Part shown: in pieces, positions 1-64,000 of the stretch
Position numbering within the stretch: the first letter of the stretch is position 1
How the letters are laid out: every line of letters starts with the position of its first letter
IMG/VR virus record: IMGVR_UViG_3300000117_007448
Coordinates: 39,199-103,198 of that record
DNA length: 64,000 nt
Direction: 5' to 3' (one strand)
Source of the DNA: a virus
Notes under the pieces: model-generated
Databases searched by the model: none
Told to the model about the DNA's origin: nothing
Seen by the model: only the letters and a program-made list of their open reading frames with translations
Translations under genes and position numbers: made by a program

Positions 1-144
1 GAGTAGAATATAAGCATTAGGTAGTTTTTCTCTCAGGTTTTTAAGACCATCTAAAGTTTGTTTAAGTCTATCATCTTTACTAATTACACCGATTGTAGGC
101 TCTAAAGCTGATGTTACAATAAATAAATTTTTATCGGGTATCAT
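1..144 (-). CDS. Hypothetical protein, N-terminal 48 residues (cut by window edge)
   Basis: The reading frame opens with ATG at 144-142 and stays open to base 1. Its ATG overlaps the TGA stop of the nucleotidyltransferase-HAD gene (ATGA junction), so the two are probably translationally coupled. The visible peptide begins MIPDKNLFIVTSALEPTIGV and continues with a Tx4Lx2L-type helix and a YILL strand. This beta-alpha-beta start resembles glycosyltransferase-like phage proteins, which fits the neighbouring surface-sugar genes, but 48 residues are too few for an assignment. Confidence 0.6.
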   Translation of the reverse strand, partial: MIPDKNLFIVTSALEPTIGVISKDDRLKQTLDGLKNLREKLPNAYILL

Positions 145-1196
145 TTACCACTCTTCAACAATGTTAAGTATTGGTCTAAGTCATCTTTATCTCTTTTAAG
201 ATTGATTGCTGTTGCTCTAGGGTATGGGTTTTGATTGTGAAAATCATTTATTAATATCCTATCTGCATTTGGTAACCCAATCAATAATTCATAATCTTTA
301 AATCCTAAATTATCAAGTGTAGCTCGTGTATATTCTTCAACTTCTTTTTCTCTTGCTGTAGTAAAAACAAACTTAGATCCATTTTTCTGTAAGTCTAAAA
401 GTACCTTTACATTTTTTTCAAGAGGCTTACCTAGTACAGACATTGCATTATTACCGACTCTGCTCTGCGATTTCACAACGGTGCCATCTATATCACAAAA
501 TATAACTGGTTTATTATTCCATTCAAACCAATCATTAGCAGTTCCAACATCTACATAATCTTCCACATATTTTGTGTAGAATACTTCTTCGTTATATAAA
601 GCTCTTGCAATTACATCTGATACAAATATTTCACCATCAGTAAGAATTTCTCTATAATTATCTAAGAATACTTTGGCTGATTCAAACTTATAACCACCAA
701 CACAAAATATATCAGATACAACTTTCTTTTCTATAATTTGGTTTATGATACCTTGTTCATTTGAAATGATAAAACTTTTAGAGGATAACTTTTTCAATAC
801 TTCATGAAATGATATATTAGAAACACAAACATAGTTACCCTCAGTACATTTATGTTTGAAAAAACTATCACAATCCTTGATAAAAATTTCATCATTTTCA
901 TCTATGGGCATTTTTTCTAATATTTGATAAACAGTTTCAGCAGGTCCTCTTGTAGGATTATCTAAGATTACAATGTTTATTCTAAATCCATATTGTTCAC
1001 GAATAAACTCTGAAGCTTGATATGCCTTATCATGTTCTTTTAAAATACCAATTGTAATATTATATTTCTCATCATCTAAGAATTGTTCTATCGCATTATG
1101 AAACATCATCTTATTGTGTCGGCCAAATAAAAGAAATTTTGGTTTCATATTAGGAAATCTGGAAGAAGCCCCAGCGGCTGGTATAATTATTTCCAT
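141..1196 (-). CDS. Nucleotidyltransferase-HAD phosphatase fusion
   Basis: A two-domain enzyme of 351 aa. Residues 1-225 look like a sugar- or alcohol-phosphate nucleotidyltransferase: the N-terminal IIPAAGASSRF loop and following KPKFLL match the nucleotide-binding signature of this fold, and DCDSFF (about 109) is a likely metal-binding acidic site. Residues 231-351 look like a HAD-superfamily phosphatase, with motif I FCDIDGTVV (about 232), motif II TTAREKE (about 279) and a late LINDFH acidic motif. The start is supported by AGGAGAT 9 nt upstream. It overlaps the upstream APH-type kinase gene by 10 bp. Kinase, nucleotidyltransferase and phosphatase together suggest that a small phosphorylated head group or sugar is activated for surface decoration. 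The substrate is not readable from the sequence. Confidence 0.75.
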   Translation of the reverse strand: MEIIIPAAGASSRFPNMKPKFLLFGRHNKMMFHNAIEQFLDDEKYNITIGILKEHDKAYQASEFIREQYGFRINIVILDNPTRGPAETVYQILEKMPIDENDEIFIKDCDSFFKHKCTEGNYVCVSNISFHEVLKKLSSKSFIISNEQGIINQIIEKKVVSDIFCVGGYKFESAKVFLDNYREILTDGEIFVSDVIARALYNEEVFYTKYVEDYVDVGTANDWFEWNNKPVIFCDIDGTVVKSQSRVGNNAMSVLGKPLEKNVKVLLDLQKNGSKFVFTTAREKEVEEYTRATLDNLGFKDYELLIGLPNADRILINDFHNQNPYPRATAINLKRDKDDLDQYLTLLKSGK

Positions 1197-1933
1197 AAAC
1201 GATTTATCTCCTTCAATATAAACTTTCTATTACTATCTCCATTTTCAGTATGTAAATAAACTCTTAACAACATAAGAATTAAAAGATAATCATTTTTTGC
1301 AAAACCAAATTTACTAAAAACTTGGTCTTCCAGATTTTGTAACTTAACATCTAACTTAATATTTTTGTTTCTTAAAAACCACCTACAAGTTAAATCTTGC
1401 CTTAATTTGGCTAGGTCGAATACATACGAATCATATTCAATTGTAACTGGATCTATCATTGTAAAGGATTCTTCATTAAAAATCAAGTTTTCTAGGGTAA
1501 AGTCGCCATGATATGTTGACCTTGGCAAGTGACTTGGCAATCTATCAATGAGTTCCTTTTTTATAAAAGGTAAATCATCTACTGAATCAATCCAATCAAG
1601 CTTTGTGTCATAGACATTACTATAATCCACTTTTATAGCGTCTTTAGCAAATGAATCTATTGTTTGAATTATAAAATTACCTAATCTCTTTGTACTTCTA
1701 GTTTTTAGGTACTCCAAAATATCAAGACCATGAATATACTCCATCTCAATATAGTTTTCAGATGAGTCATATATTGCTGGAACATTGTAACCTTTTTCAT
1801 TTAGACCTATTAACCTTTCAATATTTCTTTCCACATTGCCATTCTTTCTTACAAAAAATTCTTTATCGTCTTTTATAAGTAATATTTCAGAACCCGAATG
1901 TCCAATAAATTCTTTTACTATCTTTTTTTCCAT
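1187..1933 (-). CDS. APH/choline-kinase-family phosphotransferase
   Basis: A protein of 248 aa with the catalytic motifs of the aminoglycoside phosphotransferase/choline kinase family. HGDFTLENLIF (about 141-151) is the Brenner-type catalytic loop with its Asp and Asn, and FTMIDPV (about 157) carries the metal-binding Asp. MEYIHGLDILEYL (about 69) is the hinge after the N-lobe. At 248 aa it is at the short end of the family. It overlaps the downstream nucleotidyltransferase-HAD gene by 10 bp and the upstream gene by 16 bp. Paired with that nucleotidyltransferase it recalls LicA/LicC-like kinase-cytidylyltransferase pairs (inference). An antibiotic-resistance role is unlikely here. Confidence 0.75.
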   Translation of the reverse strand: MEKKIVKEFIGHSGSEILLIKDDKEFFVRKNGNVERNIERLIGLNEKGYNVPAIYDSSENYIEMEYIHGLDILEYLKTRSTKRLGNFIIQTIDSFAKDAIKVDYSNVYDTKLDWIDSVDDLPFIKKELIDRLPSHLPRSTYHGDFTLENLIFNEESFTMIDPVTIEYDSYVFDLAKLRQDLTCRWFLRNKNIKLDVKLQNLEDQVFSKFGFAKNDYLLILMLLRVYLHTENGDSNRKFILKEINRLWK

Positions 1934-2616
1934 TTAGCACAATCATCACGAATTAAACTATGCCAGGTTCCATTAAAATCACCTGGAGGGAATGGATTAT
2001 TCATATCCACATATGTCAAAAATTTACCATGTAACCCATACTCATGTAAATGGGCTTTCATCATATCTTCACCGATCATTGAAACCTTTTGATCGTAATA
2101 GTGGTTCATATTATTGTAAATAGTCATTCTCTTATTCATAATATTAGATGAGCTAAATGCAAATTGATCGTTACCAAAATCTTTTTCTGGAACCATTCTA
2201 CAATTTGGTATATAAAGTACCCATGGATTCATTTTATAGAATGGTATAACAATATTTAAAGCATAATCAGGCCTCGATTTAATCACCCAATCATAATTCT
2301 TTTTTAATTCCATTTCTTTTTTAATTTTTAATTCACAGGACCTCTGCATACTATAAAGCATTGACACCGTAAAACGAGGTGGGTGGTTTATAGCATCTGG
2401 AGTATTTTTATATCTTTCATCATAATCACCTTTAAGTTCATTTTCTAGAAGAGATGAAACTGGTTTATATAATTTTATATACTCTTCAGCTTCATCAGAA
2501 TTCCATGAATGTATAAATGTATCAACATCATAGTGATCTAGTAAATTCTTCTTGTGATATTCATAACCTTTTTCAAAACTTCTAGGTTGACCGGATAAAC
2601 ATAGGGCTATTTTCAT
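1918..2616 (-). CDS. Glycosyltransferase-like hypothetical protein
   Basis: A protein of 232 aa beginning MKIALCLSGQPRSFEKGYEY, then VDTFIHSWN (about 31). This N-terminus recurs in phage and bacterial proteins found in surface-polysaccharide clusters and usually described as glycosyltransferase-like. A KSRPDYAL segment (about 113) sits where such proteins hold an R-x-D sugar-nucleotide motif. No signal peptide or membrane helix is apparent. It overlaps the kinase gene downstream and the alternative oxidase gene upstream by a few bases, so it belongs to the same operon. The exact transferase class is uncertain. Confidence 0.55.
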   Translation of the reverse strand: MKIALCLSGQPRSFEKGYEYHKKNLLDHYDVDTFIHSWNSDEAEEYIKLYKPVSSLLENELKGDYDERYKNTPDAINHPPRFTVSMLYSMQRSCELKIKKEMELKKNYDWVIKSRPDYALNIVIPFYKMNPWVLYIPNCRMVPEKDFGNDQFAFSSSNIMNKRMTIYNNMNHYYDQKVSMIGEDMMKAHLHEYGLHGKFLTYVDMNNPFPPGDFNGTWHSLIRDDCAKWKKR

Positions 2617-3188
2617 TTTGAATACTTTAAATTAATTTTAGAGTGGTGTTGTTCATCAGCTCTAACTTTTTTAATTAAATCAGAAAGTTTAGCATCTTCT
2701 TGCATTTGATAATACTCAATTGCTCTTTTAGGTGCAGGCACGTTTTCAATTTGTCCATTCTCAACCATATAGAGGTATTCTGTGTAAGACTTAACTGCTT
2801 CACGTTCAAAATAAAAAATCATTTTGTGTGCGGTTTTAGGAAAAAATACATAAAGAAAAAAATAAAAGACCCAAAAAGTTGCCTGTGAAAAAATAACTAA
2901 CCATCTTTCAAAGAAATTAGGTCTAGCTATTTCTATAAAAAACATTAAATGTTGTCTTTCATTTTCGGCTTCTGCAATTAATTCTCTAATCATAGGTCCA
3001 TGGCCAGTTTCCATTTTTCTTAAACTTCTCAAATGAATCCACATTCCTGCAACAATACCAGGAACTCCAGCTACAGTTTCTAGAACTACAGCTCTATGAC
3101 CATATCTCTTAGCAAAAAAAGTGTCTGCCAAAAATCTAAAAAACTTTGTCATTGATTTAGCAAACCAATCTGATATTTTTCTTTTCAT
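2613..3188 (-). CDS. aox: Alternative oxidase (AOX/PTOX family)
   Basis: A di-iron quinol oxidase of 191 aa. All six metal-ligand motifs of the family are visible in order: LETVAGVPG (Glu37), ENERQHL (Glu77, His80), FEREAVKSYTEYL (Glu128/130 region) and RADEQHH (Glu179, His182). The hydrophobic stretch at about 95-117 fits the monotopic membrane-binding helix. The enzyme would oxidise quinol and reduce O2 to water without proton pumping. I chose the ATG at 3188 because it overlaps the upstream stop as ATGA; an in-frame start at 3221 would overlap that gene by 37 bp. It sits among glycosyltransferase-like genes with no other respiratory or photosynthetic gene nearby. PTOX is known in cyanophages. 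Here the lack of photosystem genes points to a respiratory host (inference). Confidence 0.9.
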   Translation of the reverse strand: MKRKISDWFAKSMTKFFRFLADTFFAKRYGHRAVVLETVAGVPGIVAGMWIHLRSLRKMETGHGPMIRELIAEAENERQHLMFFIEIARPNFFERWLVIFSQATFWVFYFFLYVFFPKTAHKMIFYFEREAVKSYTEYLYMVENGQIENVPAPKRAIEYYQMQEDAKLSDLIKKVRADEQHHSKINLKYSK

Positions 3189-4057
3189 GTAGAATACTTC
3201 ATTTGTATGATGTGTCGCCAAGCAGGAACTCTATCGTATTGGTGTACAATACAAAAGTCTTTACTACCATCAGATGTTTTAACAGATCCACTTTCCATAA
3301 TAGGGCTTGATTCTAACAAGTGTGACTTAAATTCTTGTATCTTAGCTGGATCTGCCGTTGTACCTAATTGACAAGCCCAGCCATCTTCTGACTTAAAATA
3401 TTTTGATTTTTGTTTGTAGGGGGATTGTGAAACCATAAAGTTAAATGTAGATTGGTCACATATTGGTATAGGTTTACCCATGCAAGATGAAAATATATTA
3501 ATCATTAGAGATTTCATAGCATAACCTGTGCCAGCTAAAACACCTACATTATAGATTTCATTTTCTTTGAAAATTTCATGTACATATGGTCCATAAGTTT
3601 CAAGAAGATTTTGATTACCCCATGGTTCATTTTTATATAAAATACTTTCAGAGGAGAAAAAATAGTCATAATGATCATTATTATTAAAGTAAAAACAATG
3701 TTTCTCTTTATACTCTTCTATCCATTTAACTGGATCTTTTTGGAATATAACGTCTTTAACATCTGTTGTAATAACCCAATCATACTCTGGTGATTTTTTT
3801 AAATAATCATATATGTGTATAAATCTTTCAACATGAGGTGGCATTTTTGAATCATGAACTAAATTACCCTCATCATCTTTATTGAAACCTATGATTTTAA
3901 AACCAGCTTGTTCAACTTTGATAACTGTTTCTTTATCACAATTTAATAATATTAAAACTTTATCACCTTCAAATCCACTTTGATTAATTGAATTACACCA
4001 ATATTGTAGTGTATTCCAATCATAATTACTAGCACATCCTATAATCAAGTTACGCAT
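3185..4057 (-). CDS. Glycosyltransferase-like protein
   Basis: A protein of 290 aa. It begins MRNLIIGCASNYDWNTLQYW, and an acidic TTDVKDVIF motif (about 98) resembles the DxD metal/sugar-nucleotide site of GT-A-fold transferases, with a preceding DYLKKSPEYDWVI strand. Later GVLAGTGYAMKSLM and CDQSTFNFMV resemble the acceptor-side segments of GT8-like phage proteins. A GGAG ribosome-binding site lies 7 nt upstream of its ATG. It is followed directly by the alternative oxidase gene. Family assignment is by motif only. Confidence 0.6.
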   Translation of the reverse strand: MRNLIIGCASNYDWNTLQYWCNSINQSGFEGDKVLILLNCDKETVIKVEQAGFKIIGFNKDDEGNLVHDSKMPPHVERFIHIYDYLKKSPEYDWVITTDVKDVIFQKDPVKWIEEYKEKHCFYFNNNDHYDYFFSSESILYKNEPWGNQNLLETYGPYVHEIFKENEIYNVGVLAGTGYAMKSLMINIFSSCMGKPIPICDQSTFNFMVSQSPYKQKSKYFKSEDGWACQLGTTADPAKIQEFKSHLLESSPIMESGSVKTSDGSKDFCIVHQYDRVPAWRHIIQMKYST

Positions 4058-4078
4058 TATTTACTCCAATTTAAGTTA

Positions 4079-5167
4079 CTATCCTTTTATATATTGTTTA
4101 AATTTAACCAGTTGTCCTGGTGTCATTCTCTTATAATTTTTTACTACTTTATCCGTGCCCTCTTCTCCAGCTCCGTATTCTTCTTCAACACTACCTTTTT
4201 TATAATATGGATTTTTTGGGTTAGCATCTTCACTTTCATCTGGCCACCAATCATTAGTGTAAGTTTTACCAGATTCATTCATCTTAATCATGTCTTTTAT
4301 TCTTTTTTCATATTCATCTTTACTAGGTTTCACCCTCTTTGCAACAACATCAAGAACATAATTAAGTGTTACTGCATTTGCTGTAAGTGAACCACATCTA
4401 GCACCAACTTGATTTTTTAGAAAGTCAATTAAAATACTTTCACTACTATTTGCCAAAGGGTCAGCTAAATCATGTGGCACTTTTAAGTCAACATAACTAT
4501 ACACGAAATCATAGTGTGGTGCAGGTGATCCATGTAAGATGTATTCATCTTTTACAACTATTCTTTGAAAGCCATCTTTTGCATACCAAACAGCTCTATG
4601 ATCTGTAAGTTCATCTGGTTGACCAAAAGTTTTTGTTAAATGTTTTGTGTACTTTACTGGTTCTTCATTTTTCCAGTTTTCTAATGGTGAATTTTTCATT
4701 TCGTTTACGCTCTTGTGTAGTTTAACTCCTGTAACATTATGAATCAAATCACGAAATTCTTTATGATTTTTATTTTTAATATGTGAATTCAATTTTCTTT
4801 TTTGGTTAGGTGTAGCTTTTGAATGAAACTTCACTAACTCCATAACTCCAAGATTACCAGAATATGCAGCTTCATTCATTTTCTTTGTTTTCTTTTTCAT
4901 AACATTAATAAAACTACGATACACAGCGGCTGCACCTGTTTTACCCATTACTCTAGCTCTTTGTTCCATAGCTATCGCTGCTTGAATCTTATGGGCGTGT
5001 GATCGTCCGCTTGACTTAATTTTTCGTACTGAAGCTTCTGCATCAGACTTACTTGCGAATTTGAGCCCGTGAATGGTTCCTTTCGGATCCTCGTCTGTGT
5101 AGAGGTCTGAGTGCTTTTTAGATTTTGCTGGTTGACCCGATTTTCTTGAGATTCTTGGATTACTCAT
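4079..5167 (-). CDS. DUF5872-like phage protein
   Basis: A protein of 362 aa. Residues 1-95 are basic and contain TDEDPKGTIHGLKFASKSDA followed by a KIQAAIAMEQRARVMGKTGAA helix, resembling the DUF5872-type domain found in marine phages and large DNA viruses. Residues 95-150 are lysine-rich and helical. Residues 165-290 form a separate domain with a KYTKHLTKTFGQPDELTDHR start and many beta-type strands. The C-terminus is acidic and then basic. It overlaps the next upstream gene by 4 bp. The function is unknown; the positively charged N-terminus could bind nucleic acid (inference). Confidence 0.6.
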   Translation of the reverse strand: MSNPRISRKSGQPAKSKKHSDLYTDEDPKGTIHGLKFASKSDAEASVRKIKSSGRSHAHKIQAAIAMEQRARVMGKTGAAAVYRSFINVMKKKTKKMNEAAYSGNLGVMELVKFHSKATPNQKRKLNSHIKNKNHKEFRDLIHNVTGVKLHKSVNEMKNSPLENWKNEEPVKYTKHLTKTFGQPDELTDHRAVWYAKDGFQRIVVKDEYILHGSPAPHYDFVYSYVDLKVPHDLADPLANSSESILIDFLKNQVGARCGSLTANAVTLNYVLDVVAKRVKPSKDEYEKRIKDMIKMNESGKTYTNDWWPDESEDANPKNPYYKKGSVEEEYGAGEEGTDKVVKNYKRMTPGQLVKFKQYIKG

Positions 5168-5460
5168 TGACCTCTCGTTAATTTTAAAACTCTTTGCATT
5201 TGTTTTTCTAATAAATTACCACGATTGGGCCAATGGATATAGGCCTGCTCTCTGGATTTATATAGGTTAGTTAAGAAAGGCATAATTAATTGTTCTAGCT
5301 CTTTCAGCCTATCTTTGTATGATTCTACTGTTAAATCTTTTTGATAATTAGTTTTTTCTAATTCGTCTTTGACTTTTTCATATTCTGTTTCATCAACAGC
5401 AGTAAATCCAAAATCAATGTCTCCATACTCTTGTAATATTTTATCTATATCGTATGCCAT
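5164..5460 (-). CDS. Hypothetical protein, coiled-coil
   Basis: A protein of 98 aa, largely helical and charged, with heptad-like spacing over residues 25-70 (DELEKTNYQKDLTVESYKDR). No known domain is recognised. It ends in an ATGA overlap with the DUF5872-like gene and starts 1 bp after the ligase-like gene, so it is part of the same transcription unit. It is probably a small accessory or assembly protein, but nothing in the sequence defines its role. Confidence 0.6.
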   Translation of the reverse strand: MAYDIDKILQEYGDIDFGFTAVDETEYEKVKDELEKTNYQKDLTVESYKDRLKELEQLIMPFLTNLYKSREQAYIHWPNRGNLLEKQMQRVLKLTRGQ

Positions 5461-5461
5461 T

Positions 5462-6691
5462 TTACTTGTCCCAAGTTTTTTTAGCCGTGAAATTCTGATG
5501 TGAAAATTCTAGTCGATCAACAAGTTTCAATGCACCACCAGATAGCTTATCTACGGCAACAAAACCCTCTGGATTGGTGATTCTAAATCCATCATCTGTT
5601 CTGACAAATGTATTTGTAACTTGTCGCATCTCTTGTAACTTACGAATGATGATTGTTTTTGATTCAACAATTGAGTTCATCAAGTTAAATATTTCAATTA
5701 GTTGTCTAGCTGAACCTCTTAAAAATCTCATCACTTCATTTTTTTCTTTTTGCCTTTTCTTTTTTGTATCTTCTCTTTTAGCTTTAATTATTTCTTTGTT
5801 CAATTTATTTTCTACATATCTAATTAAGTTTACAGTATGTGTAGAGGTGTTTCTAATCTTTTGGCCTTGTCTGACCATTTGATTATTAAATATCTTTATT
5901 TCACCAAGTATTTTATCATTAACTGATAGACGATTCAATACTAATGAGTTTATCTTCTGTAATGTTTTACCTGCTTGTGAAAGTATATTGGTTATTTGTT
6001 TTGTTTCTGCTTCTGTAAATGTTGCTGTGCCAGAGGCATTGACAAAAGAAGCATCACGAAACCAAATATCTTTTGTTGGTTTTAATCTACCAATATCAAT
6101 ATTAAAAGATGGCTTCATTGTGTCTAAACTTCTACCTGAATATGAAGTATGAAAAACAATACCAAGTTGAGCTGCTTGCATAGTTTTAGCAAGTGGTGTT
6201 GATTCTGGTACAGCGTAGACAATAGTGTTTGGTTGAAATGTGATGTATTTCTCTCCATCTATTTGTTCTTTTTTTATATCACCTTTTGTAAACATCATAT
6301 CGCCTTGCAATACACCTTTGATACCAAGTTTTGGTAAAAATGCCAAGGCTACTTTTAGTTTTTCATTTAAGCCACCACTTGGGTGATTTCTATCTATGTC
6401 TCTATCTGTATAGTTTAATTTTGGTGCTCTGTTAAAAACAGATTTAGTACCAACAAAAAACTTACCATTCTTTGGATTGATACCTGCGAAAACAGCTGGG
6501 GCACCATCCCATTTTGTTGTGACATTTATTTTTGATGTTGAACTACCTGCAAGCATATCTCTCAATGATTGTAGAAAGTTAATTGATTCTCTGGCGCCAG
6601 TAACACCACGATTTAAAACATTATCTTCTAAATGTTCTAAATGAAGATTTTTATCTTGTCTGGCTTCTTCTAAAAATTCTGTGAAATTCAT
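5462..6691 (-). CDS. Ligase/nucleotidyltransferase-like protein (DUF6267-like)
   Basis: A protein of 409 aa. Residues 55-70 carry VTTKWDGAPAVFAG, which has the K-x-D-G pattern of motif I (the adenylated lysine) of ATP-dependent DNA/RNA ligases and mRNA capping enzymes. GVLQGDMMF (about 128) resembles motif III, and GIVFHTSYSG (about 177) resembles motif IV. The C-terminal half (about 225-350) is helical and lysine-rich. I associate this architecture with the phage family DUF6267, which is conserved in marine T4-like phages and whose function is not established to my knowledge. It overlaps the upstream nuclease-like gene by 4 bp. A role in nucleic-acid end joining or nucleotidyl transfer is an inference from the motifs. 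Confidence 0.6.
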   Translation of the reverse strand: MNFTEFLEEARQDKNLHLEHLEDNVLNRGVTGARESINFLQSLRDMLAGSSTSKINVTTKWDGAPAVFAGINPKNGKFFVGTKSVFNRAPKLNYTDRDIDRNHPSGGLNEKLKVALAFLPKLGIKGVLQGDMMFTKGDIKKEQIDGEKYITFQPNTIVYAVPESTPLAKTMQAAQLGIVFHTSYSGRSLDTMKPSFNIDIGRLKPTKDIWFRDASFVNASGTATFTEAETKQITNILSQAGKTLQKINSLVLNRLSVNDKILGEIKIFNNQMVRQGQKIRNTSTHTVNLIRYVENKLNKEIIKAKREDTKKKRQKEKNEVMRFLRGSARQLIEIFNLMNSIVESKTIIIRKLQEMRQVTNTFVRTDDGFRITNPEGFVAVDKLSGGALKLVDRLEFSHQNFTAKKTWDK

Positions 6692-7779
6692 TTTTTTACA
6701 CCTGCGTATTGTAACTTTAACATAACTAGTTTACCTAGTTTACCTTTTGGACTACTTCTTCTAAAACCTGCATCACTCCTGGTTGTCATTTTAAGAGTGA
6801 GTTTTTTATTTGCTTTATCCATTAAATCAATAAACCACTCTTGAACAGAATTTTTATTCAAATAAGCTTTAACTTTAGTAACTTTATCTATAAAATTAAC
6901 TAATGGGTCGCCTTTTTCTTCAGCTTTTGCACCAACAGCTTTAACTAAAATTAAAGGTATCTCACCTTTTTGTGGAGCTTTTTGTAATCTAAATTCAGTC
7001 ATAATCCATTCTTTGGTAGTTTTTACATCTTTATTTACTATTTTTACTAATTGTTCTCTGCTTATTTTATTTTGTTCAATATATAATTCGTCAAATTTTC
7101 TAAGATTATTTTCATATAATTTGATTAAAGATTCTTTAAGAGTATCATTCATTTTTATACTCTTACCTCTATATTCATAATAATTTTTTTCAGTAACACT
7201 TTTTGGAGCACCAACTTTTGAGTAAACATTTTCCCAAAGTCTTTTTTTTAATTTATCTTCTGCTTTAGAATCTATTTTTTCATAGTAAGGCTGTTTTAAA
7301 GTTGTTCTAACATATGTATTTAATAAAGGTTCAGCTGATTTTTCTGTTCCAGCTTTTAAACTAATACCACTAATTGAGCTATCTTTAAACATAAAAAAAA
7401 TATCACCGGGATGATTAGATGGCACACCTTTTGGTTTAATTCTATAACCCCAAAAAACATTTTTTATTGGATTTGAGTCGTTTGTTTCATAGATATAATT
7501 TGTAATAGCAAAAGCATTATCTAATTTTTCCTTTAACAATCTAGGTTGTATTCTACTAAACGCATCTAATATAAATTTTTCAGCATTTGGTACATCACCC
7601 GGTGTGGTAAAACTTTTTTTAGATTTAGTGCTAGATAGATTTACAGTCTTAATAAATTCACCTAAATCCTCACCATTTTTCGGTTTAAACCCATTATTAA
7701 AAGCTAAAGCTGGGAATAATTCCGTAATCGTAGAATTTATTGTAGTCTGTTGACCGCCTGTTAAATATTTTGCCATCAT
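6688..7779 (-). CDS. Hypothetical protein with nuclease-like motif
   Basis: A protein of 363 aa with no confident family. The segment HPGDIFFMFKDSSISGISLK (about 122-141) has an acidic residue, a hydrophobic beta-hairpin and an S-x-K ending. This resembles a degenerate PD-(D/E)xK nuclease core, but the second acidic residue is a serine, so this is weak. A lysine-rich helical C-terminus follows. It is coupled (4-bp overlap) to the ligase-like gene. No Shine-Dalgarno is visible before its two consecutive ATG codons (7779 and 7776). A TTGACA-17-TATCAT promoter ends only 6 nt upstream of the first ATG, suggesting a leaderless mRNA. Confidence 0.55.
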   Translation of the reverse strand: MMAKYLTGGQQTTINSTITELFPALAFNNGFKPKNGEDLGEFIKTVNLSSTKSKKSFTTPGDVPNAEKFILDAFSRIQPRLLKEKLDNAFAITNYIYETNDSNPIKNVFWGYRIKPKGVPSNHPGDIFFMFKDSSISGISLKAGTEKSAEPLLNTYVRTTLKQPYYEKIDSKAEDKLKKRLWENVYSKVGAPKSVTEKNYYEYRGKSIKMNDTLKESLIKLYENNLRKFDELYIEQNKISREQLVKIVNKDVKTTKEWIMTEFRLQKAPQKGEIPLILVKAVGAKAEEKGDPLVNFIDKVTKVKAYLNKNSVQEWFIDLMDKANKKLTLKMTTRSDAGFRRSSPKGKLGKLVMLKLQYAGVKK

Positions 7780-7785
7780 GTATTT

Positions 7786-7814
7786 ATGATAACACGATTA
7801 TCGAATTATGTCAA
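7786..7814 (-). promoter_or_regulatory. Putative sigma70 promoter, possibly leaderless start
   Basis: On the minus strand TTGACA (7814-7809), a 17-bp spacer and TATCAT (7791-7786) give a good host-type promoter overlapping the stop of the DUF4338-like gene. The expected transcription start coincides with the ATG at 7779. A CATAAATA late-type motif overlaps the -10 element, so the site may serve more than one phase. Confidence 0.45.
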
Positions 7815-8916
7815 TCTCTTTATCACCTGTCCATACTTCTAAGTCTTTTCTGAGTCTTTTGTCGTTTTTAAGAGACATATATCTGCTTGAGGCCTTCTTG
7901 ACCCACCATTTAAATATATTCTCCAGATAGTGTTTATCGTGGTTATCCTTGTCTGGAATCAACTTATCTGTCTTACCAGTCACTACATCAACAAAGTTTG
8001 AGAAACCATAATTACAAGCGTAATATCGTTTCTTTTCAGTTAAATTAAGAGCTTTATTGATTGTTTTATTATATCTTTCCAAATCCTCACCATCTAAATT
8101 AGCCTTGATAAGAGCCTGTATTTTTGTAGATATTTTAAGTTTTCTTGATGAGGCATCTTCTGGTACTATCGGTTCACCAACAGCTTTTTCCATATAATCT
8201 CTTAAATCTTCATATGGTTTGCCGTGCATCAACGGTAAAAAATTAGAATCTGTAAGACCTTTAAATCGTAAAAATGGCTTCATGCCATCATACTGTGAAC
8301 TAGACTTTGATGAACCATACAAACTGGTCGTTTCAAATAAACAAGTATTCATACCTGGATATTTTGTATTCATTCTTTCACGAACAAAGTGTGAACAACA
8401 AATACCAGCCAATAATTTACCACCAAGGTAATTAAAACCAAATGGTTGTGATGGCACAATTGCAAAACCCATAATTGATGTTTTATTAAATGATACTGCT
8501 GTTTTAGCATCTTGTGTAAAAACACAATCTAATAGTTGATTTCTTGGTTTCATATTAATTACAGGAGAACCAATACGAATAAAACCAAGCCACTTTTTAC
8601 TATTCGTTTCTAATACACCTAATCGTAATGATTTTCCTGGAATACTTGTCATATTGGAATGAGATGAAATAATTTTAACATAAATGTCCCACATATTTTG
8701 GTTCATTTCATGTATTTCTATATTCATATCTTCTGGGTGCATATCAAAGTTATCAAATAAATCTATTTCAGGTCCCATTCCTGGTAATCCAAAGGACATT
8801 TTTTCAACTGTACTTACTTTTTGATCACGAATATAATCTGCAATACCATCAAATTTATCAAAGTAATCTGAGAATACTTTGGCACCGTGTATAGCTTGTT
8901 CTTTAGTTATTTTCAT
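7798..8916 (-). CDS. DUF4338/DruA-like protein, paralogue 1
   Basis: A protein of 372 aa related to the gene at 27295-28578. The shared core runs WLGFIRIGSP, a few tens of residues, then MGFAIVPSQPFGFNYLGGKL with LLAGICCS, later TTSLYG, SQYDGMKPF and GLT. The order of these blocks resembles DUF4338 (Druantia DruA) and, more loosely, the GNAT-like Mom family. This copy lacks the RDKFIGW block seen in its paralogue. It overlaps the gp41 helicase gene by 4 bp, so it is expressed with replication genes. No catalytic role is established; nucleic-acid or base modification is possible by analogy with Mom. The family call is from pattern memory only. Confidence 0.45.
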   Translation of the reverse strand: MKITKEQAIHGAKVFSDYFDKFDGIADYIRDQKVSTVEKMSFGLPGMGPEIDLFDNFDMHPEDMNIEIHEMNQNMWDIYVKIISSHSNMTSIPGKSLRLGVLETNSKKWLGFIRIGSPVINMKPRNQLLDCVFTQDAKTAVSFNKTSIMGFAIVPSQPFGFNYLGGKLLAGICCSHFVRERMNTKYPGMNTCLFETTSLYGSSKSSSQYDGMKPFLRFKGLTDSNFLPLMHGKPYEDLRDYMEKAVGEPIVPEDASSRKLKISTKIQALIKANLDGEDLERYNKTINKALNLTEKKRYYACNYGFSNFVDVVTGKTDKLIPDKDNHDKHYLENIFKWWVKKASSRYMSLKNDKRLRKDLEVWTGDKEIDIIR

Positions 8917-10322
8917 ATTTTAAAGTCACCGAATTTGTCATCAAATCTTTTCTCATTCTTACCAAATGAATTTAGAGGTTTATCAGGACCTTTGTCATCT
9001 TGACCAGATTCTATAATGCCATCTTGACCCGATTGTTCTACATCATATAACTTCATTTTAGCTCTATCAACACCAACGATAAACTTTTTGAAATAACTTG
9101 GATCTGCATAACGATTCTTTTGTTGTTTCACAAGTATTTGATTGAGTTGTTCTAGTTCTTCATTTGATACAATAGAAAACATAAAGTCTGCTGTTGCAGG
9201 TAAACCAAATGATTCTGAAACATCTTCAAGACCTGGATCTGAGTTTGTATAACCAGACCTAGTTGTTTGTGTTGCTGATACAACTGGTAACTCATACTCA
9301 ACTGCAAGGCCTCTTAATTCTTCTGCAATGGCCTTTATGAATGTATATGAATTAATATTATTACCAGGTTTCATTCTTGCTGAAGTACAAATATTTAAGT
9401 AATCAACAAATATTATATCAGGTTTGAATTGTTTTTTCAATGTTAACTCACTTAATAATGCACGAAAATGTAAAGTAGATGCAGCTGCTGTTGGATATTC
9501 TTTAATGATTAATTGGCCTTGTGTCTTTGCTTTTAATACATTAAACTTAGCTTCGTAATCTTCTTTTGAAACTGATCTCAAATCATTCAAACTAATATTT
9601 AATAAGTTAGCATCAATTCTTTCTGCAATCTTTTCTTCAGCCATTTCCATGGTAATGTATAAAACATTATTACCTTGAGATATACAAGCTGATGCCATAT
9701 GACACATAAACAAACTTTTACCAACACCTGTACCTGCCATAATTACATTCAAGGTTTTAATTGGTAAACCACCTTTTGTAATCTTATTAAATATATCAAG
9801 ATCAAAGCTCACTCTATTTTCAACTTTATGATAAAAATCAAATCTTTCACTAAAATCATTTATGTAATCATGACCAATGTGTGTATCAAAAGAAACACCA
9901 AGTGCATCACTTAAAAGTTTTGGTATTTCACCTTTAGATTTTTTTGTATTTTTATCATCAAGAATAGAAACAGAGTTCATGATGGCATTGTAAATGGCCT
10001 TATCTTGACAAAACTTTTCAGTTTGGTCTATAAGCCAATTCAATTCTACTTCTTCATCTTTACTCTTTTTTATTTCTTGTAGAAGCTCTATTGATTTAGA
10101 AACTTCATCTTCTGTAAGATTTTTCTTTTCTGTAAAATTAATTACAAGAACTTCATGTGTAGGAAGATTTTCATATTCATTTACAAAATCAAAAATTTCA
10201 CGAAATACTTTCCTTTCTACTGACTCTGAAAAGTAATCAGGTTGTATAAAAGGTAAAACTTTTCGGGTAAACTCTTCATTGTAAACTAAGTTTTTCAGTA
10301 TTGTCTGTTCTAGTCTCATCAT
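8913..10322 (-). CDS. gp41: Replicative DNA helicase gp41 (DnaB family)
   Basis: A protein of 469 aa, close to T4 gp41 (475 aa). The N-terminal helical domain (RLEQTILKNLVYNEEF) aligns with T4 gp41. The RecA-type core has Walker A GTGVGKSLFMCH (about 202), Walker B PDIIFVDYLNI (about 301) and the SATQTTRSG sensor segment (about 350). It forms the hexameric 5'-3' helicase at the replication fork with the primase. Its start lies inside the 3' end of uvsX (47-bp overlap), and the T4 alignment supports that start, so the overlap appears real. The second of two adjacent ATGs (10319) is an alternative start. Confidence 0.93.
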   Translation of the reverse strand: MMRLEQTILKNLVYNEEFTRKVLPFIQPDYFSESVERKVFREIFDFVNEYENLPTHEVLVINFTEKKNLTEDEVSKSIELLQEIKKSKDEEVELNWLIDQTEKFCQDKAIYNAIMNSVSILDDKNTKKSKGEIPKLLSDALGVSFDTHIGHDYINDFSERFDFYHKVENRVSFDLDIFNKITKGGLPIKTLNVIMAGTGVGKSLFMCHMASACISQGNNVLYITMEMAEEKIAERIDANLLNISLNDLRSVSKEDYEAKFNVLKAKTQGQLIIKEYPTAAASTLHFRALLSELTLKKQFKPDIIFVDYLNICTSARMKPGNNINSYTFIKAIAEELRGLAVEYELPVVSATQTTRSGYTNSDPGLEDVSESFGLPATADFMFSIVSNEELEQLNQILVKQQKNRYADPSYFKKFIVGVDRAKMKLYDVEQSGQDGIIESGQDDKGPDKPLNSFGKNEKRFDDKFGDFKI

Positions 10323-11343
10323 TGTCTAATATATTCCCATAACCTATTTGATATTTTTCTTGTACGAATGTTTTAAACTGCTTGTCATTTAATATATCAT
10401 ACCAGAATTCTTTTGTTTGTGTGGCATCAAAGCGTACTTTATCACCAATTTCGCCTGTTGTTCTATCTACTTTTGCATACCAACCTGGAGAAGGTTTAGC
10501 TACATACTGACCTTCAATTGCAATATCAAGTAATCCAGAATACTTTTGAATACCACCATTAAATGATACTGAAACTGGTATCTTAGACTTTTCTTTTACA
10601 AATCTAGATTTTTCCACATTAATAATAAAATTATAGCCTGTAATATCTTTACCTGTTTTTTCTTGTTGTCTACCAAGAATCCAAATTGTATCGGCTGAGT
10701 AATAAGATCCTGTGCCACCACCAACAATATCTTTAGGGAACATACCAATTTCTTTGTAAGTATGATTAACAACAACTAAAGGTATATCTTTGATTGTAAG
10801 ATGTGGTGTTATCATTCTAAACAGAGATTTAATACTTTTAGCTCTTGTCATATCTGCAACTGATCTACCTTCAAGTGAATCTTCAATTTCTTTTTTAGAT
10901 GCAAGATTACCAACAGAATCTAAAATAAAAATAACTTTATCTTCACTTGTAATATCACCCAATTGATTCATAATATCATGTTTCAATTCTTCAACATTTG
11001 TAACAGGTGTATGTAATACTCTTTCCATATCAACATCAAATGTTTCAAAATACTTTTGTGGAGTACCAAACTCTGAATCATAAAATATGACCACGGCATC
11101 TTTATATTTCTTTAGATATGATGATGCCATCAATAAAGCAAAGGCACTCTTAAAATGTTTTGAAGGCCCAGCTAACATAGTTAAGCCTGGAACAATGCCA
11201 CCATCAAGTGAACCTGAAAGTGCAACATTAACTATCGGTACACTTGTTTGTACCATATCTTTTTTATTAAAAAATTTTGACTTTGATAATATAGCCGAAT
11301 CTTTAATTGTAGTATTCTTTTTCAATCTATCTAATAAACTCAT
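10276..11343 (-). CDS. uvsX: UvsX recombinase (RecA-like)
   Basis: A protein of 355 aa, short compared with T4 UvsX (391 aa). The Walker A variant AGPSKHFKSAFAL (about 58) is the UvsX-type loop, VIFYDSEFGTP (about 85) follows, Walker B is VIFILDSVGN (about 142), and the L2-side GGGTGSYYSADT segment is present (about 208). It catalyses strand exchange in phage recombination-dependent replication, with UvsY as mediator. The acidic C-terminus (DNDETRTDNTEKL) is encoded in the region overlapping the gp41 start. The stop of the membrane protein gene abuts its own neighbourhood with 0-1 bp spacing, so the genes form one operon. Confidence 0.95.
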   Translation of the reverse strand: MSLLDRLKKNTTIKDSAILSKSKFFNKKDMVQTSVPIVNVALSGSLDGGIVPGLTMLAGPSKHFKSAFALLMASSYLKKYKDAVVIFYDSEFGTPQKYFETFDVDMERVLHTPVTNVEELKHDIMNQLGDITSEDKVIFILDSVGNLASKKEIEDSLEGRSVADMTRAKSIKSLFRMITPHLTIKDIPLVVVNHTYKEIGMFPKDIVGGGTGSYYSADTIWILGRQQEKTGKDITGYNFIINVEKSRFVKEKSKIPVSVSFNGGIQKYSGLLDIAIEGQYVAKPSPGWYAKVDRTTGEIGDKVRFDATQTKEFWYDILNDKQFKTFVQEKYQIGYGNILDNDETRTDNTEKLSLQ

Positions 11344-12162
11344 TTAACTATCCTTCATTTTTGTGATTTGATTTCTTGGCACTAGCATTTTATCCTTGTC
11401 TATAAAGAAGGAGTCTAAACTAGGACTAGGTGGTAAGTCAAGCTTTTTTTTCTTGTTTACCTTTTTTATTATAGTTTTAGGTTTTTCATTTTTATATTTT
11501 CTGTAAGATTGATTTGCGGCTATGAGTAATAATACCGCAAGAGGATCAAAAACAAATATGATTATAAAAATTACAGTTCTTACAGCTTTATCTATAAATT
11601 GAGGGTCACCTTCACCATATAAAAACTCGGCGATAAACATAATTGGTCCAACTTCTGCTTTTAATATATTCTCTTGCCTCAGCAGAGGTAATTTTTCTTT
11701 TGTAAGTTCTACCAATTGTGCTTGTGCATTTCGTATTTGTCTATCTGTTGTTCTTGCAACTTTCTCAGGATCATCACCTGCCTGTTTATACAGATATGTT
11801 AATCTTTCTCTAATTAAGTTTTCTCTTAATTCTATTTGTTTAATTTGCACAGAATTTGCACCAACTACTATGTTGGATTCAATATGAGCTCTTGAGAGAA
11901 AGCCAAATATACCCATAGAAGTAATTAACATCACAAGTATGATAGCTGTAATGAAATATACTTTCATGACTAAAATAGTTTCTTTCCAGTTATTATATAA
12001 CCAAGATACTGTTACAAGTTTTGCCACTTCTAAAACAGCACCCATTACAATGATTGGCCAAAATGATCCTGGAAAAATCTGTGCTAAACCTATTACAGAA
12101 TAATAAGCTGCAATTACTGATAATCCTATTGCTGTAATAAAAGGTAAAATTGCTTGTATCAT
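11344..12162 (-). CDS. Membrane protein with coiled-coil loop
   Basis: A protein of 272 aa with about four hydrophobic helices: residues 3-28, 33-56, 66-90 and about 185-215. A long charged helical segment (about 100-170, RENLIRERLTYLYKQAGDDP) lies between the third and fourth helices. The lysine-rich tail (KTIIKKVNKKKKLDLPP) would face the cytoplasm. It lies between uvsX and a 2OG oxygenase gene inside the replication operon. Similar proteins occur at this position in marine T4-like phages, but I know of no function. It could anchor replication or lysis-control components at the inner membrane (inference). Confidence 0.7.
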   Translation of the reverse strand: MIQAILPFITAIGLSVIAAYYSVIGLAQIFPGSFWPIIVMGAVLEVAKLVTVSWLYNNWKETILVMKVYFITAIILVMLITSMGIFGFLSRAHIESNIVVGANSVQIKQIELRENLIRERLTYLYKQAGDDPEKVARTTDRQIRNAQAQLVELTKEKLPLLRQENILKAEVGPIMFIAEFLYGEGDPQFIDKAVRTVIFIIIFVFDPLAVLLLIAANQSYRKYKNEKPKTIIKKVNKKKKLDLPPSPSLDSFFIDKDKMLVPRNQITKMKDS

Positions 12163-12797
12163 TTTATATCTAATTCAAATTCTTTTGTGCCAAGTCTACC
12201 TTTAATATGAACATTAAAAGCAAGTGAGTGTCTATCATTGTCTGTTTCATTTTTACCTACACTATGAATTGTTGATGATGGAAACATATACACATCTCCG
12301 TTTTTTGGAATCATACTCCAAATTTTTGAGTTAAATAAATTATAATCTATGACATCTACATCACATGAATGTGGAAAAATACCAGACACACTCAAATCTC
12401 TTAGAAGTGTAAATTCACCACAATCTTTCTCGCCAGTTACATCAAAATAATAAACACCAGAAAGAATACAATTTGTATGAATATGTTGTTGAGCCCAATC
12501 TCCAGATTTATGCCTAACTACCCATGAATTAGTAATATAAAATTCTATACTATCATGAGCTCTAAGTTCTCTATAAGCATATTTTATTATTTCATCATTT
12601 ATTTTATCTTTTAATGATGCACATTCTGGGTTGTTAAGTATGTATTTATCTACACCATAATCACCATTGTCTGATACCATTCTTTCAAATTTTTGATTTT
12701 TAAAAAAATCTTTAGTTGTTTCATCAATTAACAAACCCTGTTTTACATAGAGTGGTGTGCTAAACAGAGGTACTATTTTATAATCTATTTCATCCAA
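12159..12797 (-). CDS. 2OG-Fe(II) oxygenase (2OG-FeII_Oxy_5 type)
   Basis: A protein of 212 aa with the signature of the 2OG-FeII_Oxy_5 family common in marine phages: WAQQHIHTNCILSGVYYF (about 98-115) supplies the proximal metal ligands, and SSTIHSVGKNETDNDRHSLA (about 174-193) supplies the distal His and the Arg that binds 2-oxoglutarate. It would hydroxylate an unknown substrate using O2 and 2-oxoglutarate. It overlaps the membrane protein gene by 4 bp and the polymerase gene by 8 bp, so it is co-expressed with gp43 and uvsX. The substrate cannot be inferred from the sequence. Confidence 0.8.
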   Translation of the reverse strand: MDEIDYKIVPLFSTPLYVKQGLLIDETTKDFFKNQKFERMVSDNGDYGVDKYILNNPECASLKDKINDEIIKYAYRELRAHDSIEFYITNSWVVRHKSGDWAQQHIHTNCILSGVYYFDVTGEKDCGEFTLLRDLSVSGIFPHSCDVDVIDYNLFNSKIWSMIPKNGDVYMFPSSTIHSVGKNETDNDRHSLAFNVHIKGRLGTKEFELDIK

Positions 12798-15312
12798 AAA
12801 AACTCTCCAATGAATTTGTTTTTTCTATTTCCCAGCCAATACATTCTACAATAAATCTTGTAGGTTCTATGAACCCTTTTTGAAACTGGGTGTCAAAGTC
12901 AATGTATTTGTGTAGACCAAACTCTTTTGGTATTCTTGTTGGAAAAGATAAAACATTATCTTTTATTGGATTTGGTTGTTTAAGATATGTGAACTTAAGC
13001 TTTTCACCAGATTGAATCTTAGGATATTTTTTCTCAAGGCCCAATTTCTCTAATTGTAAATTATATAATAGAGCACCTCTGACATGAATTGGAGTGCCTT
13101 TCTTATAGATCAAAGTATTATCTTGATATGTTTTCAAACCATTACAACCTCGAGGAAAAGATATTTCTTCTGGTGGTAAATTTTTAAACTCTTCTTTAAA
13201 TTTTGCAATAAACTCTTGAACCTCATCTTCACCTTTTGTAACAATAATTCTAGTAAGCTCTTTCATCTTTTCACGAATTGCATAAGGTGTTGATGACTTA
13301 ATCATTTCAAGACCCATAATCTTGAGTTTAGGTGTTGTGTATCTAACACCCTCATTGTCATAAACATTTAGAATATATCTCTTCTTAGCAGTCCAAACAC
13401 CTTTATCTGCAAGTGCTTCACGTTTCATTACCATTTTTTGGTCATAAGCATGAACGTAATCAGCAAGCTCTTTATAACTTTTATCAATAAACGATTGTAT
13501 CTTACCATCACAAACTTTGTCCATGAATTTGATAACTTCGTTAGTTTCTGGCTTTTCTTTAAATACTTTATTAACAAGCGTACCAAGTTTGAGATAAATC
13601 GAATCTGTATCTGATGCAACCACATAATCTTCTTTCGTATCAAGTAAATTATTCATGTATCCATTTAATTTATTTTCAATCCAACGAATAGCTAATTGAC
13701 CTGCCAATGTAACAGCTAGTGCCTGTCTTAGATCATAGAATCTAAAGTATTGTGAACCAAGAGCACCATAAGCGGAGTTTAGTGATACTTTCTTTGCAAG
13801 TTGTAGATTATTATATCTTGATATTAAATGTGATAGTTCTTTACTCGGCTTCTTTTCATAATCTTTTTGAGCTTGTATCATCAACTTTTTAAATTTCTTA
13901 CGATCTTCATACATCTCTTCCATCATCTTAGGTAAGAAACCTTGTTGAGTAGTTCTAAAGAATTGACCATTTGGTGTAAGTGATACATTGTTTAATTCTT
14001 TTGTATCCACTTTTTGTGATAAGAGTGATTCGACATTTACACCTTGTGTTAACACATCATTCATATCTTTTGTATATTCATCAGCATTAATAATAGTTTC
14101 TGGGCTAATATTATACATGATAAGTAAATGCGGATACAAACTGTTCAAGTCAAATGATGCAACCCAATCGTGCATACCAATTTGAGGTTCTTTTACATAA
14201 GCGCCTTCAAAAGCAGATATTTTCTTTTTAAATTTTTTCTGTGGTACAATAATATTTTTTCGTAGTAAATGATTGTATATTAAAGAATCCCACATTCTTG
14301 TTTGTGCAAATACATCTTCAAGATTTGTCTTGGTATCATATGCAAGAGTTAAAGCCAATTCAATTAATTTCAACTTACCTTCAAGTTGTAAAATTAGATC
14401 AACGTCTTTAATATTATAGTCGATAAACTTCTGATAGTTTTCTTGATATAAATTATGCAAGCTATCATACTCATCATACGATAACTTTCTTTCACCAAGT
14501 TCTACATTTGCAATCGCATCAAGCTTATATGATTCTTGTGATTTACCACCTGGTGCATACCATTTGTATAGTTCGATATAATCAAGTGCATTGATACCAG
14601 ATAGATGATATGATATAAGCTCTCGCCCATTGAGAACAACTTTTCTTTCCCATATATTATTCCAAGGTGAGAGTTTCTTAGCAAAGTCATCACCAAACAA
14701 CATACGAAAACGATTTACCAAATATGGTATATCAAAAAAGTCTGTATTCCAACCAGAGATAACATCAGGATAATCTTCTTGCCAATGTTTTATAAATTGT
14801 TTACATAGATCATTTTCATTTTCACATTTGATGTATGTTACGTTTTCAGGACAATCATAGTCACGACAACCAAATACAACCGAATTACCATTTAGTTGGC
14901 GAATACAAATAGCTGTGATTGGTGCTCTCGCTTCATATGGGTCAGGAAAACCGTAAGCTGAACTTACCTCAATATCAATTACTGATACATTTATATCATT
15001 AATATTCCATTCTATTTGACCTTTGAAATTATCTGCTATGAAACCATATTCAAAACGATCCATGCCGTAAATGTCAAAATTATCAACATCTTTATATTTA
15101 CGTTGAAAGTCTTTTGCAGCTCTGATAGATTCAAATCGCATAGCATCTAAAGGTTCACCGTGAATACCTTTGTATTGAGTTTCAGTTTTTTTAGATTTTA
15201 CGAATAGGCTTGGCGTGTATGTTACTTTAGTCTTTACTTTTTTACCGTTATTTACACCACGATAAAGTATGTAATTGCCTTGACAAAGTACGTTAGTATA
15301 ATGTTTAGCCAT
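12790..15312 (-). CDS. gp43: DNA polymerase gp43 (family B)
   Basis: A protein of 840 aa from the chosen start (T4 gp43 is 898 aa). The 3'-5' exonuclease motifs are DIEVSSAYG (Exo I, about 114), WNTDFFDIP (Exo II, about 203) and YNIKDVDL (Exo III, about 300). The polymerase motifs are DLNSLYPHLL (A), KVSLNSAYGALG (B) and ASDTDSIYL (C). The ATG at 15312 overlaps the previous TAA as TAATG and gives the MAKHYTN start. An in-frame start at 15360 would add 16 residues inside the upstream gene. It is transcribed from the sigma70-type promoter at 15599-15627 with the small gene ahead of it. Confidence 0.95.
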   Translation of the reverse strand: MAKHYTNVLCQGNYILYRGVNNGKKVKTKVTYTPSLFVKSKKTETQYKGIHGEPLDAMRFESIRAAKDFQRKYKDVDNFDIYGMDRFEYGFIADNFKGQIEWNINDINVSVIDIEVSSAYGFPDPYEARAPITAICIRQLNGNSVVFGCRDYDCPENVTYIKCENENDLCKQFIKHWQEDYPDVISGWNTDFFDIPYLVNRFRMLFGDDFAKKLSPWNNIWERKVVLNGRELISYHLSGINALDYIELYKWYAPGGKSQESYKLDAIANVELGERKLSYDEYDSLHNLYQENYQKFIDYNIKDVDLILQLEGKLKLIELALTLAYDTKTNLEDVFAQTRMWDSLIYNHLLRKNIIVPQKKFKKKISAFEGAYVKEPQIGMHDWVASFDLNSLYPHLLIMYNISPETIINADEYTKDMNDVLTQGVNVESLLSQKVDTKELNNVSLTPNGQFFRTTQQGFLPKMMEEMYEDRKKFKKLMIQAQKDYEKKPSKELSHLISRYNNLQLAKKVSLNSAYGALGSQYFRFYDLRQALAVTLAGQLAIRWIENKLNGYMNNLLDTKEDYVVASDTDSIYLKLGTLVNKVFKEKPETNEVIKFMDKVCDGKIQSFIDKSYKELADYVHAYDQKMVMKREALADKGVWTAKKRYILNVYDNEGVRYTTPKLKIMGLEMIKSSTPYAIREKMKELTRIIVTKGEDEVQEFIAKFKEEFKNLPPEEISFPRGCNGLKTYQDNTLIYKKGTPIHVRGALLYNLQLEKLGLEKKYPKIQSGEKLKFTYLKQPNPIKDNVLSFPTRIPKEFGLHKYIDFDTQFQKGFIEPTRFIVECIGWEIEKTNSLESFFG

Positions 15313-15560
15313 TAAACGGGTATCTTTGATGTTTGTTGAAAAACACCTAAGGTGACCCATCTTTTTGGAAATAACATTTCACGACCTCTAAAATCATTCA
15401 TATTTTTTGTAGGGTCTTGAACGAAACCAATAAGCTCTACTGATTTGTCAAATTCTCTATTTACAAGATCGTATCTTTCTGCTCTTGGTAAACTATATTC
15501 TATAGCCATTTTCTTAGCAATTTCTTGCCTTGCATTTGGCTTCCATCTTTTCTTACTCAT
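15312..15560 (-). CDS. Small hypothetical protein ahead of gp43
   Basis: A protein of 82 aa, basic at the N-terminus (MSKKRWKPNARQEIAKKM), with no recognised domain. It is the first gene after the promoter at 15599-15627 and its TAA overlaps the polymerase ATG, so translation of gp43 is likely coupled to it. Its place suggests a replication accessory role, but this is inference from context. Confidence 0.6.
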   Translation of the reverse strand: MSKKRWKPNARQEIAKKMAIEYSLPRAERYDLVNREFDKSVELIGFVQDPTKNMNDFRGREMLFPKRWVTLGVFQQTSKIPV

Positions 15561-15598
15561 AACAGCCTCTTTTCACATAAATTTTAATCATTGATACC

Positions 15599-15627
15599 AT
15601 TCTATCAGTATCAACCCCATTTGTCAA
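15599..15627 (-). promoter_or_regulatory. Sigma70-type promoter for the gp43 operon
   Basis: On the minus strand TTGACA (15627-15622), a 17-bp spacer and TAGAAT (15604-15599). The spacer AATGGGGTTGATACTGA differs at only two positions from that of the promoter at 24684-24712, and the match continues past the -10 (ATGGTA). It is about 40 bp upstream of the first ATG. Confidence 0.75.
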
Positions 15628-15649
15628 ACATAATATACTCAATTGCCTA

Positions 15650-15910
15650 TTACAAGAGTTCACCCATATCCAGTTTAAATAAATCATCTTTCAGTTGTTC
15701 AACTCGATCTTCTAATATCTTAATAGTTTGCCTTAAATGGCCTGAAGGATTTTTATGGCCATTTTCTTTATATTCATCTTGAAATATTATAATTTCATCT
15801 TCTAATACTCTGATACGAATTAATAATTCACCAACTGCTGTTTTGTTTATAATTTGATGTGTTATATTATCCATAATTTCATTTGTCCCTAAAGCTTTAT
15901 ATATTTTCAT
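15650..15910 (-). CDS. Hypothetical coiled-coil protein
   Basis: A protein of 86 aa, acidic and helical, with heptad-like hydrophobic spacing in LLIRIRVLEDEIIIFQDEY (about 30-48) and in ILEDRVEQLKDDLFKLD (about 65-81). No family is recognised. It is followed by the promoter of the gp43 operon, so it ends the preceding transcription unit. It overlaps the upstream gene by 4 bp. Confidence 0.55.
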   Translation of the reverse strand: MKIYKALGTNEIMDNITHQIINKTAVGELLIRIRVLEDEIIIFQDEYKENGHKNPSGHLRQTIKILEDRVEQLKDDLFKLDMGELL

Positions 15911-16524
15911 TCAACTATCCAATGGCCTAATCTATCACCACAAGGACTATCATACCATATTGAGTCTTTGGGTTGGGGTAGTTGTTCATCTTTCCAAACT
16001 GGGTAGATAACTTTGCCATTATGATTTTCAAAGTCATCATTGTATCTAAAATGTACTTCAATTACTTTACCACCAATATATTCTATATTAGTCCAATCTA
16101 GATTGTGCATACGGTGATAATTACAAACATCAGTACCCAATCTTTCAGGAAAAGGCATCTTTTTGTCTATTAGTTCCCATTTATCAAAGCGATCTAATCT
16201 GTCTTGCCTTGGATAACCTTTTGCTGTGGTTTTTTGTTGACCATAATGATAGTCAACTGTAATGTGTTCACCTTTAAATACTTCACACCAAAAATATCCT
16301 GGTTCTATTTCATCTTCAGGTGAAAGGTTCTGTATTCTAGCACCTTTACCCATCATATGTATGTTTGTAATTGGTCTTACAACATAATCATTTTTTTCTG
16401 GAACTGGAACACCAGCTGGGCCACAAAGATGTCCTAATTTTTTTGATAGTATGAGTTTATCATAAACCCATAATAAAGACCAAGGTAATTTAGTCCATAC
16501 ATCTTTATCATCTATGATGTTCAC
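15907..16524 (-). CDS. Conserved phage hypothetical protein
   Basis: A protein of 205 aa. DYVVRPITNIHMMGKGARIQ (about 47-66) and GGKVIEVHFRYNDDF (about 150) vaguely recall strands of an ATP-grasp enzyme, but no nucleotide-binding lysine or metal triad can be pointed to. The sequence is rich in Trp, His and Asp and has no membrane helix. It overlaps the M15 peptidase gene by one base (TAATG-type junction) and the coiled-coil gene by 4 bp. Function unknown. Confidence 0.55.
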   Translation of the reverse strand: MNIIDDKDVWTKLPWSLLWVYDKLILSKKLGHLCGPAGVPVPEKNDYVVRPITNIHMMGKGARIQNLSPEDEIEPGYFWCEVFKGEHITVDYHYGQQKTTAKGYPRQDRLDRFDKWELIDKKMPFPERLGTDVCNYHRMHNLDWTNIEYIGGKVIEVHFRYNDDFENHNGKVIYPVWKDEQLPQPKDSIWYDSPCGDRLGHWIVE

Positions 16525-16988
16525 TAAGCAATTAAGCCAAGCTTATAAACAGTCTTTCCATTTTCTTTCATGGCAGTCATTACTTTTTTATCGTTACCAT
16601 TTTCATTGTACGATACATGAACCCATCCAGAATCTGGAATACCTGGTGTATAAAACTCAAGTATTAATTGTTTAAAATCACAATTAGATTCTATCCACTC
16701 CGCTAACTCAGCATTTGCAACTCCGTTAATTTCTATATCGGCTGCAAATCCTTTACAATGGTCTGATGTTCTAGAACCACCTATTGCTGAATTAAGCTCA
16801 GGGCTTCTATATCCTGAATTTACTCTTACTGCTTTACCATAATTCTCTCTTACTGGTTGTAAAACATTTTCACAAAGCAATTTTAAATTTTCAATTTCTT
16901 CTTCACCTGGTTCATTATCAATATCTTTTCTTGTAGCTGTTTGACTTTTAATCATCTCTTTCAAAGAAAAATTATCTGATAGTTTCAT
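16524..16988 (-). CDS. M15-family peptidase (endolysin-type)
   Basis: A protein of 154 aa, the usual size of single-domain Peptidase M15_3 proteins. The start NFSLKEMIKSQTA is the typical FSLxEM opening. VNSGYRSPELNSAIGG (about 63) leads to SDHCKGFAADIE (about 81), which carries the zinc ligands His and Asp, and GWVHVSY (about 129) carries the third ligand. It would cut peptide cross-links in peptidoglycan, as endolysin or DNA-entry enzyme. There is no signal peptide, so release would need a holin, and none is identified in the window. Confidence 0.82.
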   Translation of the reverse strand: MKLSDNFSLKEMIKSQTATRKDIDNEPGEEEIENLKLLCENVLQPVRENYGKAVRVNSGYRSPELNSAIGGSRTSDHCKGFAADIEINGVANAELAEWIESNCDFKQLILEFYTPGIPDSGWVHVSYNENGNDKKVMTAMKENGKTVYKLGLIA

Positions 16989-16996
16989 TGAAACTC

Positions 16997-17866
16997 CTAT
17001 TCTAAAAAAATTAGAGGCACTTCCATTTTACTTAATGAGTTTGCGTGTATAAAAAAACCCAAAAATCTTTCGCCTATAAAACCTGGATACCTCCAAGGAA
17101 AAGGTTCTGAAAATGTATCACCCGATTGTTTTGTGGGATAAACTTTAGAACAATTCTTGTATATATATTCAAGTATTTGAAACAACTCTGAAGAGTATTT
17201 TAAGAAATATTCTTTTTTAAAAATATAAGTTGTTGTAAATGGTACCCGATTTTGTTCAAACCACAATAAACTTTCTTGATCATAATTTAATTCTAAGATA
17301 GCCTTATGGAATAAATTCCAATATTCTACGGGTTGTGATTGTAAATATTGTTCACTCACGGAACAATTAAGATAAGTTGATTTATTAGTGATTACATCAA
17401 CACATGACATGAAGTGTAATATTGTTCTTCTTTCATCTTCTGTACCAAGGTCTAAAGCTCGATCTGCTGGTAAATTAAAATCATTAAAATATGGAAATAT
17501 TTTATATAAATTGCCATTGTAGACTGGTACATCTTGTTTGAAAGAAAGCATACGTCTATATGTGTTACAACCAATATTATCAACTTCGGGTTGTTCTTTT
17601 AATAACCAATATTCTGTTGCTTGTTGACCAAACGCTTTTAAAAAATCATCTTTTGAAACACCTTCAGCTTCGTAATATTTGTAAAAATCATCATAGATCC
17701 AGTCTATGAATATTGAATTTTTACCAATGTCTACCTTATCGACATGACATGGTTTAATCCAATCGGATTTTTCATTATAAGGAAAAGGTTTGTGGAAGTG
17801 TGGGTATATACAAATGCTCATATGTGGTTGTTCCAATTTTTTCACCGTGTCCCAAGGAGGCCACAT
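16997..17866 (-). CDS. DUF4422-type glycosyltransferase
   Basis: A protein of 289 aa. The opening IYPHFHKPFPYN, the NIGCNTYRRML motif (about 97) and the C-terminal PGFIGERFLGFFIHAN (about 260) match the pattern of DUF4422 transferases, which modify surface polysaccharides. TYIFKKEYFLKYSSELF (about 212) is the usual preceding segment. The first ATG (17866) has no clear Shine-Dalgarno. A second in-frame ATG at 17821 gives MSICIYPHF, has a weak GGAAC upstream and aligns better with the family start, so the true start may be there. Confidence 0.7.
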   Translation of the reverse strand: MWPPWDTVKKLEQPHMSICIYPHFHKPFPYNEKSDWIKPCHVDKVDIGKNSIFIDWIYDDFYKYYEAEGVSKDDFLKAFGQQATEYWLLKEQPEVDNIGCNTYRRMLSFKQDVPVYNGNLYKIFPYFNDFNLPADRALDLGTEDERRTILHFMSCVDVITNKSTYLNCSVSEQYLQSQPVEYWNLFHKAILELNYDQESLLWFEQNRVPFTTTYIFKKEYFLKYSSELFQILEYIYKNCSKVYPTKQSGDTFSEPFPWRYPGFIGERFLGFFIHANSLSKMEVPLIFLE

Positions 17867-17869
17867 TAA

Positions 17870-18028
17870 TTATTTACTTTTCTTTTTTTTAGTGTATTCT
17901 ATTTTGGTATTATCTGCATCAATAATATTTTTTTTATAGTTGGATCTTTCCTCACCTTGCATCATAGATAAAAATATTTTATCTTGTTTACTCATTTTAT
18001 AATTGCGGTTAGGTTTCACGGACTGCAT
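17870..18028 (-). CDS. Small basic hypothetical protein
   Basis: A protein of 52 aa from the ATG at 18028 (MQSVKPNRNYKMSKQDK), chosen because GGAGA stands 7 nt upstream. The longer in-frame start at 18076 would place the codons inside the Hsp20 terminator stem. The C-terminus is a run of lysines. No family is recognised. The ribosome-binding site lies just after the terminator U-tract, so it is probably expressed by read-through. Confidence 0.5.
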   Translation of the reverse strand: MQSVKPNRNYKMSKQDKIFLSMMQGEERSNYKKNIIDADNTKIEYTKKKKSK

Positions 18029-18039
18029 TATATATCTCC

Positions 18040-18071
18040 AAATAAAAGGTGGGGGTACGAAACCCCCCACC
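18040..18071 (-). terminator. Rho-independent terminator after hsp20
   Basis: On the minus strand an 8-bp GC-rich stem, GGTGGGGG (18071-18064) and CCCCCACC (18055-18048), closes an 8-nt loop and is followed by TTTTATTT. It begins 4 nt after the hsp20 stop codon. Confidence 0.85.
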
Positions 18072-18075
18072 GGCA

Positions 18076-18570
18076 CTAAGCTGCTTTAGATTCTTGTAAA
18101 AGTTCAGGTTTAAGTAAATTGAGACTATTACTAATTTCAACTTTTCTTGGTTTTTTATGATCTGGTATAACATTCTCTAAACCAACTCTTAAAATACCAT
18201 CCTTAAACTCAGCACCTTTTACTTCTAGAGTATCAGCTACAGATAGGGTTTTTGTGAATGAGCGTGTACCTATACCTTTGTGTAAATATGAAACACTCTC
18301 AACTTCTTTTTCAATCTTTTCACCTCTAATAACTAAAGAGTTATCCTCTACTGTTATTTCAACTTCTTCTTTACTAAAGCCAGCAATAGCTAATTCAACA
18401 ATATAATTGTTTTCATTAACCATTAATATATTATGTGGCGGAAAAGTTGAAGATGTTTTATTATTTAAGATTCTTTCGACATCCTTAAATACTCTTTCAA
18501 AACCTAAAGTAGAGTGAGCTAATAGAGCTCTTTCTAGACCTTTAAAATGACCGGTTGTAATATCTACCAT
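18076..18570 (-). CDS. hsp20: Small heat-shock protein Hsp20
   Basis: A protein of 164 aa with an alpha-crystallin domain over about residues 40-145. The strands YIVELAIAGFSKEEVEITVE and DNSLVIRGEK, the KGIGTRSFTKTLSVAD segment and the closing DGILRVGLENVIP are typical of IbpA-like proteins. It is an ATP-independent holdase. Phage copies are common in T4-like marine phages and may help virion or scaffold folding. AAGGAGA precedes the ATG. It forms its own unit, with an ACTAAATA late-type motif upstream (18631-18638) and a strong terminator downstream. Confidence 0.93.
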   Translation of the reverse strand: MVDITTGHFKGLERALLAHSTLGFERVFKDVERILNNKTSSTFPPHNILMVNENNYIVELAIAGFSKEEVEITVEDNSLVIRGEKIEKEVESVSYLHKGIGTRSFTKTLSVADTLEVKGAEFKDGILRVGLENVIPDHKKPRKVEISNSLNLLKPELLQESKAA

Positions 18571-18630
18571 TTTTAATTCTCCTTAAAATAAGCAAGTTAA
18601 ACAATTGTGACCCTTTTTAGGCATCACTAA

Positions 18631-18638
18631 TATTTAGT
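18631..18638 (-). promoter_or_regulatory. Putative late promoter for hsp20
   Basis: ACTAAATA on the minus strand, overlapping the regA stop codon about 60 bp before the hsp20 ATG. The same octamer precedes the gp18 gene and the 59367-59702 gene. It is a variant of the T4 late TATAAATA. Confidence 0.45.
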
Positions 18639-19044
18639 TACTAAGTTCTTCTGGTTTTTTACCAATGTTGTACTTAGCGACTAAATTCCATTCATCCTTC
18701 TCCTTGAAGGATATAATCTTTATCTGGTGTAATGGAGCAACATTATTACCAATATTTTCCTGATTTAATATTGTTAGTAAACCCCATTCTTCTAATAATT
18801 TTGCAATAGCATTTCTTCTCTGTATATCATTTTCAGATATATTAGATGGCTTACCATCTAATGCAAATAGTTCTTTGAAATGTACAATATAATACTTACC
18901 TTGTTTATGTAATATATGACAAGATTGGTAGAGGACTTTTTCTTTTCTTGATGAAACACCTATTCTTGTTAAGGTTTCACGGACTTTTAAAAAGTCATCC
19001 TGTTCTTCTAATGTAACTTCTATGAAGTTGTTTAAGTCTACCAT
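18634..19044 (-). CDS. regA: RegA translational repressor
   Basis: A protein of 136 aa from the chosen start (T4 RegA is 122 aa). The sequence follows T4 RegA closely: EVTLEEQDDFLKVRETLTR, then KVLYQSCHILHKQGKYYIVH, a WGLL segment and a KDEWNLVAKYNIG ending. RegA binds the start regions of early phage mRNAs and shuts off their translation. The ATG at 19044 lies just after the gp62 stop; an in-frame ATG at 19062 would overlap gp62. It sits in the T4 position next to gp62, though a 2OG oxygenase has been inserted further up. Confidence 0.93.
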   Translation of the reverse strand: MVDLNNFIEVTLEEQDDFLKVRETLTRIGVSSRKEKVLYQSCHILHKQGKYYIVHFKELFALDGKPSNISENDIQRRNAIAKLLEEWGLLTILNQENIGNNVAPLHQIKIISFKEKDEWNLVAKYNIGKKPEELSN

Positions 19045-19045
19045 T

Positions 19046-19441
19046 TTATTTCTTTCTACCACCTATATCGGTAATCTCTTGCAGTTTTTGAATTTGATCT
19101 TTGGAAAGTATTCGAGAGGCTTCTAAAGCTTTTGTGTCTGAGAAGTTATAATATCTCTTTATACATTCTAAATTTTCACTCTTTGATCCAGGTTTTAACC
19201 ATTTTGAAAAAGGTCTCCTCATGGATCTAACTGTATTTAGTAAAAAGTCATTCTGCATTTTATTGTCTAAAAAATGTCTTTGGTTCATTTCATTTGCGAA
19301 AATAATACAATCTTTGTGATAACTTAGAGAACGATTGGTTAAAAATGGCTTATATTCTTTCTCTGTTATATCATCAACAATCAATTGCTTTTTACCTTGC
19401 AATATTTGTTTTACAAATTCAAATGGGCTTGTTTTAATCAT
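19046..19441 (-). CDS. gp62: Clamp-loader small subunit gp62
   Basis: A protein of 131 aa, shorter than T4 gp62 (187 aa). The opening SPFEFVKQILQGKKQLIVDD and the middle RSMRRPFSKWLKPG segment match gp62 of T4-like phages, including the conserved FSKW. With gp44 it loads the gp45 clamp. It overlaps the 2OG oxygenase gene by 8 bp and is followed by regA. In T4, 44 and 62 are adjacent; here they are separated by one gene. Confidence 0.85.
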   Translation of the reverse strand: MIKTSPFEFVKQILQGKKQLIVDDITEKEYKPFLTNRSLSYHKDCIIFANEMNQRHFLDNKMQNDFLLNTVRSMRRPFSKWLKPGSKSENLECIKRYYNFSDTKALEASRILSKDQIQKLQEITDIGGRKK

Positions 19442-20036
19442 GTGTCGTATACCAACCTGTTATTATATATTTTTCATGTTCTTTTGTTATTTGACCTGAG
19501 TGTACATGAGTAAAATAAGCAGGCCATATTACAGTCAAACCTTTAATGGCAGGTGTTGTAAATTTTTGATACTTGAAATTTGTACCACCATCAGGAACAT
19601 CATTTAAGTATGTCATAAAGACCAATACTCTATTTCCATCTGGCTTCCTATGGTCATTCTCAAAATGATCTAAGAAATATCCTTCACCAGGTTTATAATA
19701 TTGTAATACATAATCACAAAATATATTAAACTCTTTTACATTATTTACCATTGGATATTTTTTAATATATTCCATCAAACATTTTTGTAACCATATTCTA
19801 TAATCACTTATACATGAATCAATGTTTTTAGGGTGTATTACAATATCTGTTCTTTTTGTTCTTAATGCTTTTTTGGTTAAAGGAGTAAAACCATCTGAAT
19901 CATATTCATTGTACCTTAAAGTAGATTCATGTTTTTGTGAATTATTTTTAAAATACTGTACAAGATTATCACAAATATTTTCTGGTATATAACAGCCGCC
20001 AATCAAAGATTCTAATGGAAAGTAATGTTTCTTCAT
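19434..20036 (-). CDS. 2OG-Fe(II) oxygenase, prolyl-4-hydroxylase-like
   Basis: A protein of 200 aa. VLQYYKPGEGYFLDHFEND (about 102-120) is the P4H-type metal-binding strand, here with H-x-E rather than the usual H-x-D. LVFMTYLNDVPDGGTNF (about 130) is the characteristic family segment. HVHSGQITKEHEKYIITGWY (about 177) carries the distal His and the 2-oxoglutarate-binding Lys. It lies between the two clamp-loader genes gp44 and gp62 with overlaps on both sides, so it must be co-expressed with them. The substrate is unknown. Confidence 0.82.
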   Translation of the reverse strand: MKKHYFPLESLIGGCYIPENICDNLVQYFKNNSQKHESTLRYNEYDSDGFTPLTKKALRTKRTDIVIHPKNIDSCISDYRIWLQKCLMEYIKKYPMVNNVKEFNIFCDYVLQYYKPGEGYFLDHFENDHRKPDGNRVLVFMTYLNDVPDGGTNFKYQKFTTPAIKGLTVIWPAYFTHVHSGQITKEHEKYIITGWYTTHD

Positions 20037-20965
20037 TTGAAATCACACTCTACCATTAGCTCAGTTAAACAAGCAACTGTATTAATCTCTTGATCAGATA
20101 CAAATGCAGCTTTATATTGATAATCTGCAAGTATTAAAACTGCCTTTGGTATCGAATGAGGTTTAAGTTTTTCATATAGCACATCATAGAGTTTACGAAA
20201 CAATGCATTTGAGTCAATATCGTTTGTAGCGACCCACTTTCTAATCTCTTTAAAGTTTTTTTCTTCTATGAATCCTACGATCTTTTCTATCGGTACATCA
20301 CCAATTTGCGATAAAATACCAATATCAATCTTACCAAAGTTTGAATATCTTTGTAGCTCATTAATCACTCTACGAAAATCTGGAAAGTGTTTCTTAATAA
20401 GTTCTGCAACAACCTTTTGATCGTACTCAACACCTTCATTATCAAGAACACCAACAATTCTTTTCATGAACTGTGAAGCCATTTGGACTTTCTCACCATT
20501 GCGTAAGGTAAAGTCAACAACGGCACACCTAGAGTGTAGTGGTTCTATGATACGATTCTTATAGTTACAAGTAAATATGAATGAACAATTACTTGCAAAC
20601 TCTTCTATTGCGTTTCTAAGAGCGGGTTGAGTTGAGTTTGGATTAAGATAGTCTGCTTCATCTATAATGATGACCTTGCGACCACCAGCTAAACTAACTG
20701 AAGAAGCATAGTTCTTTATCTTAACTCGAAAGGTGTCGATACCTGATTCATCAGAACCATTGATTATGATTGAATCACAACCAATCTCTTGACACATAGC
20801 TTTTGCTACTGTGGTTTTACCAACACCTGCACCACCACTTAATAATAAGTTTGGTATGTTGGATGTATTTACATACTCCTGAAAAGGTTTTTTAACTCTA
20901 TCTGGTAATATGCAATCCTTTATGGCCTGCGGCCGATACTTCTCTGTCCATAATAAATGTTCCAT
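20033..20965 (-). CDS. gp44: Clamp-loader ATPase subunit gp44
   Basis: A protein of 310 aa, near T4 gp44 (319 aa). It starts LLWTEKYRPQAIKDCILP, the usual RFC-type opening. Walker A is SGGAGVGKTTVAKAM (about 43), Walker B is VIIIDEADYL (about 104), sensor 1 is FIFTCNYKNRI (about 135) and the SRC arginine-finger motif HSRCAVVDF follows. It drives ATP-dependent loading of gp45. A TGAGGAG site is 8 nt before the ATG. Confidence 0.95.
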   Translation of the reverse strand: MEHLLWTEKYRPQAIKDCILPDRVKKPFQEYVNTSNIPNLLLSGGAGVGKTTVAKAMCQEIGCDSIIINGSDESGIDTFRVKIKNYASSVSLAGGRKVIIIDEADYLNPNSTQPALRNAIEEFASNCSFIFTCNYKNRIIEPLHSRCAVVDFTLRNGEKVQMASQFMKRIVGVLDNEGVEYDQKVVAELIKKHFPDFRRVINELQRYSNFGKIDIGILSQIGDVPIEKIVGFIEEKNFKEIRKWVATNDIDSNALFRKLYDVLYEKLKPHSIPKAVLILADYQYKAAFVSDQEINTVACLTELMVECDFK

Positions 20966-20992
20966 TGGAACTCCTCACATAATAAATCATAA

Positions 20993-21289
20993 TCAAAGTT
21001 TTTTCAAATCGTCTATTTTTTTAGAATCTTTAATAGCTCGATTGAAATGTGTATTCATACCATCTTGGATAGTTTCGTTATCATTCAACCTTTTAATAAC
21101 TTCACTTAGAGTATTTTCAACATCCCAAGATCCTTCATTTCCACAATATAATGTGGTTACTGTTTTCAATTCATTATCATCAGATGTTTTCAACTGTTCA
21201 AAAATAGTATACACCTTATCAGCATTGACGTAAATAACATCAGTAACATTACCTTTAAAAGCGTTTTTAAGTTTGATCAATTTAGCCAT
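20993..21289 (-). CDS. Small hypothetical protein between gp45 and gp44
   Basis: A protein of about 98 aa starting MAKLIKLKNAFKGNVTDV. Three consecutive ATG codons (21295, 21292, 21289) overlap the gp45 stop; I chose the last. A longer in-frame start at 21373 would run through gp45 coding sequence and is unlikely. The sequence is helical and charged with no recognised domain. Small proteins at this position are usual in cyanophage-like genomes, but their role is unknown to me. Confidence 0.6.
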   Translation of the reverse strand: MAKLIKLKNAFKGNVTDVIYVNADKVYTIFEQLKTSDDNELKTVTTLYCGNEGSWDVENTLSEVIKRLNDNETIQDGMNTHFNRAIKDSKKIDDLKKL

Positions 21290-21974
21290 CATCATTAGCC
21301 TCAAAATTACTACCAGTTTCAGTCGAGATCCAATATTGTAGTGTTGTATCTTTGTTTTTAAAATGAGAAACACCTTTAGATGATATACTCACTTCATAGT
21401 TACCAGGTAAAATTTTACTTATGTTTTCTGTTTTGAAAACCATTTTATACTTGTTACCATTACCCTTATCAATCTGTAAGGCATCTGTATGAGCACTATC
21501 ATCTTGACCATTGAATGATACAACATCAACTGTAACACCATCGGATTGAATTGCAATATGCGGAGAACTTAAAGCTGAACTTGACTTTAAAATCCAATCA
21601 AAATCTTCACTTGAAAGTAAACATTTTATTTCCGCAGCTGGCATTACAAAGTTTTTCTCAGGAGGTAATACGATCATTGTTGGGTCACAAAAACGATACT
21701 TAATTCTAGATCGACCTTTCTTACCTACAACAACAACGTGTTTGGCATCAAACTCGAATGATGGATTATCTTTATCTAAAGAAACTACCGAAAGAAAGTT
21801 ATTCAAATCGTAGACACCAAAATCTGCTGGAATATCCTCTTCAATTGTAGCCTCAGCTAAAATATTTTTGTGAGAGGATACTGTCTTTAAAGTTTTACCT
21901 TTCTTAAAGAAAATACCTTGATTAATATTTGCATAATTTTTTAATACGTTTAACGTCTTAGAGCTCATCTTCAT
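21282..21974 (-). CDS. gp45: Sliding clamp gp45
   Basis: A protein of 230 aa (T4 gp45 is 228 aa). The opening SSKTLNVLKNYANINQGIFF and the strand FGVYDLNNFLSVVSL (about 52) are typical of gp45, as are SPHIAIQSDGVTVDV and the C-terminal GNYEVSISSKGVSHF. It forms the trimeric processivity ring for gp43 and, in T4, also activates late transcription with gp55 and gp33. gp55 is present at 33145-33666; gp33 was not identified in this window. The start could be the first or third codon (both Met). Confidence 0.93.
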   Translation of the reverse strand: MKMSSKTLNVLKNYANINQGIFFKKGKTLKTVSSHKNILAEATIEEDIPADFGVYDLNNFLSVVSLDKDNPSFEFDAKHVVVVGKKGRSRIKYRFCDPTMIVLPPEKNFVMPAAEIKCLLSSEDFDWILKSSSALSSPHIAIQSDGVTVDVVSFNGQDDSAHTDALQIDKGNGNKYKMVFKTENISKILPGNYEVSISSKGVSHFKNKDTTLQYWISTETGSNFEANDDG

Positions 21975-22252
21975 TTATTATCACCTCGTTTTATATCATG
22001 ATTATGTAATGCTATTATTCCATAGTGTAACACTTTTAAAAGGTCTTTTCGGCAATAGCCATCTTTTTTGCCGTACCTTTGTGCATATTTCATAATGTTA
22101 CCAATACAGAATCCTTCACCATGGCCACTATCAATAATAAATTCAGTCGCCTGAAACTTATCTTTTGAATAGTGTTGCCCATATGTTTGATCTATGTATA
22201 AATGTAATTCATTGATCAGTTCATCTTCATTATATTTGTAATCTATTGTCAT
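21971..22252 (-). CDS. DUF3310 (SaV-like) protein
   Basis: A protein of 93 aa. FCIGNIMKYAQRYGKKDG (about 49-66) followed by RKDLLKVLHYGI matches the GNxxKYxxRxxxK...DLxKA pattern of DUF3310/SaV-like phage proteins, which are often listed as nucleotide-kinase-related although this is poorly supported. It overlaps the glycosyltransferase gene and the gp45 gene by 4 bp on either side, so it belongs to the replication operon. Confidence 0.7.
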   Translation of the reverse strand: MTIDYKYNEDELINELHLYIDQTYGQHYSKDKFQATEFIIDSGHGEGFCIGNIMKYAQRYGKKDGYCRKDLLKVLHYGIIALHNHDIKRGDNK

Positions 22253-23064
22253 AGTTTACCAGTAAATTGTGCAACAGCTGGCATATTACCAGAGAAAGCA
22301 TATGTACCAATGTGTTGTGTTTTCATCCATGGGCATAAGTAAATTTGTCCACCCATTTTACGCCACATTTGGCAAAACATATAATCTTCACTTAAATACC
22401 TATCTGAACCACCATCAGTAATGCTACCTTTACTATCAATAACGGTGTCGAAATAAGCGTGAATATATCTAGAACCATCAAAATGTTGTTGGCCAACATG
22501 ATCTGGTTTGTAATGTATTTGTGGGTAGTGATCCTTCATTTTGTCAAATACTTGACGTTGAACTAACATAAAACCAGTACCAATTTCCATAACTTCTAAT
22601 GGTTCGGTAACTTGGAATTGATCTGTTCCTTTTACTACATTGAACACATATTCCCCAACTAAAGATTCTAGTTCACCCGGATCTAAGTCTGGATGATTTC
22701 TGGCTGCGTGAGCCACATTTCCCCAATTGATTGATTTTTTCGGATATGGACCACCCGAAACTTCTTTATTCATTGCCAATAAGGCTAATATATCTTGTGG
22801 ATTGTAATGTATGTCCGAATCAATGAATAATAGATGAGTAAAACCCGATCTTAAAAATTCATCAACCAAATAATTTCTTGCTCTTGTAATTAATGATTCA
22901 TTAAAAAGAAATGAAAACTTTGTTTCTACTCCATACTTGCTCATTTGTGCTTGAAGGTCTAAACATGATTTAATATAAAGGCCATGTGCCATACCACCAT
23001 ACATAGGTGTTGCAATAAACAATTTATGTTGTTTTAAATCATCAACTTTAACTTGAATTTCCAT
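22249..23064 (-). CDS. Family-2-like glycosyltransferase
   Basis: A protein of 271 aa. KLFIATPMYGGMAHGLY (about 14) is the first strand of a GT-A fold, SLITRARNYLVDEFL (about 57) is a highly typical motif of this phage/bacterial group, and LLFIDSDIHYNPQD (about 78) contains the DxD metal site. Later SEDYMFCQMWRKMGG (about 227) supplies the ED base motif. It is conserved in marine T4-like phages. Targets could be host surface sugar or modified phage DNA; neither is shown by the sequence. Confidence 0.8.
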   Translation of the reverse strand: MEIQVKVDDLKQHKLFIATPMYGGMAHGLYIKSCLDLQAQMSKYGVETKFSFLFNESLITRARNYLVDEFLRSGFTHLLFIDSDIHYNPQDILALLAMNKEVSGGPYPKKSINWGNVAHAARNHPDLDPGELESLVGEYVFNVVKGTDQFQVTEPLEVMEIGTGFMLVQRQVFDKMKDHYPQIHYKPDHVGQQHFDGSRYIHAYFDTVIDSKGSITDGGSDRYLSEDYMFCQMWRKMGGQIYLCPWMKTQHIGTYAFSGNMPAVAQFTGKL

Positions 23065-23075
23065 AATGTTCCCAT

Positions 23076-23124
23076 AAAAAAATGACTAAGACTAATACGC
23101 TCTACCTATATGTATTAGTCTTAG
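23076..23124 (-). terminator. Hairpin terminator after the winged-helix gene
   Basis: A perfect 13-bp inverted repeat, CTAAGACTAATAC at 23086-23098 on the plus strand and its complement at 23112-23124, separated by 13 nt. On the minus strand it is followed 3 nt later by seven T residues (23082-23076), just before the glycosyltransferase gene. The stem is AT-rich, so termination may be partial. Confidence 0.65.
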
Positions 23125-23144
23125 CCGACAATCATAAGCTTTTT

Positions 23145-23417
23145 TTAGGCAAAAGCATTAATGCCTTGTGATCGTAGTGCCATAATACCAGCAGATACAA
23201 TCTCTTTAGTTGGTTTACCCAACCGATAGAAACTCACCTTTGAACCATTAGAAACTTTCTTTGAGTTCCTGTAAATTGCGTGTCCTTTTTTTCTCAAGGT
23301 ATCAATCATGGCAGATGGATTCTTAACACCAAATTTAGAACGCATTTGATTAGCGGTGAGCGTATTGTACCCATCAACTTTAGAAAGATACGTTATGATT
23401 TTGCTCTCACTTGACAT
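23145..23417 (-). CDS. Winged-helix DNA-binding protein
   Basis: A protein of 90 aa. LTANQMRSKFGVKNPSAMID and TLRKKGHAIYRN form a helix-turn-helix and wing (about 20-52): the Q-M-x-x-x-F-G-V pattern is a recognition-helix arrangement seen in phage wHTH proteins. The ATG at 23417 is chosen because GGAGT stands 6 nt upstream; the longer frame would need a TTG start. It follows cobS after a weak hairpin and is followed by a strong one, so it may be a separately dosed regulator (inference). Confidence 0.65.
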   Translation of the reverse strand: MSSESKIITYLSKVDGYNTLTANQMRSKFGVKNPSAMIDTLRKKGHAIYRNSKKVSNGSKVSFYRLGKPTKEIVSAGIMALRSQGINAFA

Positions 23418-23425
23418 AAACAACT

Positions 23426-23465
23426 CCAAAATAAAATTGAACGGTACATTTCAGGAGGACCGTTC
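23426..23465 (-). terminator. Weak hairpin between cobS and the wHTH gene
   Basis: A 7-bp stem, GAACGGT (23465-23459 read on the minus strand) and ACCGTTC (23445-23439), with a 13-nt loop is followed by AATTTTATTTT. It could act as an attenuator or terminator; the stem is short. Confidence 0.4.
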
Positions 23466-23486
23466 TCACTCCTTTAGGGGCGGTGG

Positions 23487-24644
23487 TTATGATACACTCT
23501 CATCAGGTAGGGGAGTTTTGGGAGTTTCTTCACCTGTAAGTAGTGAGTCAGCATCAGCACCAGAATCTACTTTGGTATACAAGTCTAAGAATGTAGCCTT
23601 AGTGTCCTCGTCAAAACGAGCAATACACTTAGCAATACTCTTTAACTTATCGGAGAATATACCAAAAGTTCTGGATATGTGAACTAATCGTCTAGTCGAT
23701 ATGACTTCATCACAACCACCTTGTTCAAATGTTTTACGGATAACTTCAGCCCAAAGCACAAGCTTCTCAGCAAAGTCATCATCTTGACCATCTAATTCTT
23801 TTTTGAGAATGTTAATCTCAATCTTTCTTGAAGGCCAATCTTGCTCTTCAGTTGTAGGGAATCTCTCAAGAAATGCCTCATTAAGCACGTTAGTGTACAT
23901 ATAACGACCATCATCTGAGCCCTTGCCTTTTGTATTAGCAGTAGCAAAGATTGTAAAGCCTTCAGCAGGTTCTACAATTTCACCTTTCTTTTTAAGAAGA
24001 AATGGCTTGCCTTCTAAAACACGTTGCAACGAAGCAAGATTATTCGCACCATAATCTATTTCATCTATACATAATACAGCACCCTGCTTCGCCGCCACCG
24101 TGACTGGACCATCTCGCCATTCCATTTGACCATTGATCAATACATAATTACCAAGTAAATCGCCTTCATCAGTTTCAGGTGTCATTGATACGCAAACATA
24201 CTTGCGTTTGTTTCTCGCACAAGCTTGTTCAACTGACATTGTTTTACCATTACCAGATTGACCTGTGATAAAACATGGAAAAAACTTTTTGGATTTAATA
24301 ATACTTTCAACATCTTTATAGATGCCAAAAGGAACATAGTTTGAATATTTTTCAGGTATCAAACTATTAACTTCTAAAGAAGTGACAACAGAGCTAATTA
24401 CATTTGCCTCTGCTGTTGGTGTTTTTCTGATTGTTGTTTTTGCTGTAGGTAACTTTACTACCTTAGCAACATATTCTGAAACGTCATAGACGCCACGGCC
24501 TATTCTTAGGTCTTTTTGGTTTGTAAACCAGTATGGATGAGCAATACCTGTATCAGATACAATATTTTTAATATCATCTGTGGTAACACTCTCTTTACCT
24601 AACTTTACAACCGCATCAATAAACTTTTGTCTAACTTTACTCAT
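23487..24644 (-). CDS. cobS: CobS-like AAA+ ATPase (MoxR type)
   Basis: A protein of 385 aa. The AAA+ core shows Walker A TGQSGNGKTMSVEQA (about 139), Walker B AVLCIDEIDYGANN (about 198), a FTIFATANTKGKG sensor-1 region and the LNEAFLERFPTTEEQ segment typical of CobS/MoxR proteins. The N-terminal ~100 residues are a CobS-like extension. It is paired with the CobT-like VWA protein upstream. Such pairs are widespread in cyanophages as cobaltochelatase subunits, but no CobN is present here. A chaperone-like MoxR/VWA function is equally possible. Its own promoter lies at 24684-24712. Confidence 0.88.
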   Translation of the reverse strand: MSKVRQKFIDAVVKLGKESVTTDDIKNIVSDTGIAHPYWFTNQKDLRIGRGVYDVSEYVAKVVKLPTAKTTIRKTPTAEANVISSVVTSLEVNSLIPEKYSNYVPFGIYKDVESIIKSKKFFPCFITGQSGNGKTMSVEQACARNKRKYVCVSMTPETDEGDLLGNYVLINGQMEWRDGPVTVAAKQGAVLCIDEIDYGANNLASLQRVLEGKPFLLKKKGEIVEPAEGFTIFATANTKGKGSDDGRYMYTNVLNEAFLERFPTTEEQDWPSRKIEINILKKELDGQDDDFAEKLVLWAEVIRKTFEQGGCDEVISTRRLVHISRTFGIFSDKLKSIAKCIARFDEDTKATFLDLYTKVDSGADADSLLTGEETPKTPLPDESVS

Positions 24645-24683
24645 AATATAAAAACTCCCACGTTTTTGTTAATCTATGGTACC

Positions 24684-24712
24684 ATCCTATCAGCACCAAC
24701 CCCATTTGTCAA
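24684..24712 (-). promoter_or_regulatory. Sigma70-type promoter for cobS
   Basis: On the minus strand TTGACA (24712-24707), 17-bp spacer and TAGGAT (24689-24684), followed by GGTACC. The spacer AATGGGGTTGGTGCTGA is nearly the same as that before the gp43 operon, suggesting a repeated early-promoter cassette. Confidence 0.8.
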
Positions 24713-24729
24713 GCGATAATGTTGCATTT

Positions 24730-27111
24730 TTACAACTTTACCGCAATTTTTTCTATAAATTTTGTTGCTAGTATGCGATTTACTGATCTAGTTCTATTCA
24801 TTTTAGTGAATTGACTAGCAAGGCTTCTTGTATTGATACTCTTTTTATTATTAACCTCAAACTCAAACTCTTCATCATCAGTAGTAAGCTTATTACTATC
24901 ATTTAGAATATAAAACTGATCAAAGCCTTTGTTATTTGATTCTATAAACTTTTGCTTTCTAGCTATTTTCTTAACCGCTTCTTTCTCTTCCCAAGGAGCT
25001 CTATAAAAATTTACGTTTTTAGAATCTTTAGGAACATATCTATAATTAATTGCATCTGACATTTTAGTTGAAACAAAGAAACCGAAAACTTGTGTATCAG
25101 TCTTAGCTTTGAGCCATATTAATAAATCATTTGTAATATTATTATTTCGATCATTTGTTACAACACTTGAAAAACGAACTTTTTTATCTTGTATAACAAA
25201 GTTGTAGTCTGAATTTCTCGTACCAATAGTACGCCAATGTGCCTTTAATGTATGCTTATCACCAACTACTTCTGGATCATACCAAGTATTATATGATTGA
25301 CTCCAATTAGAATCACCATCATGTACAAAAATAGTATTTACAATATCTAAATTGTTCTTTTGTCTAAACTCTGGTATAATTGTACCAAGAGCTACGATAG
25401 CCTCATTCAATGGTGTACTACTTAAACCTAATTCCTCTGGTATTAAACCATAACCAACATTAAGAGTGCTGTAATTGTAACTTGACTTACCTAATAACAA
25501 ATTCTCAAGTGCATTTTTATATGCAGCTGCACCCATATCAGAATTAATAAATTCTCTTAATGCCCAATCATCATCAAGAGCAAGTGATCCTTCAGTTACA
25601 TACCATTTATCAGTTAGTTTAACGCTTTCTGAATAATCTTCATAGCTACTTTTTATAGGTCTAGAGGTGAAACCAAAAACTCTAAATGGTATTTGAACTT
25701 TCTTACAAAAAGCAGTAAGAATAGCAATTTGCTCAATTGAACCGGCCATGTTGCGATCCATAGAGCCTGATAAATCAAGAACTAGAATCATACCATGATT
25801 TTTACCTTTTGGTAATTTTGTCAACTTACGAAAAATTTGATCGTCAAACTTATACTTGTAAATCTTATTAACATCAATATCACCAGAGGTATATAATCTA
25901 GCCTTGGCATATTTTGTAGCGGCTTTTTTCATTTCAAAATCTTTAGCCATCAATGAAATAAAACGATCATTTTTCTTCTTAAACTCATTTAAAACATGGC
26001 TACGACTAAAAAGTTTTTTAGCCTCAGAAACCTCAATAAGATTTCTTTTAATATTGAAGTGCCAAAAACCATCGCCTCTAGTTGCTATTTCATCATAGAA
26101 TTTTGTCATACCTTTATTCACCGTTACAGTATCTTCTAAAATTCTTTCTAAGCGTGGCTTTGGTATGTCAATATAAATATTGTCTTTAGAAGATTCGCTA
26201 AGTAATTGACTTTCATTTTCTCTAAATGATTCATCAGTTTCGCAAGTTGGCTCATGTTTTTCATGACCATCAACAGCGCCATGAGGCGAAACTCCTTGAT
26301 CTTCTGAATCTTTTTCATTCTCTTCTTCTGATTCATCTTCCTCTTCAAGCTTGAAATTACTATCAGATGATACTTTAGAATCCTCATCTTCATCAGATTC
26401 ATCAGATTCTATTTCTTCTTGTTCTGATTGATCTTCATTATCCGAATCATCATTAGGAGAAAAACCGGTTTGATCAGATTTACCAGTCGGATCTTCAACA
26501 TACAAATCTTCTATATCAGTATAATCAAACATAGTAGTTTGATCTTGTTCCTGTTCCTCTACTGCCTGATCCCACAATCTATCTGTCATAGCAATAACAT
26601 CTTCCCATGATTCTAGTTTTTTAATTTCATCAATAATTAAGGACTCTTCATTAGAGAATTGAATAGGCATAGAATATGAACTCTTTGTGAAAAGATTAAT
26701 TCTATCAATAAAGCTTAACTCATTTATTTCTTCAATATCTTGAATACCAAATAAGTCCATATCTAAAAGTTCATTAAAACCTTTGATGTAAGATTTTACA
26801 AGACCTGGATATCTTCTTTTAATTCTTTTTTCAATACGAGCATCTTCAATAACATTAAGAAAGTTCTTATAGTTTCTGCCATTTTTAGATACAGCACCAT
26901 GCCAACCATCAGCCGGAGTATTTAAAGCATGACCAACTTCATGACTCATTAATAAATCATAAAGTTCTGGACTCATATCTTTCCAGATAGGGCAAGTAAG
27001 AACTCTTGTTGTAGGATTGAATGAAGCTGTTTGTACTTTTTTATGTTGTATTACAACATTTTCAGTAGCAAGTAACTTCGCTAATTGTGATTTCTGTTCA
27101 ACTAATGACAT
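24730..27111 (-). CDS. cobT: CobT-like VWA-domain protein
   Basis: A protein of 793 aa. Residues 50-130 contain a HEVGHAL metallopeptidase-like motif (about 61) with a following VIEDARIEKRI helix, as in CobT-type phage proteins. Residues 200-310 form a low-complexity Asp/Glu/Ser-rich linker. Residues 440-793 are a von Willebrand A domain with the MIDAS motif VLDLSGSMDRN (about 445) and a distal FVHDGDSNWS acidic site (about 595). It is the partner of the CobS-like ATPase. A chelatase role is known for bacterial homologues only. It has its own promoter at 27144-27172. Confidence 0.88.
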   Translation of the reverse strand: MSLVEQKSQLAKLLATENVVIQHKKVQTASFNPTTRVLTCPIWKDMSPELYDLLMSHEVGHALNTPADGWHGAVSKNGRNYKNFLNVIEDARIEKRIKRRYPGLVKSYIKGFNELLDMDLFGIQDIEEINELSFIDRINLFTKSSYSMPIQFSNEESLIIDEIKKLESWEDVIAMTDRLWDQAVEEQEQDQTTMFDYTDIEDLYVEDPTGKSDQTGFSPNDDSDNEDQSEQEEIESDESDEDEDSKVSSDSNFKLEEEDESEEENEKDSEDQGVSPHGAVDGHEKHEPTCETDESFRENESQLLSESSKDNIYIDIPKPRLERILEDTVTVNKGMTKFYDEIATRGDGFWHFNIKRNLIEVSEAKKLFSRSHVLNEFKKKNDRFISLMAKDFEMKKAATKYAKARLYTSGDIDVNKIYKYKFDDQIFRKLTKLPKGKNHGMILVLDLSGSMDRNMAGSIEQIAILTAFCKKVQIPFRVFGFTSRPIKSSYEDYSESVKLTDKWYVTEGSLALDDDWALREFINSDMGAAAYKNALENLLLGKSSYNYSTLNVGYGLIPEELGLSSTPLNEAIVALGTIIPEFRQKNNLDIVNTIFVHDGDSNWSQSYNTWYDPEVVGDKHTLKAHWRTIGTRNSDYNFVIQDKKVRFSSVVTNDRNNNITNDLLIWLKAKTDTQVFGFFVSTKMSDAINYRYVPKDSKNVNFYRAPWEEKEAVKKIARKQKFIESNNKGFDQFYILNDSNKLTTDDEEFEFEVNNKKSINTRSLASQFTKMNRTRSVNRILATKFIEKIAVKL

Positions 27112-27143
27112 AAAACTCCCTAATAATTAACTCTATGTCTACC

Positions 27144-27172
27144 ATCCTAGAGGAAGGCTGCTCAACTGTCAA
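27144..27172 (-). promoter_or_regulatory. Sigma70-type promoter for cobT
   Basis: On the minus strand TTGACA (27172-27167), a 17-bp spacer and TAGGAT (27149-27144) followed by GGTA. Unlike the two other early promoters it has an unrelated spacer. An inverted repeat (7-bp arms TTTGTTG/CAACAAA, 27181-27202) lies 9 bp upstream of the -35 and could be an operator or UP-type element. Confidence 0.8.
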
Positions 27173-27204
27173 GCATTAATTTTGTTGTTAAAATACAACA
27201 AAGG

Positions 27205-27269
27205 TGGAGCGGTGTTGTGGAGTTGCACCACACTAATTACTGGGAGTAACTTGTCCTACGACCCACCGC
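27205..27269 (-). tRNA. tRNA-Gly(CCC)-like element with reduced D-arm
   Basis: On the minus strand this 65-nt element folds as a cloverleaf. The acceptor stem is GCGGTG at 27269-27264 against CACCGC at 27214-27209, with one mismatch in the seventh pair. The D-arm is only GTC-GTAG-GAC. The anticodon arm is AGTTA-CTCCCAG-TAATT, with U33, anticodon CCC and A37. The T-arm is TGTGG-TGCAACT-CCACA, a 5-bp stem and 7-nt loop keeping U54, C56, A57 and A58. Discriminator U73 and an encoded CCA follow. G1-C72, C2-G71, G3-C70, U73 and C35/C36 are the bacterial tRNA-Gly identity set. The D-arm (11 nt including linkers) and 2-nt variable loop are much too short for a canonical tRNA, so it may be a degenerate copy or a true minimal tRNA. 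Confidence 0.5.
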
Positions 27270-27275
27270 AAATTA

Positions 27276-27305
27276 TGTATATACTATAACATAACTATCT
27301 GCCAA
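27276..27305 (-). promoter_or_regulatory. Possible promoter for the tRNA-like element
   Basis: TTGGCA (27305-27300), an 18-bp spacer and TATACA (27281-27276) on the minus strand. The start expected 7 nt downstream is the first base of the tRNA-like element. It overlaps the stop codon of the DUF4338-like gene and an inverted repeat TTATGT/ACATAA (27273-27294). Confidence 0.35.
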
Positions 27306-28578
27306 TTTGGGGCAAATATGAATCTTTTGTTTCATTCCATGATTTATATATTAAATCGTCATAAAATAAACTTTCTTTCGATTCTCTACCTTTTTTGACC
27401 AATTGTTTAATTCTAGGTTTTGCATACTTGTATTTCCAAAGCTCTGATAGTGACTCTGTGGAATTATCAAATGCCTTTGTCAAATCATTTATTTCAGCTT
27501 CACCTCTCAAGTATGCACAGCTTTTATCATATAAGGGGCAAAAGTAAACACCTCTTGCGTGATCAGATTTCATTATTTCTTTTGGTATATTACCTAATTT
27601 ACTATATGTGAAAGCATACGATCTATGCCTATGATCTCTTTTTAATTGTTGACCATTTGGTCTTTTGGCAACATACCATTCAAAATATTTTCGTGGGTGG
27701 TTTTTCATCAACCAATGTCTAATTTGATATATTGTTTTCTTTGTTGGTTCATATGAAACAGAACCACTTGTAAAGCCCATTGGCTTCCAATATTTTAAAT
27801 TATCATATTGTGATAGACCACCTTTTTTTGTTTTACCATAAAGTGATGTTGTTGTTACACTTACTAAATCATCACCATAATTTTTCTTCCATTGTGATTG
27901 TACCTGTTCTGATAAACAAAGTAAAGCTAATAGTTTACCACCAACATAATTAAAACCAAGAGGTTGTAATGGTACAATCGTAGAACCTATTGCTGTATGA
28001 TTTAACATACCACTTTCTGTTTTGTAATTACGATCCCAACCAATAAATTTATCTCTTGGTGTTAAGTCAATAAAATCACCTGTAATGCAAATAACACCAA
28101 GATATTTTTTAGTTTTTTTATCACGAATAATATAAGCTAAATTACGGCCTATATTGGAGTTGTTTCTCATTGTAGATGTAAAAGTTCTAATAGCATTCCA
28201 TATTTCTGGCATACCATCTTTACCACCTGTATAAATCATTTCAGGTTCTAACTCTAGGTAATCTTCATTTGTTTTTGGTTGCCAAATATTATTTTTAACC
28301 TCTGCTAAAGCTTTTCTTTGTTTCTCATCTTTTAATACTTGTCGTTCACCCTCCCACAAATCGTTTACTGTGATTGTTGGGTATCTTTGTTTTACTTCAC
28401 AAAACTTTTGATATAGTGTATATTCTCTTACGTCCATTTGAGAAACATAAGATAAATCTGTTACAATGTTTTCTTTCAAATCTGAATCTGATATATCATC
28501 AAATACTATTTCAGACTCACTCCACTTTTTCCATTGTGTTTCTACATCATCTTTTACATCATATTTGTATGTACTCAT
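27295..28578 (-). CDS. DUF4338/DruA-like protein, paralogue 2
   Basis: A protein of 427 aa. KYLGVICITGDFIDLTPRDK leads into FIGWDRNYK (about 165-180), then STIVPLQPLGFNYVGGKLLA (about 195-214), a YGDDLVSVTTTSLYG block (about 235) and a YDNLKYWKPMGFTSG block (about 257). The order RD-x-x-IGW, small/aromatic strand, KLLA helix, T-rich strand, Y-x-x-x-x-W-x-x-x-G-x-T is that of DUF4338 (DruA of Druantia), with a looser likeness to Mom. It is a longer relative of the gene at 7798-8916. It overlaps the upstream gene by 4 bp and precedes the tRNA-like element. Function unproven. Confidence 0.5.
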   Translation of the reverse strand: MSTYKYDVKDDVETQWKKWSESEIVFDDISDSDLKENIVTDLSYVSQMDVREYTLYQKFCEVKQRYPTITVNDLWEGERQVLKDEKQRKALAEVKNNIWQPKTNEDYLELEPEMIYTGGKDGMPEIWNAIRTFTSTMRNNSNIGRNLAYIIRDKKTKKYLGVICITGDFIDLTPRDKFIGWDRNYKTESGMLNHTAIGSTIVPLQPLGFNYVGGKLLALLCLSEQVQSQWKKNYGDDLVSVTTTSLYGKTKKGGLSQYDNLKYWKPMGFTSGSVSYEPTKKTIYQIRHWLMKNHPRKYFEWYVAKRPNGQQLKRDHRHRSYAFTYSKLGNIPKEIMKSDHARGVYFCPLYDKSCAYLRGEAEINDLTKAFDNSTESLSELWKYKYAKPRIKQLVKKGRESKESLFYDDLIYKSWNETKDSYLPQIGR

Positions 28579-28850
28579 TTAAGTGTAGAATCGCCATTAA
28601 AAATTGAATATTTTGTTTTTTGATTTGCATGGCCTTTTTCAGACTCATATGATACAAACTTTGAAATCATTTCTAGTTTATCATGATATTCAGCCATTTT
28701 ACCGAGTTCACTTTCTACACCTTCTGTCCAAGCCGTATGATCATGTATCGCCATTGGGTTATCAATCATAATCTCAACATTCATTCTGTGTTTATCCATT
28801 TGAGAGATAAGATGATTTTTAAGTGTAGTAATTATTTGTTCTGTTCTCAT
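28575..28850 (-). CDS. Small helical hypothetical protein
   Basis: A protein of 91 aa. A helical N-terminus (TEQIITTLKNHLISQMDKHR) is followed by a MIDNPMAIHDHTAWTEGVES segment and a second helix ending near residue 70. A similar small protein with AIxDHxxW is common in cyanophage-like genomes beside gp46/gp47, but its role is unknown. It is coupled by 4-bp overlaps to the peptide deformylase gene upstream and the DUF4338-like gene downstream. Confidence 0.6.
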   Translation of the reverse strand: MRTEQIITTLKNHLISQMDKHRMNVEIMIDNPMAIHDHTAWTEGVESELGKMAEYHDKLEMISKFVSYESEKGHANQKTKYSIFNGDSTLK

Positions 28851-29470
28851 TTTTTACTCCTTCGCTCCACTTTTTTTAATAATTTATTTCTTTTTTCTTT
28901 AGCTCTTTTAAGTGCAAAAGGACTTGCATGATCAATCATTCTAATACCATTCATATGATCTAGTTCATGAAAGTAACATTTGGCTGATAAACCATCAAAC
29001 CTTTGTGTCATTTCTTTACCTTCAGCATTAGTGAATTTACCTACAACCCACTTAGGCCTTCTCACACTTATTATTAAACCTGGATAAGATAAACATCCTT
29101 CTTTAGAAATTTCTTCTTGTTCTGATTGATCTTCTATTTCAGGATTAATACAGGCAATACATATCTCTTCATTACCTATAATAAAAAATCTTTCATTTAT
29201 ACCAACTTGATTTGCTGATAAACCAATACCGCCACTATGTTTCATTGTCAACCACATTCTGTGTAATAAAGTATTCCAATATTCATCAGGTAAACTATCA
29301 ACAAATTTTGGCATAGAAGTTTTAAGTATAACATCATTTTCACTTACAAAAGGCAAAAGTTTATCTTTAGCAAAATCAGTATTTTTTTTAATTGATCCTC
29401 TAACTGTATCAACAGTAGTATTTTTAACTCCTATACCTGTATCAATTTTTAATATATTTTCGTCACTCAT
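28847..29470 (-). CDS. def: Peptide deformylase
   Basis: A protein of 207 aa with all three peptide deformylase motifs: GGIGLSANQVG (motif I), KEGCLSYPG (motif II, Cys metal ligand) and CYFHELDHMNG (motif III, HExxH-type). It removes N-formyl groups from nascent peptides. Phage copies are known in marine T4-like genomes. I chose the ATG at 29470, which overlaps the upstream TGA as ATGA; the longer frame would need a TTG start. The N-terminal ~60 residues and a basic C-terminal tail (KRAKEKRNKLLKK) extend the usual phage PDF core. Confidence 0.93.
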   Translation of the reverse strand: MSDENILKIDTGIGVKNTTVDTVRGSIKKNTDFAKDKLLPFVSENDVILKTSMPKFVDSLPDEYWNTLLHRMWLTMKHSGGIGLSANQVGINERFFIIGNEEICIACINPEIEDQSEQEEISKEGCLSYPGLIISVRRPKWVVGKFTNAEGKEMTQRFDGLSAKCYFHELDHMNGIRMIDHASPFALKRAKEKRNKLLKKVERRSKK

Positions 29471-29664
29471 TTTAAAACCCAATCCTCTGCGTTAGCTTCA
29501 ACATCAAATTCATTATGTGCTATTATACTATTAACTAATATTTTATCTTTATAACATTTTGCAATATAACTATTTCCACCACCATGTACTTTGTAATAAA
29601 CTTTAGCTACTTTTGTACCATCATCTGAATAAAACTCTGACAAAAATTCTTCTTTTTCTAACAT
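29467..29664 (-). CDS. Small hypothetical protein
   Basis: A protein of 65 aa, predicted mostly beta strand (VAKVYYKVHGGGNSYIAKCY) with acidic ends. No family is recognised. It sits between gp46 and the peptide deformylase with overlaps on both sides (1 bp and 4 bp), so it is certainly within the operon. The role is unknown. Confidence 0.55.
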   Translation of the reverse strand: MLEKEEFLSEFYSDDGTKVAKVYYKVHGGGNSYIAKCYKDKILVNSIIAHNEFDVEANAEDWVLK

Positions 29665-31376
29665 TAATTAATTATCCTTGAAAAATTACGATCTTTTTTA
29701 AATTTAATCACATTCATAAATTTGTCTTGTAATACATCTCCTTTATGACTAATTACGAATAAATTAACATCTTCTAGTAATTGTAAAATTTTCATCAAAT
29801 CTTCAGTACCATTTGCATCTAATGAAGAATCAAAAGTTTCATCAAGAATAAGCAAGTTTGTATTCGCTGAATTTTTTATCTTAGCTACAGCACGCCAAGT
29901 TAAAAGTAAAGCCATATCAATTCTTTGTTTCTCACCTTCACTAAATGAAGCATATGAAAAATCATCTCTATGTCTTGACTTAATCGTTTCTTTAAAACCT
30001 TCATCTAAATTAAAATTAACAAAAAAATCTAAACTCGACAAATACTTATTAGTAAGTTGATTAATAATAGGCAAGTATTGTTTAATTATTTTTGTTTTAA
30101 TGCCTGTATCTTTCAATAGTATTGAAGCCACCTCATAATAAATTTTGTCATCTAAAAGCTCTTTTAATTCACTTTTTGTATCAACTAATTTTTTTTCTAA
30201 TACTTTTAATTCTTCTTCTTCTTTTTGTGAAGTTGATTTTGAAGTTTTTAAACCATCTATTTCTTGTTCTATCTCAACTATCTTTTCTCTTTTTACAGTA
30301 ATTACGTTATTATTTGTGGCAATATTTACTTGTAATTCATGTATGTCCTCTTGAGCCTCTTGTATTCTATTTAATTTTTTCTGTTCTTCAAAAAACTTAG
30401 TTTCTAATTCTTTTAGTCCATCTTCATATTTTACTAGGTTATCTGACAAATTGTCAAGCTTATTTGTTTTAAATGCCTCATTAATTGCCTGTTTACAGGT
30501 GGGGCAATCATCATGATTTTTAAAGAACGTAATATCTTCATTATGATTCTTTATGTTTGATTCTATTTGAGATTCTAATTTTGTAATCTTTTTAATTCTT
30601 GATTCTGACTGTGTTTTTAATTTAACTTCTTCTTGTAATATACCTACAGCTATAGTATTTGCCTCGTTATATTGAGTGTAATTTATTACATCAGTTTCAC
30701 AATTTTGTTTTTCGTTTTTATATTTTTCAATTTTTAAACGATTATCTTCTTTTAGTGTGTTTATATACGCAAGCTTCATTTCATGTTTTTGATCATTCAA
30801 TTCGATTGAATGTTTTTTTTCTGTAACATTTTCCTTATTCTCTTGCATTTTACTTTTTAATAATCCATTCATTACAGAAAATACTCTAATGTCTAACAAA
30901 TCTTCTATGATTGATCTTCTATCATTTGGTGATAATTGCATGAATGGTGTAAAAGAAGCTGAACCTAACATGACAATTTGTGTAAAAGATTTAAAGTTTA
31001 ATTTAAGTATGAATTTTTCTAAAAAATCTTGGTAATCTCTAGCAGAGGCATCTTGATTAAGTAATTCATTATTTTCATATATTTCAAAAACATTTGGCTT
31101 GGCACCACGAATAACTCTATACGATTTATTGTTTGTGTCGAATTGAATCTCAACAACACAATCTCTAGTGTTAATTGAATTTACAATTTGTGTTTTTGAG
31201 ATTTTACGAAAAGGTTTATTGAATAGGCCAAAGCACAGAGCATCAAGTAAAGTTGATTTACCAGAACCATTTTCACCTACAATTAAAGAACTATCTTTAT
31301 TGTCAAGCTTAACTTCTGTAAAATAGTTACCTGTTGATAATAAATTTTTCCATTTTATTCTGCGAAATATGATCAT
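29664..31376 (-). CDS. gp46: Recombination nuclease subunit gp46 (Rad50/SbcC-like)
   Basis: A protein of 570 aa (T4 gp46 is 560 aa). Walker A is GENGSGKSTLLDAL (about 35), a zinc-hook CPTCKQAI sits near residue 295, flanked by coiled coils (about 170-290 and 310-410). The ABC signature is FSEGEKQRIDMALLL (about 470) and Walker B is LLILDETFDSSLD (about 500). With gp47 it resects DNA ends for phage recombination. Its ATG overlaps the stop of the 2OG oxygenase gene that separates it from gp47. Confidence 0.95.
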   Translation of the reverse strand: MIIFRRIKWKNLLSTGNYFTEVKLDNKDSSLIVGENGSGKSTLLDALCFGLFNKPFRKISKTQIVNSINTRDCVVEIQFDTNNKSYRVIRGAKPNVFEIYENNELLNQDASARDYQDFLEKFILKLNFKSFTQIVMLGSASFTPFMQLSPNDRRSIIEDLLDIRVFSVMNGLLKSKMQENKENVTEKKHSIELNDQKHEMKLAYINTLKEDNRLKIEKYKNEKQNCETDVINYTQYNEANTIAVGILQEEVKLKTQSESRIKKITKLESQIESNIKNHNEDITFFKNHDDCPTCKQAINEAFKTNKLDNLSDNLVKYEDGLKELETKFFEEQKKLNRIQEAQEDIHELQVNIATNNNVITVKREKIVEIEQEIDGLKTSKSTSQKEEEELKVLEKKLVDTKSELKELLDDKIYYEVASILLKDTGIKTKIIKQYLPIINQLTNKYLSSLDFFVNFNLDEGFKETIKSRHRDDFSYASFSEGEKQRIDMALLLTWRAVAKIKNSANTNLLILDETFDSSLDANGTEDLMKILQLLEDVNLFVISHKGDVLQDKFMNVIKFKKDRNFSRIIN

Positions 31377-32053
31377 CTAAATTTTGGCCCCAGAACCCAA
31401 ATTACAATTGATTTTCTTGTGCCTTTTGTAACAGGTTTTACTCTATGCACCATGAATGATGGAAACACAATTATGTCACCTTTTTTCATTTGTATTGACT
31501 CAGCATTTTTTTCTTCACCTGAATTAATTTGAAATTCACCGCCTTCAAAATCTACACCAGGTTCATTTAATAAAAATGTAACTGACAACTTTCTAGTTTC
31601 ATACATATCATCAGGTAATGAGTTACCCATAATTGTATCTTGATGAAAATCATATTTACCTTTTTCGTAATCATGATAAACAGTATATTGAAAAGTATCA
31701 TAACCATTCAAGTCAAAATTATAAAATTGCACATTTAAACAATCTATTACATAATTTAATCTATCATAAATCCAAGCCGTTTTCTCATCTCTGTTAATAA
31801 ATGCAACATCAGATTTTCTCACAGCTTCATTCGGTTTTTGAGTGCTTATTATATTTGCTTTTGTATTTGAATTTGATTTTCCTTCAAGTTTTGTCTGAAT
31901 TGTACTGCCCCTATCAAGTTCATATTCATCCATTTGTTTATGAAGTTGATCCATTTCTTTTTCATCAAAAGCCTTAGACCAATAACAATATGTAAAAAAT
32001 TTTCTTTGTCTTTCCTGTGGGTTATTGTATATGCCTCTATAGCTGTGACTCAT
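31373..32053 (-). CDS. 2OG-Fe(II) oxygenase, PKHD type
   Basis: A protein of 226 aa. YDFHQDTIMG (about 133) carries the H-x-D metal pair, LSVTFLLNEPGVDFEGGEF (about 153) is the family core strand with the GGEF turn, and the distal IIVFPSFMVHRVKPV (about 194) with GTRKSIVIWV supplies the last His and the 2OG Arg. This is the PKHD/PiuC-like group. It is wedged between gp47 and gp46, which are adjacent in T4, with ATGA-type overlaps on both sides. The substrate is unknown. Confidence 0.85.
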   Translation of the reverse strand: MSHSYRGIYNNPQERQRKFFTYCYWSKAFDEKEMDQLHKQMDEYELDRGSTIQTKLEGKSNSNTKANIISTQKPNEAVRKSDVAFINRDEKTAWIYDRLNYVIDCLNVQFYNFDLNGYDTFQYTVYHDYEKGKYDFHQDTIMGNSLPDDMYETRKLSVTFLLNEPGVDFEGGEFQINSGEEKNAESIQMKKGDIIVFPSFMVHRVKPVTKGTRKSIVIWVLGPKFR

Positions 32054-33126
32054 TCTGTACGCTCCTCATTCATAGCATCAACATAAAGTTCTTTCATTAA
32101 ATCCTTCAATTTATTTGAATCTTTTACAAGATCATCAGAACGATCATCAATGTACTTTGACAATATTGTTATTGTATCTTCTGCTTGATTAATAATATCC
32201 TTATCAACTCCAAAATTCATATCACTAAAATCTTCAACAATGGACATATCAGCAACTTCAGCCTTATAAAAGTTATCTACAACCGTATCAAAAAGATATG
32301 GGTTTTGTTTATTTAAAACTACAATCTTGACATAAGAATCTTTTGTTTTTTTATAATCAAAGTTATTCCAATGTTCAAAGTTTGTTTGCGAATCATCATA
32401 CCTTATTCTATGAAACATTTGATATGGATTTGATATAAACTCCATTTCTCTTGTTTCAGTATCTAATATATGAAAACCTTTAGTATCACCATAATCAGAC
32501 CACATCATTTCATAAGGCGTACCAACATAGTAAATATGTCCATCATCTGATTTATGGTGAAAATGGCCTGTTAAAACCATATCATACTTGTTAAATTTGT
32601 TTCTATCTAAACCACCTAAACATTTATTACCTCTATACATTTCAAAACCATCAATATCAAAATGGCCAAAACATATATCTGAAGTGCTAGTTTTCATAGA
32701 TTCAAATATTTCATTTTCATTTTCTTTACATAACCAAGGCACAATATCAACTTTCATACCATCAAATTCTATCTGAGTATAATTACTATACACAGTTACA
32801 TTATTATATTCTTTTAGAAGAAGCTCTGATGAATTTACCTTTAAGGTATTCTTATATGATATGTCATGATTACCTAAAAGAGTATACATTTTTATATTGT
32901 TATCTTTTAGCTTATCAAAAAAATATTTACGGCACAAGTATAGTGAATTAAAATTGATATATTTTCTGCGATCAAAAAGATCGCCTAGCTGAAATACTGT
33001 ATCAATATTATTTTCTATTAAATATGGAAAGAAAGTATTTTCATAAAACTTTTCAAAGAAATTATGAAAATCTACTGAATCACCTCTTGCTCCAAAATGT
33101 GTATCGCCTAATATACAAAGTTTCAA
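32050..33126 (-). CDS. gp47: Recombination nuclease subunit gp47 (Mre11/SbcD-like)
   Basis: A protein of 358 aa (T4 gp47 is 339 aa). The metallophosphoesterase motifs are all present: ILGDTHFGARGD (about 5), FQLGDLFDRR (about 46), LLGNHDISY (about 84), a CFGHFDIDG segment (about 150) and LTGHFHHKS (about 185). It is the nuclease partner of gp46. It overlaps the intervening 2OG oxygenase gene by 4 bp. Confidence 0.95.
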   Translation of the reverse strand: MKLCILGDTHFGARGDSVDFHNFFEKFYENTFFPYLIENNIDTVFQLGDLFDRRKYINFNSLYLCRKYFFDKLKDNNIKMYTLLGNHDISYKNTLKVNSSELLLKEYNNVTVYSNYTQIEFDGMKVDIVPWLCKENENEIFESMKTSTSDICFGHFDIDGFEMYRGNKCLGGLDRNKFNKYDMVLTGHFHHKSDDGHIYYVGTPYEMMWSDYGDTKGFHILDTETREMEFISNPYQMFHRIRYDDSQTNFEHWNNFDYKKTKDSYVKIVVLNKQNPYLFDTVVDNFYKAEVADMSIVEDFSDMNFGVDKDIINQAEDTITILSKYIDDRSDDLVKDSNKLKDLMKELYVDAMNEERTE

Positions 33127-33144
33127 TATGTATGCTCCTAACTA

Positions 33145-33666
33145 TCACAGAAATTTCTCAAGACCTTTTATTTTAGCCTCTTTCTTTTTCTTCTTACTTT
33201 CTTCAAAGTTTTGAATGAACTCTGCTATGTTATCATAAAGTTCAAAAGGTTTCAAGCTTCCATCAGGCAATTGTTCTTGATCTTCCATTATACCCATCTG
33301 TTCTGTGGCCTTATATTTTACATATAGCTGTTTTTTTTCTTTGGTAATTCTTCGTAAAAAGGCATAGTAAATTATTTGTGTAAAATAGGCAAAAGGATTT
33401 TTACTTTTTTCTGGATTGAAATTACGAAAATACATTAGGCAATTTTCTATACCATCTGAAATCATTTCATCTCGAAAAGAATATGATATGAAGTTAGGTT
33501 TTCTTGATAGGTGCTCAGCTATTTTGAAAAAACATTCACCAATGTAATTTGGTATTTGTGGTTCTGTTGTTTCATATTCTCTTGCTTTTGTACAAGCGTC
33601 TTTATATTCTATTAATGCTTTTAAAAAGTCTGCATTGTTTACATAATGATTCGATTTTTTAGTCAT
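33145..33666 (-). CDS. gp55: Late sigma factor gp55
   Basis: A protein of 173 aa (T4 gp55 is 185 aa). The middle FSYSFRDEMISDGIENCLMY-type helix (here YSFRDEMISDGIENC, about 61-75) and the FAYFTQIIYYAFLRRI segment (about 93) are the region-2-like helices typical of gp55 in T4-like phages. It directs host RNA polymerase to the late promoter motif, which is found repeatedly in this window. A lysine-rich helix follows near the C-terminus. Confidence 0.9.
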   Translation of the reverse strand: MTKKSNHYVNNADFLKALIEYKDACTKAREYETTEPQIPNYIGECFFKIAEHLSRKPNFISYSFRDEMISDGIENCLMYFRNFNPEKSKNPFAYFTQIIYYAFLRRITKEKKQLYVKYKATEQMGIMEDQEQLPDGSLKPFELYDNIAEFIQNFEESKKKKKEAKIKGLEKFL

Positions 33667-34352
33667 AATTCACTTTCAAATAATTTAGCATATGGTTGTT
33701 TATCATAAGCATACTCAGGGTAATGAGGACCGTTTTTATCTATGTAATGTAAAAAAGCTTGGCCAAGACGATATTTTTTACCACCTTTACATACTTCACG
33801 CCAATGTTCATAATCACAACCTCGATATATTACTGCATCACCATCTTTTAAAATACATTCGGTACCTTCCATAAAAATAGGCCAATTATATCCATCTCTA
33901 CTTGTATCAGATAATTTTACTGTTACTGATATTTCGCAAGAAGGCCTATCTGTATGTTTTTTTAATTCATTACCTTCACGGTATAGTCTAACATAAGTGT
34001 AAGTAGAACACAAGTCTAGGCCGGTAATAATTTCCATTGTAGGTCGCATTTGTTTCATTAATGCCTGAAAAGCTAAATCACCGTGTCTAGGTGCAAAAGA
34101 ACCTGGCACTTGTTCATCACCCAAATAACTATTATCTCTAGATAGTACACGAGCATGACTTGAAAACTTTAGATATTCAAATAAATATTTAGCTACTTCC
34201 CGAGGTATAAATTCTTTTACATGAACGTAACCTTTTTCTTCAAAAGTTTCTTGGTAATTGTGCATTATTTTGCTTGACAAAGGGGTTGACAAAATGTTAC
34301 TCTGGCTGTGTTCCGTTTGATGATTAATATTAAGGTCCTTTTTAAGACTCAT
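33663..34352 (-). CDS. 2OG-Fe(II) oxygenase-like protein
   Basis: A protein of 229 aa. LKKHTDRPSCEISVTVKLS (about 132) holds an H-x-D pair on the double-stranded beta-helix, and YRGCDYEHWREV (about 175) with YRLGQAFLHY gives the distal His and the trailing Arg strand. The first 29 residues are poorly structured. The start at 34352 overlaps the TGA of the GHMP kinase gene as ATGA. An ATG at 34265 (MHNYQET) would give a more typical domain start but lacks a ribosome-binding site. It closes the island that begins with the radical SAM gene and leads into gp55. Confidence 0.7.
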   Translation of the reverse strand: MSLKKDLNINHQTEHSQSNILSTPLSSKIMHNYQETFEEKGYVHVKEFIPREVAKYLFEYLKFSSHARVLSRDNSYLGDEQVPGSFAPRHGDLAFQALMKQMRPTMEIITGLDLCSTYTYVRLYREGNELKKHTDRPSCEISVTVKLSDTSRDGYNWPIFMEGTECILKDGDAVIYRGCDYEHWREVCKGGKKYRLGQAFLHYIDKNGPHYPEYAYDKQPYAKLFESEL

Positions 34353-35323
34353 ATGATTTGACTACCCTCTCTACTTAGTTTGAAAGGTACCCAAACTTTA
34401 ATACAATTGAGAGCTTGTTTAAATTTTTCTTGTTTTTCTGGTGGTACAACAAACATAAAGAAACCACCACCCCCAGCACCCATTAATTTTCCACCTAATG
34501 AGCCATTTTTATCTGATAACTCAAATATATCATCTAGCTTTTTATTTGTCAAATCACTTGTCAAATGTTTTTTAAATTTCCAAATAGCTTTTAACATACT
34601 AGATACTTTTTCTATATCACTTTCTTCTTCTATATAACGAATGCCCATATTTGCAACATCCATTATTTCATTTAAATAATTTTTATTTTTACCAATTTGT
34701 TCTACTTGTTTTCTTGATTGTACTTCAGCAATTCTATTTTTACCTGAAAAACCTAAAAGTATATGGTCTTCCATTTCTTTAATATATTCTTCAGATATAT
34801 TTACAGGTTCTACTTCCCATTCAGGCCCAAGACCAGCAGTAATTTTATTTATACCACCATATGCAGCTGTAATTTGATCTTGTATGCCAACACTTTCTTT
34901 ATTCAAGTGTTGTTCTACATGAATAGCTTGTAAGGCTAAATCTTTAGAACTAAGTTTTATACCTTTTTTATGATATAAAGCATTTAAAAGGCCAACTGTA
35001 AAAGATGAACTAGAACCAACACCAGACATTGCTGGCATTTCACCATCATGTGTTATAGTTAAACTATCATCTACTTCTAAAAGCTTTAAACAGTTTCTTA
35101 CAGATGGATGATCAATATCATCAATCTCACTTATCATTTCTATTCTTGAATATGATACCCTATACTTGTAACCAAAATATGGTGGTAAATCTTTAACACT
35201 TAGATAACAATGGTGATCTATTGCAGCTGAGATAATTCTCGACTTATTGAAAGTGTACCAATCTGGGTAATCAGTACCGCCGCCAAAAAGTGAAAGACGA
35301 TATGGTGTTTTTGATATAATCAT
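34349..35323 (-). CDS. GHMP kinase, HddA-like sugar kinase
   Basis: A protein of 324 aa. The opening ISKTPYRLSLFGGGTDYPDW is the family-specific start of D-glycero-D-manno-heptose-7-phosphate kinase-like enzymes. The GHMP ATP loop is PAMSGVGSSSSFTVGLLNA (about 93), and KLMGAGGGGFFMFVVPP (about 278) is the conserved C-terminal glycine motif. It would phosphorylate a sugar or sugar phosphate at the anomeric position (family knowledge). It sits directly beside the two transketolase subunits, so a phage-borne sugar pathway is implied. Confidence 0.85.
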   Translation of the reverse strand: MIISKTPYRLSLFGGGTDYPDWYTFNKSRIISAAIDHHCYLSVKDLPPYFGYKYRVSYSRIEMISEIDDIDHPSVRNCLKLLEVDDSLTITHDGEMPAMSGVGSSSSFTVGLLNALYHKKGIKLSSKDLALQAIHVEQHLNKESVGIQDQITAAYGGINKITAGLGPEWEVEPVNISEEYIKEMEDHILLGFSGKNRIAEVQSRKQVEQIGKNKNYLNEIMDVANMGIRYIEEESDIEKVSSMLKAIWKFKKHLTSDLTNKKLDDIFELSDKNGSLGGKLMGAGGGGFFMFVVPPEKQEKFKQALNCIKVWVPFKLSREGSQII

Positions 35324-35324
35324 A

Positions 35325-36245
35325 TTAAAAACTTTCAGATGTTTGTATTATATTTTCTTTTGAAAGGTTGTTTTTATTCAATAAATATTCTCTACCACCA
35401 TTTTCAAAAAAGTATTCTTCAGGTAAAGTAACAGCTTTTATTTTAGGAAAGAGACCATTTTTACTTACCCATTCCCATACTGCTGATGATAATGAGCCTG
35501 ATGGTGTTTGTTCATCAACAACAATAATACCATCACTTTTGTTTATCTGTTCTGTAAGCTCTATATCATAAGGAAAAGGCTTAGACTTTAAAATATCAGC
35601 AAAGGCAAAACGATCATCTGAATCCGATATTTCTTTACAAACGTGTGACATTTTACCATGAGATATTAAAAGTTTAAAATCTTTTTCTTTAGGATTATGT
35701 ACATAAACATCTCTGACTTGGCCAGTATGTGTATCACGTTTATCATACATATCAGGTAAGTCATCTCTATCTAATCTAACATATGCAAATTCAGGACGAT
35801 CTAATATTCTTTTTGCAATATTAGATGCAACGATTGGATCAGAGGCCGTGTAAATGTTAGAGTTCACTATTGACCTAAGACAAGCATACTCTTCCGTGAC
35901 GTAGTGTGTTGGTCCTGAGTCGCAATATCCTATACCAACACCAACTGAAATTAAAGTGATAGGTAAGTTCATAATTCCTGGCCCACACTTAATTTGTTCT
36001 AAAGCTCTCATTGAGAGAAAAGGTGCCATAGCATAACAAAACACTTTCTTTCCTTCAAGTGCAAGTCCTACAGCTACATCTATCATAGCTTGTTCTGATA
36101 TGCCACAATGTATAAAATTATCTGGGTAATCTTTTCTTAGATCATCAAGAGCCGGTGCTCCGAAGTCTGCACTAAGAAAAAAAATATCTTTATCAAACTT
36201 TAAGTTTTCTTTAATTCTTTCTATAAAGGCGTCACGCTGATACAT
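35325..36245 (-). CDS. Transketolase C-terminal subunit
   Basis: A protein of 306 aa from the ATG at 36245, which has AAGGAG 6 nt upstream; a longer frame reaches 36284 inside the previous gene. FIHCGISEQAMIDVAVGLAL (about 45-64) includes the catalytic Glu of the pyrimidine domain. PFLSMRALEQIKCG (about 75) and the SHGKMSHVC start of the C-terminal domain (about 198) match split transketolase subunit B. It needs the N-terminal subunit encoded just upstream, with a 14-bp overlap. Confidence 0.9.
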   Translation of the reverse strand: MYQRDAFIERIKENLKFDKDIFFLSADFGAPALDDLRKDYPDNFIHCGISEQAMIDVAVGLALEGKKVFCYAMAPFLSMRALEQIKCGPGIMNLPITLISVGVGIGYCDSGPTHYVTEEYACLRSIVNSNIYTASDPIVASNIAKRILDRPEFAYVRLDRDDLPDMYDKRDTHTGQVRDVYVHNPKEKDFKLLISHGKMSHVCKEISDSDDRFAFADILKSKPFPYDIELTEQINKSDGIIVVDEQTPSGSLSSAVWEWVSKNGLFPKIKAVTLPEEYFFENGGREYLLNKNNLSKENIIQTSESF

Positions 36246-37026
36246 TATTAATCTCCTTACGACATTGTTCAATTTCTGCTTCACTCATTTTATTCATATA
36301 ATGCCAATTAGGTTTGTTTTCCATTAATGAAAAACCTTTACCTTTTACAGTTCTTGATAAGATTATTTTTGGCACATCCACTTTAACATCTAAAGCTGAT
36401 TTTATTTCCGAAGTTGAATGTCCATCAACATCAAATATTTCAAAACCAAAACCTTCTAATTTTTCTTTAATAGGTTCTAAACTAACACAATCTTTAGTTT
36501 CACCTAAAATAATTAAATTATTGATGTCTATAAAAATTGTTAAGTTTTTTGGTTTGTAATGAGCTGCAAATATTAAAGCTTCCCATGTTGAGCCTTCATA
36601 CAGCTCACCTTCGCTTATGACAACATAAACATTTTTTGTATAATACTCTTTGTTAGATTCTGCCATACACATACCTAAACCAACTCCAACGCCATGACCT
36701 AAAGAACCTGATGTTACGTCAATACCTGGAATTGATATATTACCAAAAACTCTTAAACAAGAATCTTTTGATCCCCAATTATCCCACTCTTTTTGTGGTA
36801 TGATACCTAATTTAGTAAGTATAGGATATAGTGTAACAGTAGCATGACCTTTACTAATTAAGACTTTATCAAAATTAGGCCGGACAAATCCACCGTGATA
36901 TAAGGTAGTTGCTATTTCAACCATAGAAAAAGTCGAACCTGGATGACCTTGGCCAACTTCTACAAACTTTTCAAATAGTTCTGATCTGTATTCTTGAGCT
37001 TGTATTTGTAATTCATTATCATTCAT
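36232..37026 (-). CDS. Transketolase N-terminal subunit
   Basis: A protein of 264 aa from the ATG at 37026, with GGAGAT 4 nt upstream (37038 is an in-frame ATG whose second codon overlaps that site). GHPGSTFSMVEIATTLYHGG (about 24) and SLGHGVGVGLGMCMA (about 104) are typical of the thiamine diphosphate-binding half. The GDG metal motif reads SEG (ISEGELYEGSTWEA, about 127) and is followed by FIDINN. The Asp-to-Glu change at the Mg ligand is unusual. With the next gene it forms a two-subunit transketolase as found in bacterial sugar clusters. Confidence 0.88.
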   Translation of the reverse strand: MNDNELQIQAQEYRSELFEKFVEVGQGHPGSTFSMVEIATTLYHGGFVRPNFDKVLISKGHATVTLYPILTKLGIIPQKEWDNWGSKDSCLRVFGNISIPGIDVTSGSLGHGVGVGLGMCMAESNKEYYTKNVYVVISEGELYEGSTWEALIFAAHYKPKNLTIFIDINNLIILGETKDCVSLEPIKEKLEGFGFEIFDVDGHSTSEIKSALDVKVDVPKIILSRTVKGKGFSLMENKPNWHYMNKMSEAEIEQCRKEINNVSA

Positions 37027-37054
37027 ATCAATCTCCATTCACTTTTAATTATAT

Positions 37055-38563
37055 TTAATCTCCAAGTATTTTTCTTTTCAACCTTATTTTTTCCATTTCA
37101 ATTACATTATTTCTTGATTCAACACCAAACTTCTTTTCAACTAAATCAATAAAAGGTTTATGAGTAAAATATTTGTGCCACGCATCATCTCTAAATTTTA
37201 AAACTTCTGCACCTGTAAGGTATTTAGTTCGTAGTGGCCGACACTCATAGGATAAAAAAGCATACTCTTCAAATCTATCTGGTATATCCCAACCTTGTTT
37301 TCTTGCATACAAGTGTAATGGACTTCCTGGAAGAGCCATAGCTGCATAGAAGTTTGCGTGTTCAGTATTTAACTCAAGTGCTAGGTCTAATGTTTCTTGC
37401 ATATTACCATAATCTTCTTCAGGAAAACCAAACATATAATTACCGAGAATGTTTATATCAGCAGCTTTTATATTCTTCACAACTTCACGAATATTTACCT
37501 GTTTAAATCTACCCTTATCAATTTCTAATCTTACTTGTTGATTACCAGCTTCTATACCTAAACACAGCCAATTAACACCAGCCTTTTTGAAAAGTTCAAG
37601 TTGATCTTTTCTTACAGAATCAACTCTAGCATAAGCCCAAAAATTAAACTTCAATCCTCTTTGTATAAGTCCTTCAAGAATAGGTACATAATACTTTCTG
37701 TTTAAGAAAAACATTTCATCAGTTAATCTTACAGTCCTAACACCTTGTTCATAAAGATATTCAAATTCTTTTAATATTAATTGAGGATCCCAGAATCTCA
37801 TACCTTTTGAATCAGCTGAAGTTACATCATTACCATGTGATGTTCTATTTACAATATTAATCATACAAAAGTTACAAGCAAAAGAACAACCTAATGAAGT
37901 GTATATAGCTGCAAATGGTGTTCTGTTTTCATGTGAAAAATTAGAGTGCCAAAAATGGGCTCTATATTTTTTCAAGTCTATTAAATCCCAAGCATAACCT
38001 GGCATCATTGTATTCATGTCTTTTGTTTGAACAATTTTTCCTGGAGTAGATGGTCTCGGTAAACCTTTTTCTTTATACCATATACCAGGAACTTTATCTA
38101 ACTCATCTTCAAAATTAGTTTCAAGTAAAGCTAAAAGACCATATATTCCTTCATTAATAAAAGCAAAGTCGCAATAATCTTTTTGTACAACTTCATTAGG
38201 TAAAGCTGAAGCATGAGAACCTATGAAAGCCGTTTTTAAATTTGAATGACTTTTTTTAAGTTGACTTGCAAGAGATGAAGCACCAATCATCATAGTGGTG
38301 CCTGAATTTGGATTTTGTCCATATAAAACAAACACAACTAATTTTGGTTTGTATGAGTTTATTTCATCAGCGGCTTCTTCATCAGATTTATAATCGGCTT
38401 CATAATCTAATAATATAGGTTCATAACCTTTTGCACGAACAGAATTAGCTAATAGTAATGCCCAAGTGGGAGTTTCTATTGCTGAATGAGTTTTCGCTAA
38501 ATCTTGATATGCTTTTTTACCAACTGATGGTATCACAAATACTACTGGCCATTGTTTATTCAT
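37055..38563 (-). CDS. B12-binding radical SAM enzyme
   Basis: A protein of 502 aa. Residues 5-170 are a Rossmann-type cobalamin-binding domain (VVFVIPSVGKKAYQDL start, then FVLYGQNPNSG). YTSLGCSFACNFCMINI (about 225) has the CxxxCxxC cluster motif of radical SAM enzymes, followed by RTVRLTDEMFFLN and LGIEAGNQQVR (about 335), typical of BchE/P-methylase-like proteins. It could methylate or rearrange a sugar, lipid or other small substrate. It is the first gene of the transketolase/GHMP island. The start at 38563 overlaps the thermonuclease gene stop. Confidence 0.88.
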   Translation of the reverse strand: MNKQWPVVFVIPSVGKKAYQDLAKTHSAIETPTWALLLANSVRAKGYEPILLDYEADYKSDEEAADEINSYKPKLVVFVLYGQNPNSGTTMMIGASSLASQLKKSHSNLKTAFIGSHASALPNEVVQKDYCDFAFINEGIYGLLALLETNFEDELDKVPGIWYKEKGLPRPSTPGKIVQTKDMNTMMPGYAWDLIDLKKYRAHFWHSNFSHENRTPFAAIYTSLGCSFACNFCMINIVNRTSHGNDVTSADSKGMRFWDPQLILKEFEYLYEQGVRTVRLTDEMFFLNRKYYVPILEGLIQRGLKFNFWAYARVDSVRKDQLELFKKAGVNWLCLGIEAGNQQVRLEIDKGRFKQVNIREVVKNIKAADINILGNYMFGFPEEDYGNMQETLDLALELNTEHANFYAAMALPGSPLHLYARKQGWDIPDRFEEYAFLSYECRPLRTKYLTGAEVLKFRDDAWHKYFTHKPFIDLVEKKFGVESRNNVIEMEKIRLKRKILGD

Positions 38564-39035
38564 TATTTTTTCCAAAACCTTTTTCAAAAGTATTTACTAA
38601 ATTTTCCACCAACTCTCTATTTTTGATATGTTCTTCTTCAACATCATCTTTTGATTGTCCATGATATTTAACAGCTACTTTATGATAAACCATCAATTCA
38701 TTAAGTGTTGTCATAGTATTAAGACCTATATCATCAGATAATTTAGAATTACCGGGTAAAAGAAACTCACCTAAAACACGACCAAATTTACCTGATCTAT
38801 CTTTTTGTGTTTTTAATGTTTGCATAGAACCTACCGGTAAATATGTTTCAACATATTTTTTTGCAAAAAGTCCATATTTTTTTTCTACTAAATCTCTGGT
38901 TCTAGATTCTGGTGTATCAATGCCATATAGACGTATTCTTTCTTTGTGTATCCAAAGACCAAAACCTAAGTCAATATCAACATCTATTGTGTCACCATCA
39001 ACTATTCTTACTATTTTACAATTATATTCAAACAT
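38556..39035 (-). CDS. Thermonuclease (SNase-like)
   Basis: A protein of 159 aa with the staphylococcal nuclease fold: IVRIVDGDTIDVDIDLGFG (about 8) holds the first catalytic Asp, ERIRLYGIDTPESRTRD (about 32) holds the Arg and Asp motif, and KDRSGKFGRVLGEFLL (about 78) holds the second Arg. Small thermonucleases are common in marine T4-like phages. It would cut DNA or RNA with Ca2+. No signal peptide is visible, so it acts inside the cell. Confidence 0.88.
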   Translation of the reverse strand: MFEYNCKIVRIVDGDTIDVDIDLGFGLWIHKERIRLYGIDTPESRTRDLVEKKYGLFAKKYVETYLPVGSMQTLKTQKDRSGKFGRVLGEFLLPGNSKLSDDIGLNTMTTLNELMVYHKVAVKYHGQSKDDVEEEHIKNRELVENLVNTFEKGFGKNNE

Positions 39036-39036
39036 A

Positions 39037-39450
39037 TTAGTGTACCCGTTTTAGTGTTCTTTTTTCTTTTAAAGCTTGTCTAATTTCACTTATTTCATCC
39101 TCATTTAAATCTGACTCATCTTCAAATATTTTATCTTCGCCGATTTCTTCCATTCTCTGTTTAGCATCAATTACTATATTTTCATAATATTCTTTCATTT
39201 CACCTTTAGGTTCAAATATAGTTAATACATTTATAGAATCTATAAGTGCTATGTCATCTTGCACCATTTCTACTGGCAGCCATGGTAACATATACATCAT
39301 TGGGCCTGCTTTTTGTGATGGTGTTCTTTTAAAAATTATGTGCATTGGATTTTCCAATGTAACTTTTTTTTCTTTTTTATCTTCTGTAAAAGAAGCTATC
39401 ACATCTTCTCCAGATTTTAATCTTACTATTTTTATCTCTTTATTTTCCAT
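39037..39450 (-). CDS. Sm/Lsm-like phage protein
   Basis: A protein of 137 aa. KIVRLKSGEDVIASFTED (about 7-24), VTLENPMHIIF (about 30) and a later WLPVEMVQDDIALIDSINV stretch resemble the Sm1-Sm2 strands of Lsm/Hfq proteins (L-x-x-G-x-x-V, then beta strands). The last 40 residues are acidic and helical. This family is found next to uvsW in cyanophage-like genomes and has no known role. An RNA-binding function is inference from fold resemblance. Confidence 0.5.
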   Translation of the reverse strand: MENKEIKIVRLKSGEDVIASFTEDKKEKKVTLENPMHIIFKRTPSQKAGPMMYMLPWLPVEMVQDDIALIDSINVLTIFEPKGEMKEYYENIVIDAKQRMEEIGEDKIFEDESDLNEDEISEIRQALKEKRTLKRVH

Positions 39451-40906
39451 TTTTTAACTCTATGTTATAAAATTTGTAAGGAAACTTTTCCTCATCATAA
39501 ATTTTACACCTCTCTATAAAATGTTTGATTGTATAATTAGCAAACTTACCTACACGAAAATCATCAACTATATCAAACAAGGTGGCTTTTTCTTTTTGTT
39601 CACTTTTACGGAGACCCCTCCCTATTGATTGTAGATTTCGTATTCTTGATTTAGATGGACTTGCAAAGATTATATTATGTAGATTACGAATGTTGATACC
39701 GGTACTAAAAGTACCATAACTGGCCACAACAATTGCATCTGTTTCAACTTCAAGAATTGATCTAACCGATTCTCTAATCTCTGTATCAGTACCACCAAAA
39801 ACAAAAAATGTTTTTCTTTTACCTGACTTTTCTTTAATAGTTTCATATAAATTTTTACCATGTTTTTCAACATATTGATATAAAATTAATGTATTACCAT
39901 CTAAAGATAAAGTTAAGTTGCGAATAAAGTTATTTCTAGCTTGACATTTGACTATGTAATCTATTTCTGTATTATAGTCCCACTTTCTAGCTTGTTGTTT
40001 TATTACTTCATCATATTTTAAAATTAAACACTTTATTCTAAAATCAGCAAGTTGTCCTCTCTCTATAAGTTCTGATGTTGTTGTAGCTTTATAAACAGGG
40101 CCAAAGAGTCCTTCTAAAACTAATCTATGTGTCTGAGTACCATCTAAGGTGCCTGTTGTTCCTATCCTGTATTTAGAGTTAATGCAATTTGATAGTATCG
40201 TAGTAAGTGATTTGGCTTTAAATTGATGTGCCTCATCACCAATTACAAAATCAAACTGTTCAAAATATCCTTTGTCATTTTTATATACTGATTGCCATGT
40301 AGATATTGTTAAAAAACTATTTGTGTGTTTTTCTTTACCTGAATATTGGCGATGACAATACTTGTCGGAATCAAAACCATAAGATTTGAAATCTGTAAAC
40401 ATTTGTTCAACAAGTGAGGTAGTTGGTACGATTAAAAGACCTTTGATATGATCTTTCATCAAATATCGTATAATTAAATAAAGTATGAGTGATTTACCAG
40501 ATGCTGTTGGTGATAGTATAAGCCTTCTTTTATTTCTTATACTTTGTACAAATGATTGTAATTGATAATCTCTAACTTTAAAAGGTAAATCTAATGTCTT
40601 GGTGAAGTCTACTGCCTCAACTAGAGATAGAGAATGTGTTATGTTAACATCTGGAGATAGTTCGAGCTTATAATCTCTTTCGGAACAAAATTTTTTTATA
40701 TGGGGAATTAGCCCATAATATATTGTTTTGTTTCGCCGGTCAAATAGACAAATTTTACCATCCCATGATCTGTTCCTGTAGGCCGGCATAAAACGATAAC
40801 CAGGAACGTGAAAAGTAAAATAACCAGATAATTCCATTTCATAGTGTGGCTCACATTCGACTTTTAAGAAAGCTTCATTTAATTTATGTAATACTATATC
40901 ACTCAA
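39440..40906 (-). CDS. uvsW: UvsW DNA/RNA helicase
   Basis: A protein of 488 aa (T4 UvsW is 503 aa). The N-terminal MPAYRNRSWDGKICLFDRRN segment is the typical UvsW start. Superfamily 2 motifs are SPTASGKSLI (I, about 130), DFVIGDEAHQFKA (II, about 218), GTTGTLDGTQ (III, about 247) and ASYGTFSTGINIRNL plus QSIGRGLRKSE (V-VI, about 398-430). It resolves R-loops and recombination intermediates. It overlaps the Sm-like gene by 11 bp. Confidence 0.93.
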   Translation of the reverse strand: MSDIVLHKLNEAFLKVECEPHYEMELSGYFTFHVPGYRFMPAYRNRSWDGKICLFDRRNKTIYYGLIPHIKKFCSERDYKLELSPDVNITHSLSLVEAVDFTKTLDLPFKVRDYQLQSFVQSIRNKRRLILSPTASGKSLILYLIIRYLMKDHIKGLLIVPTTSLVEQMFTDFKSYGFDSDKYCHRQYSGKEKHTNSFLTISTWQSVYKNDKGYFEQFDFVIGDEAHQFKAKSLTTILSNCINSKYRIGTTGTLDGTQTHRLVLEGLFGPVYKATTTSELIERGQLADFRIKCLILKYDEVIKQQARKWDYNTEIDYIVKCQARNNFIRNLTLSLDGNTLILYQYVEKHGKNLYETIKEKSGKRKTFFVFGGTDTEIRESVRSILEVETDAIVVASYGTFSTGINIRNLHNIIFASPSKSRIRNLQSIGRGLRKSEQKEKATLFDIVDDFRVGKFANYTIKHFIERCKIYDEEKFPYKFYNIELKNGK

Positions 40907-41341
40907 TTATATACCTTGTATAAATTTTTCCCAATCAATTAATGATCTAAGTTGAAACGTCCTACTATGTAATTCCTTTAATATACTTGTACATAGTTCT
41001 ACTATTTCATCATGATAAACTTTTGTTGCCATGTACTTACTTAAATCCGTATCACTCTCTAAATATGTATTCAACTCGGATTTGAGTACATACTGAAAAG
41101 GTTCCCAACCTCTTTCTTTTAATTCTTCTTGACTCATCTTACCTGTATAATATTCCCACTTCACTCTCTTAAGCTTTATATATTTAAACTCAGCATCTTT
41201 TGAGAGTAGTCGGTGTCTTGAAAGAATATTAAGATATTTACTGTGTAAATTTGGTACCTTAGATAATTCTTTGCCTGGTTCAGTACGATCTATATCACAA
41301 TCTTTTTTCCATAATTCAAGTAGTTCATCAATTTGTTTCAT
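40907..41341 (-). CDS. uvsY: UvsY recombination mediator
   Basis: A protein of 144 aa (T4 UvsY is 137 aa). The domain order matches UvsY: helical start DELLELWKKDCDIDR, a KRVKWEYYTGKM segment (about 57), and a C-terminal HDEIVELCTSILKELHSRTF helix. It loads UvsX onto gp32-coated single-stranded DNA. The strong AGGAGG site is inside a hairpin (41348-41362), which may limit translation. It follows the gp3-like gene as in cyanophage genomes. Confidence 0.88.
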   Translation of the reverse strand: MKQIDELLELWKKDCDIDRTEPGKELSKVPNLHSKYLNILSRHRLLSKDAEFKYIKLKRVKWEYYTGKMSQEELKERGWEPFQYVLKSELNTYLESDTDLSKYMATKVYHDEIVELCTSILKELHSRTFQLRSLIDWEKFIQGI

Positions 41342-41347
41342 AATTTA

Positions 41348-41362
41348 CCTCCTTCTAGGAGG
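41348..41362 (-). promoter_or_regulatory. Hairpin sequestering the uvsY ribosome-binding site
   Basis: On the minus strand CCTCCT-AGA-AGGAGG forms a perfect 6-bp stem with a 3-nt loop. The 3' arm is the whole Shine-Dalgarno of uvsY, 6 nt before its ATG, so ribosome access would need melting or initiation from another transcript. Confidence 0.6.
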
Positions 41363-41374
41363 GTACACTATTTT

Positions 41375-41911
41375 TTATAATTTTTCAACATTATAATAGG
41401 CAAATCTGAATGTGGCATCAGCTGTAAGTATCTCATCAGGAGAATCTGCTGAGTTAATTACAAACGTAGAAAGTGTGGTAGGAAAAGCATCTTTAAATTT
41501 AAACCTAAATCTAGGATTATTTGATGATGAAAATAAGGTAAGTGAGGCATCATGAAATTGTGGAAATTTAGGTAAGTTACCAGCTATTTTATTTAATTTA
41601 CTCATATTTTTATAATCTGCATAACCCTCAGGGAATGACATAGCACGAAGCCAATCATGTATTTCCAACCAACTTTTTAAATCTTCATCAATTAAAAATG
41701 TTACGTTTAATAAATCATACATTGGTTTATCACCAGGTGAAAACAAATCCACAAATGGTGTATTAAACATGGCTTCACCAATTGATAATCCAGGCACAGT
41801 TACAGATTGGCAAAAATATTGCAAATTTGGTGCTCTCGCAAACGAAAATATAAATTTATTCGGATGTAAGAAATTAGGATTACTAGGGTTTGTATCTGAT
41901 ATGCCTGCCAT
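41375..41911 (-). CDS. gp3: Tail completion / tube terminator protein gp3-like
   Basis: A protein of 178 aa (T4 gp3 is 176 aa). FLHPNKFIFSFARAPNLQYF (about 14-33) and SVTVPGLSIGEAMFNTPFVD (about 36-55) start a tail-tube-like beta domain, and FLIDEDLKSWLEIHDWL (about 71) is conserved in the family. The place between gp23 and uvsY is that of gp3 in cyanophage-like genomes, which is why I prefer gp3 over a second gp19 tube. The ATG has no ribosome-binding site; a TATAAATA motif ends 4 nt before it. Confidence 0.7.
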   Translation of the reverse strand: MAGISDTNPSNPNFLHPNKFIFSFARAPNLQYFCQSVTVPGLSIGEAMFNTPFVDLFSPGDKPMYDLLNVTFLIDEDLKSWLEIHDWLRAMSFPEGYADYKNMSKLNKIAGNLPKFPQFHDASLTLFSSSNNPRFRFKFKDAFPTTLSTFVINSADSPDEILTADATFRFAYYNVEKL

Positions 41912-41915
41912 CTTC

Positions 41916-41923
41916 TATTTATA
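41916..41923 (-). promoter_or_regulatory. T4-type late promoter at the gp3-like gene
   Basis: TATAAATA on the minus strand (followed by GAAG and the ATG at 41911). It lies between the strong gp23 terminator and the gp3-like start, so transcription of gp3 probably starts here. The start would fall at or after the first codon, implying a leaderless mRNA. Confidence 0.55.
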
Positions 41924-41944
41924 TAAGTTTGAAAGGCGGAAACC

Positions 41945-41976
41945 AAAAAAAAAGAGGAACCGAAGTTCCTCTTTTA
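41945..41976 (-). terminator. Rho-independent terminator after gp23
   Basis: On the minus strand AAAAGAGGAAC-TTCG-GTTCCTCTTTT forms an 11-bp stem with a UUCG tetraloop and runs into nine T residues (41953-41945). It is 16 nt after the gp23 stop codon. This is the most convincing terminator in the window. Confidence 0.93.
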
Positions 41977-41991
41977 AAGTAAAACAAAAGA

Positions 41992-43332
41992 TTACATCAA
42001 GTTTGAAACTTGGAAAGTACGATAATATTGATTCGTATTAGTTGTAATCGCACCTTGAGTTGTAGCTGCAGTACCATCAGCAAATGGATTAGATACTAGA
42101 CCATAACGAGTCTTAAATCCAATTTTTGGTTGGAATGTATCTTGACCAACTGCTCTGACCATTTGTAATGGAACATATGGACAATAGAACAGGCCAGCGT
42201 CATAAGCATTTGAACCTTTATATCCAACTGTACAAAACTCATTAGCTGAACTTGCAGGCGTATAAGGGTCAATGTAGACTTTAATTCTTCCAAACATAGT
42301 ACCAGCAAATGTGTTTCCAGTATCATCTACTTGAAGATTTACTTGTCCTTGTAAAGCTGAATTGTAGTCGAGTAAACCTGCCATAGCGAGGGCTGATGCC
42401 ACATCACTTGAGCAAATCATCATATTACCTTTTCCTCTACGAGTCAACTTGGCGATAGCATTTGCTTCACGCTCTATTTGGAATGCAAGACCTTTAACTT
42501 TCTCAACCATCCAACGACCGTTTGAGTCAGTATCTAAGTCAAATCTACCTCTTGCTACTGTACCAACACCAGCACCAATCACGGAACTCATGTAAATAGC
42601 ACGAACAACTTCACGATTGATTTCAGCAAGTATTTCTGCTGATAAGATGTTAGATAATTCTGTTTCAGCGTCAAGACCGTGAACTGCTTTTAAGTCTTGT
42701 GCAAGTTCCATGGAATACTCTGCTTTTAGAGCTCTTGTCTTAGCAGTTACGGTTACTTTCTCAATTGAGAAGGCCATTTCATGGAAAGTGTTACCTGTAT
42801 CTCCGCCTAAAGCTTCTGCCTTAGATGTTGCCATACCGAAATCAGGAACAGCGTTACCAGTAAATACAGCGGTTGGTGGTACACCTCCAATTGCGAGTGC
42901 TTGTGGAGAATTACCTTCTGAAGCAGAGTGAGCCGTATTAGCCTCGTTATAAAATGCCTCATCACCACTTTGATTATCAAATTTAGCTCTCATAGCAAAG
43001 ATAAGGCCGGTTGGTCCAGTCATTGGCTGAACACCGCAAATATCATACGCAATAAGATTTGGTAAACTTCTTCTGACTAATGAAATAAGAATTGGATCAA
43101 AACCAGCTACTGGAGCGGCGGCAGAGCCTCCGAAACCAGCGATACCAGCATCCGTTTGTGAAGCATTGGTTGTTGGTGTCTCAGTCAACATTCCTGCTTT
43201 TTTCATTTCAATTGCTTGATTCTCAAGAATTACGGCTGTTACCGCTTTCTTGTAAGGGTCGTCAATCTTTGGTAGATCAGGATGATCTAAGACTCCTCCC
43301 CATTTTTTTTGTAGACTTTCTGAAAGATACAT
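41992..43332 (-). CDS. gp23: Major capsid protein gp23
   Basis: A protein of 446 aa (T4 gp23 is 521 aa before cleavage). The opening LQKKWGGVLDHPDLPKIDDP and AFDPILISLVRR-type segment (here GFDPILISLVRRSLPNLIAY, about 75) are typical of gp23, followed by QPMTGPTGLIFAMRAKF (about 99). The N-terminal ~60 residues are the scaffolding-like part cleaved by gp21 in T4. The capsid fold continues to a KIGFKTRYGLVSNPF end. The ribosome-binding site is TAGGAG. Confidence 0.96.
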   Translation of the reverse strand: MYLSESLQKKWGGVLDHPDLPKIDDPYKKAVTAVILENQAIEMKKAGMLTETPTTNASQTDAGIAGFGGSAAAPVAGFDPILISLVRRSLPNLIAYDICGVQPMTGPTGLIFAMRAKFDNQSGDEAFYNEANTAHSASEGNSPQALAIGGVPPTAVFTGNAVPDFGMATSKAEALGGDTGNTFHEMAFSIEKVTVTAKTRALKAEYSMELAQDLKAVHGLDAETELSNILSAEILAEINREVVRAIYMSSVIGAGVGTVARGRFDLDTDSNGRWMVEKVKGLAFQIEREANAIAKLTRRGKGNMMICSSDVASALAMAGLLDYNSALQGQVNLQVDDTGNTFAGTMFGRIKVYIDPYTPASSANEFCTVGYKGSNAYDAGLFYCPYVPLQMVRAVGQDTFQPKIGFKTRYGLVSNPFADGTAATTQGAITTNTNQYYRTFQVSNLM

Positions 43333-43357
43333 CTTTTTCTCCTAGTTCTAGTTTATG

Positions 43358-44440
43358 TTATTTTTTTGATTTTGAAATAGCGTTGGAAACTGCACTAACA
43401 AATGGATCATGAGCTTGTTCAGCTGGTAAATCAACCTGTTCGTTTAATGCTGTTTCTTGATCAGCTTGTACTGTTCCCTCTGTGGGAAAATAATTTTCAC
43501 GAATGACTGTTACTTTTTCTACAAATTCGTCCTCTGTGGAGAATTCGACACTTTCTGCAAGTGATTTAATTTTCTCATATTGAGATTTAGTAAGTCCTTC
43601 GCATACATCTATGGTGATTTCATTCTTTTTTGCTTCGACTAATGCCTTAGCAAATGTCATACCTTTTTCCATCTCTTCATCAAGCTGAGTTTCTAACTCT
43701 TCAACTTTAGTCGCTAATTCATCAACTAAATCAACTTTATCTTCAGGAACATCAATATAATGCTCTTTGAATAAATCTCTTAAACCTACAATAAACTCTT
43801 CAGTCATCTCAGCACGGAGACCAGACTCTACTGCTATTTCATTGTCTGTCATCCACTGCTCAACAACATAGTTAAGGTAGTCATCTACCTTTGATGTAAG
43901 TTCGGTTCTAATTGTTTGTACAGCTTCATCAAATGCAGCTGCATATTGTGAGTCGATTTCGCTTTGCACTTCTGCTACACGATCATTAACTCTAGTTTCG
44001 TAAAGTGTTGAAGCTTTTGCTTTAAAATCTTCAGAGATATTTTTATCATCAGAAAATAAAGCTTCAACATCTTGGTGTATGTCCTCTTTCATTTTTTCTT
44101 TCTTCTTTTCTAAAAAGTCTTTTAAACCTTGCGGTAAACCCTTTTCTTGGATGATTTCTTCATCTTCATGTTCCACATCTTCTTGTTTAGCTGAAGCTGC
44201 TGAAGGTTTTGTTTTTATACCAGCTTGATTTTTGGCAGAGTTATCAGGTGCCATAGCTGCAGCTTTAATTTTAGCTGAATCACCTGTATTTGAATAATTC
44301 TCAGGTGTTGGACCACCCAAGTCTTGCATACCGCCAGCAGAAGAAGCATCAGCTTTTTCCATTGGTTGGGAAGGTGAATCTGCTATGCTTCTTGATAGAA
44401 CTTCAGCAGCTGCTTCCATGAGTTGATTTTTGTCTGACAT
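43358..44440 (-). CDS. gp22: Prohead core scaffolding protein gp22
   Basis: A protein of 360 aa, acidic and helical, with long charged repeats (about 95-200 and 225-260) and a proline/alanine-rich N-terminus that looks disordered. The position before gp23 and after gp21, and the composition, match the main scaffold gp22. It would be digested by gp21 in the maturing head. GAGGAG precedes the ATG, and a perfect TATAAATA late motif is at 44475-44482. There is no enzymatic motif. Confidence 0.85.
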   Translation of the reverse strand: MSDKNQLMEAAAEVLSRSIADSPSQPMEKADASSAGGMQDLGGPTPENYSNTGDSAKIKAAAMAPDNSAKNQAGIKTKPSAASAKQEDVEHEDEEIIQEKGLPQGLKDFLEKKKEKMKEDIHQDVEALFSDDKNISEDFKAKASTLYETRVNDRVAEVQSEIDSQYAAAFDEAVQTIRTELTSKVDDYLNYVVEQWMTDNEIAVESGLRAEMTEEFIVGLRDLFKEHYIDVPEDKVDLVDELATKVEELETQLDEEMEKGMTFAKALVEAKKNEITIDVCEGLTKSQYEKIKSLAESVEFSTEDEFVEKVTVIRENYFPTEGTVQADQETALNEQVDLPAEQAHDPFVSAVSNAISKSKK

Positions 44441-44474
44441 CTGAGTTTTCTCCTCTGTTGTATTTTGTAAACTA

Positions 44475-44482
44475 TATTTATA
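44475..44482 (-). promoter_or_regulatory. T4-type late promoter for gp22-gp23
   Basis: A perfect TATAAATA on the minus strand, about 34 bp upstream of the gp22 ATG with a GAGGAG ribosome-binding site between. It partly precedes the gp21 stop at 44486. Confidence 0.8.
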
Positions 44483-44485
44483 AAT

Positions 44486-45136
44486 TTAAAGTTTTCTAAG
44501 GTAATTACCGAATAACTTGAGAGCAACATCTTCAATTTCTAATTTTGTCGCTTCTTTAATTTGTTTTTTTGCTCTATCAAAGTCAGCTTCTACAAAGCGT
44601 CCCTCGACAAACATCCACTCCTTATTTTCCATAATGCCATTTACGAAAGCACCTGGAGCAGATGGATCAGCAACAATATCAGCAGCCGTAGCAAGCTTCA
44701 AATCATCTTGCACCAAATTATATCCTTCTTTTTGTGGTTCTAAAGAACCTAATGCTCTTGAAGAAACACCAACACTTACATCATTATCAATAAAATTCTT
44801 AACAATTTGGCCATAAGGTGTATCTAATATTTTTGCCTTACCATGAAAAGTTTTACCATTTTCACTTAATGATACAATTTTATGTGACACCCTTTCAAGA
44901 TTAATTGTAGGTGTATCAGGATGTCCTAATTCACCTAATGCACGATTAGTTTTAACATATTCGTCATTGTATCGGTTCACTTCATTACGAAGTGTGTCCA
45001 TTTTATACATTCGATTATTTTTGTTTACAGTATCACCAACGAGAAAAGTACCCTCTATATAAAGAGATTTTTTACCATCTTTTTCTTCTGTAAGTGTTTT
45101 CACTTCTGTAAAGTATGTTTCTGATATGAGTTTCAT
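44486..45136 (-). CDS. gp21: Prohead core protease gp21
   Basis: A protein of 216 aa (T4 gp21 is 212 aa). GELGHPDTPTINLERVSHKI (about 71-90) holds the catalytic His, and DVSVGVSSRALGSLEP (about 122) holds the Ser of the prohead-protease family. The C-terminal helix (LEIEDVALKLFGNYLRK) is typical. It cleaves gp22, gp23 and other core proteins in the prohead. It is preceded by an AGAGG ribosome-binding site. Confidence 0.92.
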   Translation of the reverse strand: MKLISETYFTEVKTLTEEKDGKKSLYIEGTFLVGDTVNKNNRMYKMDTLRNEVNRYNDEYVKTNRALGELGHPDTPTINLERVSHKIVSLSENGKTFHGKAKILDTPYGQIVKNFIDNDVSVGVSSRALGSLEPQKEGYNLVQDDLKLATAADIVADPSAPGAFVNGIMENKEWMFVEGRFVEADFDRAKKQIKEATKLEIEDVALKLFGNYLRKL

Positions 45137-45145
45137 TTCTACCTC

Positions 45146-45580
45146 TTAAAATGCCGTTGATGGATTATAAGTTGCTTTCTTACTCAACTTTATTATAACT
45201 GTACCTTGAGCATCAGCAAGAAAATCAATAACTAGATTCTTAGTAGATCCTAAAGATCCTGCACCAAAAAAATCAGTATCAAAGTCTATATGTCCCTCAC
45301 CTGGTGGTAAACAAGCAACATTAGCATTAGCGGACTTTGCCACTCCAGCCTCACCAGATCGGGTAACTAATATAGTGCCATTTGAGTTATAATAAAGAGA
45401 CTGTATTGAAGCAGAAGTAACAGTTTCGGTAGTTTGTGTTGTCACAAAAGCCAAATTAGCTAAAAAAATATTAGCTTGATTTTTTGCTTGAGTAGCACCG
45501 GCATATCCAGGTCTACTGTGTATCGAGATTACTGATGGCGCTTTTAATCTATTTACTATCTGTTGTTCTATTGCACTCAT
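45146..45580 (-). CDS. Hypothetical structural protein
   Basis: A protein of 144 aa rich in Ala, Ser, Thr and Asn, mostly beta strand (LYYNSNGTILVTRSGEAG near residue 72), with a helical start. No family is recognised. It lies between the basic head-core gene and the gp21 protease gene, within the head module. It could be a minor head or decoration protein (inference). Confidence 0.5.
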   Translation of the reverse strand: MSAIEQQIVNRLKAPSVISIHSRPGYAGATQAKNQANIFLANLAFVTTQTTETVTSASIQSLYYNSNGTILVTRSGEAGVAKSANANVACLPPGEGHIDFDTDFFGAGSLGSTKNLVIDFLADAQGTVIIKLSKKATYNPSTAF

Positions 45581-45602
45581 TTTCTTTTCCGTAGGTTAGG
45601 GT

Positions 45603-45929
45603 TTATCTTAGTCCTAATGAAGCTCGCCTTCTCATGGAAAGCTTTCTTTTTAATTGAGATCGGCGAAGTTTAGCTCTTCTCGTTGTTTTCCAAGATCGTT
45701 TTAACAATCTCGCTTTTTTAACTCTTGTGGTAGCAGATATTCTTTTAACTGAACCACCTTTACCTGTAGCTGCGTACCCTTTTACACCTGATCTAATTCT
45801 ATTTCTCTGTACTACTATCTTACCAGTTTTATCTCTTCTAATTCTTCTTCTAATCTTTTTAGTACGCCCAATTTTCATAATATTTTGTGGCGCTTCTTGT
45901 AGGAAGTTTAAGAGAAAATCTAAATTCAT
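45603..45929 (-). CDS. Very basic head-module protein
   Basis: A protein of 108 aa, about one third Lys plus Arg, with runs such as KKIRRRIRRDKTGKIVVQR and a C-terminal LRRSQLKRKLSMRRRASLG. The first ~17 residues are a separate helical stretch, and an in-frame Met at residue 18 (MKIGRTKK) may be an alternative start. It overlaps the upstream gene by 4 bp. The composition suggests nucleic-acid binding or packaging in the head, as with T4 internal proteins; no homologue is recognised. Confidence 0.55.
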   Translation of the reverse strand: MNLDFLLNFLQEAPQNIMKIGRTKKIRRRIRRDKTGKIVVQRNRIRSGVKGYAATGKGGSVKRISATTRVKKARLLKRSWKTTRRAKLRRSQLKRKLSMRRRASLGLR

Positions 45930-46558
45930 TTTCTTTTCACCTGACCAAAAGCAAAATCAGCCGCCTTCTTTAAATGACCTGGACTTTTGTGTACCATATT
46001 TGATAATTTTTCTTTATTTGCATCATTTACTTTTTTATGCACCTGTGTAACAGCAGATGCTGTAAAATGATCCACAGTTCTGGATGACCCATCAGCAAAC
46101 TTTACTCTTTTAGCTTGTTTGTTTTTAACAATATCATGAAGATGATCCATAACTTTCATCTCTTCTATCATTTCTTTTTCAGAAAACTCTTTAAATGTTT
46201 TCATAAATTCCTCTGCCTGTAATGGATTATCCATACCTTTACCATAAGGTACCGTGACATACTTATCTAAATTTTTATTATAATACATTGCAACCTTCAT
46301 ACCACCTGGATATGGTCTGATTGCCTTTCTTTTGAAAACTAAAACAAAAGGTGGATCTTTTATTAGTGATGTTTCATCTGTTACCATATCCTGCTCTGGA
46401 TCATCACCAACTCTTGGAGCTCTATCACCTACTTTTATTCTGTGAGCTCGAACCTTTTTCTTTTTACCATCAGCACCAATGACTATTTTAAAGTCAGACG
46501 TATTTTTCATACGAGCCTCACCCGAAACTTCTTGCATTAGTGATTGTAAAGTTTTCAT
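45926..46558 (-). CDS. Prohead core-region protein (gp68 position)
   Basis: A protein of 210 aa, basic and largely helical after residue 110 (EEFMKTFKEFSEKEMIEEMK), with a beta-rich N-terminal half (SDFKIVIGADGKKKKVRAHR). It occupies the place where T4 has gp68 between gp67 and gp21. No sequence motif identifies it, so the link to gp68 is by position only. Confidence 0.5.
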   Translation of the reverse strand: MKTLQSLMQEVSGEARMKNTSDFKIVIGADGKKKKVRAHRIKVGDRAPRVGDDPEQDMVTDETSLIKDPPFVLVFKRKAIRPYPGGMKVAMYYNKNLDKYVTVPYGKGMDNPLQAEEFMKTFKEFSEKEMIEEMKVMDHLHDIVKNKQAKRVKFADGSSRTVDHFTASAVTQVHKKVNDANKEKLSNMVHKSPGHLKKAADFAFGQVKRK

Positions 46559-46830
46559 GTTTCCTTTTCTTGTCCTGTAAACGGGTCTATCTCAATCGGA
46601 TTATGAGCTGCTTCCATTTCATCATTGTCAAATTCTGATGCTTCTAATTCTTCTTGATCATCTTCAGCCTCAGCCTCTTCACCATTATTAAATAAAGCAG
46701 ATGTTATCTCTTGTTTTCTATTTTGTAAAGCATCAGCAGTTTTTCCAGATAACATTCCTTGTAACTGTTCTCTCGCAGCTCCGGCGTTTCCACTAACTAC
46801 TTTGTCAATAAAATCGTCTAATTCCGGCAT
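46555..46830 (-). CDS. Acidic prohead core protein (gp67-like)
   Basis: A protein of 91 aa. A helical N-terminus (LDDFIDKVVSGNAGAAREQL) is followed by a very acidic segment (AEAEDDQEELEASEFDNDE) and a short C-terminal tail. Composition and the location directly after the portal gene match T4 gp67 (pip), a small acidic core protein cleaved by gp21. The assignment is by composition and order. Confidence 0.6.
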   Translation of the reverse strand: MPELDDFIDKVVSGNAGAAREQLQGMLSGKTADALQNRKQEITSALFNNGEEAEAEDDQEELEASEFDNDEMEAAHNPIEIDPFTGQEKET

Positions 46831-46852
46831 TATATATCTCCTATAATTTACT

Positions 46853-48532
46853 CTAGTTTTTTACATTTCTATTTAGTACGGCTTGGTTAGATTCTTTTAT
46901 AAACTGTAAAATACCTTCAGTTTTTAAACCTCTAGCCGTAGCTAAATTGTCCGCATTATTAGGTGATGGGTCAGACCCGTTTGGTGGCTGTGGTGTTTGA
47001 GTCTGAATCCCATCTTGATCTATCTCTGGCTGTTGAACAATGGCACCTTCTTGTTTTATTTCTTTATCCATTTTTAATATTTCTTCATCAGATAATTGTA
47101 AAACATTTTTTCTAACCCATTCAGTAGAATAGTATCTACCGATATATGGATCAACTGTGCCTAATAAGTTCAACCTTTCACGAAGCAATTCCGCTTCACG
47201 CATTTCAGAGAAATTATTATCTTTTTTAAAATCGTAATAAATTGATTCTTTTGCGATATCCCACTCTTCTGTACTCATTATACCTTTAAGTGATAATTGT
47301 ACTCTTAAAGTGTGGTCAAAAATTTGTGCAAATTTATTGCGTAATCTTACAATGAATTTATTAAATTTAACTTCATCTCTTGTTACTTCAGAAACTCTGC
47401 CTAAACCAATCATACCACCTGATTGTGGTTCTAAACGTGAGATTGGTACATTAAGTGATTGTAAAAGTTTCTTTTGAAAATATTTCACATCTTCCAGCTC
47501 ACCTAAGTTAGCACCAGCTGGTAGTGTTGTAATCTCTGTGCCTTTACCACCTTCTCTACGAGGCAACCAAAAATCTTCTAACATTGATTTATGTTTGCGA
47601 TCATCTCTTAGTTCACCAGTTTGTGCATCATAAACCATTTTGTTACGATACTTAACCATTACATCACGCAAGTATTGTTCTGCTTTACCTTTTGGTAAGT
47701 TACCTACATCAATGTAAAATATTCTTCTTTCTGGTGCTCTTGATATGCGATAAATTACAATTGCATCTTCTATCATTCTTAAATTGTTTAAAGGCTTAAT
47801 GGCCTTATGTAAATAAGAAATAACAAATGTATTTCTTGCATCCATCATACCTGATGAAACATATGCAATTGCATCTGTAGCAATACGCAAACCACTATTC
47901 ATGTTTGCTGTGTATGTTTGTGTCGTTGTACCCTTATCATTGTAAACATAATATTCACCGATTGATTTTATAACCATTGCACCGGTTTTAGAGTCACGAT
48001 CTTTTTTTATTTCTCGAACTTTTCTTATTTTTCTAGGATCAATATATCTTAATTCTTTAATACCTTCTTTTGGAGTTTTATCATTTACTACAATATGAAA
48101 GTAAATTCTACCATCAATATACCACCTTTTAAATAAATCGTCAGCTAAGTTACCAAAATTTAACATATGTTTTATTTTGTTAAATTCTTCCATTATTTTT
48201 TTCTTGATTGATTCTGGTTGTTTTAAACCTTCTAAATTAATGTCAACCGACTTGCCATTAACATCATGAGTTATAGCTTCATTGACTATATCGTCAATAG
48301 CCATATCTAACTCAGGGTGATTTGACATCTCACGGTATCGTGTAATTAGTTCTAGTTCATTGCGAACAGAACCCTCTAGGTCAACGTATGTACCATAGTA
48401 AGCGTTATTTTGTACAGTAACAGCACCATCATCTAGCGCTGCATTAGGTAAAGCAAAAGAAGCCTGTTGATCAGGTTGTTCTTTTGCTTGATCTTTTTTG
48501 CCTAGAGTAAATCCAAATAATTTCATCGCCAT
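46853..48532 (-). CDS. gp20: Portal vertex protein gp20
   Basis: A protein of 559 aa (T4 gp20 is 524 aa). RYREMSNHPELDMAIDDIVN (about 65) and the KPLNNLRMIEDAIVIYRISR segment (about 247-266), followed by APERRIFYIDVGNLP (about 267), are highly typical. Later SQP-rich residues and the LNVPISRLEP segment (about 368) fit the portal core. It forms the dodecamer through which DNA enters. The start is MAMKLFG with a TAGGAT ribosome-binding site. Confidence 0.95.
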   Translation of the reverse strand: MAMKLFGFTLGKKDQAKEQPDQQASFALPNAALDDGAVTVQNNAYYGTYVDLEGSVRNELELITRYREMSNHPELDMAIDDIVNEAITHDVNGKSVDINLEGLKQPESIKKKIMEEFNKIKHMLNFGNLADDLFKRWYIDGRIYFHIVVNDKTPKEGIKELRYIDPRKIRKVREIKKDRDSKTGAMVIKSIGEYYVYNDKGTTTQTYTANMNSGLRIATDAIAYVSSGMMDARNTFVISYLHKAIKPLNNLRMIEDAIVIYRISRAPERRIFYIDVGNLPKGKAEQYLRDVMVKYRNKMVYDAQTGELRDDRKHKSMLEDFWLPRREGGKGTEITTLPAGANLGELEDVKYFQKKLLQSLNVPISRLEPQSGGMIGLGRVSEVTRDEVKFNKFIVRLRNKFAQIFDHTLRVQLSLKGIMSTEEWDIAKESIYYDFKKDNNFSEMREAELLRERLNLLGTVDPYIGRYYSTEWVRKNVLQLSDEEILKMDKEIKQEGAIVQQPEIDQDGIQTQTPQPPNGSDPSPNNADNLATARGLKTEGILQFIKESNQAVLNRNVKN

Positions 48533-48559
48533 GTTTTCATCCTATAAAGAGATTGATTA

Positions 48560-48579
48560 GAAGAACTTAAAAGTTCCTC
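48560..48579 (-). terminator. Weak palindromic hairpin after gp19
   Basis: A palindrome GAACTTTTAAGTTC on the minus strand (48576-48563), about 20 nt after the gp19 stop, is followed by TTCT only. The short stem and poor U-tract make it a weak terminator at best. Confidence 0.3.
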
Positions 48580-48596
48580 TACTCTGTTCATCATAA

Positions 48597-49142
48597 TTAA
48601 ATAACACCAACTTCTTCAGCTTCCCACCATTGATATGAAAATGTTACAGTAAATTCTTCAATCGTATCATTTGATCCCCACTCTAATTCAATAGGTGAAA
48701 GATCAGTTGGGTAGAGACCGACAAATTTGTATTTTTTAAGTTCATCACCACCTTTTCCAAACTGTTTTACATCACCATCAACTGAATATCCTAATGGCGT
48801 TAAAGCAGCTGGATTTCTCACGTTCAAACTATGAGAGTTAATACCGTTCATCCATCTTTCCATTGCATTTCTAATGATAAAATCTTCATCATTAATTACT
48901 GTTATTGTCCAATCGGCAAATATTCTATTACCCGCAAATTTCAATTCACGACCAAAGTATGTAACTGGTACAACACCTATTGAAGCACCAGGAATCTGAG
49001 CGCCTCTAGCCATGAAAGTTGTTTTTGCTTGTGCGTTTCCTGGGGCTGCGAAGCCTGGAAAAGGTAAGCCGACCTCAAACAGATTAGGGCGGGCGCCATC
49101 GCCCACCATCTGTGTTCTAAATTCGTTTACGTTAAAGGCCAT
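48597..49142 (-). CDS. gp19: Tail tube protein gp19
   Basis: A protein of 181 aa (T4 gp19 is 163 aa). GDGARPNLFEVGLPFPGF (about 14), FMARGAQIPGASIGVVPVTY (about 43) and the INDEDFIIRNAMERWMNGIN segment (about 82) are typical of gp19, ending in FTVTFSYQWWE. It polymerises into the inner tube through which DNA passes. AGGAG precedes the ATG and a TCTAAATA late motif is 24 bp upstream. Confidence 0.93.
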   Translation of the reverse strand: MAFNVNEFRTQMVGDGARPNLFEVGLPFPGFAAPGNAQAKTTFMARGAQIPGASIGVVPVTYFGRELKFAGNRIFADWTITVINDEDFIIRNAMERWMNGINSHSLNVRNPAALTPLGYSVDGDVKQFGKGGDELKKYKFVGLYPTDLSPIELEWGSNDTIEEFTVTFSYQWWEAEEVGVI

Positions 49143-49165
49143 TTATTTTCTCCTGTGTTATCCTT

Positions 49166-49173
49166 TATTTAGA
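49166..49173 (-). promoter_or_regulatory. Putative late promoter for gp19
   Basis: TCTAAATA on the minus strand, overlapping the last codons of the sheath gene and 24 bp from the gp19 ATG. It is a variant of the late consensus seen elsewhere in the window. Confidence 0.45.
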
Positions 49174-51121
49174 AGCGTCCTACAATCTCGTCAAATGAAA
49201 CTCCCGTTCTTACTGCAACGAAATTGAGTTGTATAAAGTTAATCGACCTTGCAGGTTTAATGTAAATATCACCTACAAACTCGTTACGATCTATGACTTC
49301 ACCAGTATTATTTGATTCATCACAAACAACTCTGAAGTCTGTTATACCACGGCGCCCTTGTATATCTCTCAAGAATGGCTCTACGAGAGAAACAAATTGT
49401 GAACGTGTAAACTGATCGTTAAATTCAAAGAGTGAGAATCTTGCAGCTCTTGATATTGCTTTTTCTAACAAGATAAACAATCTACGAACATTAATTCTAT
49501 CAAATGCTGAAGGTTTAGATTGCATTGTTTTGTCTCCAAACAATACTGTACCTTCTCCTTGAAAGCTAACAATAGGATTAATACCGTTACTATAAAGATC
49601 ATCTCTATCTGCTTTTGATGGGTTGTAACCAAGTTTGATTACATTCTTTATAATACCACGATTAAGACCAGCAGGGGAGAAAAATGGATCTCTCTCTAAA
49701 TCGGTTCTTACACATAGGCCTGCCATATCACCATTTAATGGTACATATCTGTATATATCATTGTATTTGTCATATTGATATTTGTAACCAGAATCCATGA
49801 AACCAAATGATGTTGATGTAAGTGTATTGCGATATGCAATTATATCAGTTGCTTCACTACCTGGATTATTTAAAGCATCAGCTCTTTCTGGTGATAAAAA
49901 TACCATACAATCTTTACGAGTCAATGCAATATTATCTATAACATCTGCTGCAACTGTTGGAACAGCTGGACCTGTTACGATTAAATTAATATCAACTGAA
50001 GCTGGATCTTTAAACTCTCCAAATGCAGTAATTACGTTAGCAGTTGAAACAGCGCCATTAGCACCTTGTACTAATGATGCACTAAATGGTGTATTTACAG
50101 CTGTAAATGTTGTACCTGTGACATCATTACCCCAATTAGTACCGCCATTCTGATGTGCTTGCCACCAAACAAATTCGGATTGTTCATTAATTACGTTTTT
50201 ATAAAAGTTTGAGGAACCTTCTCCTGTTAGAGCATCGCCAGCTTTAGAAACAGCTTGATATTTTTCTAACATTGTGTTTGCGGTACCACTAAATTCTGCA
50301 TCTTCATCAACAACAGCAACGTGTAATTCATCATTAACACCACTTCTACCGGTTGCATAATCTGAAGTTCCTGGTGCAATCTTGAAATCATCAGCATATT
50401 GCCATTTTCTATTAATGATTGCATTATTAGCTATGTTAGCTGTAAAAGCAGAATCAACCACAATGGCTGTAGTGTTTACACTAACTACATTTTTAAAAGT
50501 TGTCCCACCATCTACTGAAACTTTATCACCTTCTATTAGTGTGACTAAACCTGGAGATGTCAACATTCCATTCGCATTAACTAATTTATAATTAATTGTA
50601 AGTGTATTATCAACAAGGTAGTTAAGTGCATTTGCTGTAATTGCTGATGGATTAGCTGCTGATAGATTTTGTGAAAATGCGTTTGCACTTGGACAAATGG
50701 AAATTCTTAAAGAATTACCTCTATTACCAGCATATTTAGCTGCAAAAGGACCTACACTTGTATTTGCGGTACTATGGTTTAAATCATAGTCATCATCATT
50801 CTCTATAAGTATTGCACCACCAACATTTGCAGCTGCATTTAGTGAACCTGTTGCATGATCTTTACTTACTGCTCTTACAACTTTTAAATTATTTCCATAT
50901 GCTAGAAAGTTTGCGGCCGAAAACCAATACTCAAAGTTTCCGTTATCGGGGTTTCCAAATCTTGCCTGCAATATAACTTCATCCGATATAGTTGTTACTT
51001 CATTTGCAGGTCCCCAAGCAAACTGTCCAGCGGTAGCGCCAATGGAAGTGGCAACTGAAGGAACAATTGTAGTGAGATCAATCTCAGATACGTTTACTCC
51101 TGGTGATAGCTGAAATGCCAT
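49169..51121 (-). CDS. gp18: Tail sheath protein gp18
   Basis: A protein of 650 aa (T4 gp18 is 659 aa). The opening LSPGVNVSEIDLTTIVPSVA, IGATAGQFAWGPANEV and the C-terminal INVRRLFILLEKAISRAARF (about 540), EPFLRDIQGRRGITDFRVVC (about 580) and IYIKPARSINFIQLNFVAVR (about 622) segments are typical of contractile sheath proteins. It contracts on infection to drive the tube into the cell. GAGGAG precedes its ATG. Confidence 0.96.
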   Translation of the reverse strand: MAFQLSPGVNVSEIDLTTIVPSVATSIGATAGQFAWGPANEVTTISDEVILQARFGNPDNGNFEYWFSAANFLAYGNNLKVVRAVSKDHATGSLNAAANVGGAILIENDDDYDLNHSTANTSVGPFAAKYAGNRGNSLRISICPSANAFSQNLSAANPSAITANALNYLVDNTLTINYKLVNANGMLTSPGLVTLIEGDKVSVDGGTTFKNVVSVNTTAIVVDSAFTANIANNAIINRKWQYADDFKIAPGTSDYATGRSGVNDELHVAVVDEDAEFSGTANTMLEKYQAVSKAGDALTGEGSSNFYKNVINEQSEFVWWQAHQNGGTNWGNDVTGTTFTAVNTPFSASLVQGANGAVSTANVITAFGEFKDPASVDINLIVTGPAVPTVAADVIDNIALTRKDCMVFLSPERADALNNPGSEATDIIAYRNTLTSTSFGFMDSGYKYQYDKYNDIYRYVPLNGDMAGLCVRTDLERDPFFSPAGLNRGIIKNVIKLGYNPSKADRDDLYSNGINPIVSFQGEGTVLFGDKTMQSKPSAFDRINVRRLFILLEKAISRAARFSLFEFNDQFTRSQFVSLVEPFLRDIQGRRGITDFRVVCDESNNTGEVIDRNEFVGDIYIKPARSINFIQLNFVAVRTGVSFDEIVGRF

Positions 51122-51174
51122 GGATTTCTCCTCTTTAGACTAGACAATTAAAAAATTACATTTGATTTACACTC

Positions 51175-51182
51175 TATTTAGT
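51175..51182 (-). promoter_or_regulatory. Putative late promoter for gp18
   Basis: ACTAAATA followed by GAG on the minus strand, in the gap after gp17 and 54 bp before the gp18 ATG. It has the same octamer as the sites before hsp20 and the 59367-59702 gene. Confidence 0.55.
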
Positions 51183-51185
51183 GTT

Positions 51186-52817
51186 TTAGAATTTTGTATT
51201 ATATTGTCCACTTCTAGACCAAATATCACCGCCATCAATTGTTATTTCTTCTTGCAATCCATCATCAATTATACCAACCGGAGTTAAACTTTCTTCTATT
51301 AATAGACTTTGTTCTTTTAATAAAATTGAACGAACATCAACATTTGTAGAATCTTTAAAATAAGTTTGTGCTGTTAACCAACCAAAAAGAACAAGTCCCA
51401 TAGCTAAATCATCATGGTTACCTTCTTCAGCTGAATAAGAGTCACGAATACGAACAAATGAATTGAGTTCTGCAATTGTATCAAAATCAACAATAATTAA
51501 TTTATCACTTTCAATCAGAGTTTTTAAATTGGCACAACCAATTTTCTTTACTGATTTGGTTGTTTTGATACCAAATGATGAGCTTCTTCTAAATCCGCCT
51601 GATATTGTTTGGCCCTTTATGTGATGTTGATCTATCTTGTAGATATTTTCATATTCTAAATCATAATGTAGAATATCAACCACTTGTTGACCAATATTAT
51701 TCGTTTCAATTAGAATGTATGCACCATTGTACTTCATACCAATTGAATAAATTATATTTGGAAAAAATAATAAAGGTAAATCATTTGCTCTATATTTTGC
51801 AACTTGCCTGTAAGGCGTTTGTGTTGCATCTATAATATTTATGGCCGAATAATCTTGACCAACACCCTCTGAACAATCAACTGTAGCTATGTAAACATGA
51901 TCTTCTTTTGGTTCTTCGTATATATCTAATTTATCAATTGTACTAATTGGATTGAAAAAAGCAAGTGATCTTAATTTTGATCCCGACACTAAAGTAGCTG
52001 AAGAACCTATAAATTCTGTTTCAAACTCTTGTCTAAATTGTTCTTCAGATGTATTTCGTATTGTTTCTTTTTTCCAATCTTCATCTCTACCAGGAACACT
52101 AGACCAATGAACTTCAATTGGATTATATGTTGACCTTTTTTCTATTGCATCTGTCCACATTTTATAAAACATATTCAAACCATTTGGCGTAGAAACAATA
52201 ATTACTTTTGTTGTTTTACCAGATGATATAACAGGGTATGTAGCAGTAAAAAATTCTTGTGCAATATTATGTGGCACAAAAGCAAACTCATCAAGGAATA
52301 TTAAGTTGTAAGTACCACCTCGAACACCTGAATTAGATGTTGCGTAAGCGTATATTTTAGAACCGTTTTCTAATTCTATGTTACCTTTGTTCCAAACAAC
52401 TATACCTTGTTGTAACCATAAAGGTAAATATTCGTAAGCCTTTTGTAACCTACCTAATATTTCTCTTGCGAGTGCTCCTTTATTTGCAAGAACACCAACC
52501 GTATAATCGGGCTGAAATAAAACAGCCCATAACATATAACCAACTGTTGTAGTTGTTTTACCGACTTGTCGTGGCATTTTACATATTGAAAAACGATTCT
52601 TATGAAACTCTGAGACCATGTTTTCTTGAAAAGGCCACATATCAAAAGGCACAAGACCTTTATCTACATGAATAATTTGTACATAATTTCTTATGAAATA
52701 TACAGGATCTTCTGTACACTTTAGAATTTCTTTTACTTGATCTTCCGTATATGGAAGGTCTACACCTACTTTTTTTAGTTTATCATTACCTAAGTAACCA
52801 TCATTTTTATTTGACAT
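51186..52817 (-). CDS. gp17: Terminase large subunit gp17
   Basis: A protein of 543 aa (T4 gp17 is 610 aa). ATPase: Walker A variant CKMPRQVGKTTTTVGYML (about 79), Walker B LIFLDEFAFVPHN (about 172) and VIIVSTPNGLNMFYKMW as coupling motif (about 204). Nuclease: TVDCSEGVGQDYSAINI (about 314), YILIETNNIGQQVVDIL (about 367) and DDLAMGLVLFGWL (about 465). It translocates DNA into the prohead and cuts the concatemer. It overlaps gp16 by 11 bp. Confidence 0.96.
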   Translation of the reverse strand: MSNKNDGYLGNDKLKKVGVDLPYTEDQVKEILKCTEDPVYFIRNYVQIIHVDKGLVPFDMWPFQENMVSEFHKNRFSICKMPRQVGKTTTTVGYMLWAVLFQPDYTVGVLANKGALAREILGRLQKAYEYLPLWLQQGIVVWNKGNIELENGSKIYAYATSNSGVRGGTYNLIFLDEFAFVPHNIAQEFFTATYPVISSGKTTKVIIVSTPNGLNMFYKMWTDAIEKRSTYNPIEVHWSSVPGRDEDWKKETIRNTSEEQFRQEFETEFIGSSATLVSGSKLRSLAFFNPISTIDKLDIYEEPKEDHVYIATVDCSEGVGQDYSAINIIDATQTPYRQVAKYRANDLPLLFFPNIIYSIGMKYNGAYILIETNNIGQQVVDILHYDLEYENIYKIDQHHIKGQTISGGFRRSSSFGIKTTKSVKKIGCANLKTLIESDKLIIVDFDTIAELNSFVRIRDSYSAEEGNHDDLAMGLVLFGWLTAQTYFKDSTNVDVRSILLKEQSLLIEESLTPVGIIDDGLQEEITIDGGDIWSRSGQYNTKF

Positions 52818-53214
52818 CTCTTTTACCTTTTAACATCTTCACAAGATCATTTGTTGACCCGACAAATACAGCTTTATCTACATTAATATCACTTGATGTT
52901 TTTTTAGGCTCTAAATCTCTTTTTCTTTTTTGCACTTCAAGTAAATCTTTGTTTAATTCTCCTAAGTTTTTGAGTGTTTGTGCAACAACTTCAAAAGCTC
53001 TTGGATGTTCTGATTCTTTTGCCACTCTTAACAGACTATCTAAGGCATCATCACCTTTTGTAATTAAGCTTTTTATATTTTGTCTGGCAAATTGAGCATC
53101 ATTAGCTATTTCTTCACCAGTTTCCACAGGAACTATTTCATTTGGTTTTTCTTCAATAGTTTCAATTTCAGGTATGTCTAGTAAGTCAGATAAATTTTGA
53201 TTTAATTTTTTCAT
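52807..53214 (-). CDS. gp16: Terminase small subunit gp16
   Basis: A protein of 135 aa (T4 gp16 is 164 aa). A helical core with the LLRVAKESEHPRAFEVVAQT segment (about 60-80) and a long coiled-coil-like NKDLLEVQKRKRDLEPKK helix are characteristic of gp16. It would bind DNA and stimulate gp17. It overlaps gp17 at the 3' end and gp15 by 4 bp. Confidence 0.88.
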   Translation of the reverse strand: MKKLNQNLSDLLDIPEIETIEEKPNEIVPVETGEEIANDAQFARQNIKSLITKGDDALDSLLRVAKESEHPRAFEVVAQTLKNLGELNKDLLEVQKRKRDLEPKKTSSDINVDKAVFVGSTNDLVKMLKGKRDVK

Positions 53215-54215
53215 AATGTATCGGGATATTCAGTTATTGTTTCAGAGAATCCAAACTCATCATCAGGCGTAGTAGTAGATGAATTTGGTGTGGGTGTTAT
53301 AACTATGGCAGCTGCGTTAATTGAATTAACACTCAAAGTTTTAACAGTAAATGTTGCATTTGATTTATCACCTGTTACAATGTCACCAACTTCAAGGGTT
53401 TTATTAAATCCTGTTATAATTAATGTGCCAGTATTAGAATTACTAAATGAATCTACTGTACCATTCAAATCTCTTGCCTTAACTCTAATTGTTTCAGAAG
53501 ATGTAAATTGACCAAACCCATTTGCAAAATCAACTGTTACTTTCTGTGCTGGTGCACCTAAAGATGAATCAATATAAATGTTAGTGTTTGATTGACGAAT
53601 ATATTTACCAGATTTAACAGGTGGCCAAATATACCCTTTAGCTGTGAATTGTAAATCCCACATAATTAAACGTGTACTCATCATATCACCTTCATAATCA
53701 ACTGTTGATTGTACTGAATTTAATATGATTGGCATATCATATTTCTGATTCATTTCAGAAATAAAATTAACCGTTACAGTAAAATCTGGTGTGAAAAAAG
53801 GTAATATCTGTTCTAATATTTGTGTACCATCTTCTGTATTTCTTACATAAATTGATAAATTAAAATCAAAATTATATGGTATTGGACTAAATTGTGTTTT
53901 AATTGAAGTTGCTGTATTAGCTGCAAAATTTCTTATAAGTGTATTTAATTTTCTTGATGTATCGTAAGTCATACTTACCATCTCAAAAGAAATTCGAGGC
54001 ACAACTATATTTACAGCTCTAGTTAAATTAGGATCTCCTGTAATTCTTGTAATATATTTTTCTTTTGCACCATACGACAAAGGCACTTTAAAGATTTCTT
54101 TTTTTACTGTATTATCTAAATTATATCTTTGTAAAAGAATATCGTTAAAAACTGTACCGAAAGCTGTAACAACTTTTCGTATTGTACGATTATAAAAATG
54201 TGCGTTACCTAACAT
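53211..54215 (-). CDS. gp15: Proximal tail sheath stabiliser gp15
   Basis: A protein of 334 aa (T4 gp15 is 272 aa). YNRTIRKVVTAFGTVFNDIL (about 8-27), followed by KVPLSYGAKEKYITRI (about 43), is the family start, with RAVNIVVPRISFEMVSMTYD (about 66). It caps the tail tube/sheath at the head side. The C-terminal ~90 residues (Thr/Ser-rich, FNKTLEVGDIVTGDKSNATF) are an extra beta-type domain not present in T4. Confidence 0.9.
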   Translation of the reverse strand: MLGNAHFYNRTIRKVVTAFGTVFNDILLQRYNLDNTVKKEIFKVPLSYGAKEKYITRITGDPNLTRAVNIVVPRISFEMVSMTYDTSRKLNTLIRNFAANTATSIKTQFSPIPYNFDFNLSIYVRNTEDGTQILEQILPFFTPDFTVTVNFISEMNQKYDMPIILNSVQSTVDYEGDMMSTRLIMWDLQFTAKGYIWPPVKSGKYIRQSNTNIYIDSSLGAPAQKVTVDFANGFGQFTSSETIRVKARDLNGTVDSFSNSNTGTLIITGFNKTLEVGDIVTGDKSNATFTVKTLSVNSINAAAIVITPTPNSSTTTPDDEFGFSETITEYPDTL

Positions 54216-55105
54216 TATGCCTCACCAAATGGATTTGTTTCACTAAAGTCTAATATACCATCTGCATCAGCTTCTATTCTTGCATTGTCATCAATACTTT
54301 CAAAAGCTGTATTCATTGTTGCAGTATCATCAGCTGTATTGACAATCCATTGAGAACTTGAAGTATTACCAACAACATTACCTGTACCAAATATACCTTG
54401 AGTTCTATAAACTTGTAATGATGTATTTGGTGTAAATGTATGCACAAGTGCTTGTGCTGTTGCATTTGCGAGAGTAGCGTCAGAACTTTGATATATGATT
54501 TCATCAGCGACAAATGTGCCTGAGCCAGTAGTAATTGTAATTGTTGTTCTTGGATACATATCACGGATATCATCATCAACTTGTTTAACACCAGTTTGTA
54601 TAACTTCATTAGAAAATACAAACCTTTTAAGTTTTAATGCAAACACATAAACATTTGCACCACGACCTCGGCCTAAAGTATAAAACATAGCCTGTTCATT
54701 TTCATGTTCTACAAAAGAAATTTCAAAAAAAGCATCTACAAGTGGTACATAAATTAAATCACCTTCATTCGGTCTTGTTTGATCAGCTGTTGCAACAAAT
54801 CTTCTACGAGAAACTAAGAGTGTTATTTCATCCCTTATTTCTAATCCAAATTTAGAAACAAAATCGCCTTCACCTTCAAAACCTTGTATATTTTCAAGAT
54901 ACATTTCAATAGAATGAGCTGTAGTATATTCTTTTAAAGTATCTTCACCATAAAGAAAATCAACTCGATCTCTACTTGTTCTTGGTAGATAAAAAACATC
55001 CATGCCATAAATTTTCATGGACTCAATAAGCAAATCTTCAACTAAAAGTTGTTCACTCGTTATTTGATTTGCTGGAAAAGGATTGAAATATTGATTAGTA
55101 GCCAT
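54215..55105 (-). CDS. gp14: Neck protein gp14
   Basis: A protein of 296 aa (T4 gp14 is 256 aa). LVEDLLIESMKIYGMDVFYL (about 21-40) and RVDFLYGEDTLKEYTTAHSI (about 47) are the conserved gp14 opening, then FVSKFGLEIRDEITLLVSRR (about 82). A beta-rich insertion rich in Thr and Ala follows. It forms the head-tail connector ring with gp13. It shares one base with the gp15 start region. Confidence 0.92.
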   Translation of the reverse strand: MATNQYFNPFPANQITSEQLLVEDLLIESMKIYGMDVFYLPRTSRDRVDFLYGEDTLKEYTTAHSIEMYLENIQGFEGEGDFVSKFGLEIRDEITLLVSRRRFVATADQTRPNEGDLIYVPLVDAFFEISFVEHENEQAMFYTLGRGRGANVYVFALKLKRFVFSNEVIQTGVKQVDDDIRDMYPRTTITITTGSGTFVADEIIYQSSDATLANATAQALVHTFTPNTSLQVYRTQGIFGTGNVVGNTSSSQWIVNTADDTATMNTAFESIDDNARIEADADGILDFSETNPFGEA

Positions 55106-55107
55106 TA

Positions 55108-56115
55108 TTAACCCATATAAATTTCATTAGGTGCTACATTGTAGATTTGCATCTCCTCTTCTAGTTTGTCTATTTCAGCTTTCGCTTCCTCTTGTATTCT
55201 AGGCCCATCAAGAGTAACACCTCCAGGCATTTGTATGCCCGCAAATTTTGAAAGGTTAGAACCCCATTGATATTTAATTAAAGCTGTTGCATATCTTTTT
55301 AAGAATCTATCATTCCAAACATCTGAAGTACCAGCTTGTGTTATAGCACCATTAGTAACATTGGCTGTTGGTGCATTAACTAGAGTGATAGATGTTGGTG
55401 AATTTATTTGTTTAATTTGTAGTTCTTGACTTACACCTTGAACCGTATTTGCAACCGTAATGAAATCATTTTCAAGCAATTCTTGATCAAATGTGGTGCC
55501 AAAACCAGTAAGTGTATTAGCTACTGTTTCAACATATGTTTCACCAGTTGCAAGACCAGTTACATTAACTGTGTCTGGATTTAATTGACGATAACATTCT
55601 ACAACCACATATTCACCAACTCTTACATCATGTTCCCAAGATATATCTAAAAATAATTTATTTTGATGACGATTGAATCTGAATTGTGGTTTACCTGAAA
55701 ACAACATATTTAATGTTTGTATATGTTGCATTGTGATTTCATAAGATACATAAGAAACGGATGTAAAGTCATACAAGTCATGTAATCTTAATTGGTATCT
55801 TAAATCAAACATATTGATTGATGAATTAGAGTCATCAAAAGGAAAAACACCTGTTACAAATATAACAGCTGATGGTGCATATATCCATTTACGATCAATA
55901 TCTTCTTGAGTGACTTGATGTTTCATAAAGACTTTTTCAACGCCATCAAAATGATAGTCGTGAAAAAAATCTAAAGCATCATCAACACGATCCTCTAGTT
56001 GATCGTCATCTATATTAATTTCAATTACTGGAAAACCTAATCTTCTTAAACAATATTCTTTGAATTGTTGTCTAGTTGATGGTTGTCCTGTTCTTCCTCT
56101 AGTATAAGTTGGCAT
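55108..56115 (-). CDS. gp13: Neck protein gp13
   Basis: A protein of 335 aa (T4 gp13 is 309 aa). The opening TRQQFKEYCLRRLGFPVIEI and DDQLEDRVDDALDFFHDYHF (about 36-55) are strongly conserved, followed by RYQLRLHDLYDFTSVSYVSY (about 106). The SKFAGIQMPGGVTLDGPRI segment near the end is also typical. It sits below the portal in the neck. Residues about 180-260 form a variable beta-type insertion (TGLATGETYVETVANTL). Its upstream region carries a GATAAATA late motif. Confidence 0.93.
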   Translation of the reverse strand: MPTYTRGRTGQPSTRQQFKEYCLRRLGFPVIEINIDDDQLEDRVDDALDFFHDYHFDGVEKVFMKHQVTQEDIDRKWIYAPSAVIFVTGVFPFDDSNSSINMFDLRYQLRLHDLYDFTSVSYVSYEITMQHIQTLNMLFSGKPQFRFNRHQNKLFLDISWEHDVRVGEYVVVECYRQLNPDTVNVTGLATGETYVETVANTLTGFGTTFDQELLENDFITVANTVQGVSQELQIKQINSPTSITLVNAPTANVTNGAITQAGTSDVWNDRFLKRYATALIKYQWGSNLSKFAGIQMPGGVTLDGPRIQEEAKAEIDKLEEEMQIYNVAPNEIYMG

Positions 56116-56142
56116 CTTTTATGTCCTTAAAATCTTCCATAC

Positions 56143-56150
56143 TATTTATC
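56143..56150 (-). promoter_or_regulatory. Putative late promoter for gp13
   Basis: GATAAATA followed by GTATGG on the minus strand, 28 bp before the gp13 ATG, with AAGGAC as ribosome-binding site between. It matches the NNTAAATA pattern of the window. Confidence 0.55.
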
Positions 56151-56164
56151 TGCTTATTTTGTAG

Positions 56165-56479
56165 TTATACATCTATACCATCTTTATATGTTTCATGAGT
56201 TTTTAAATTAGTATATAATTCTGTCATTACATTAACTGATGATAAATTTATAGAAATATCAGAATCATTTTTATGAATTACATGATGTTCTTGAAAAATA
56301 AAAGAGCCTGGTATTTCTAATTCAACATTTGCACTTGATGAATTAGGATATACTTGAACTTTATATGTAATATTATTTTTAGAACCACCAAACTTATTAA
56401 TTCTAACATATGCTTGTGGAAAATCATGGTTTAAATGATTATTTTCGTTTGTACTTAATAAATTTATTTGTAATGCCAT
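56165..56479 (-). CDS. Hypothetical fibre-associated protein
   Basis: A protein of 104 aa, mostly beta strand (AYVRINKFGGSKNNITYKVQ, about 23-42) with an acidic end. No family is recognised. It lies between gp13 and the large fibre gene and may be a chaperone or capping subunit of the fibre, but the sequence does not show this. Confidence 0.45.
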   Translation of the reverse strand: MALQINLLSTNENNHLNHDFPQAYVRINKFGGSKNNITYKVQVYPNSSSANVELEIPGSFIFQEHHVIHKNDSDISINLSSVNVMTELYTNLKTHETYKDGIDV

Positions 56480-56491
56480 TTTATATCCTTT

Positions 56492-59365
56492 TTATAATGG
56501 TAAACTAGTGTCCGAATGGTTCATTTCAGTTGATTCTATTTTTAGTGCCCACGCTATGTCATGACTAGTTTCACCTGTTACTGTAAATCGTAACCATGTG
56601 ATAGCTCCGCTATTAACTTTTTGTGCTTCAAGATCCCATGCTGTTGCGCCAGATGTGGCAAATTTTTCTGTAACAGTAAAAGATGGTGTTGTAACGCCTG
56701 AAGATTGATTTGTTTTTATTAAACCAATGACTTCCCATGCTTTAGCATCATCGCCTTGATCTGAGTGAGCTACACAAACACCTTTGAAGTAAGATACTGT
56801 GGAAAAAGAACTTGGCCAAGCAATTGTTTTATGAACCAAATTAAAAGTTCCTGAAGCAGCGCTTGTCAATACGGTATTTGATCCATCTAATGTCAAATCA
56901 TGTTTATTAGCACTTGTGGTTCTTGTTAAAAGTGTGTGTTGTCTTGTAAAGTGATAACTGGATTCAGATGAATTAACAAAATGACCAGGTATGTAAACAC
57001 CACCTCTACCATAACCAGCTCTAGCTTTACTACCTCCTAAAATTACAGTCGCTCCTTGATCATCACTAGAAATTATACTACCACTACCACCTATTATAGC
57101 ACTATTTGAAGAGTTTAAAATATGGTCTGCACCACCACCTATAAAGATATTTTTTGATGAAGTAATATTAGCTGAGTTATTTCTACCACCTGTAATAACT
57201 GTTTCATGAGCGTTAATTTTGTTACCATAACCACCAATTATTCCTGAATTTTCAGCATCTGAATATGTATAGTTATATTGGCCTCCTATTATACCAGTTC
57301 GTTTAGATTGTAAAGTATTTTGAGAGCCTCCAGCTAAAATACTATAATCACCATTATTATGATTTATCTTTCCTTGATATACACCAATAATTGAGGAACC
57401 AAAAGCACCTGTAACGTCTATAACACTTTGATAACCAGCAGCTATAAAATTATAATCAGAATTGGTTTCGTGACTAAATCCACCACAAATGGCTGAGTCA
57501 GCTGCAGTAGAGCCTATAACATGATTTCGACCTCCACCGATAAAGGATCTATCACCTGAAATTTCACTTTGATAACCTCCTAAAATAGCAGAGTATTCTG
57601 AGGTTGATTCAATATCATGATTCCTACCACCACCGATAAAGCCATAGTCACCATATATTTCATTAGTATTACCACCTGCAATGAAACTGTAATTTCCACC
57701 ATCATAAATTTTACTTGAACTACTTATAACAAAGCTATCATTTTCATCACAAACTGCTTGGTATCCATAAGCTATTCCATAATTACCTTTTGCTCTGGAC
57801 CGAAAACCACCTACAAGGGTGCTAATACCATTAGAAGTACAAGTGTCGCCGGCTATTACAGCCGACCTTGTGTTATTAGCAACACTGCTTGAACTCGATA
57901 ATACTAATGAATATTGACCATTTGCAAAAGAGAAACCCCCATGAACAAATGCGTATGATGAGTGTGCTCCGCTCCGTATTCCTGAAGCATGAGAATAGTC
58001 ACCTGTTGTTCTATTTTGTCGACCAAACGTCTGAGACCAAGCACCATCAGATATATTTCCTTCACCTATAGCTACGGATCTCCTAGCTTCAGCCTGAGAT
58101 TCTTCACCTGCGGAAAAAGAATGTAGGCCACTCGATACACAATTTTGACCAAATGCAACAGCATAGTTGGAATTTGCTATTGTTATATCACCAAATGCAA
58201 ATGAATCTGTAGCTGATGCGTTAGAACTATTACCTCCAACAAATGATCTAGTACCCACACCTAAAAACTTATTATTACTAGCCAAGAAAGCCGCATTGGC
58301 CGTATTCGCTGTATCTTTTATAAACTCGTTTGATAAGGAATCATCATTTGTGGCATCTGTGTTAGCCTGTGCAAATTGATCTGCTGTAAGTCTACCAGCT
58401 GTTGTTTGCTTAGTGACCATTCTACCCTGAGGTGATATGAATAATGCTTTAGGGTTTGGAAATTTAGCTGTTACTTTTGGTATGAAAACCACCCCACCAC
58501 TAACAGGATCAGTTTCCATTTTTGTACCACCTAAAACTAATGTACTACCTGAAAGATATAGGTCTCTCCAAAAAACTGACTCTGAACCTAGATTAAATGT
58601 GTTTGAGGCATTTGGTATTATATTACCTGCAATGGTAATATCACCCGTAATACTACCTCCGCTGGTTGAGAGTTTAGTGTTACTTGAAGTGAAAGCCGCA
58701 TTAGCATGATGAAAAGCATTATTAGAAAATACTAAATTTGTTGTTATGCTTGTAGCATTAGTATTACCTGCACCAAAAGCTGCATCTGCTTTAGCCTGTG
58801 CAGTTATTACGTTAGTCGCATTGGTATTACCTGCACCAAAAGCTGCATCTGCTTTAGCCTGTGCAGTTATTACGTTAGTCGCATTGGTATTACCTGCACC
58901 AAAAGCTGCATTAGCGTGTTTAAAACTAGCATCAGCTGAGTTTTGAGCCGTAGTCACATTTGTGGCATTTGTATTACCTGCACCAAAAGCTGCATTAGCA
59001 TGGTGAAAAGAGTTATTAGCAAAAATAAAATTACTATTTGCCTTACTAAAAGCTGCGTTAGCTATTGTTGTTGGTAATAAACCTGTGTTTGCCACATTAA
59101 AGGCTGCATTAGCATGATCAAAACTAGAATTAGCTTTATCAAAAGCACCATTTGCATTACCTAATTGTGTTACTTTAAAAGTATTACTTGCACTATCATA
59201 AACAATATAGAAACCATCTTGAAGTCCCGTTTGGTCAAAATCGGTTAAACTATCAAATGATACAACAGGTGTAGCCGCAAATGTTTGAGATACAACGGTA
59301 GTTCTGCCTGTTGATTGAACAGTTGCTGAAAGTGAAGTTGCATTTGCAAGGGATCCAGTGGGCAT
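56492..59365 (-). CDS. Long tail-fibre protein with YadA-like repeats
   Basis: A protein of 957 aa. Residues 80-240 are repeats built on NAAFGAGNTNATNVITAQ-type units, including two perfect 63-bp DNA copies. Residues 360-760 carry many short beta-roll repeats (SVAIGEGNISDGAWSQTFGR, YSHASGIRSGAHSSYAFVHG) of the kind seen in YadA/trimeric autotransporter heads and in phage fibres, and IIGGxxNxI-type repeats such as SAILGGYQSEISGDRSFIGG. The last ~150 residues form a separate beta domain probably at the tip. It is likely a trimeric receptor-binding fibre. Confidence 0.75.
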   Translation of the reverse strand: MPTGSLANATSLSATVQSTGRTTVVSQTFAATPVVSFDSLTDFDQTGLQDGFYIVYDSASNTFKVTQLGNANGAFDKANSSFDHANAAFNVANTGLLPTTIANAAFSKANSNFIFANNSFHHANAAFGAGNTNATNVTTAQNSADASFKHANAAFGAGNTNATNVITAQAKADAAFGAGNTNATNVITAQAKADAAFGAGNTNATSITTNLVFSNNAFHHANAAFTSSNTKLSTSGGSITGDITIAGNIIPNASNTFNLGSESVFWRDLYLSGSTLVLGGTKMETDPVSGGVVFIPKVTAKFPNPKALFISPQGRMVTKQTTAGRLTADQFAQANTDATNDDSLSNEFIKDTANTANAAFLASNNKFLGVGTRSFVGGNSSNASATDSFAFGDITIANSNYAVAFGQNCVSSGLHSFSAGEESQAEARRSVAIGEGNISDGAWSQTFGRQNRTTGDYSHASGIRSGAHSSYAFVHGGFSFANGQYSLVLSSSSSVANNTRSAVIAGDTCTSNGISTLVGGFRSRAKGNYGIAYGYQAVCDENDSFVISSSSKIYDGGNYSFIAGGNTNEIYGDYGFIGGGRNHDIESTSEYSAILGGYQSEISGDRSFIGGGRNHVIGSTAADSAICGGFSHETNSDYNFIAAGYQSVIDVTGAFGSSIIGVYQGKINHNNGDYSILAGGSQNTLQSKRTGIIGGQYNYTYSDAENSGIIGGYGNKINAHETVITGGRNNSANITSSKNIFIGGGADHILNSSNSAIIGGSGSIISSDDQGATVILGGSKARAGYGRGGVYIPGHFVNSSESSYHFTRQHTLLTRTTSANKHDLTLDGSNTVLTSAASGTFNLVHKTIAWPSSFSTVSYFKGVCVAHSDQGDDAKAWEVIGLIKTNQSSGVTTPSFTVTEKFATSGATAWDLEAQKVNSGAITWLRFTVTGETSHDIAWALKIESTEMNHSDTSLPL
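58761..58886. repeat. Perfect 63-bp tandem duplication in the fibre gene
   Basis: Two identical 63-bp copies (58761-58823, 58824-58886) encode two 21-aa units reading GAGNTNATNVITAQAKADAAF in circular register. Partial copies of the same start (GTATTACCTGCACCAAAAGC) follow at 58887 and 58971. Identity at synonymous sites points to recent duplication. Confidence 0.95.
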
Positions 59366-59366
59366 T

Positions 59367-59702
59367 TTATAACTCTGTGGAACCTGGTAATACGCTTACA
59401 ATACCTTCAATAACTCTTGATTTTGTACCAGTATTATCAGTTATGAGTAAATCATAAACATATCGACCTGGTGATAAATTTGATGTATTAGCTGCAGTCA
59501 TAGTTAATGTAATTTGACCATTAGCATTACCCGTAACTGTTGCTGTAAAATTATTCGCTGATGACGAATAAAAAGATTTTCTCATTGAAGAGTTTGCTGT
59601 ATAATTTGTAAGATTAACAGCCGCTCCTGCGGAATCTTTTACATTTACTATTGAGGAAAAATTTGCGTATTGTTCTAAGGTGAGTTCGGTGAAAGCTGCG
59701 AT
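59367..59702 (-). CDS. Small fibre-module beta-sandwich protein, apparent ATC start
   Basis: A protein of about 111 aa. The frame opens IAAFTELTLEQYANFSSIV and continues KDSAGAAVNLTNYTANSSM before the first ATG at 59585. Members of this phage family normally begin with such an AAxTELTLEQ segment, so the true start must be upstream of 59585. AGGAG (59714-59710) stands exactly 7 nt before an ATC codon at 59702-59700, and no ATG, GTG or TTG is present in frame between that site and 59585. Start codons of the ATC type are very rare. YVYDLLITDN and a closing IEGIVSVLPGSTEL are typical of the family. It follows an ACTAAATA motif. Confidence 0.7.
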   Translation of the reverse strand: MAAFTELTLEQYANFSSIVNVKDSAGAAVNLTNYTANSSMRKSFYSSSANNFTATVTGNANGQITLTMTAANTSNLSPGRYVYDLLITDNTGTKSRVIEGIVSVLPGSTEL

Positions 59703-59724
59703 TTTGATTCTCCTGTTTTTCTTC

Positions 59725-59732
59725 TATTTAGT
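59725..59732 (-). promoter_or_regulatory. Putative late promoter before the ATC-start gene
   Basis: ACTAAATA followed by GAAG on the minus strand, between the stop of the glycine-rich gene and the AGGAG site of the next gene. It is 22 bp from the proposed ATC start codon. Confidence 0.5.
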
Positions 59733-59752
59733 ATAAACAGGAGTTTTCAATT

Positions 59753-60817
59753 TCAGTTTATAAAATAACCTTGGTTTGAACCAATTTTTAAAATTATAAG
59801 ACCTGATCCGCCAGCCCCACCTCCTGTACTAGCATTAGGGTTGTTTGTTCCAGATCCACCGGCTCCTCCGCCTCCACCCCTATTAGCTAAACCTGCATCT
59901 CCAAAAGAAGTAGCAGGGGCTGTGTGAGAATCATTTTGAGGTGAAGCATTTCCTCCTCCATATGGGCCACCGCCAATCCAAGTTCCTGATCCATTAGCTC
60001 GACCGCCATAAGGACCGCCTCCACCTCCTCCAGCATAACCTACATTTGCTCCAGAAATTGAAAAGTGTAAACCTATACCACCTTTTGCTCCAGTATCACC
60101 GGTATTCTGACCATCTCCTCCTACTGCACCTGCACCCCCACCTCCGCCACCTTGATAATTCGGAGCTCCACCTCCAGCACCCCCAGCACTTCCTTGAGTT
60201 GTATTAGAAGATGTCCCACCATCACCCTCGAAATCTGGCGAAGTCGAATCATGTAAATTAGGAGCACAACCTCCTCCACCAGAGGCTCCAGCACCACCGG
60301 GTTGATATTGTGGGCTAGCAGTAGTAGTACCTCCACCTCTCCCACCACCAAATGAAGCAACTACGTTAGCAGAAGGACTTGATCTAGAAATATGAGAAGC
60401 TGAACCAGGTGTTGAGAGTGAAGCTGCTGGATTTCCTGCAGCTACAGCTTGAGCACCGCCACCACCCACATTGGCTGTATGTTTTACTGCTGGAAAAGTC
60501 GATATACCATATGAAAGACCACCAGCACCTCCACCACCGCCACCTGATCTTCCAGGTCGACCCCCAGCACCAGACCCACCACCAGCTATTACTAGGTACT
60601 CACCAGTTACTTCAGCAGTAGGAGTAAAATCTGCTGAAGTAGTAAAAGTAATAACAACTTGGCCACCAACTATTGTTTGCGGAGCTGTAGTAGTAACAGT
60701 ACCTGATCCACTTATTTGTTGACCAAAACTTAAACCTCTAGGAAAAGCAAAACCAACCGGTCTTGTGGTTTCTTTATTTACTTTAACAATTTGATTATTA
60801 GTGAATTTTATACCCAT
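59753..60817 (-). CDS. Glycine-rich adhesin-like protein A
   Basis: A protein of 354 aa. An N-terminal VGFAFPRGLSFGQQ segment (about 21) is followed by long glycine-rich blocks (about 85-330) such as GAGGRPGRSGGGGGGAGGLS and by a C-terminal GGSGLIILKIGSNQGYFIN. Similar glycine-rich proteins form polyglycine-II sandwiches in phage gp38-type adhesins (S16, T2); here the resemblance is by composition. It shares the FAFP-RGLSFG start and the GGSG-I-L-K end with its neighbour, so the genes are paralogues. Confidence 0.7.
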   Translation of the reverse strand: MGIKFTNNQIVKVNKETTRPVGFAFPRGLSFGQQISGSGTVTTTAPQTIVGGQVVITFTTSADFTPTAEVTGEYLVIAGGGSGAGGRPGRSGGGGGGAGGLSYGISTFPAVKHTANVGGGGAQAVAAGNPAASLSTPGSASHISRSSPSANVVASFGGGRGGGTTTASPQYQPGGAGASGGGGCAPNLHDSTSPDFEGDGGTSSNTTQGSAGGAGGGAPNYQGGGGGGAGAVGGDGQNTGDTGAKGGIGLHFSISGANVGYAGGGGGGPYGGRANGSGTWIGGGPYGGGNASPQNDSHTAPATSFGDAGLANRGGGGGAGGSGTNNPNASTGGGAGGSGLIILKIGSNQGYFIN

Positions 60818-60818
60818 A

Positions 60819-62153
60819 TTAACTTATGAAAAATCCTAAGACCGCAAGAGAGTCTGTTTTATATTTAATTACAACTGTTCCTGAGCCACCTGCTTTTGCT
60901 CCATCCGAATCAGTAGGAGCTGCCCCCCTATTTGCAATAGTGCTTTGTGGGCCAAAACCTTGACCACCTCCTGCTCGACCTCCTCCACCTGTATTCGCCA
61001 AAGCAACGCCATTAGGTGATGTAGATGCAGGTTCTGTTGAAGTGTTTGGTGTAGTTGAAGCAAAAGGAGCTCCGCCTCCGCCACCTGCACCTCCAGAGCC
61101 AACTATTCTTGAACCAGCCGGATCATTCCAACCGCCTCCGCCTCCGCCACCACCGAAAAAGCCGTTAGTTTGTGTTGCTATTCCTAAACCAAAACCTCCT
61201 GGTGTTCCGACTCCTGCTTCAGCAAATCCTGAAAAATTTATACCTGTTCCTCCAGAATATCCTAAACTAGGACTCACCGCTGGAGCTTTAAATCCTATTC
61301 CATTACCTACAATTGAGGAACCAGGATAACTACCTCCAGGTCCGGGTGAAAAAACTACTCCGCCACCTTCTTGACCTGCTCCTCCACCTCCGCCACCGGA
61401 ATATACAGGTGGGTCACTTGGACCTGGTCCAAAATCGGAAGGTGATGGGCCATTTGAACTCCCACCTAAATTACCAAAATTAGACACACCTGAAATTCCT
61501 GGATTTGAGGTGGGTTGAAGAGCTGGTGAAGCAATAAAGTAACTAGGGTAGTTGCTTCCACCACTTCCGCCAGAGGAACCACCTGATGCTCCAGTTAATC
61601 CCCCATCTCCACTATTTCCTCCTCTTGTACCTCCAGCACCACCACGAAAACCTATAACTGATACACTTGTTACTGAATCTGTATAAGAACTGTTAGCTCC
61701 ATTAACTCCTGCTCCAAACCCATTATCAGCTCCAGCTGGTCCGGGAGCAGTTGCTCCAGCTCCGCCTGCACCTACAACCACAGTATAATCTCTTTCTGCT
61801 ATAACAGGAAAATTTTGAGCAAAAGCAATACCGCCTCCGCCTCCTCCGCCTCCGCCCATTGACGCTCCGCCAGCACCACCAGCTACAACTAATAAATCAA
61901 TCTCACCTGTGAAAGATGGTGTGAAAGTTCCTGATCCGCTTGGGTTTGCAAAGGTGTGGAATGTGTTTCCAACCGCAACTGTTCCAGGTGTACCCGCTCC
62001 TCCAGCTAAACACGTTTGTAATCCACCTGTTGATTCAGTTGCACTATTACCTGTAGGTCCTAAATTACCAAAACTAAGTCCTGCTGGAAATTTAAAATTA
62101 TCAGGCCTAGTTCTTTGTAGTATAAGTTTGTTAAATTTAAAGTCTATTGACAT
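60819..62153 (-). CDS. Glycine-rich adhesin-like protein B
   Basis: A protein of 444 aa with the same plan as adhesin A: FKFPAGLSFGNLGPTGN (about 20), a beta-type linker with FTPSFTGEIDLLVVAGGAGG (about 77), glycine-rich blocks interrupted by Pro/Ser segments, and the C-terminal GGSGTVVIKYKTDSLAVLGF. The base composition is noticeably more GC-rich than the rest of the window because of Gly, Pro and Ala codons. It is probably a receptor-binding tip protein. Confidence 0.7.
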   Translation of the reverse strand: MSIDFKFNKLILQRTRPDNFKFPAGLSFGNLGPTGNSATESTGGLQTCLAGGAGTPGTVAVGNTFHTFANPSGSGTFTPSFTGEIDLLVVAGGAGGASMGGGGGGGGGIAFAQNFPVIAERDYTVVVGAGGAGATAPGPAGADNGFGAGVNGANSSYTDSVTSVSVIGFRGGAGGTRGGNSGDGGLTGASGGSSGGSGGSNYPSYFIASPALQPTSNPGISGVSNFGNLGGSSNGPSPSDFGPGPSDPPVYSGGGGGGAGQEGGGVVFSPGPGGSYPGSSIVGNGIGFKAPAVSPSLGYSGGTGINFSGFAEAGVGTPGGFGLGIATQTNGFFGGGGGGGGWNDPAGSRIVGSGGAGGGGGAPFASTTPNTSTEPASTSPNGVALANTGGGGRAGGGQGFGPQSTIANRGAAPTDSDGAKAGGSGTVVIKYKTDSLAVLGFFIS

Positions 62154-62161
62154 AATTTACA

Positions 62162-62509
62162 TTAAGCATAAATTTCAGCCCCATAGGCATTAAAAGATAT
62201 ACCAGTTTTATTTGTATTAGCTGCAAGAATGACACTAGAGTTCATACAAACTGCTCCCGTAATTGTCACCAATTCTCTTGCAGGTACAACACCACCTTTA
62301 ATAATAAAGTGTTTATTTGCTAGAGTTTCATTAATTGGCCTTACAAAAAAACTATACGAAGCATCTGCATCTGTATGATTATGTACTGTTAATGTTCCTA
62401 CAACTGTATTAACAGGAGCACTACCAATGGCTGCTGGGCTTACATAAACATTTGTTGTTGTATTAGCTGCAGGAGAAATTTGACCTAGGGTTCTGTATTG
62501 TGATGGCAT
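62162..62509 (-). CDS. Fibre-module protein, paralogue 1
   Basis: A protein of 115 aa. YRTLGQISPAANTTTNVYVS (about 5) and GISFNAYGAEIYA at the end are shared with the next gene upstream. The fold is probably all-beta with one HFIIKGGVVPARELVTITGA strand pair in the middle. It may be a decoration or fibre-attachment subunit. No enzymatic motif is visible. Confidence 0.5.
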   Translation of the reverse strand: MPSQYRTLGQISPAANTTTNVYVSPAAIGSAPVNTVVGTLTVHNHTDADASYSFFVRPINETLANKHFIIKGGVVPARELVTITGAVCMNSSVILAANTNKTGISFNAYGAEIYA

Positions 62510-62519
62510 TATTTTTCCG

Positions 62520-62906
62520 TTATGTTATTGCGACACCAAATGCACTTATTGACACATTTGAAAAACCTTGACCTGTTCTAACAGCATTATTGCAAGCAAG
62601 TGTAGTGCCAGCGTTCATTGTCATGTTTACATTGAGTATAAGTGATTCAGCTGCATCTATTTTTTGTTCTTTTAAAATGAAATGACTATTTCCTACTGAA
62701 GTAAGTGGAGTAGCGCTTAGAGTTTGTGGATAAAGTGCAACTGAAACATTGCCATTTTGTGAACTTTGATTACAAACATATATTGAATTAATGATTGTAT
62801 TAGAACCCACAGGACAAGAATATACATTTGAAAGAACATTGTTTGTATTAGAGGAACCACTTTGTCCCAAATATATTTGTCCTAATATTCCGTATGATTG
62901 TGCCAT
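62520..62906 (-). CDS. Fibre-module protein, paralogue 2
   Basis: A protein of 128 aa with the plan of the gene at 62162-62509: YGILGQIYLGQSGSSNTNNV (about 5), a NSHFILKEQKIDAAESLILN strand pair (about 73) and a final FSNVSISAFGVAIT. The two are related by ancient duplication (about 30 percent identity by eye). It starts one base before the stop of the next upstream gene. Confidence 0.5.
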   Translation of the reverse strand: MAQSYGILGQIYLGQSGSSNTNNVLSNVYSCPVGSNTIINSIYVCNQSSQNGNVSVALYPQTLSATPLTSVGNSHFILKEQKIDAAESLILNVNMTMNAGTTLACNNAVRTGQGFSNVSISAFGVAIT

Positions 62907-63268
62907 TATCCTACTCCTAATAATAAAAATGGATTAAGACCAGCATCACCTATTTCTACGGCTACGTTAGCTACTCTTGTTATTTGACCTTTGTCATTTA
63001 CTGAAATTGAAGGTATAGCACTTGCACCACCATAACTTAAACCACCTGGTGGTGTTGCAACATTAGCTAATGAAGAACTTAATATTGTACCACTTGCTAT
63101 GTGGCTTGAATTAATTGTATTACCTTTTATCCTATCAGCTGTAAGAGTTCCTTCTGCTACATTGTTTGGTAGAATAGTATTAGCTACAATCGTAGCTGAT
63201 GTAACAGTATTTGCACCGATAACAATATCAACGCCTGATCCTACTAAAAAAACTCTTGACAATGCCAT
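62906..63268 (-). CDS. Fibre-like beta-helical protein
   Basis: A protein of 120 aa. The stretch TVTSATIVANTILPNNVAEG followed by TLTADRIKGNTINSSHIASG (about 21-60) has the short isoleucine/asparagine repeats of phage fibre beta-helices. The C-terminal part has a Gly/Pro-rich end. It lies in the adhesin module and could be a fibre shaft piece or adaptor. No specific match is recognised. Confidence 0.5.
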   Translation of the reverse strand: MALSRVFLVGSGVDIVIGANTVTSATIVANTILPNNVAEGTLTADRIKGNTINSSHIASGTILSSSLANVATPPGGLSYGGASAIPSISVNDKGQITRVANVAVEIGDAGLNPFLLLGVG

Positions 63269-63271
63269 TTG

Positions 63272-63682
63272 TTAGTCCTCTGGTTCGTACTCTGGAGGTG
63301 GATCACCTTCAGGTTTTGGGTTATTCTTTTTGACTTCTTCTATTCTTTTAAACCATTCTGTTTCTTTTAGTGGTTTATCTTCATTTACAGCGTGCCATAA
63401 CATATCTAACTGTTCAAACCCATCGGGGTATTCATGACAACGATTATAAGCATATTGGTAATATTCTGCAACTGCTTTTTGTCTTTCAAATTCTTTCATA
63501 ATCTGTTCTTTAGTTGGTGGTTTCTTACCATCAGGATCATCCCATTTAGGGAAAGAAAACTCACCACCACCGGCATTCATTTCAAATTTTGCATTTGGTC
63601 TTAAAGCTTTTATTGCTGTATCAATACCATAACCAAGACCAGATTGTCCTGTAAAACTTTTTGCTATATCATTCACGTTCAT
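63272..63682 (-). CDS. Phage tail-module protein, XkdW/fibre-assembly-like
   Basis: A protein of 136 aa. KWDDPDGKKPPTKEQIMKEF (about 46-65) and RCHEYPDGFEQLDMLWHAVN (about 81-100) are the pattern of small phage proteins found beside tail fibres, related to XkdW or DUF4376-type proteins and often called fibre-assembly proteins. The end is Pro-rich and acidic. AAGGAGG stands 10 nt upstream of the ATG, and a perfect TATAAATA is at 63707-63714. Confidence 0.6.
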   Translation of the reverse strand: MNVNDIAKSFTGQSGLGYGIDTAIKALRPNAKFEMNAGGGEFSFPKWDDPDGKKPPTKEQIMKEFERQKAVAEYYQYAYNRCHEYPDGFEQLDMLWHAVNEDKPLKETEWFKRIEEVKKNNPKPEGDPPPEYEPED

Positions 63683-63706
63683 TTTAAATATTCCTCCTTA
63701 GTTCTC

Positions 63707-63714
63707 TATTTATA
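63707..63714 (-). promoter_or_regulatory. T4-type late promoter of the adhesin operon
   Basis: TATAAATA followed by GAGAAC on the minus strand, with AAGGAGG and the ATG at 63682 downstream. A second TCATAAATAC motif overlaps the stop codon of the next gene at about 63726. Confidence 0.75.
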
Positions 63715-63727
63715 AATCTTTTTGTAT

Positions 63728-64000
63728 TTATGACACAGGTCCACCTGTTGCACCACCAATTGAATAAAGTTCAGCATCTGCTGTTTGTGCCATAACATAT
63801 CTTAAAATTACAACTCCTGAACCACCCGCACCACTTGTTTGACTAGCGTCACCAGTACCGCCACCTCCACCACCACGATTTACTGTTGCATTTGTACCTG
63901 CAGCTGCATCTACTGAACCCGCTCCGCCACCTCCATTACCGCCTGCACCGGCCGAACTTGGTGATGGACTAACTCCATCTTGACCTCCTCCTCCACCGCC
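63728..64000 (-). CDS. Glycine-rich adhesin-like protein C, C-terminal part
   Basis: A partial gene: the frame is open to base 64000 and ends at TAA (63730-63728). About 90 C-terminal residues are visible. They contain glycine-rich blocks of the type GGGGG(G)T, then GGSGVVILRYVMAQTADAEL and a short closing segment ending GATGGPVS. The GGSG-V-I-L-R ending matches the C-terminal hallmark of adhesins A and B, so this is a third paralogue. Confidence 0.7.
   Translation of the reverse strand, partial: GGGGGGQDGVSPSPSSAGAGGNGGGGAGSVDAAAGTNATVNRGGGGGGTGDASQTSGAGGSGVVILRYVMAQTADAELYSIGGATGGPVS

Follow-up and report, generated by a model that had tools for sequence, protein, structure and literature searches.

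Can a cloverleaf that resembles a glycine tRNA and keeps only a residue of the D-arm be a functional RNA and, if so, for which reaction would it be used? The question is raised by a 65-nt element encoded at positions 27205–27269 on the minus strand of the window, i.e. the whole 64,000-nucleotide stretch of viral DNA analysed here, taken from a 103-kb virus record.

Anatomy and detection of the element

Read from 27269 to 27205, the minus-strand sequence is GCGGUGG GUCGUAGGACA AGUUACUCCCAGUAAUU AG UGUGGUGCAACUCCACA ACACCGC U CCA. The two acceptor strands, GCGGTGG (27263–27269, minus strand, as for all parts of the element) and ACACCGC (27209–27215), form six pairs and a G.A mismatch at 7-66. 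They enclose a minimal D-region of 11 nt with a 3-bp stem (GUC-GUAG-GAC-A, 27252–27262), an anticodon-like arm (27235–27251), a variable loop of 2 nt (AG) and a T-arm of 5 bp and 7 nt (UGUGG-UGCAACU-CCACA, 27216–27232), and they are followed by a discriminator U73 and an encoded CCA (27205–27208). In the window copy, the anticodon arm AGUUA-CUCCCAG-UAAUU can form five pairs, one of them G.U, and a 7-nt loop containing U33, the anticodon-like CCC (27242–27244) and A37; the predicted energy minimum of this arm is a 7-bp stem with a 3-nt loop instead. Having neither a full D-arm (G18G19) nor a variable loop of at least 4 nt, the window copy falls outside the canonical tRNAs. The original prediction had described this tRNA-Gly-like cloverleaf with its 11-nt D-region; both its sequence and its coordinates are exact, and its account of the acceptor, D-region, anticodon arm, variable loop and T-arm proved accurate when the sequence was read again.

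It had also warned that gene finders may miss the element, which holds for the copies of the family that were tested. ARAGORN called no tRNA over the window, the tRNA family of Rfam (RF00005) was not reported on the window element at the gathering score, and Rfam was also silent on the elements of loci L401, L404, L221 and L408. At a relaxed threshold, the sole Rfam match on the element was the Tymovirus tRNA-like structure (RF00233, 13.4 bits, E 2.4), a candidate that was rejected with a score below the gathering cut-off of 40.

Other features were noticed in the same virus record. Rfam matched a ROSE_3 RNA thermometer in the window (18565–18630, minus strand, 45.6 bits for a cut-off of 43) that ends where an Hsp20-like gene begins (18076–18570), putting a heat-sensing element ahead of a phage small heat-shock gene. 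At locus L004 (G000:C1:9072-9185, minus strand, 30.5 bits), the tRNA model matched 114 bases that were not called by ARAGORN, possibly a tRNA interrupted by an insertion or intron.

The cloverleaf fold itself is modest, with a minimum free energy of -22.0, a z-score of -2.1 and 11 of 200 shuffled sequences folding as well, and in a context of 146 nt the energy minimum favours a different pairing. A scan for tRNA shapes gave one hit in the window, whereas 60 resampled windows averaged 0.03, under criteria that were set after the element had been seen. Since folding energy alone is weak evidence, the relatives are the test.

Conservation and covariation among relatives

Relatives were collected through searches with the neighbouring genes and then by a gene-blind DNA pattern search, and the element was found in more than 100 phage contigs. 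The carriers form a family of T4-like phages. The 16 kb around the window element gave no sequence similarity match to annotated phages; among cultured phages, the nearest relatives found are Mosig and HTVC008M, which infect Pelagibacter, the T4-like cyanophages being more distant. The RNAs of the family are 63–70 nt long, with short D-regions and gaps between stems (variable loop) of mostly 1–3 nt. The R1 covariance model, whose training includes the window sequence, gives the window element 75.7 bits as its sole match in the window.

In an alignment of 39 diverged copies, the window sequence among them, 155 cells with compensatory double changes were counted versus 54 ± 7 in shuffles. The covariation score was 0.484, versus 0.142 in shuffles and at most 0.145 when the structures were slid by 1–3 columns. 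Overall, 88% of the cells are paired and covariation is observed in all four helices, apart from four acceptor pairs that never vary (G1-C72, C2-G71, G3-C70 and G4-C69). The D-stem is paired in 97.4% of the cells and its third pair varies between C-G, U-A and A-U, the anticodon-like arm shows double changes at all six modelled pairs together with a variable loop size, and the T-arm, paired in 97.9% of the cells, shows them at four of its five pairs.

Conservation and covariation in the relatives are decisive, and it is practically certain that the element is a real and strongly selected RNA. A chance cloverleaf or a decaying tRNA gene would have agreed with the non-canonical shape and the modest z-score, but it is ruled out by covariation and by positions that are invariant across more than 100 contigs, so that its probability is negligible. 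The compensatory pairing in relatives that the original prediction had proposed to look for is thus present, on a massive scale, in the 39 diverged copies; the "decaying" tRNA that it had also envisaged is rejected because the helices are maintained by compensatory change and the identity positions do not vary.

Glycine identity and decoding features

The identity set recognised by bacterial glycyl-tRNA synthetase (GlyRS) in tRNA-Gly comprises U73, G1-C72, C2-G71 and G3-C70 (PMC9976931), and C35 and C36 are determinants according to the structure of the E. coli enzyme (PMC9908026). These three acceptor pairs, U73 and the encoded CCA occur in all 69 unique elements, among which only U73 is an unforced observation, the extraction filter having required GCGG..CCGC ends and CCA. 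In the gene-anchored loci described below, the GCGG..CCGC/CCA ends were seen before any filter was applied. In 67 of the 69 elements, the anticodon-like hairpin carries CC within or at its apical loop, with loop sizes that vary and leave the exact C35/C36 positions unassignable in most. The bacterial glycine identity elements and the reduced D-arm, first described for the window copy, are supported and true of the whole family.

The intact identity elements, the standard 7-nt loop with U33, CCC and A37 that the window copy can form, and the location of the element inside a tRNA cluster in one clade would all suit an ordinary decoding tRNA-Gly, with a D-arm unusually reduced as in animal mitochondria, that supplements glycine decoding by the host. 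However, a 5-bp stem with a 7-nt anticodon loop is impossible in 44 of the 69 unique relatives and only 20 of the 69 combine this arm with U33 and C35C36, the longest stem closing loops of mostly 4–5 nt. GGG, which a CCC anticodon would read, accounts for 37 of 17,937 phage codons (0.21%) and for only 2.9% of the glycine codons. Phages of the tRNA-cluster clade have genes for canonical tRNA-Gly(GCC) and/or tRNA-Gly(UCC) beside the element, which is kept even where both are present, and a role in decoding would leave its adjacency to one gene (see below) unexplained. Because most relatives lack the 7-nt loop and several phages encode canonical glycine tRNAs, the "reduced tRNA" of the original prediction is unlikely in the decoding sense. 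We give an ordinary decoding tRNA little credence and consider it very probable that the RNA is not primarily decoding; as read from the aligned sequences, selection appears to have kept the charging determinants and relaxed decoding.

Linkage to a DruA gene

Directly upstream of the element, at 27295–28578 on the minus strand, lies a gene for a protein of 427 aa, here called type 1, which is a member of the Pfam DruA family (PF14236, E 9.1e-17, 61.6 bits, cut-off 27) and is also matched by the DruA model of PADLOC (E 1e-20). This DUF4338 neighbour had been named in the original prediction, which did not connect it with the RNA. As a single query against the genome contigs the type-1 protein gave no match, whereas an alignment query did. 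Gene-anchored loci were those in which the gene end was complete and followed by 200 nt or more, some contigs being counted twice as they were fetched by two gene searches; the element is located downstream of the type-1 gene in 59 out of 59, of which 53 pass the strict element filter and six, with a T-stem mismatch, were judged by eye. The gene-blind search recovered 117 elements in 105 loci, and for 96 of the 117 a type-1 gene lies on the same strand no more than 600 nt upstream, the remaining ones being mostly near contig ends or in the tRNA-cluster clade. Among the five contigs of this clade that are long enough, the type-1 gene lies elsewhere in L149, L189, L200 and L204, and L177 (24.7 kb) carries elements with only a type-2 gene found. 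The reduced element occurs in 10 of 17 long type-1 contigs (12 picked by the type-1 gene and five fetched via the type-2 gene), in most of them 8–13 kb downstream of the gene; in the remaining seven, some of which may be fragments or incomplete, tRNA-Gly was matched only at canonical size, weakly or not at all.

A second DruA paralogue, type 2 (PHROG 19197; 7801–8916, minus strand), served as a control. It is 25% identical, adjoins clamp-loader genes and is found in the same phages, and the element is present in none of 80 type-2 loci. The type-2 protein was accordingly rejected as partner of the RNA, and mere proximity to some DruA-like gene does not account for the linkage in this phage group. 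From phage to phage, the element accompanies the type-1 gene, which suggests a gene–RNA pair, and we hold with high confidence that the RNA is a functional partner of type-1 DruA.

The arrangement of the loci shows some variation. In L018, L019, L021, L046 and L109, the DruA gene and an intact element are separated by an insert of about 550 nt that looks coding and, by eye, resembles a homing endonuclease. Tandem pairs of elements occur in L028, L030, L031, L032, L039, L125, L171 and L267, the second copy being often of the GCGGGA type with a GUCCA loop, closer to a normal tRNA-Gly.

Other forms of tRNA-Gly were encountered near related genes. In L233, a distant type-2 gene is followed at 50 nt by a deviant tRNA-Gly of its own, for which a promoter and a terminator were recognised by eye; this tRNA-Gly is ARAGORN-negative but reported by the Rfam tRNA model. 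In L235, a canonical tRNA-Gly(UCC) lies just upstream of the gene, and in L236 a weak match (E 0.0085) lies about 550 nt downstream. These three loci hint at a recurrence of the DruA/tRNA-Gly pairing. In the cultured phages Mosig and HTVC008M, no element is adjacent to the gene and tRNA-Gly(ACC) forms are located elsewhere, as a full-length tRNA near the CobS gene in HTVC008M and as a 74-nt, ARAGORN-negative match of canonical size (E 2.7e-5) in Mosig; ACC is absent from the three glycine anticodons listed in PMC9908026. The gap before the peptidase gene in these two phages contains a different shared hairpin, GUGCGA..UGACGCA (L098 4700–4835, L099 4117–4253).

Transcription signals and the downstream gene

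Just past the CCA, an A+T-rich hairpin UUUGUUGU-AUUUUA-ACAACAAA is found by sequence and fold (27181–27202, minus strand), and a similar hairpin, UUGUUG..CAACAA, recurs in close relatives. The 3' limit of the RNA gene is marked by the sigma-70-like promoter of the cobT-like/peptidase gene (TTGACA-17-TAGGAT, 27172–27144, minus strand), confirming the predicted location of the element between the DUF4338 gene and this promoter. Another promoter, with its +1 at the first base of the element, had been claimed; the scan found no sigma-70 consensus match directly upstream of the element in the window, so this promoter is unsupported and the element may be transcribed from the DruA gene. In the relatives, the flanking sequences suggest a small RNA gene: promoters resembling TTGACA/TATAAT were seen by eye shortly before the element in L025, L028, L233, L404 and L407, and the element is followed by an intrinsic terminator called by the scan in L074 and by terminators recognised by eye in L050 and in L035, the latter not called by the scan.

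A structure acting in cis, which would control the downstream cobT-like gene or end the DruA transcript, would agree with the position of the element in the DruA–cobT gap in the clade of the window, and with the complementarity in the window between the loop CUCCC and a GGGAG before the cobT-like start. The cobT-like gene has, however, its own promoter past the element, the element persists in tRNA clusters with other downstream neighbours, and the complementarity between loop and ribosome site is missing, by inspection only, in relatives such as L013. The CCA and the GlyRS identity set would moreover be unnecessary for a cis element, and we regard such a function as very improbable.

The type-1 protein and the possible use of the RNA

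An AlphaFold2 model of the type-1 protein, built from a 27-sequence alignment, reached a pLDDT of 86; a single-sequence model (pLDDT 33) was discarded. The best PDB fold matches of the model are mostly GNATs, TacT included, with a best E of 0.012 and none at E <= 0.001. An earlier study describes DUF4338 as a GNAT domain (PMC10853773), and the GNAT fold is supported but not proven because the PDB matches are below significance. The fold search also revealed similar giant-virus proteins (Faunusvirus, E 3e-18, Yasminevirus and Dasosvirus).

The linkage between RNA and gene suggests a dedicated glycine carrier for chemistry outside protein synthesis. By analogy with tRNAs known to be diverted from translation, we lean towards a dedicated non-ribosomal tRNA-Gly, charged by the host GlyRS, that would be a glycyl substrate or donor for type-1 DruA. 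The RNA would be transcribed as a small RNA, the host enzyme would charge it with glycine through the intact identity elements, and the adjacent GNAT-like type-1 DruA would use the charged RNA, likeliest as glycyl donor to a macromolecule. Phage DNA would be the leading guess for the acceptor, on the grounds that a related cyanophage protein is located among replication genes, that use of a glycyl donor has been suggested for Mom, which is also a GNAT (PMC7824862), and that in cyanophages glycine is attached to DNA through a different pathway (PMC12783734). The lack of sequence relation between Mom and DruA counts against this guess, and DNA as the acceptor is a tentative proposal. We consider equally tentative a tRNA-dependent modification of DNA (or RNA), in which glycine from the minimal, GlyRS-charged phage tRNA would be transferred to nucleobases by a DruA-family transferase. 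Counting against the glycyl-donor model are the weak GNAT similarity, the seven of 17 long contigs without a reduced element, the exception of L177, and Mosig and HTVC008M.

Alternatively, the RNA could be a decoy or guard, i.e. a tRNA-Gly mimic that serves as target or inhibitor of a tRNA-Gly-directed activity and thereby titrates or controls it. A regulatory tRNA mimic had been among the readings of the original prediction, and the data are compatible with it. Phage genes are often accompanied by a partner that limits them, which counts for such a decoy, as does the linkage to a GNAT-like gene. TacT, itself a GNAT, reads U73 and G71 of Gly-tRNA (PMC9976931), and the element keeps both. However, the C35/C36-type loop is also kept, which is needed by GlyRS and not reported to be needed by TacT; in one clade, the gene and the RNA lie 8–13 kb apart, outside one operon; and phage DruA is not known to have a toxin phenotype. 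A decoy function thus seems rather unlikely to us, and we judge likewise its possible targets, which would be the DruA of the phage itself, if this were a TacT-like enzyme acetylating tRNA-Gly, or a tRNase or toxin of host defence.

Comparison with known systems

The glycyl-donor model can be set beside several known systems. The non-proteinogenic tRNA-Gly of Staphylococcus is full-length and chromosomal, whereas the phage RNA is of 63–70 nt, with a residual D-arm, short anticodon loops and a linkage to DruA. S. aureus has dedicated tRNA-Gly species that evade EF-Tu and serve peptidoglycan synthesis, the non-proteinogenic tRNAs of Staphylococcus being the donors for its bridges, and a similar diversion from translation to a non-ribosomal transferase (PMC9976931) would fit the structure and the linkage observed here. 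As with the TacT GNAT toxins, a putatively GNAT-like protein would be associated with a glycyl-tRNA, the U73 and G71 that TacT reads being invariant in the phage RNA; in contrast, TacT acetylates the host Gly-tRNA without a dedicated tRNA, and the likeness of DruA to it consists of weak fold matches only. The partner gene is, by the Pfam (PF14236, DUF4338) and PADLOC models, a member of the DruA family of Druantia, and DruA-like proteins are known in cyanophages (PMC12774648); it differs in being a phage gene, and no tRNA partner for DruA was found in the literature searched.

For DNA as the acceptor, the closest comparisons are Mom and CmoX/CmoY. The adenine-modifying Mom protein of phage Mu is a GNAT reviewed as a possible user of a glycyl donor for DNA (PMC7824862), but it has no known tRNA and no sequence relation to the partner protein. 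One cyanophage homologue bears the label "methylcarbamoylase mom"; membership of the type-1 protein in the Mom family (PF25680) was rejected, with an hhalign probability of 0.1% and no Pfam Mom match. CmoX/CmoY of cyanophage S-B43 carry out a glycine hypermodification of cytosine, so that cyanophages do put glycine on DNA (PMC12783734), from free glycine and ATP and not from a tRNA. The D-armless mitochondrial tRNAs are likewise short and without a normal D-arm (PMC7609411), but they decode on mitochondrial ribosomes, whereas the phage RNA mostly lacks a usable anticodon loop. Our literature search, with preprints and most subscription journals outside its scope, found no prior description of the RNA nor of a tRNA-dependent DNA modification.

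The known category to which the RNA would belong is that of dedicated non-proteinogenic tRNAs, and a categorically new system is possible if the DNA-modification reading is true. DruA proteins, those of Druantia included, would then gain an aminoacyl-tRNA-dependent chemistry. The finding adds a widespread phage RNA family unseen by ARAGORN and by the Rfam tRNA model in the copies tested, and supplies a natural tRNA in which the charging determinants appear to be kept and the decoding features relaxed. It also offers a testable lead to the biochemistry of DruA/DUF4338, a part of Druantia defence, with glycyl-tRNA as a candidate substrate.

Follow-up and report, generated by a model that had tools for sequence, protein, structure and literature searches.

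One group of uncultured T4-like phages from water carries host-derived enzymes that together probably make an unusual seven-carbon, branched sugar for the bacterial surface. The putative branch-adding enzymes are swapped repeatedly in these phages, and the phage studied here holds a shortened copy of the set. Its DNA was analysed as a 64,000-nucleotide stretch of a 103-kb IMG/VR record (IMGVR_UViG_3300000117_007448), hereafter "the window". We think the odds slightly favour the more specific proposal that the cassette, host-derived and truncated in the window, serves to produce a 3-deoxy, C4-branched heptose, linked to GDP and destined for a host surface glycan.

The window locus and the cassette of its viral relatives

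The five adjacent genes described in the original prediction are real: every ORF is intact, all lie on the minus strand, and neighbours touch or overlap. They encode a B12-binding-type radical SAM enzyme (positions 37055–38587; Pfam B12-binding, 1.7e-8, and Radical_SAM, 4e-17), the N half of a split transketolase, with the PP domain (36232–37038; Transketolase_N, 2e-26), the C half, with the Pyr and C domains (35325–36284; Transket_pyr, 7e-22), an HddA-like GHMP kinase (34349–35323; GHMP_kinases_N/C) and a 2OG-Fe(II)-type protein (33663–34352; a weak Pfam match and PHROG 2954). The radical SAM ORF begins either at a TTG (38587) or, as is likely, at the in-frame ATG at 38563, which is where the original prediction placed its end. 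The transketolase C half was called from a GTG, and alignment suggests the ATG at 36245.

The 2OG gene adjoins the gene for the gp55 late sigma factor (33145–33666, minus strand; PHROG 234, 5e-63), which is the downstream core flank of the slot. The upstream core flank comprises a UvsW-type helicase (39440–40906, minus strand; named by position and sequence), conserved upstream of the cassette in every locus that reaches that far, and orf39037 (39037–39450, minus strand), a small conserved gene with a weak DUF6561-like match (Pfam 7e-5, below the cut-off). Both gp55 and a thermonuclease had been taken for phage core. The former holds, but the staphylococcal-nuclease-like gene (38556–39035, minus strand; SNase, 4e-8) is a local passenger that lies beside the cassette only in the window phage and its closest kin. 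The major capsid protein of the window phage is 62% identical to that of HTVC008M.

In viral relatives, the conserved unit is a six-gene cassette rather than the five-gene unit first proposed, and the 2OG gene lies outside it. The cassette sits on viral contigs between UvsW/orf39037 and gp55 in a fixed order, namely B12-type radical SAM enzyme, the two genes of a ThDP pair, HddA-like kinase, ColD-like C3-dehydratase and SDR. That order is kept across dozens of viral contigs, and the viral transketolase N halves form one group, as do the viral SDRs; the condition that would have refuted the original prediction did not occur. Of these, the window phage has the first four, and the last two are absent from its 103-kb record. 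A tblastn search of that whole record with the dehydratase, SDR, DJ-1 and cupin proteins turned up nothing but a distant DJ-1 paralogue. We read the window genes as a truncated copy of the cassette found in relatives. The original prediction had noticed neither this truncation nor the pathway-defining pair further downstream (the C3-dehydratase and the GDP-heptose-type SDR).

With two pathway genes missing, the four remaining genes might be a decaying remnant that has no joint function, and in the nearest relative (L003), which keeps the kinase and a radical SAM gene and lacks the ThDP pair, other genes are likewise lost or replaced. We nevertheless regard decay as quite improbable, given that the four ORFs are intact, dN/dS between the window and its relatives is about 0.08–0.24, and the same linkage recurs at 97–100% identity in independently assembled contigs (L002, L004/L005, and L121). 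Overall, the genes are under purifying selection (dN/dS about 0.02–0.25), which indicates that they are in use.

The cassette radical SAM gene was found in no phage record of INPHARED, where the only match was a 21%-identical Streptomyces phage protein, and the literature searched yielded no published description of this operon. Surface-sugar genes in phages are of an already known kind. Pelagimyophages with lipopolysaccharide genes are likewise T4-like aquatic phages that carry surface-sugar genes in variable regions (PMC7029224); the text of that paper contains neither transketolase, gp55 nor gp46, and the cassette operon and its slot are not named there.

Protein identities and bacterial homologues

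The radical SAM protein contains CxxxCxxC, lacks DxHxxG, and has bacterial homologues that are up to 59% identical; the nearest fold to its predicted model is AprD4. It thus has the cluster motif and the B12-binding-type domain of B12-dependent radical SAM enzymes, and is predicted to bind cobalamin. For the kinase, HddA is the best NCBIfam model, with a score of 110 bits against an equivalog cut-off of 600 bits, and the closest solved structures, 3k85 and 4n3o, are heptose kinases; the enzyme is expected to make a sugar 1-phosphate. The DegT-family protein of the relatives is closest to ColD and has a His-His motif in which His replaces the PLP lysine. The cassette family, although not the window copy, which lacks this gene, therefore appears to include a PMP-dependent C3-dehydratase of the ColD type. 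The relatives' SDR is closest to PDB 6vo6 (317 bits, versus 67 for the next structure), a structure presumed to be that of the GDP-heptose C4-dehydrogenase Cj1427.

The 2OG-like protein keeps an HxD...H motif. No solved structure related to it came up in a sequence search, and its AlphaFold model (pLDDT 51) was too poor for use. We considered a single pathway of all five window genes and rejected it, because no 2OG homologue was found in the bacterial operons examined and because the gene is present only in some viral slots and absent from most.

A contig scan with a radical SAM alignment, plasmid homologues among its sequences, located bacterial homologues. Operons homologous to the cassette are present in SAR11, Pseudomonas, methanotrophs, Bradyrhizobium, and Vibrio. 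In one SAR11 operon the gene order matches that of the cassette apart from one insert, and GmhA and a nucleotidyltransferase-HAD gene lie close by. More generally, operons of bacteria that share these genes also contain GmhA (in many cases) and/or nucleotidyltransferase genes, along with glycosyltransferases and ABC-2 exporters. The earlier suggestion of an unusual-sugar module is strengthened by this setting in surface-polysaccharide operons, and by homology the phage would carry surface-glycan synthesis genes, as a serotype-conversion or surface-remodelling cassette would.

T4-like phages glucosylate their DNA, and glycosyltransferase-like genes occur elsewhere in the window genome, so that the cassette sugar might instead decorate phage DNA or virion proteins. 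We give this reading very little weight: in bacteria the operons are clusters of the surface-polysaccharide type that include glycosyltransferases and ABC-2-type exporters, no dCMP hydroxymethylase was seen on reading the ORF lists of the window genome, and the pelagimyophage study favours modification of the O-chain (PMC7029224).

Exchange of the ThDP pair

Of the viral loci, 37 have transketolase halves in the ThDP slot of the cassette, 47 have a mini-E1 pair there, and 4 a DJ-1-associated set; loci with radical SAM and GHMP kinase neighbours but no transketolase match carry the E1-type pair. Trees of the flanking genes require at least 7–8 switches, making this a natural case in which two ThDP enzyme types are swapped in one slot. 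Among solved structures, the transketolase N half is closest to the split transketolase 6yak, and the C half to 6yaj. A residue map shows that the phage enzyme keeps the ThDP-binding and catalytic residues H26, H66, E160, N185, H261, E411, F434, and H473, with E in place of D155. The TPP motif noted originally is therefore present, but not in canonical form, as GDG is SEG, with E replacing the Mg-binding D.

The donor and phosphosugar-acceptor residues are partly lost. R358 and R520, which also bind the acceptor phosphate, are retained, whereas H100, S385, H461, and D469 are replaced in all viral copies by F, P/A, G, and S/A, respectively. H100F is the signature of pyruvate-using DXPS, and H100F, D469S/A, and S385P/A (compare PMC7661550, PMC5073344) speak for the branching pathway proposed below. 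With substitutions in the donor and acceptor sites at positions used in protein engineering, the phage transketolases are natural candidates for ketone acceptance; enzymology has yet to settle the matter of ketone-accepting transketolases (PMC12247030).

These residues bear on a more ordinary route, in which the split transketolase would make sedoheptulose-7-phosphate for GmhA and the HddA-like kinase and so raise the output of ordinary GDP-heptose. In its favour are the kinase, which the cassette also encodes, the occurrence of GmhA in many of the bacterial operons, and the retention of all residues for ThDP chemistry together with R358/R520. We nonetheless consider it unlikely, as the E1-type pair, which is not expected to make this product, often replaces transketolase in the slot, and the active split transketolase of Carboxydothermus hydrogenoformans retains H100 as well as, judging by alignment, D469, both of which all viral copies have lost. 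This route is the diversion of pentose or heptose phosphates suggested originally, which is disfavoured because the E1-type pair shares the slot and could not do so and the phosphosugar-acceptor site is partly lost.

Branching chemistry offers parallels. C2 branching of keto sugars by enzymes of the split transketolase and alpha-KADH2 types has been proposed or shown elsewhere, with a split transketolase proposed for miharamycin and amipurimycin and alpha-KADH2 pairs in aldgamycin and related antibiotics (PMC12247030). The same two ThDP enzyme types are found here, but in the phage and bacterial sugar operons they replace each other in one slot. The yersiniose-type pathway, which uses YerE, similarly has a ThDP enzyme act after C3 deoxygenation in making a surface sugar (PMC12247030). 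The cassette differs in that its ThDP enzyme belongs to the transketolase or E1 families, not to the YerE-type ThDP decarboxylases, and in that a GDP-heptose, not a CDP-hexose, appears to be its sugar.

A proposed pathway for a branched GDP-heptose

The closest known systems to the preferred reading, a GDP-linked branched heptose, are the capsular GDP-heptose pathways of Campylobacter jejuni (GmhA, HddA, HddC, Cj1427, and a ColD-type C3-dehydratase), in which Cj1427 and the dehydratase make GDP-3-deoxy-4-keto-heptose in vitro (PMC10680097, PMC10440746; the in vitro result is from the former). In the phage cassette, the HddA-like kinase is found together with a ColD-like C3-dehydratase and the SDR that most resembles 6vo6; the cassette adds the ThDP pair and the radical SAM enzyme, and no C3/C5 epimerase was seen in the phage. 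Transketolase is unmentioned in those two papers.

The cassette offers a concrete pathway proposal that is open to testing, in which we infer every substrate, the order of steps, the branch, and the biological purpose. The phage kinase would phosphorylate heptose-7-phosphate at C1, and host-type GmhB and HddC would then dephosphorylate and guanylylate the product to GDP-D-glycero-manno-heptose (step 1). The Cj1427-like SDR would oxidise C4 to a ketone (step 2), and the ColD-like enzyme would take off the C3 hydroxyl (step 3). The ThDP pair would attach two carbons, probably as an acetyl group derived from pyruvate, at the C4 ketone, so that a branched sugar of nine carbons results (step 4), and the radical SAM enzyme would make one more change tied to the branch, such as C-methylation or another radical step (step 5). 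The window phage would supply steps 1, 4, and 5 and need host enzymes for steps 2 and 3; because the SDR and dehydratase are absent from the 103-kb record, its pathway would be incomplete unless complemented by the host. No genes for GmhA or a guanylyltransferase were found by blastp among the window-genome ORFs.

The altered glycan would most likely change phage receptors, through serotype conversion or superinfection exclusion; that it would block other phages is suggested by the operon context and by a proposal in PMC7029224. If true, this would help to account for possible changes that SAR11-type phages make to the surface of the most abundant bacteria in the ocean. More broadly, and as a tentative view that we place somewhat short of even odds, aquatic T4-like phages and their hosts may share a modular operon for undescribed GDP-linked branched nine-carbon sugars, in which transketolase- and E1-derived ThDP enzymes serve as interchangeable pyruvate-dependent C-branching enzymes, and phages may swap the module, in part along with the radical SAM enzyme that partners it, and so switch the surface type of the host. 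As for the kinase and the radical SAM enzyme, some Azospirillum clusters carry both without transketolase and, taken with the loss of the ThDP pair in L003, this suggests that the two may have a role separate from branching.

A conserved cassette in front of gp55

The window covers bases 39199-103198 of a linear IMG/VR record of 103,198 bases from a T4-like phage; the phage's major capsid protein shares 62% identity with that of pelagiphage HTVC008M. The original prediction was of a five-gene metabolic island at 33663-38563, encoding a B12 radical SAM enzyme (rSAM), two halves of a split transketolase, an HddA-like GHMP kinase, and a 2OG oxygenase. All five ORFs are intact, tightly packed, and on the minus strand; family searches bore out their assignments, and their linkage is repeated in independently assembled contigs at 97-100% protein identity. 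The boundaries, however, had to be redrawn. Searches with the transketolase N half (tktN) and the rSAM protein gathered about a hundred viral loci, and in the complete ones the order is rSAM, a thiamine-diphosphate (ThDP) enzyme pair, GHMP kinase, a DegT-family protein, and an SDR, flanked by a UvsW-called helicase (plus a small orf) and gp55. The conserved unit is this six-gene, rSAM-to-SDR order, while the 2OG gene and a thermonuclease, previously ascribed to the island and the phage core, respectively, are local passengers of the slot. Three more genes of the 2OG-Fe(II) oxygenase family lie near core genes (window 31373-32053, 12159-12797, and 19434-20036).

Four of the six cassette genes are present in the window phage; the last two, encoding the DegT-family protein and the SDR, were not found in the whole 103,198-base record, which may be incomplete. 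Across all genes, dN/dS is about 0.02-0.25, and such purifying selection indicates that they are in use. In one contig (L027:9662-10647) the kinase gene is split into two ORFs by a frameshift or sequencing error.

In about 50 of the 80 best gp55-bearing contigs, the upstream core genes directly precede gp55, with nothing between; the remaining slots hold the six-gene cassette, a small orf, or different sugar genes. The small orf (~130-150 aa) is YunG-like where tested (L146:13700-14152; Pfam YunG, 1.6e-9), and is the sole occupant in many loci lacking the cassette. The different sugar genes, named from their sequence, include putative glycosyltransferase-like, HAD/nucleotidyltransferase-like, and methyltransferase-like genes (L204:400-3301), a putative DegT plus SDR (L247:3325-6915), and a putative RmlB-like SDR (L249:7052-8008). 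Given these varied contents, the slot is an insertion site for surface-sugar genes, and looks like a place where such genes are generally exchanged.

Exchange of the ThDP pair

Across 96 loci with cassette genes, the ThDP position is held by transketolase halves (37 loci), a mini E1-alpha/beta pair (47), or a DJ-1-associated set (4), with eight loci untyped; split transketolases and E1-type pairs share one interchangeable position. The mini pair comprises 199 and 176 aa (E1_dh, 2e-15; Transket_pyr, 9e-11), and three of the four DJ-1-associated sets (L194, L199, and L223) have full-length E1-like subunits. In L003, which core genes place as the nearest relative, the rSAM is a different one (44%) and a DJ-1 gene stands where the transketolase would be. 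When changes of ThDP type were counted on trees of a common set of 51 loci, there were eight on the UvsW tree (at least seven forced by well-supported branches), nine on the kinase tree (at least eight forced), and five on the rSAM tree (at least two forced). The ThDP pair has therefore been replaced repeatedly between conserved neighbours, with the rSAM gene partly travelling with it. Phage surface-sugar cassettes are already known as a kind; what is unusual here is the exchange between two ThDP enzyme types.

Proposed chemistry of the cassette

The DegT-family protein is ColD-like by sequence: among solved structures, the ColD entries match it best (239 bits), and His-His stands at the position of the aminotransferase PLP lysine. 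The SDR matches 6vo6 by far the best (317 bits vs 67 for the next structure), an entry titled only "putative sugar-nucleotide epimerase/dehydratase" in the PDB, and which we take to be Cj1427 of C. jejuni. Homologues of both enzymes adjoin the HddA-like kinase in the phage relatives. Cj1427 oxidises C4 of GDP-D-glycero-manno-heptose, and loss of the C3 hydroxyl is catalysed by a ColD-type enzyme; in vitro, the two together yield GDP-3-deoxy-4-keto-heptose (PMC10680097, PMC10440746). A review of carbon branching of such keto sugars by ThDP enzymes covers YerE in O-antigens and E1-type pairs in antibiotics, the latter using pyruvate; split transketolases have been proposed, but not proven, to do likewise (PMC12247030).

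We mapped the viral transketolase residues onto E. coli TktA numbering. H26, H66, E160, N185, H261, E411, F434, and H473 are retained in all viral copies, as are R358 and R520 in the viral enzyme, and D155 is replaced by E. H100 is F in 35/35 viral tktN, and all viral C halves (tktC) have S385 changed to P/A, H461 to G, and D469 to S/A. DXPS consistently has Phe at the H100 position, and introducing H100F into a transketolase increased its use of pyruvate (PMC7661550); directed evolution of transketolase away from acceptors that carry a phosphate involved changes at S385 and D469 (PMC5073344). In contrast, His100 and, by alignment, D469 are retained in the split transketolase of C. hydrogenoformans, which is active. 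Taken together, these observations speak less for the classical transketolase reaction than for a predicted one in which the ThDP pair would move a C2 unit from pyruvate to a keto sugar. The earlier sugar interpretation is upheld in part, as to a surface-sugar cassette; the residue map disfavours the classical reaction.

The rSAM protein has CxxxCxxC and a B12-binding-type domain; the DxHxxG motif was not found in it. The closest structure to its predicted model (pLDDT 70) is AprD4, followed by OxsB and TsrM. That the rSAM gene is partly exchanged along with the ThDP pair suggests that the enzyme works on the predicted carbon branch or is adapted to it. Putative IscA- and IscU-type iron-sulphur assembly proteins, judged by eye from sequence (L034:604-1005 and L035:3725-4132, the latter in window-genome sequence), might support this enzyme.

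Lipopolysaccharide genes are already known in pelagimyophages, and serotype conversion has been proposed (PMC7029224). We favour host-surface remodelling as the cassette's role; in the window phage, the SDR and dehydratase would then have to come from the host, unless their genes lie beyond the record.

Bacterial operons and other phage genes

Bacteria, the likely source of the cassette, carry the same genes as operons on plasmids, chromosomes, and in single-cell genomes. The Solidesulfovibrio plasmid pDMC1 has glycosyltransferases, rSAM, NUDIX, kinase, ThDP pair, SDR, DegT, SDR, nucleotidyltransferase, and a SIS protein; Azospirillum plasmids have parts of this set only. The order rSAM-kinase-GFS-tktN-tktC-ColD-nucleotidyltransferase-(GmhA)-SDR occurs in Pseudomonas, methanotrophs, Bradyrhizobium, Vibrio, and others, and NUDIX or ABC-2 export genes follow several of these operons. 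Many SAR11 and Verrucomicrobia loci have an E1-type pair instead of the transketolase. One SAR11 locus, L112, has the phage gene order plus one insert; among cell sequences, its tktN lies closest to the viral group (60% identity). Viral tktN all fall on one side of a branch with support of 90, and viral SDRs form a single group (support 79).

Elsewhere in the phage genome, an alternative oxidase gene (window 2613-3221; Pfam AOX, 1.4e-63) adjoins a nucleotidyltransferase-HAD fusion (141-1196) and an APH-like kinase (1187-1933), the latter two looking like another sugar or metabolite pathway. Two proteins, at window 7798-8916 (2e-6) and 27295-28578 (9e-17), match the DruA family of Druantia defence proteins. 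Left of the window, L035:1494-2687 encodes an NAD-dependent formate dehydrogenase (655 bits vs an NCBIfam cut-off of 329), an unusual phage cargo.
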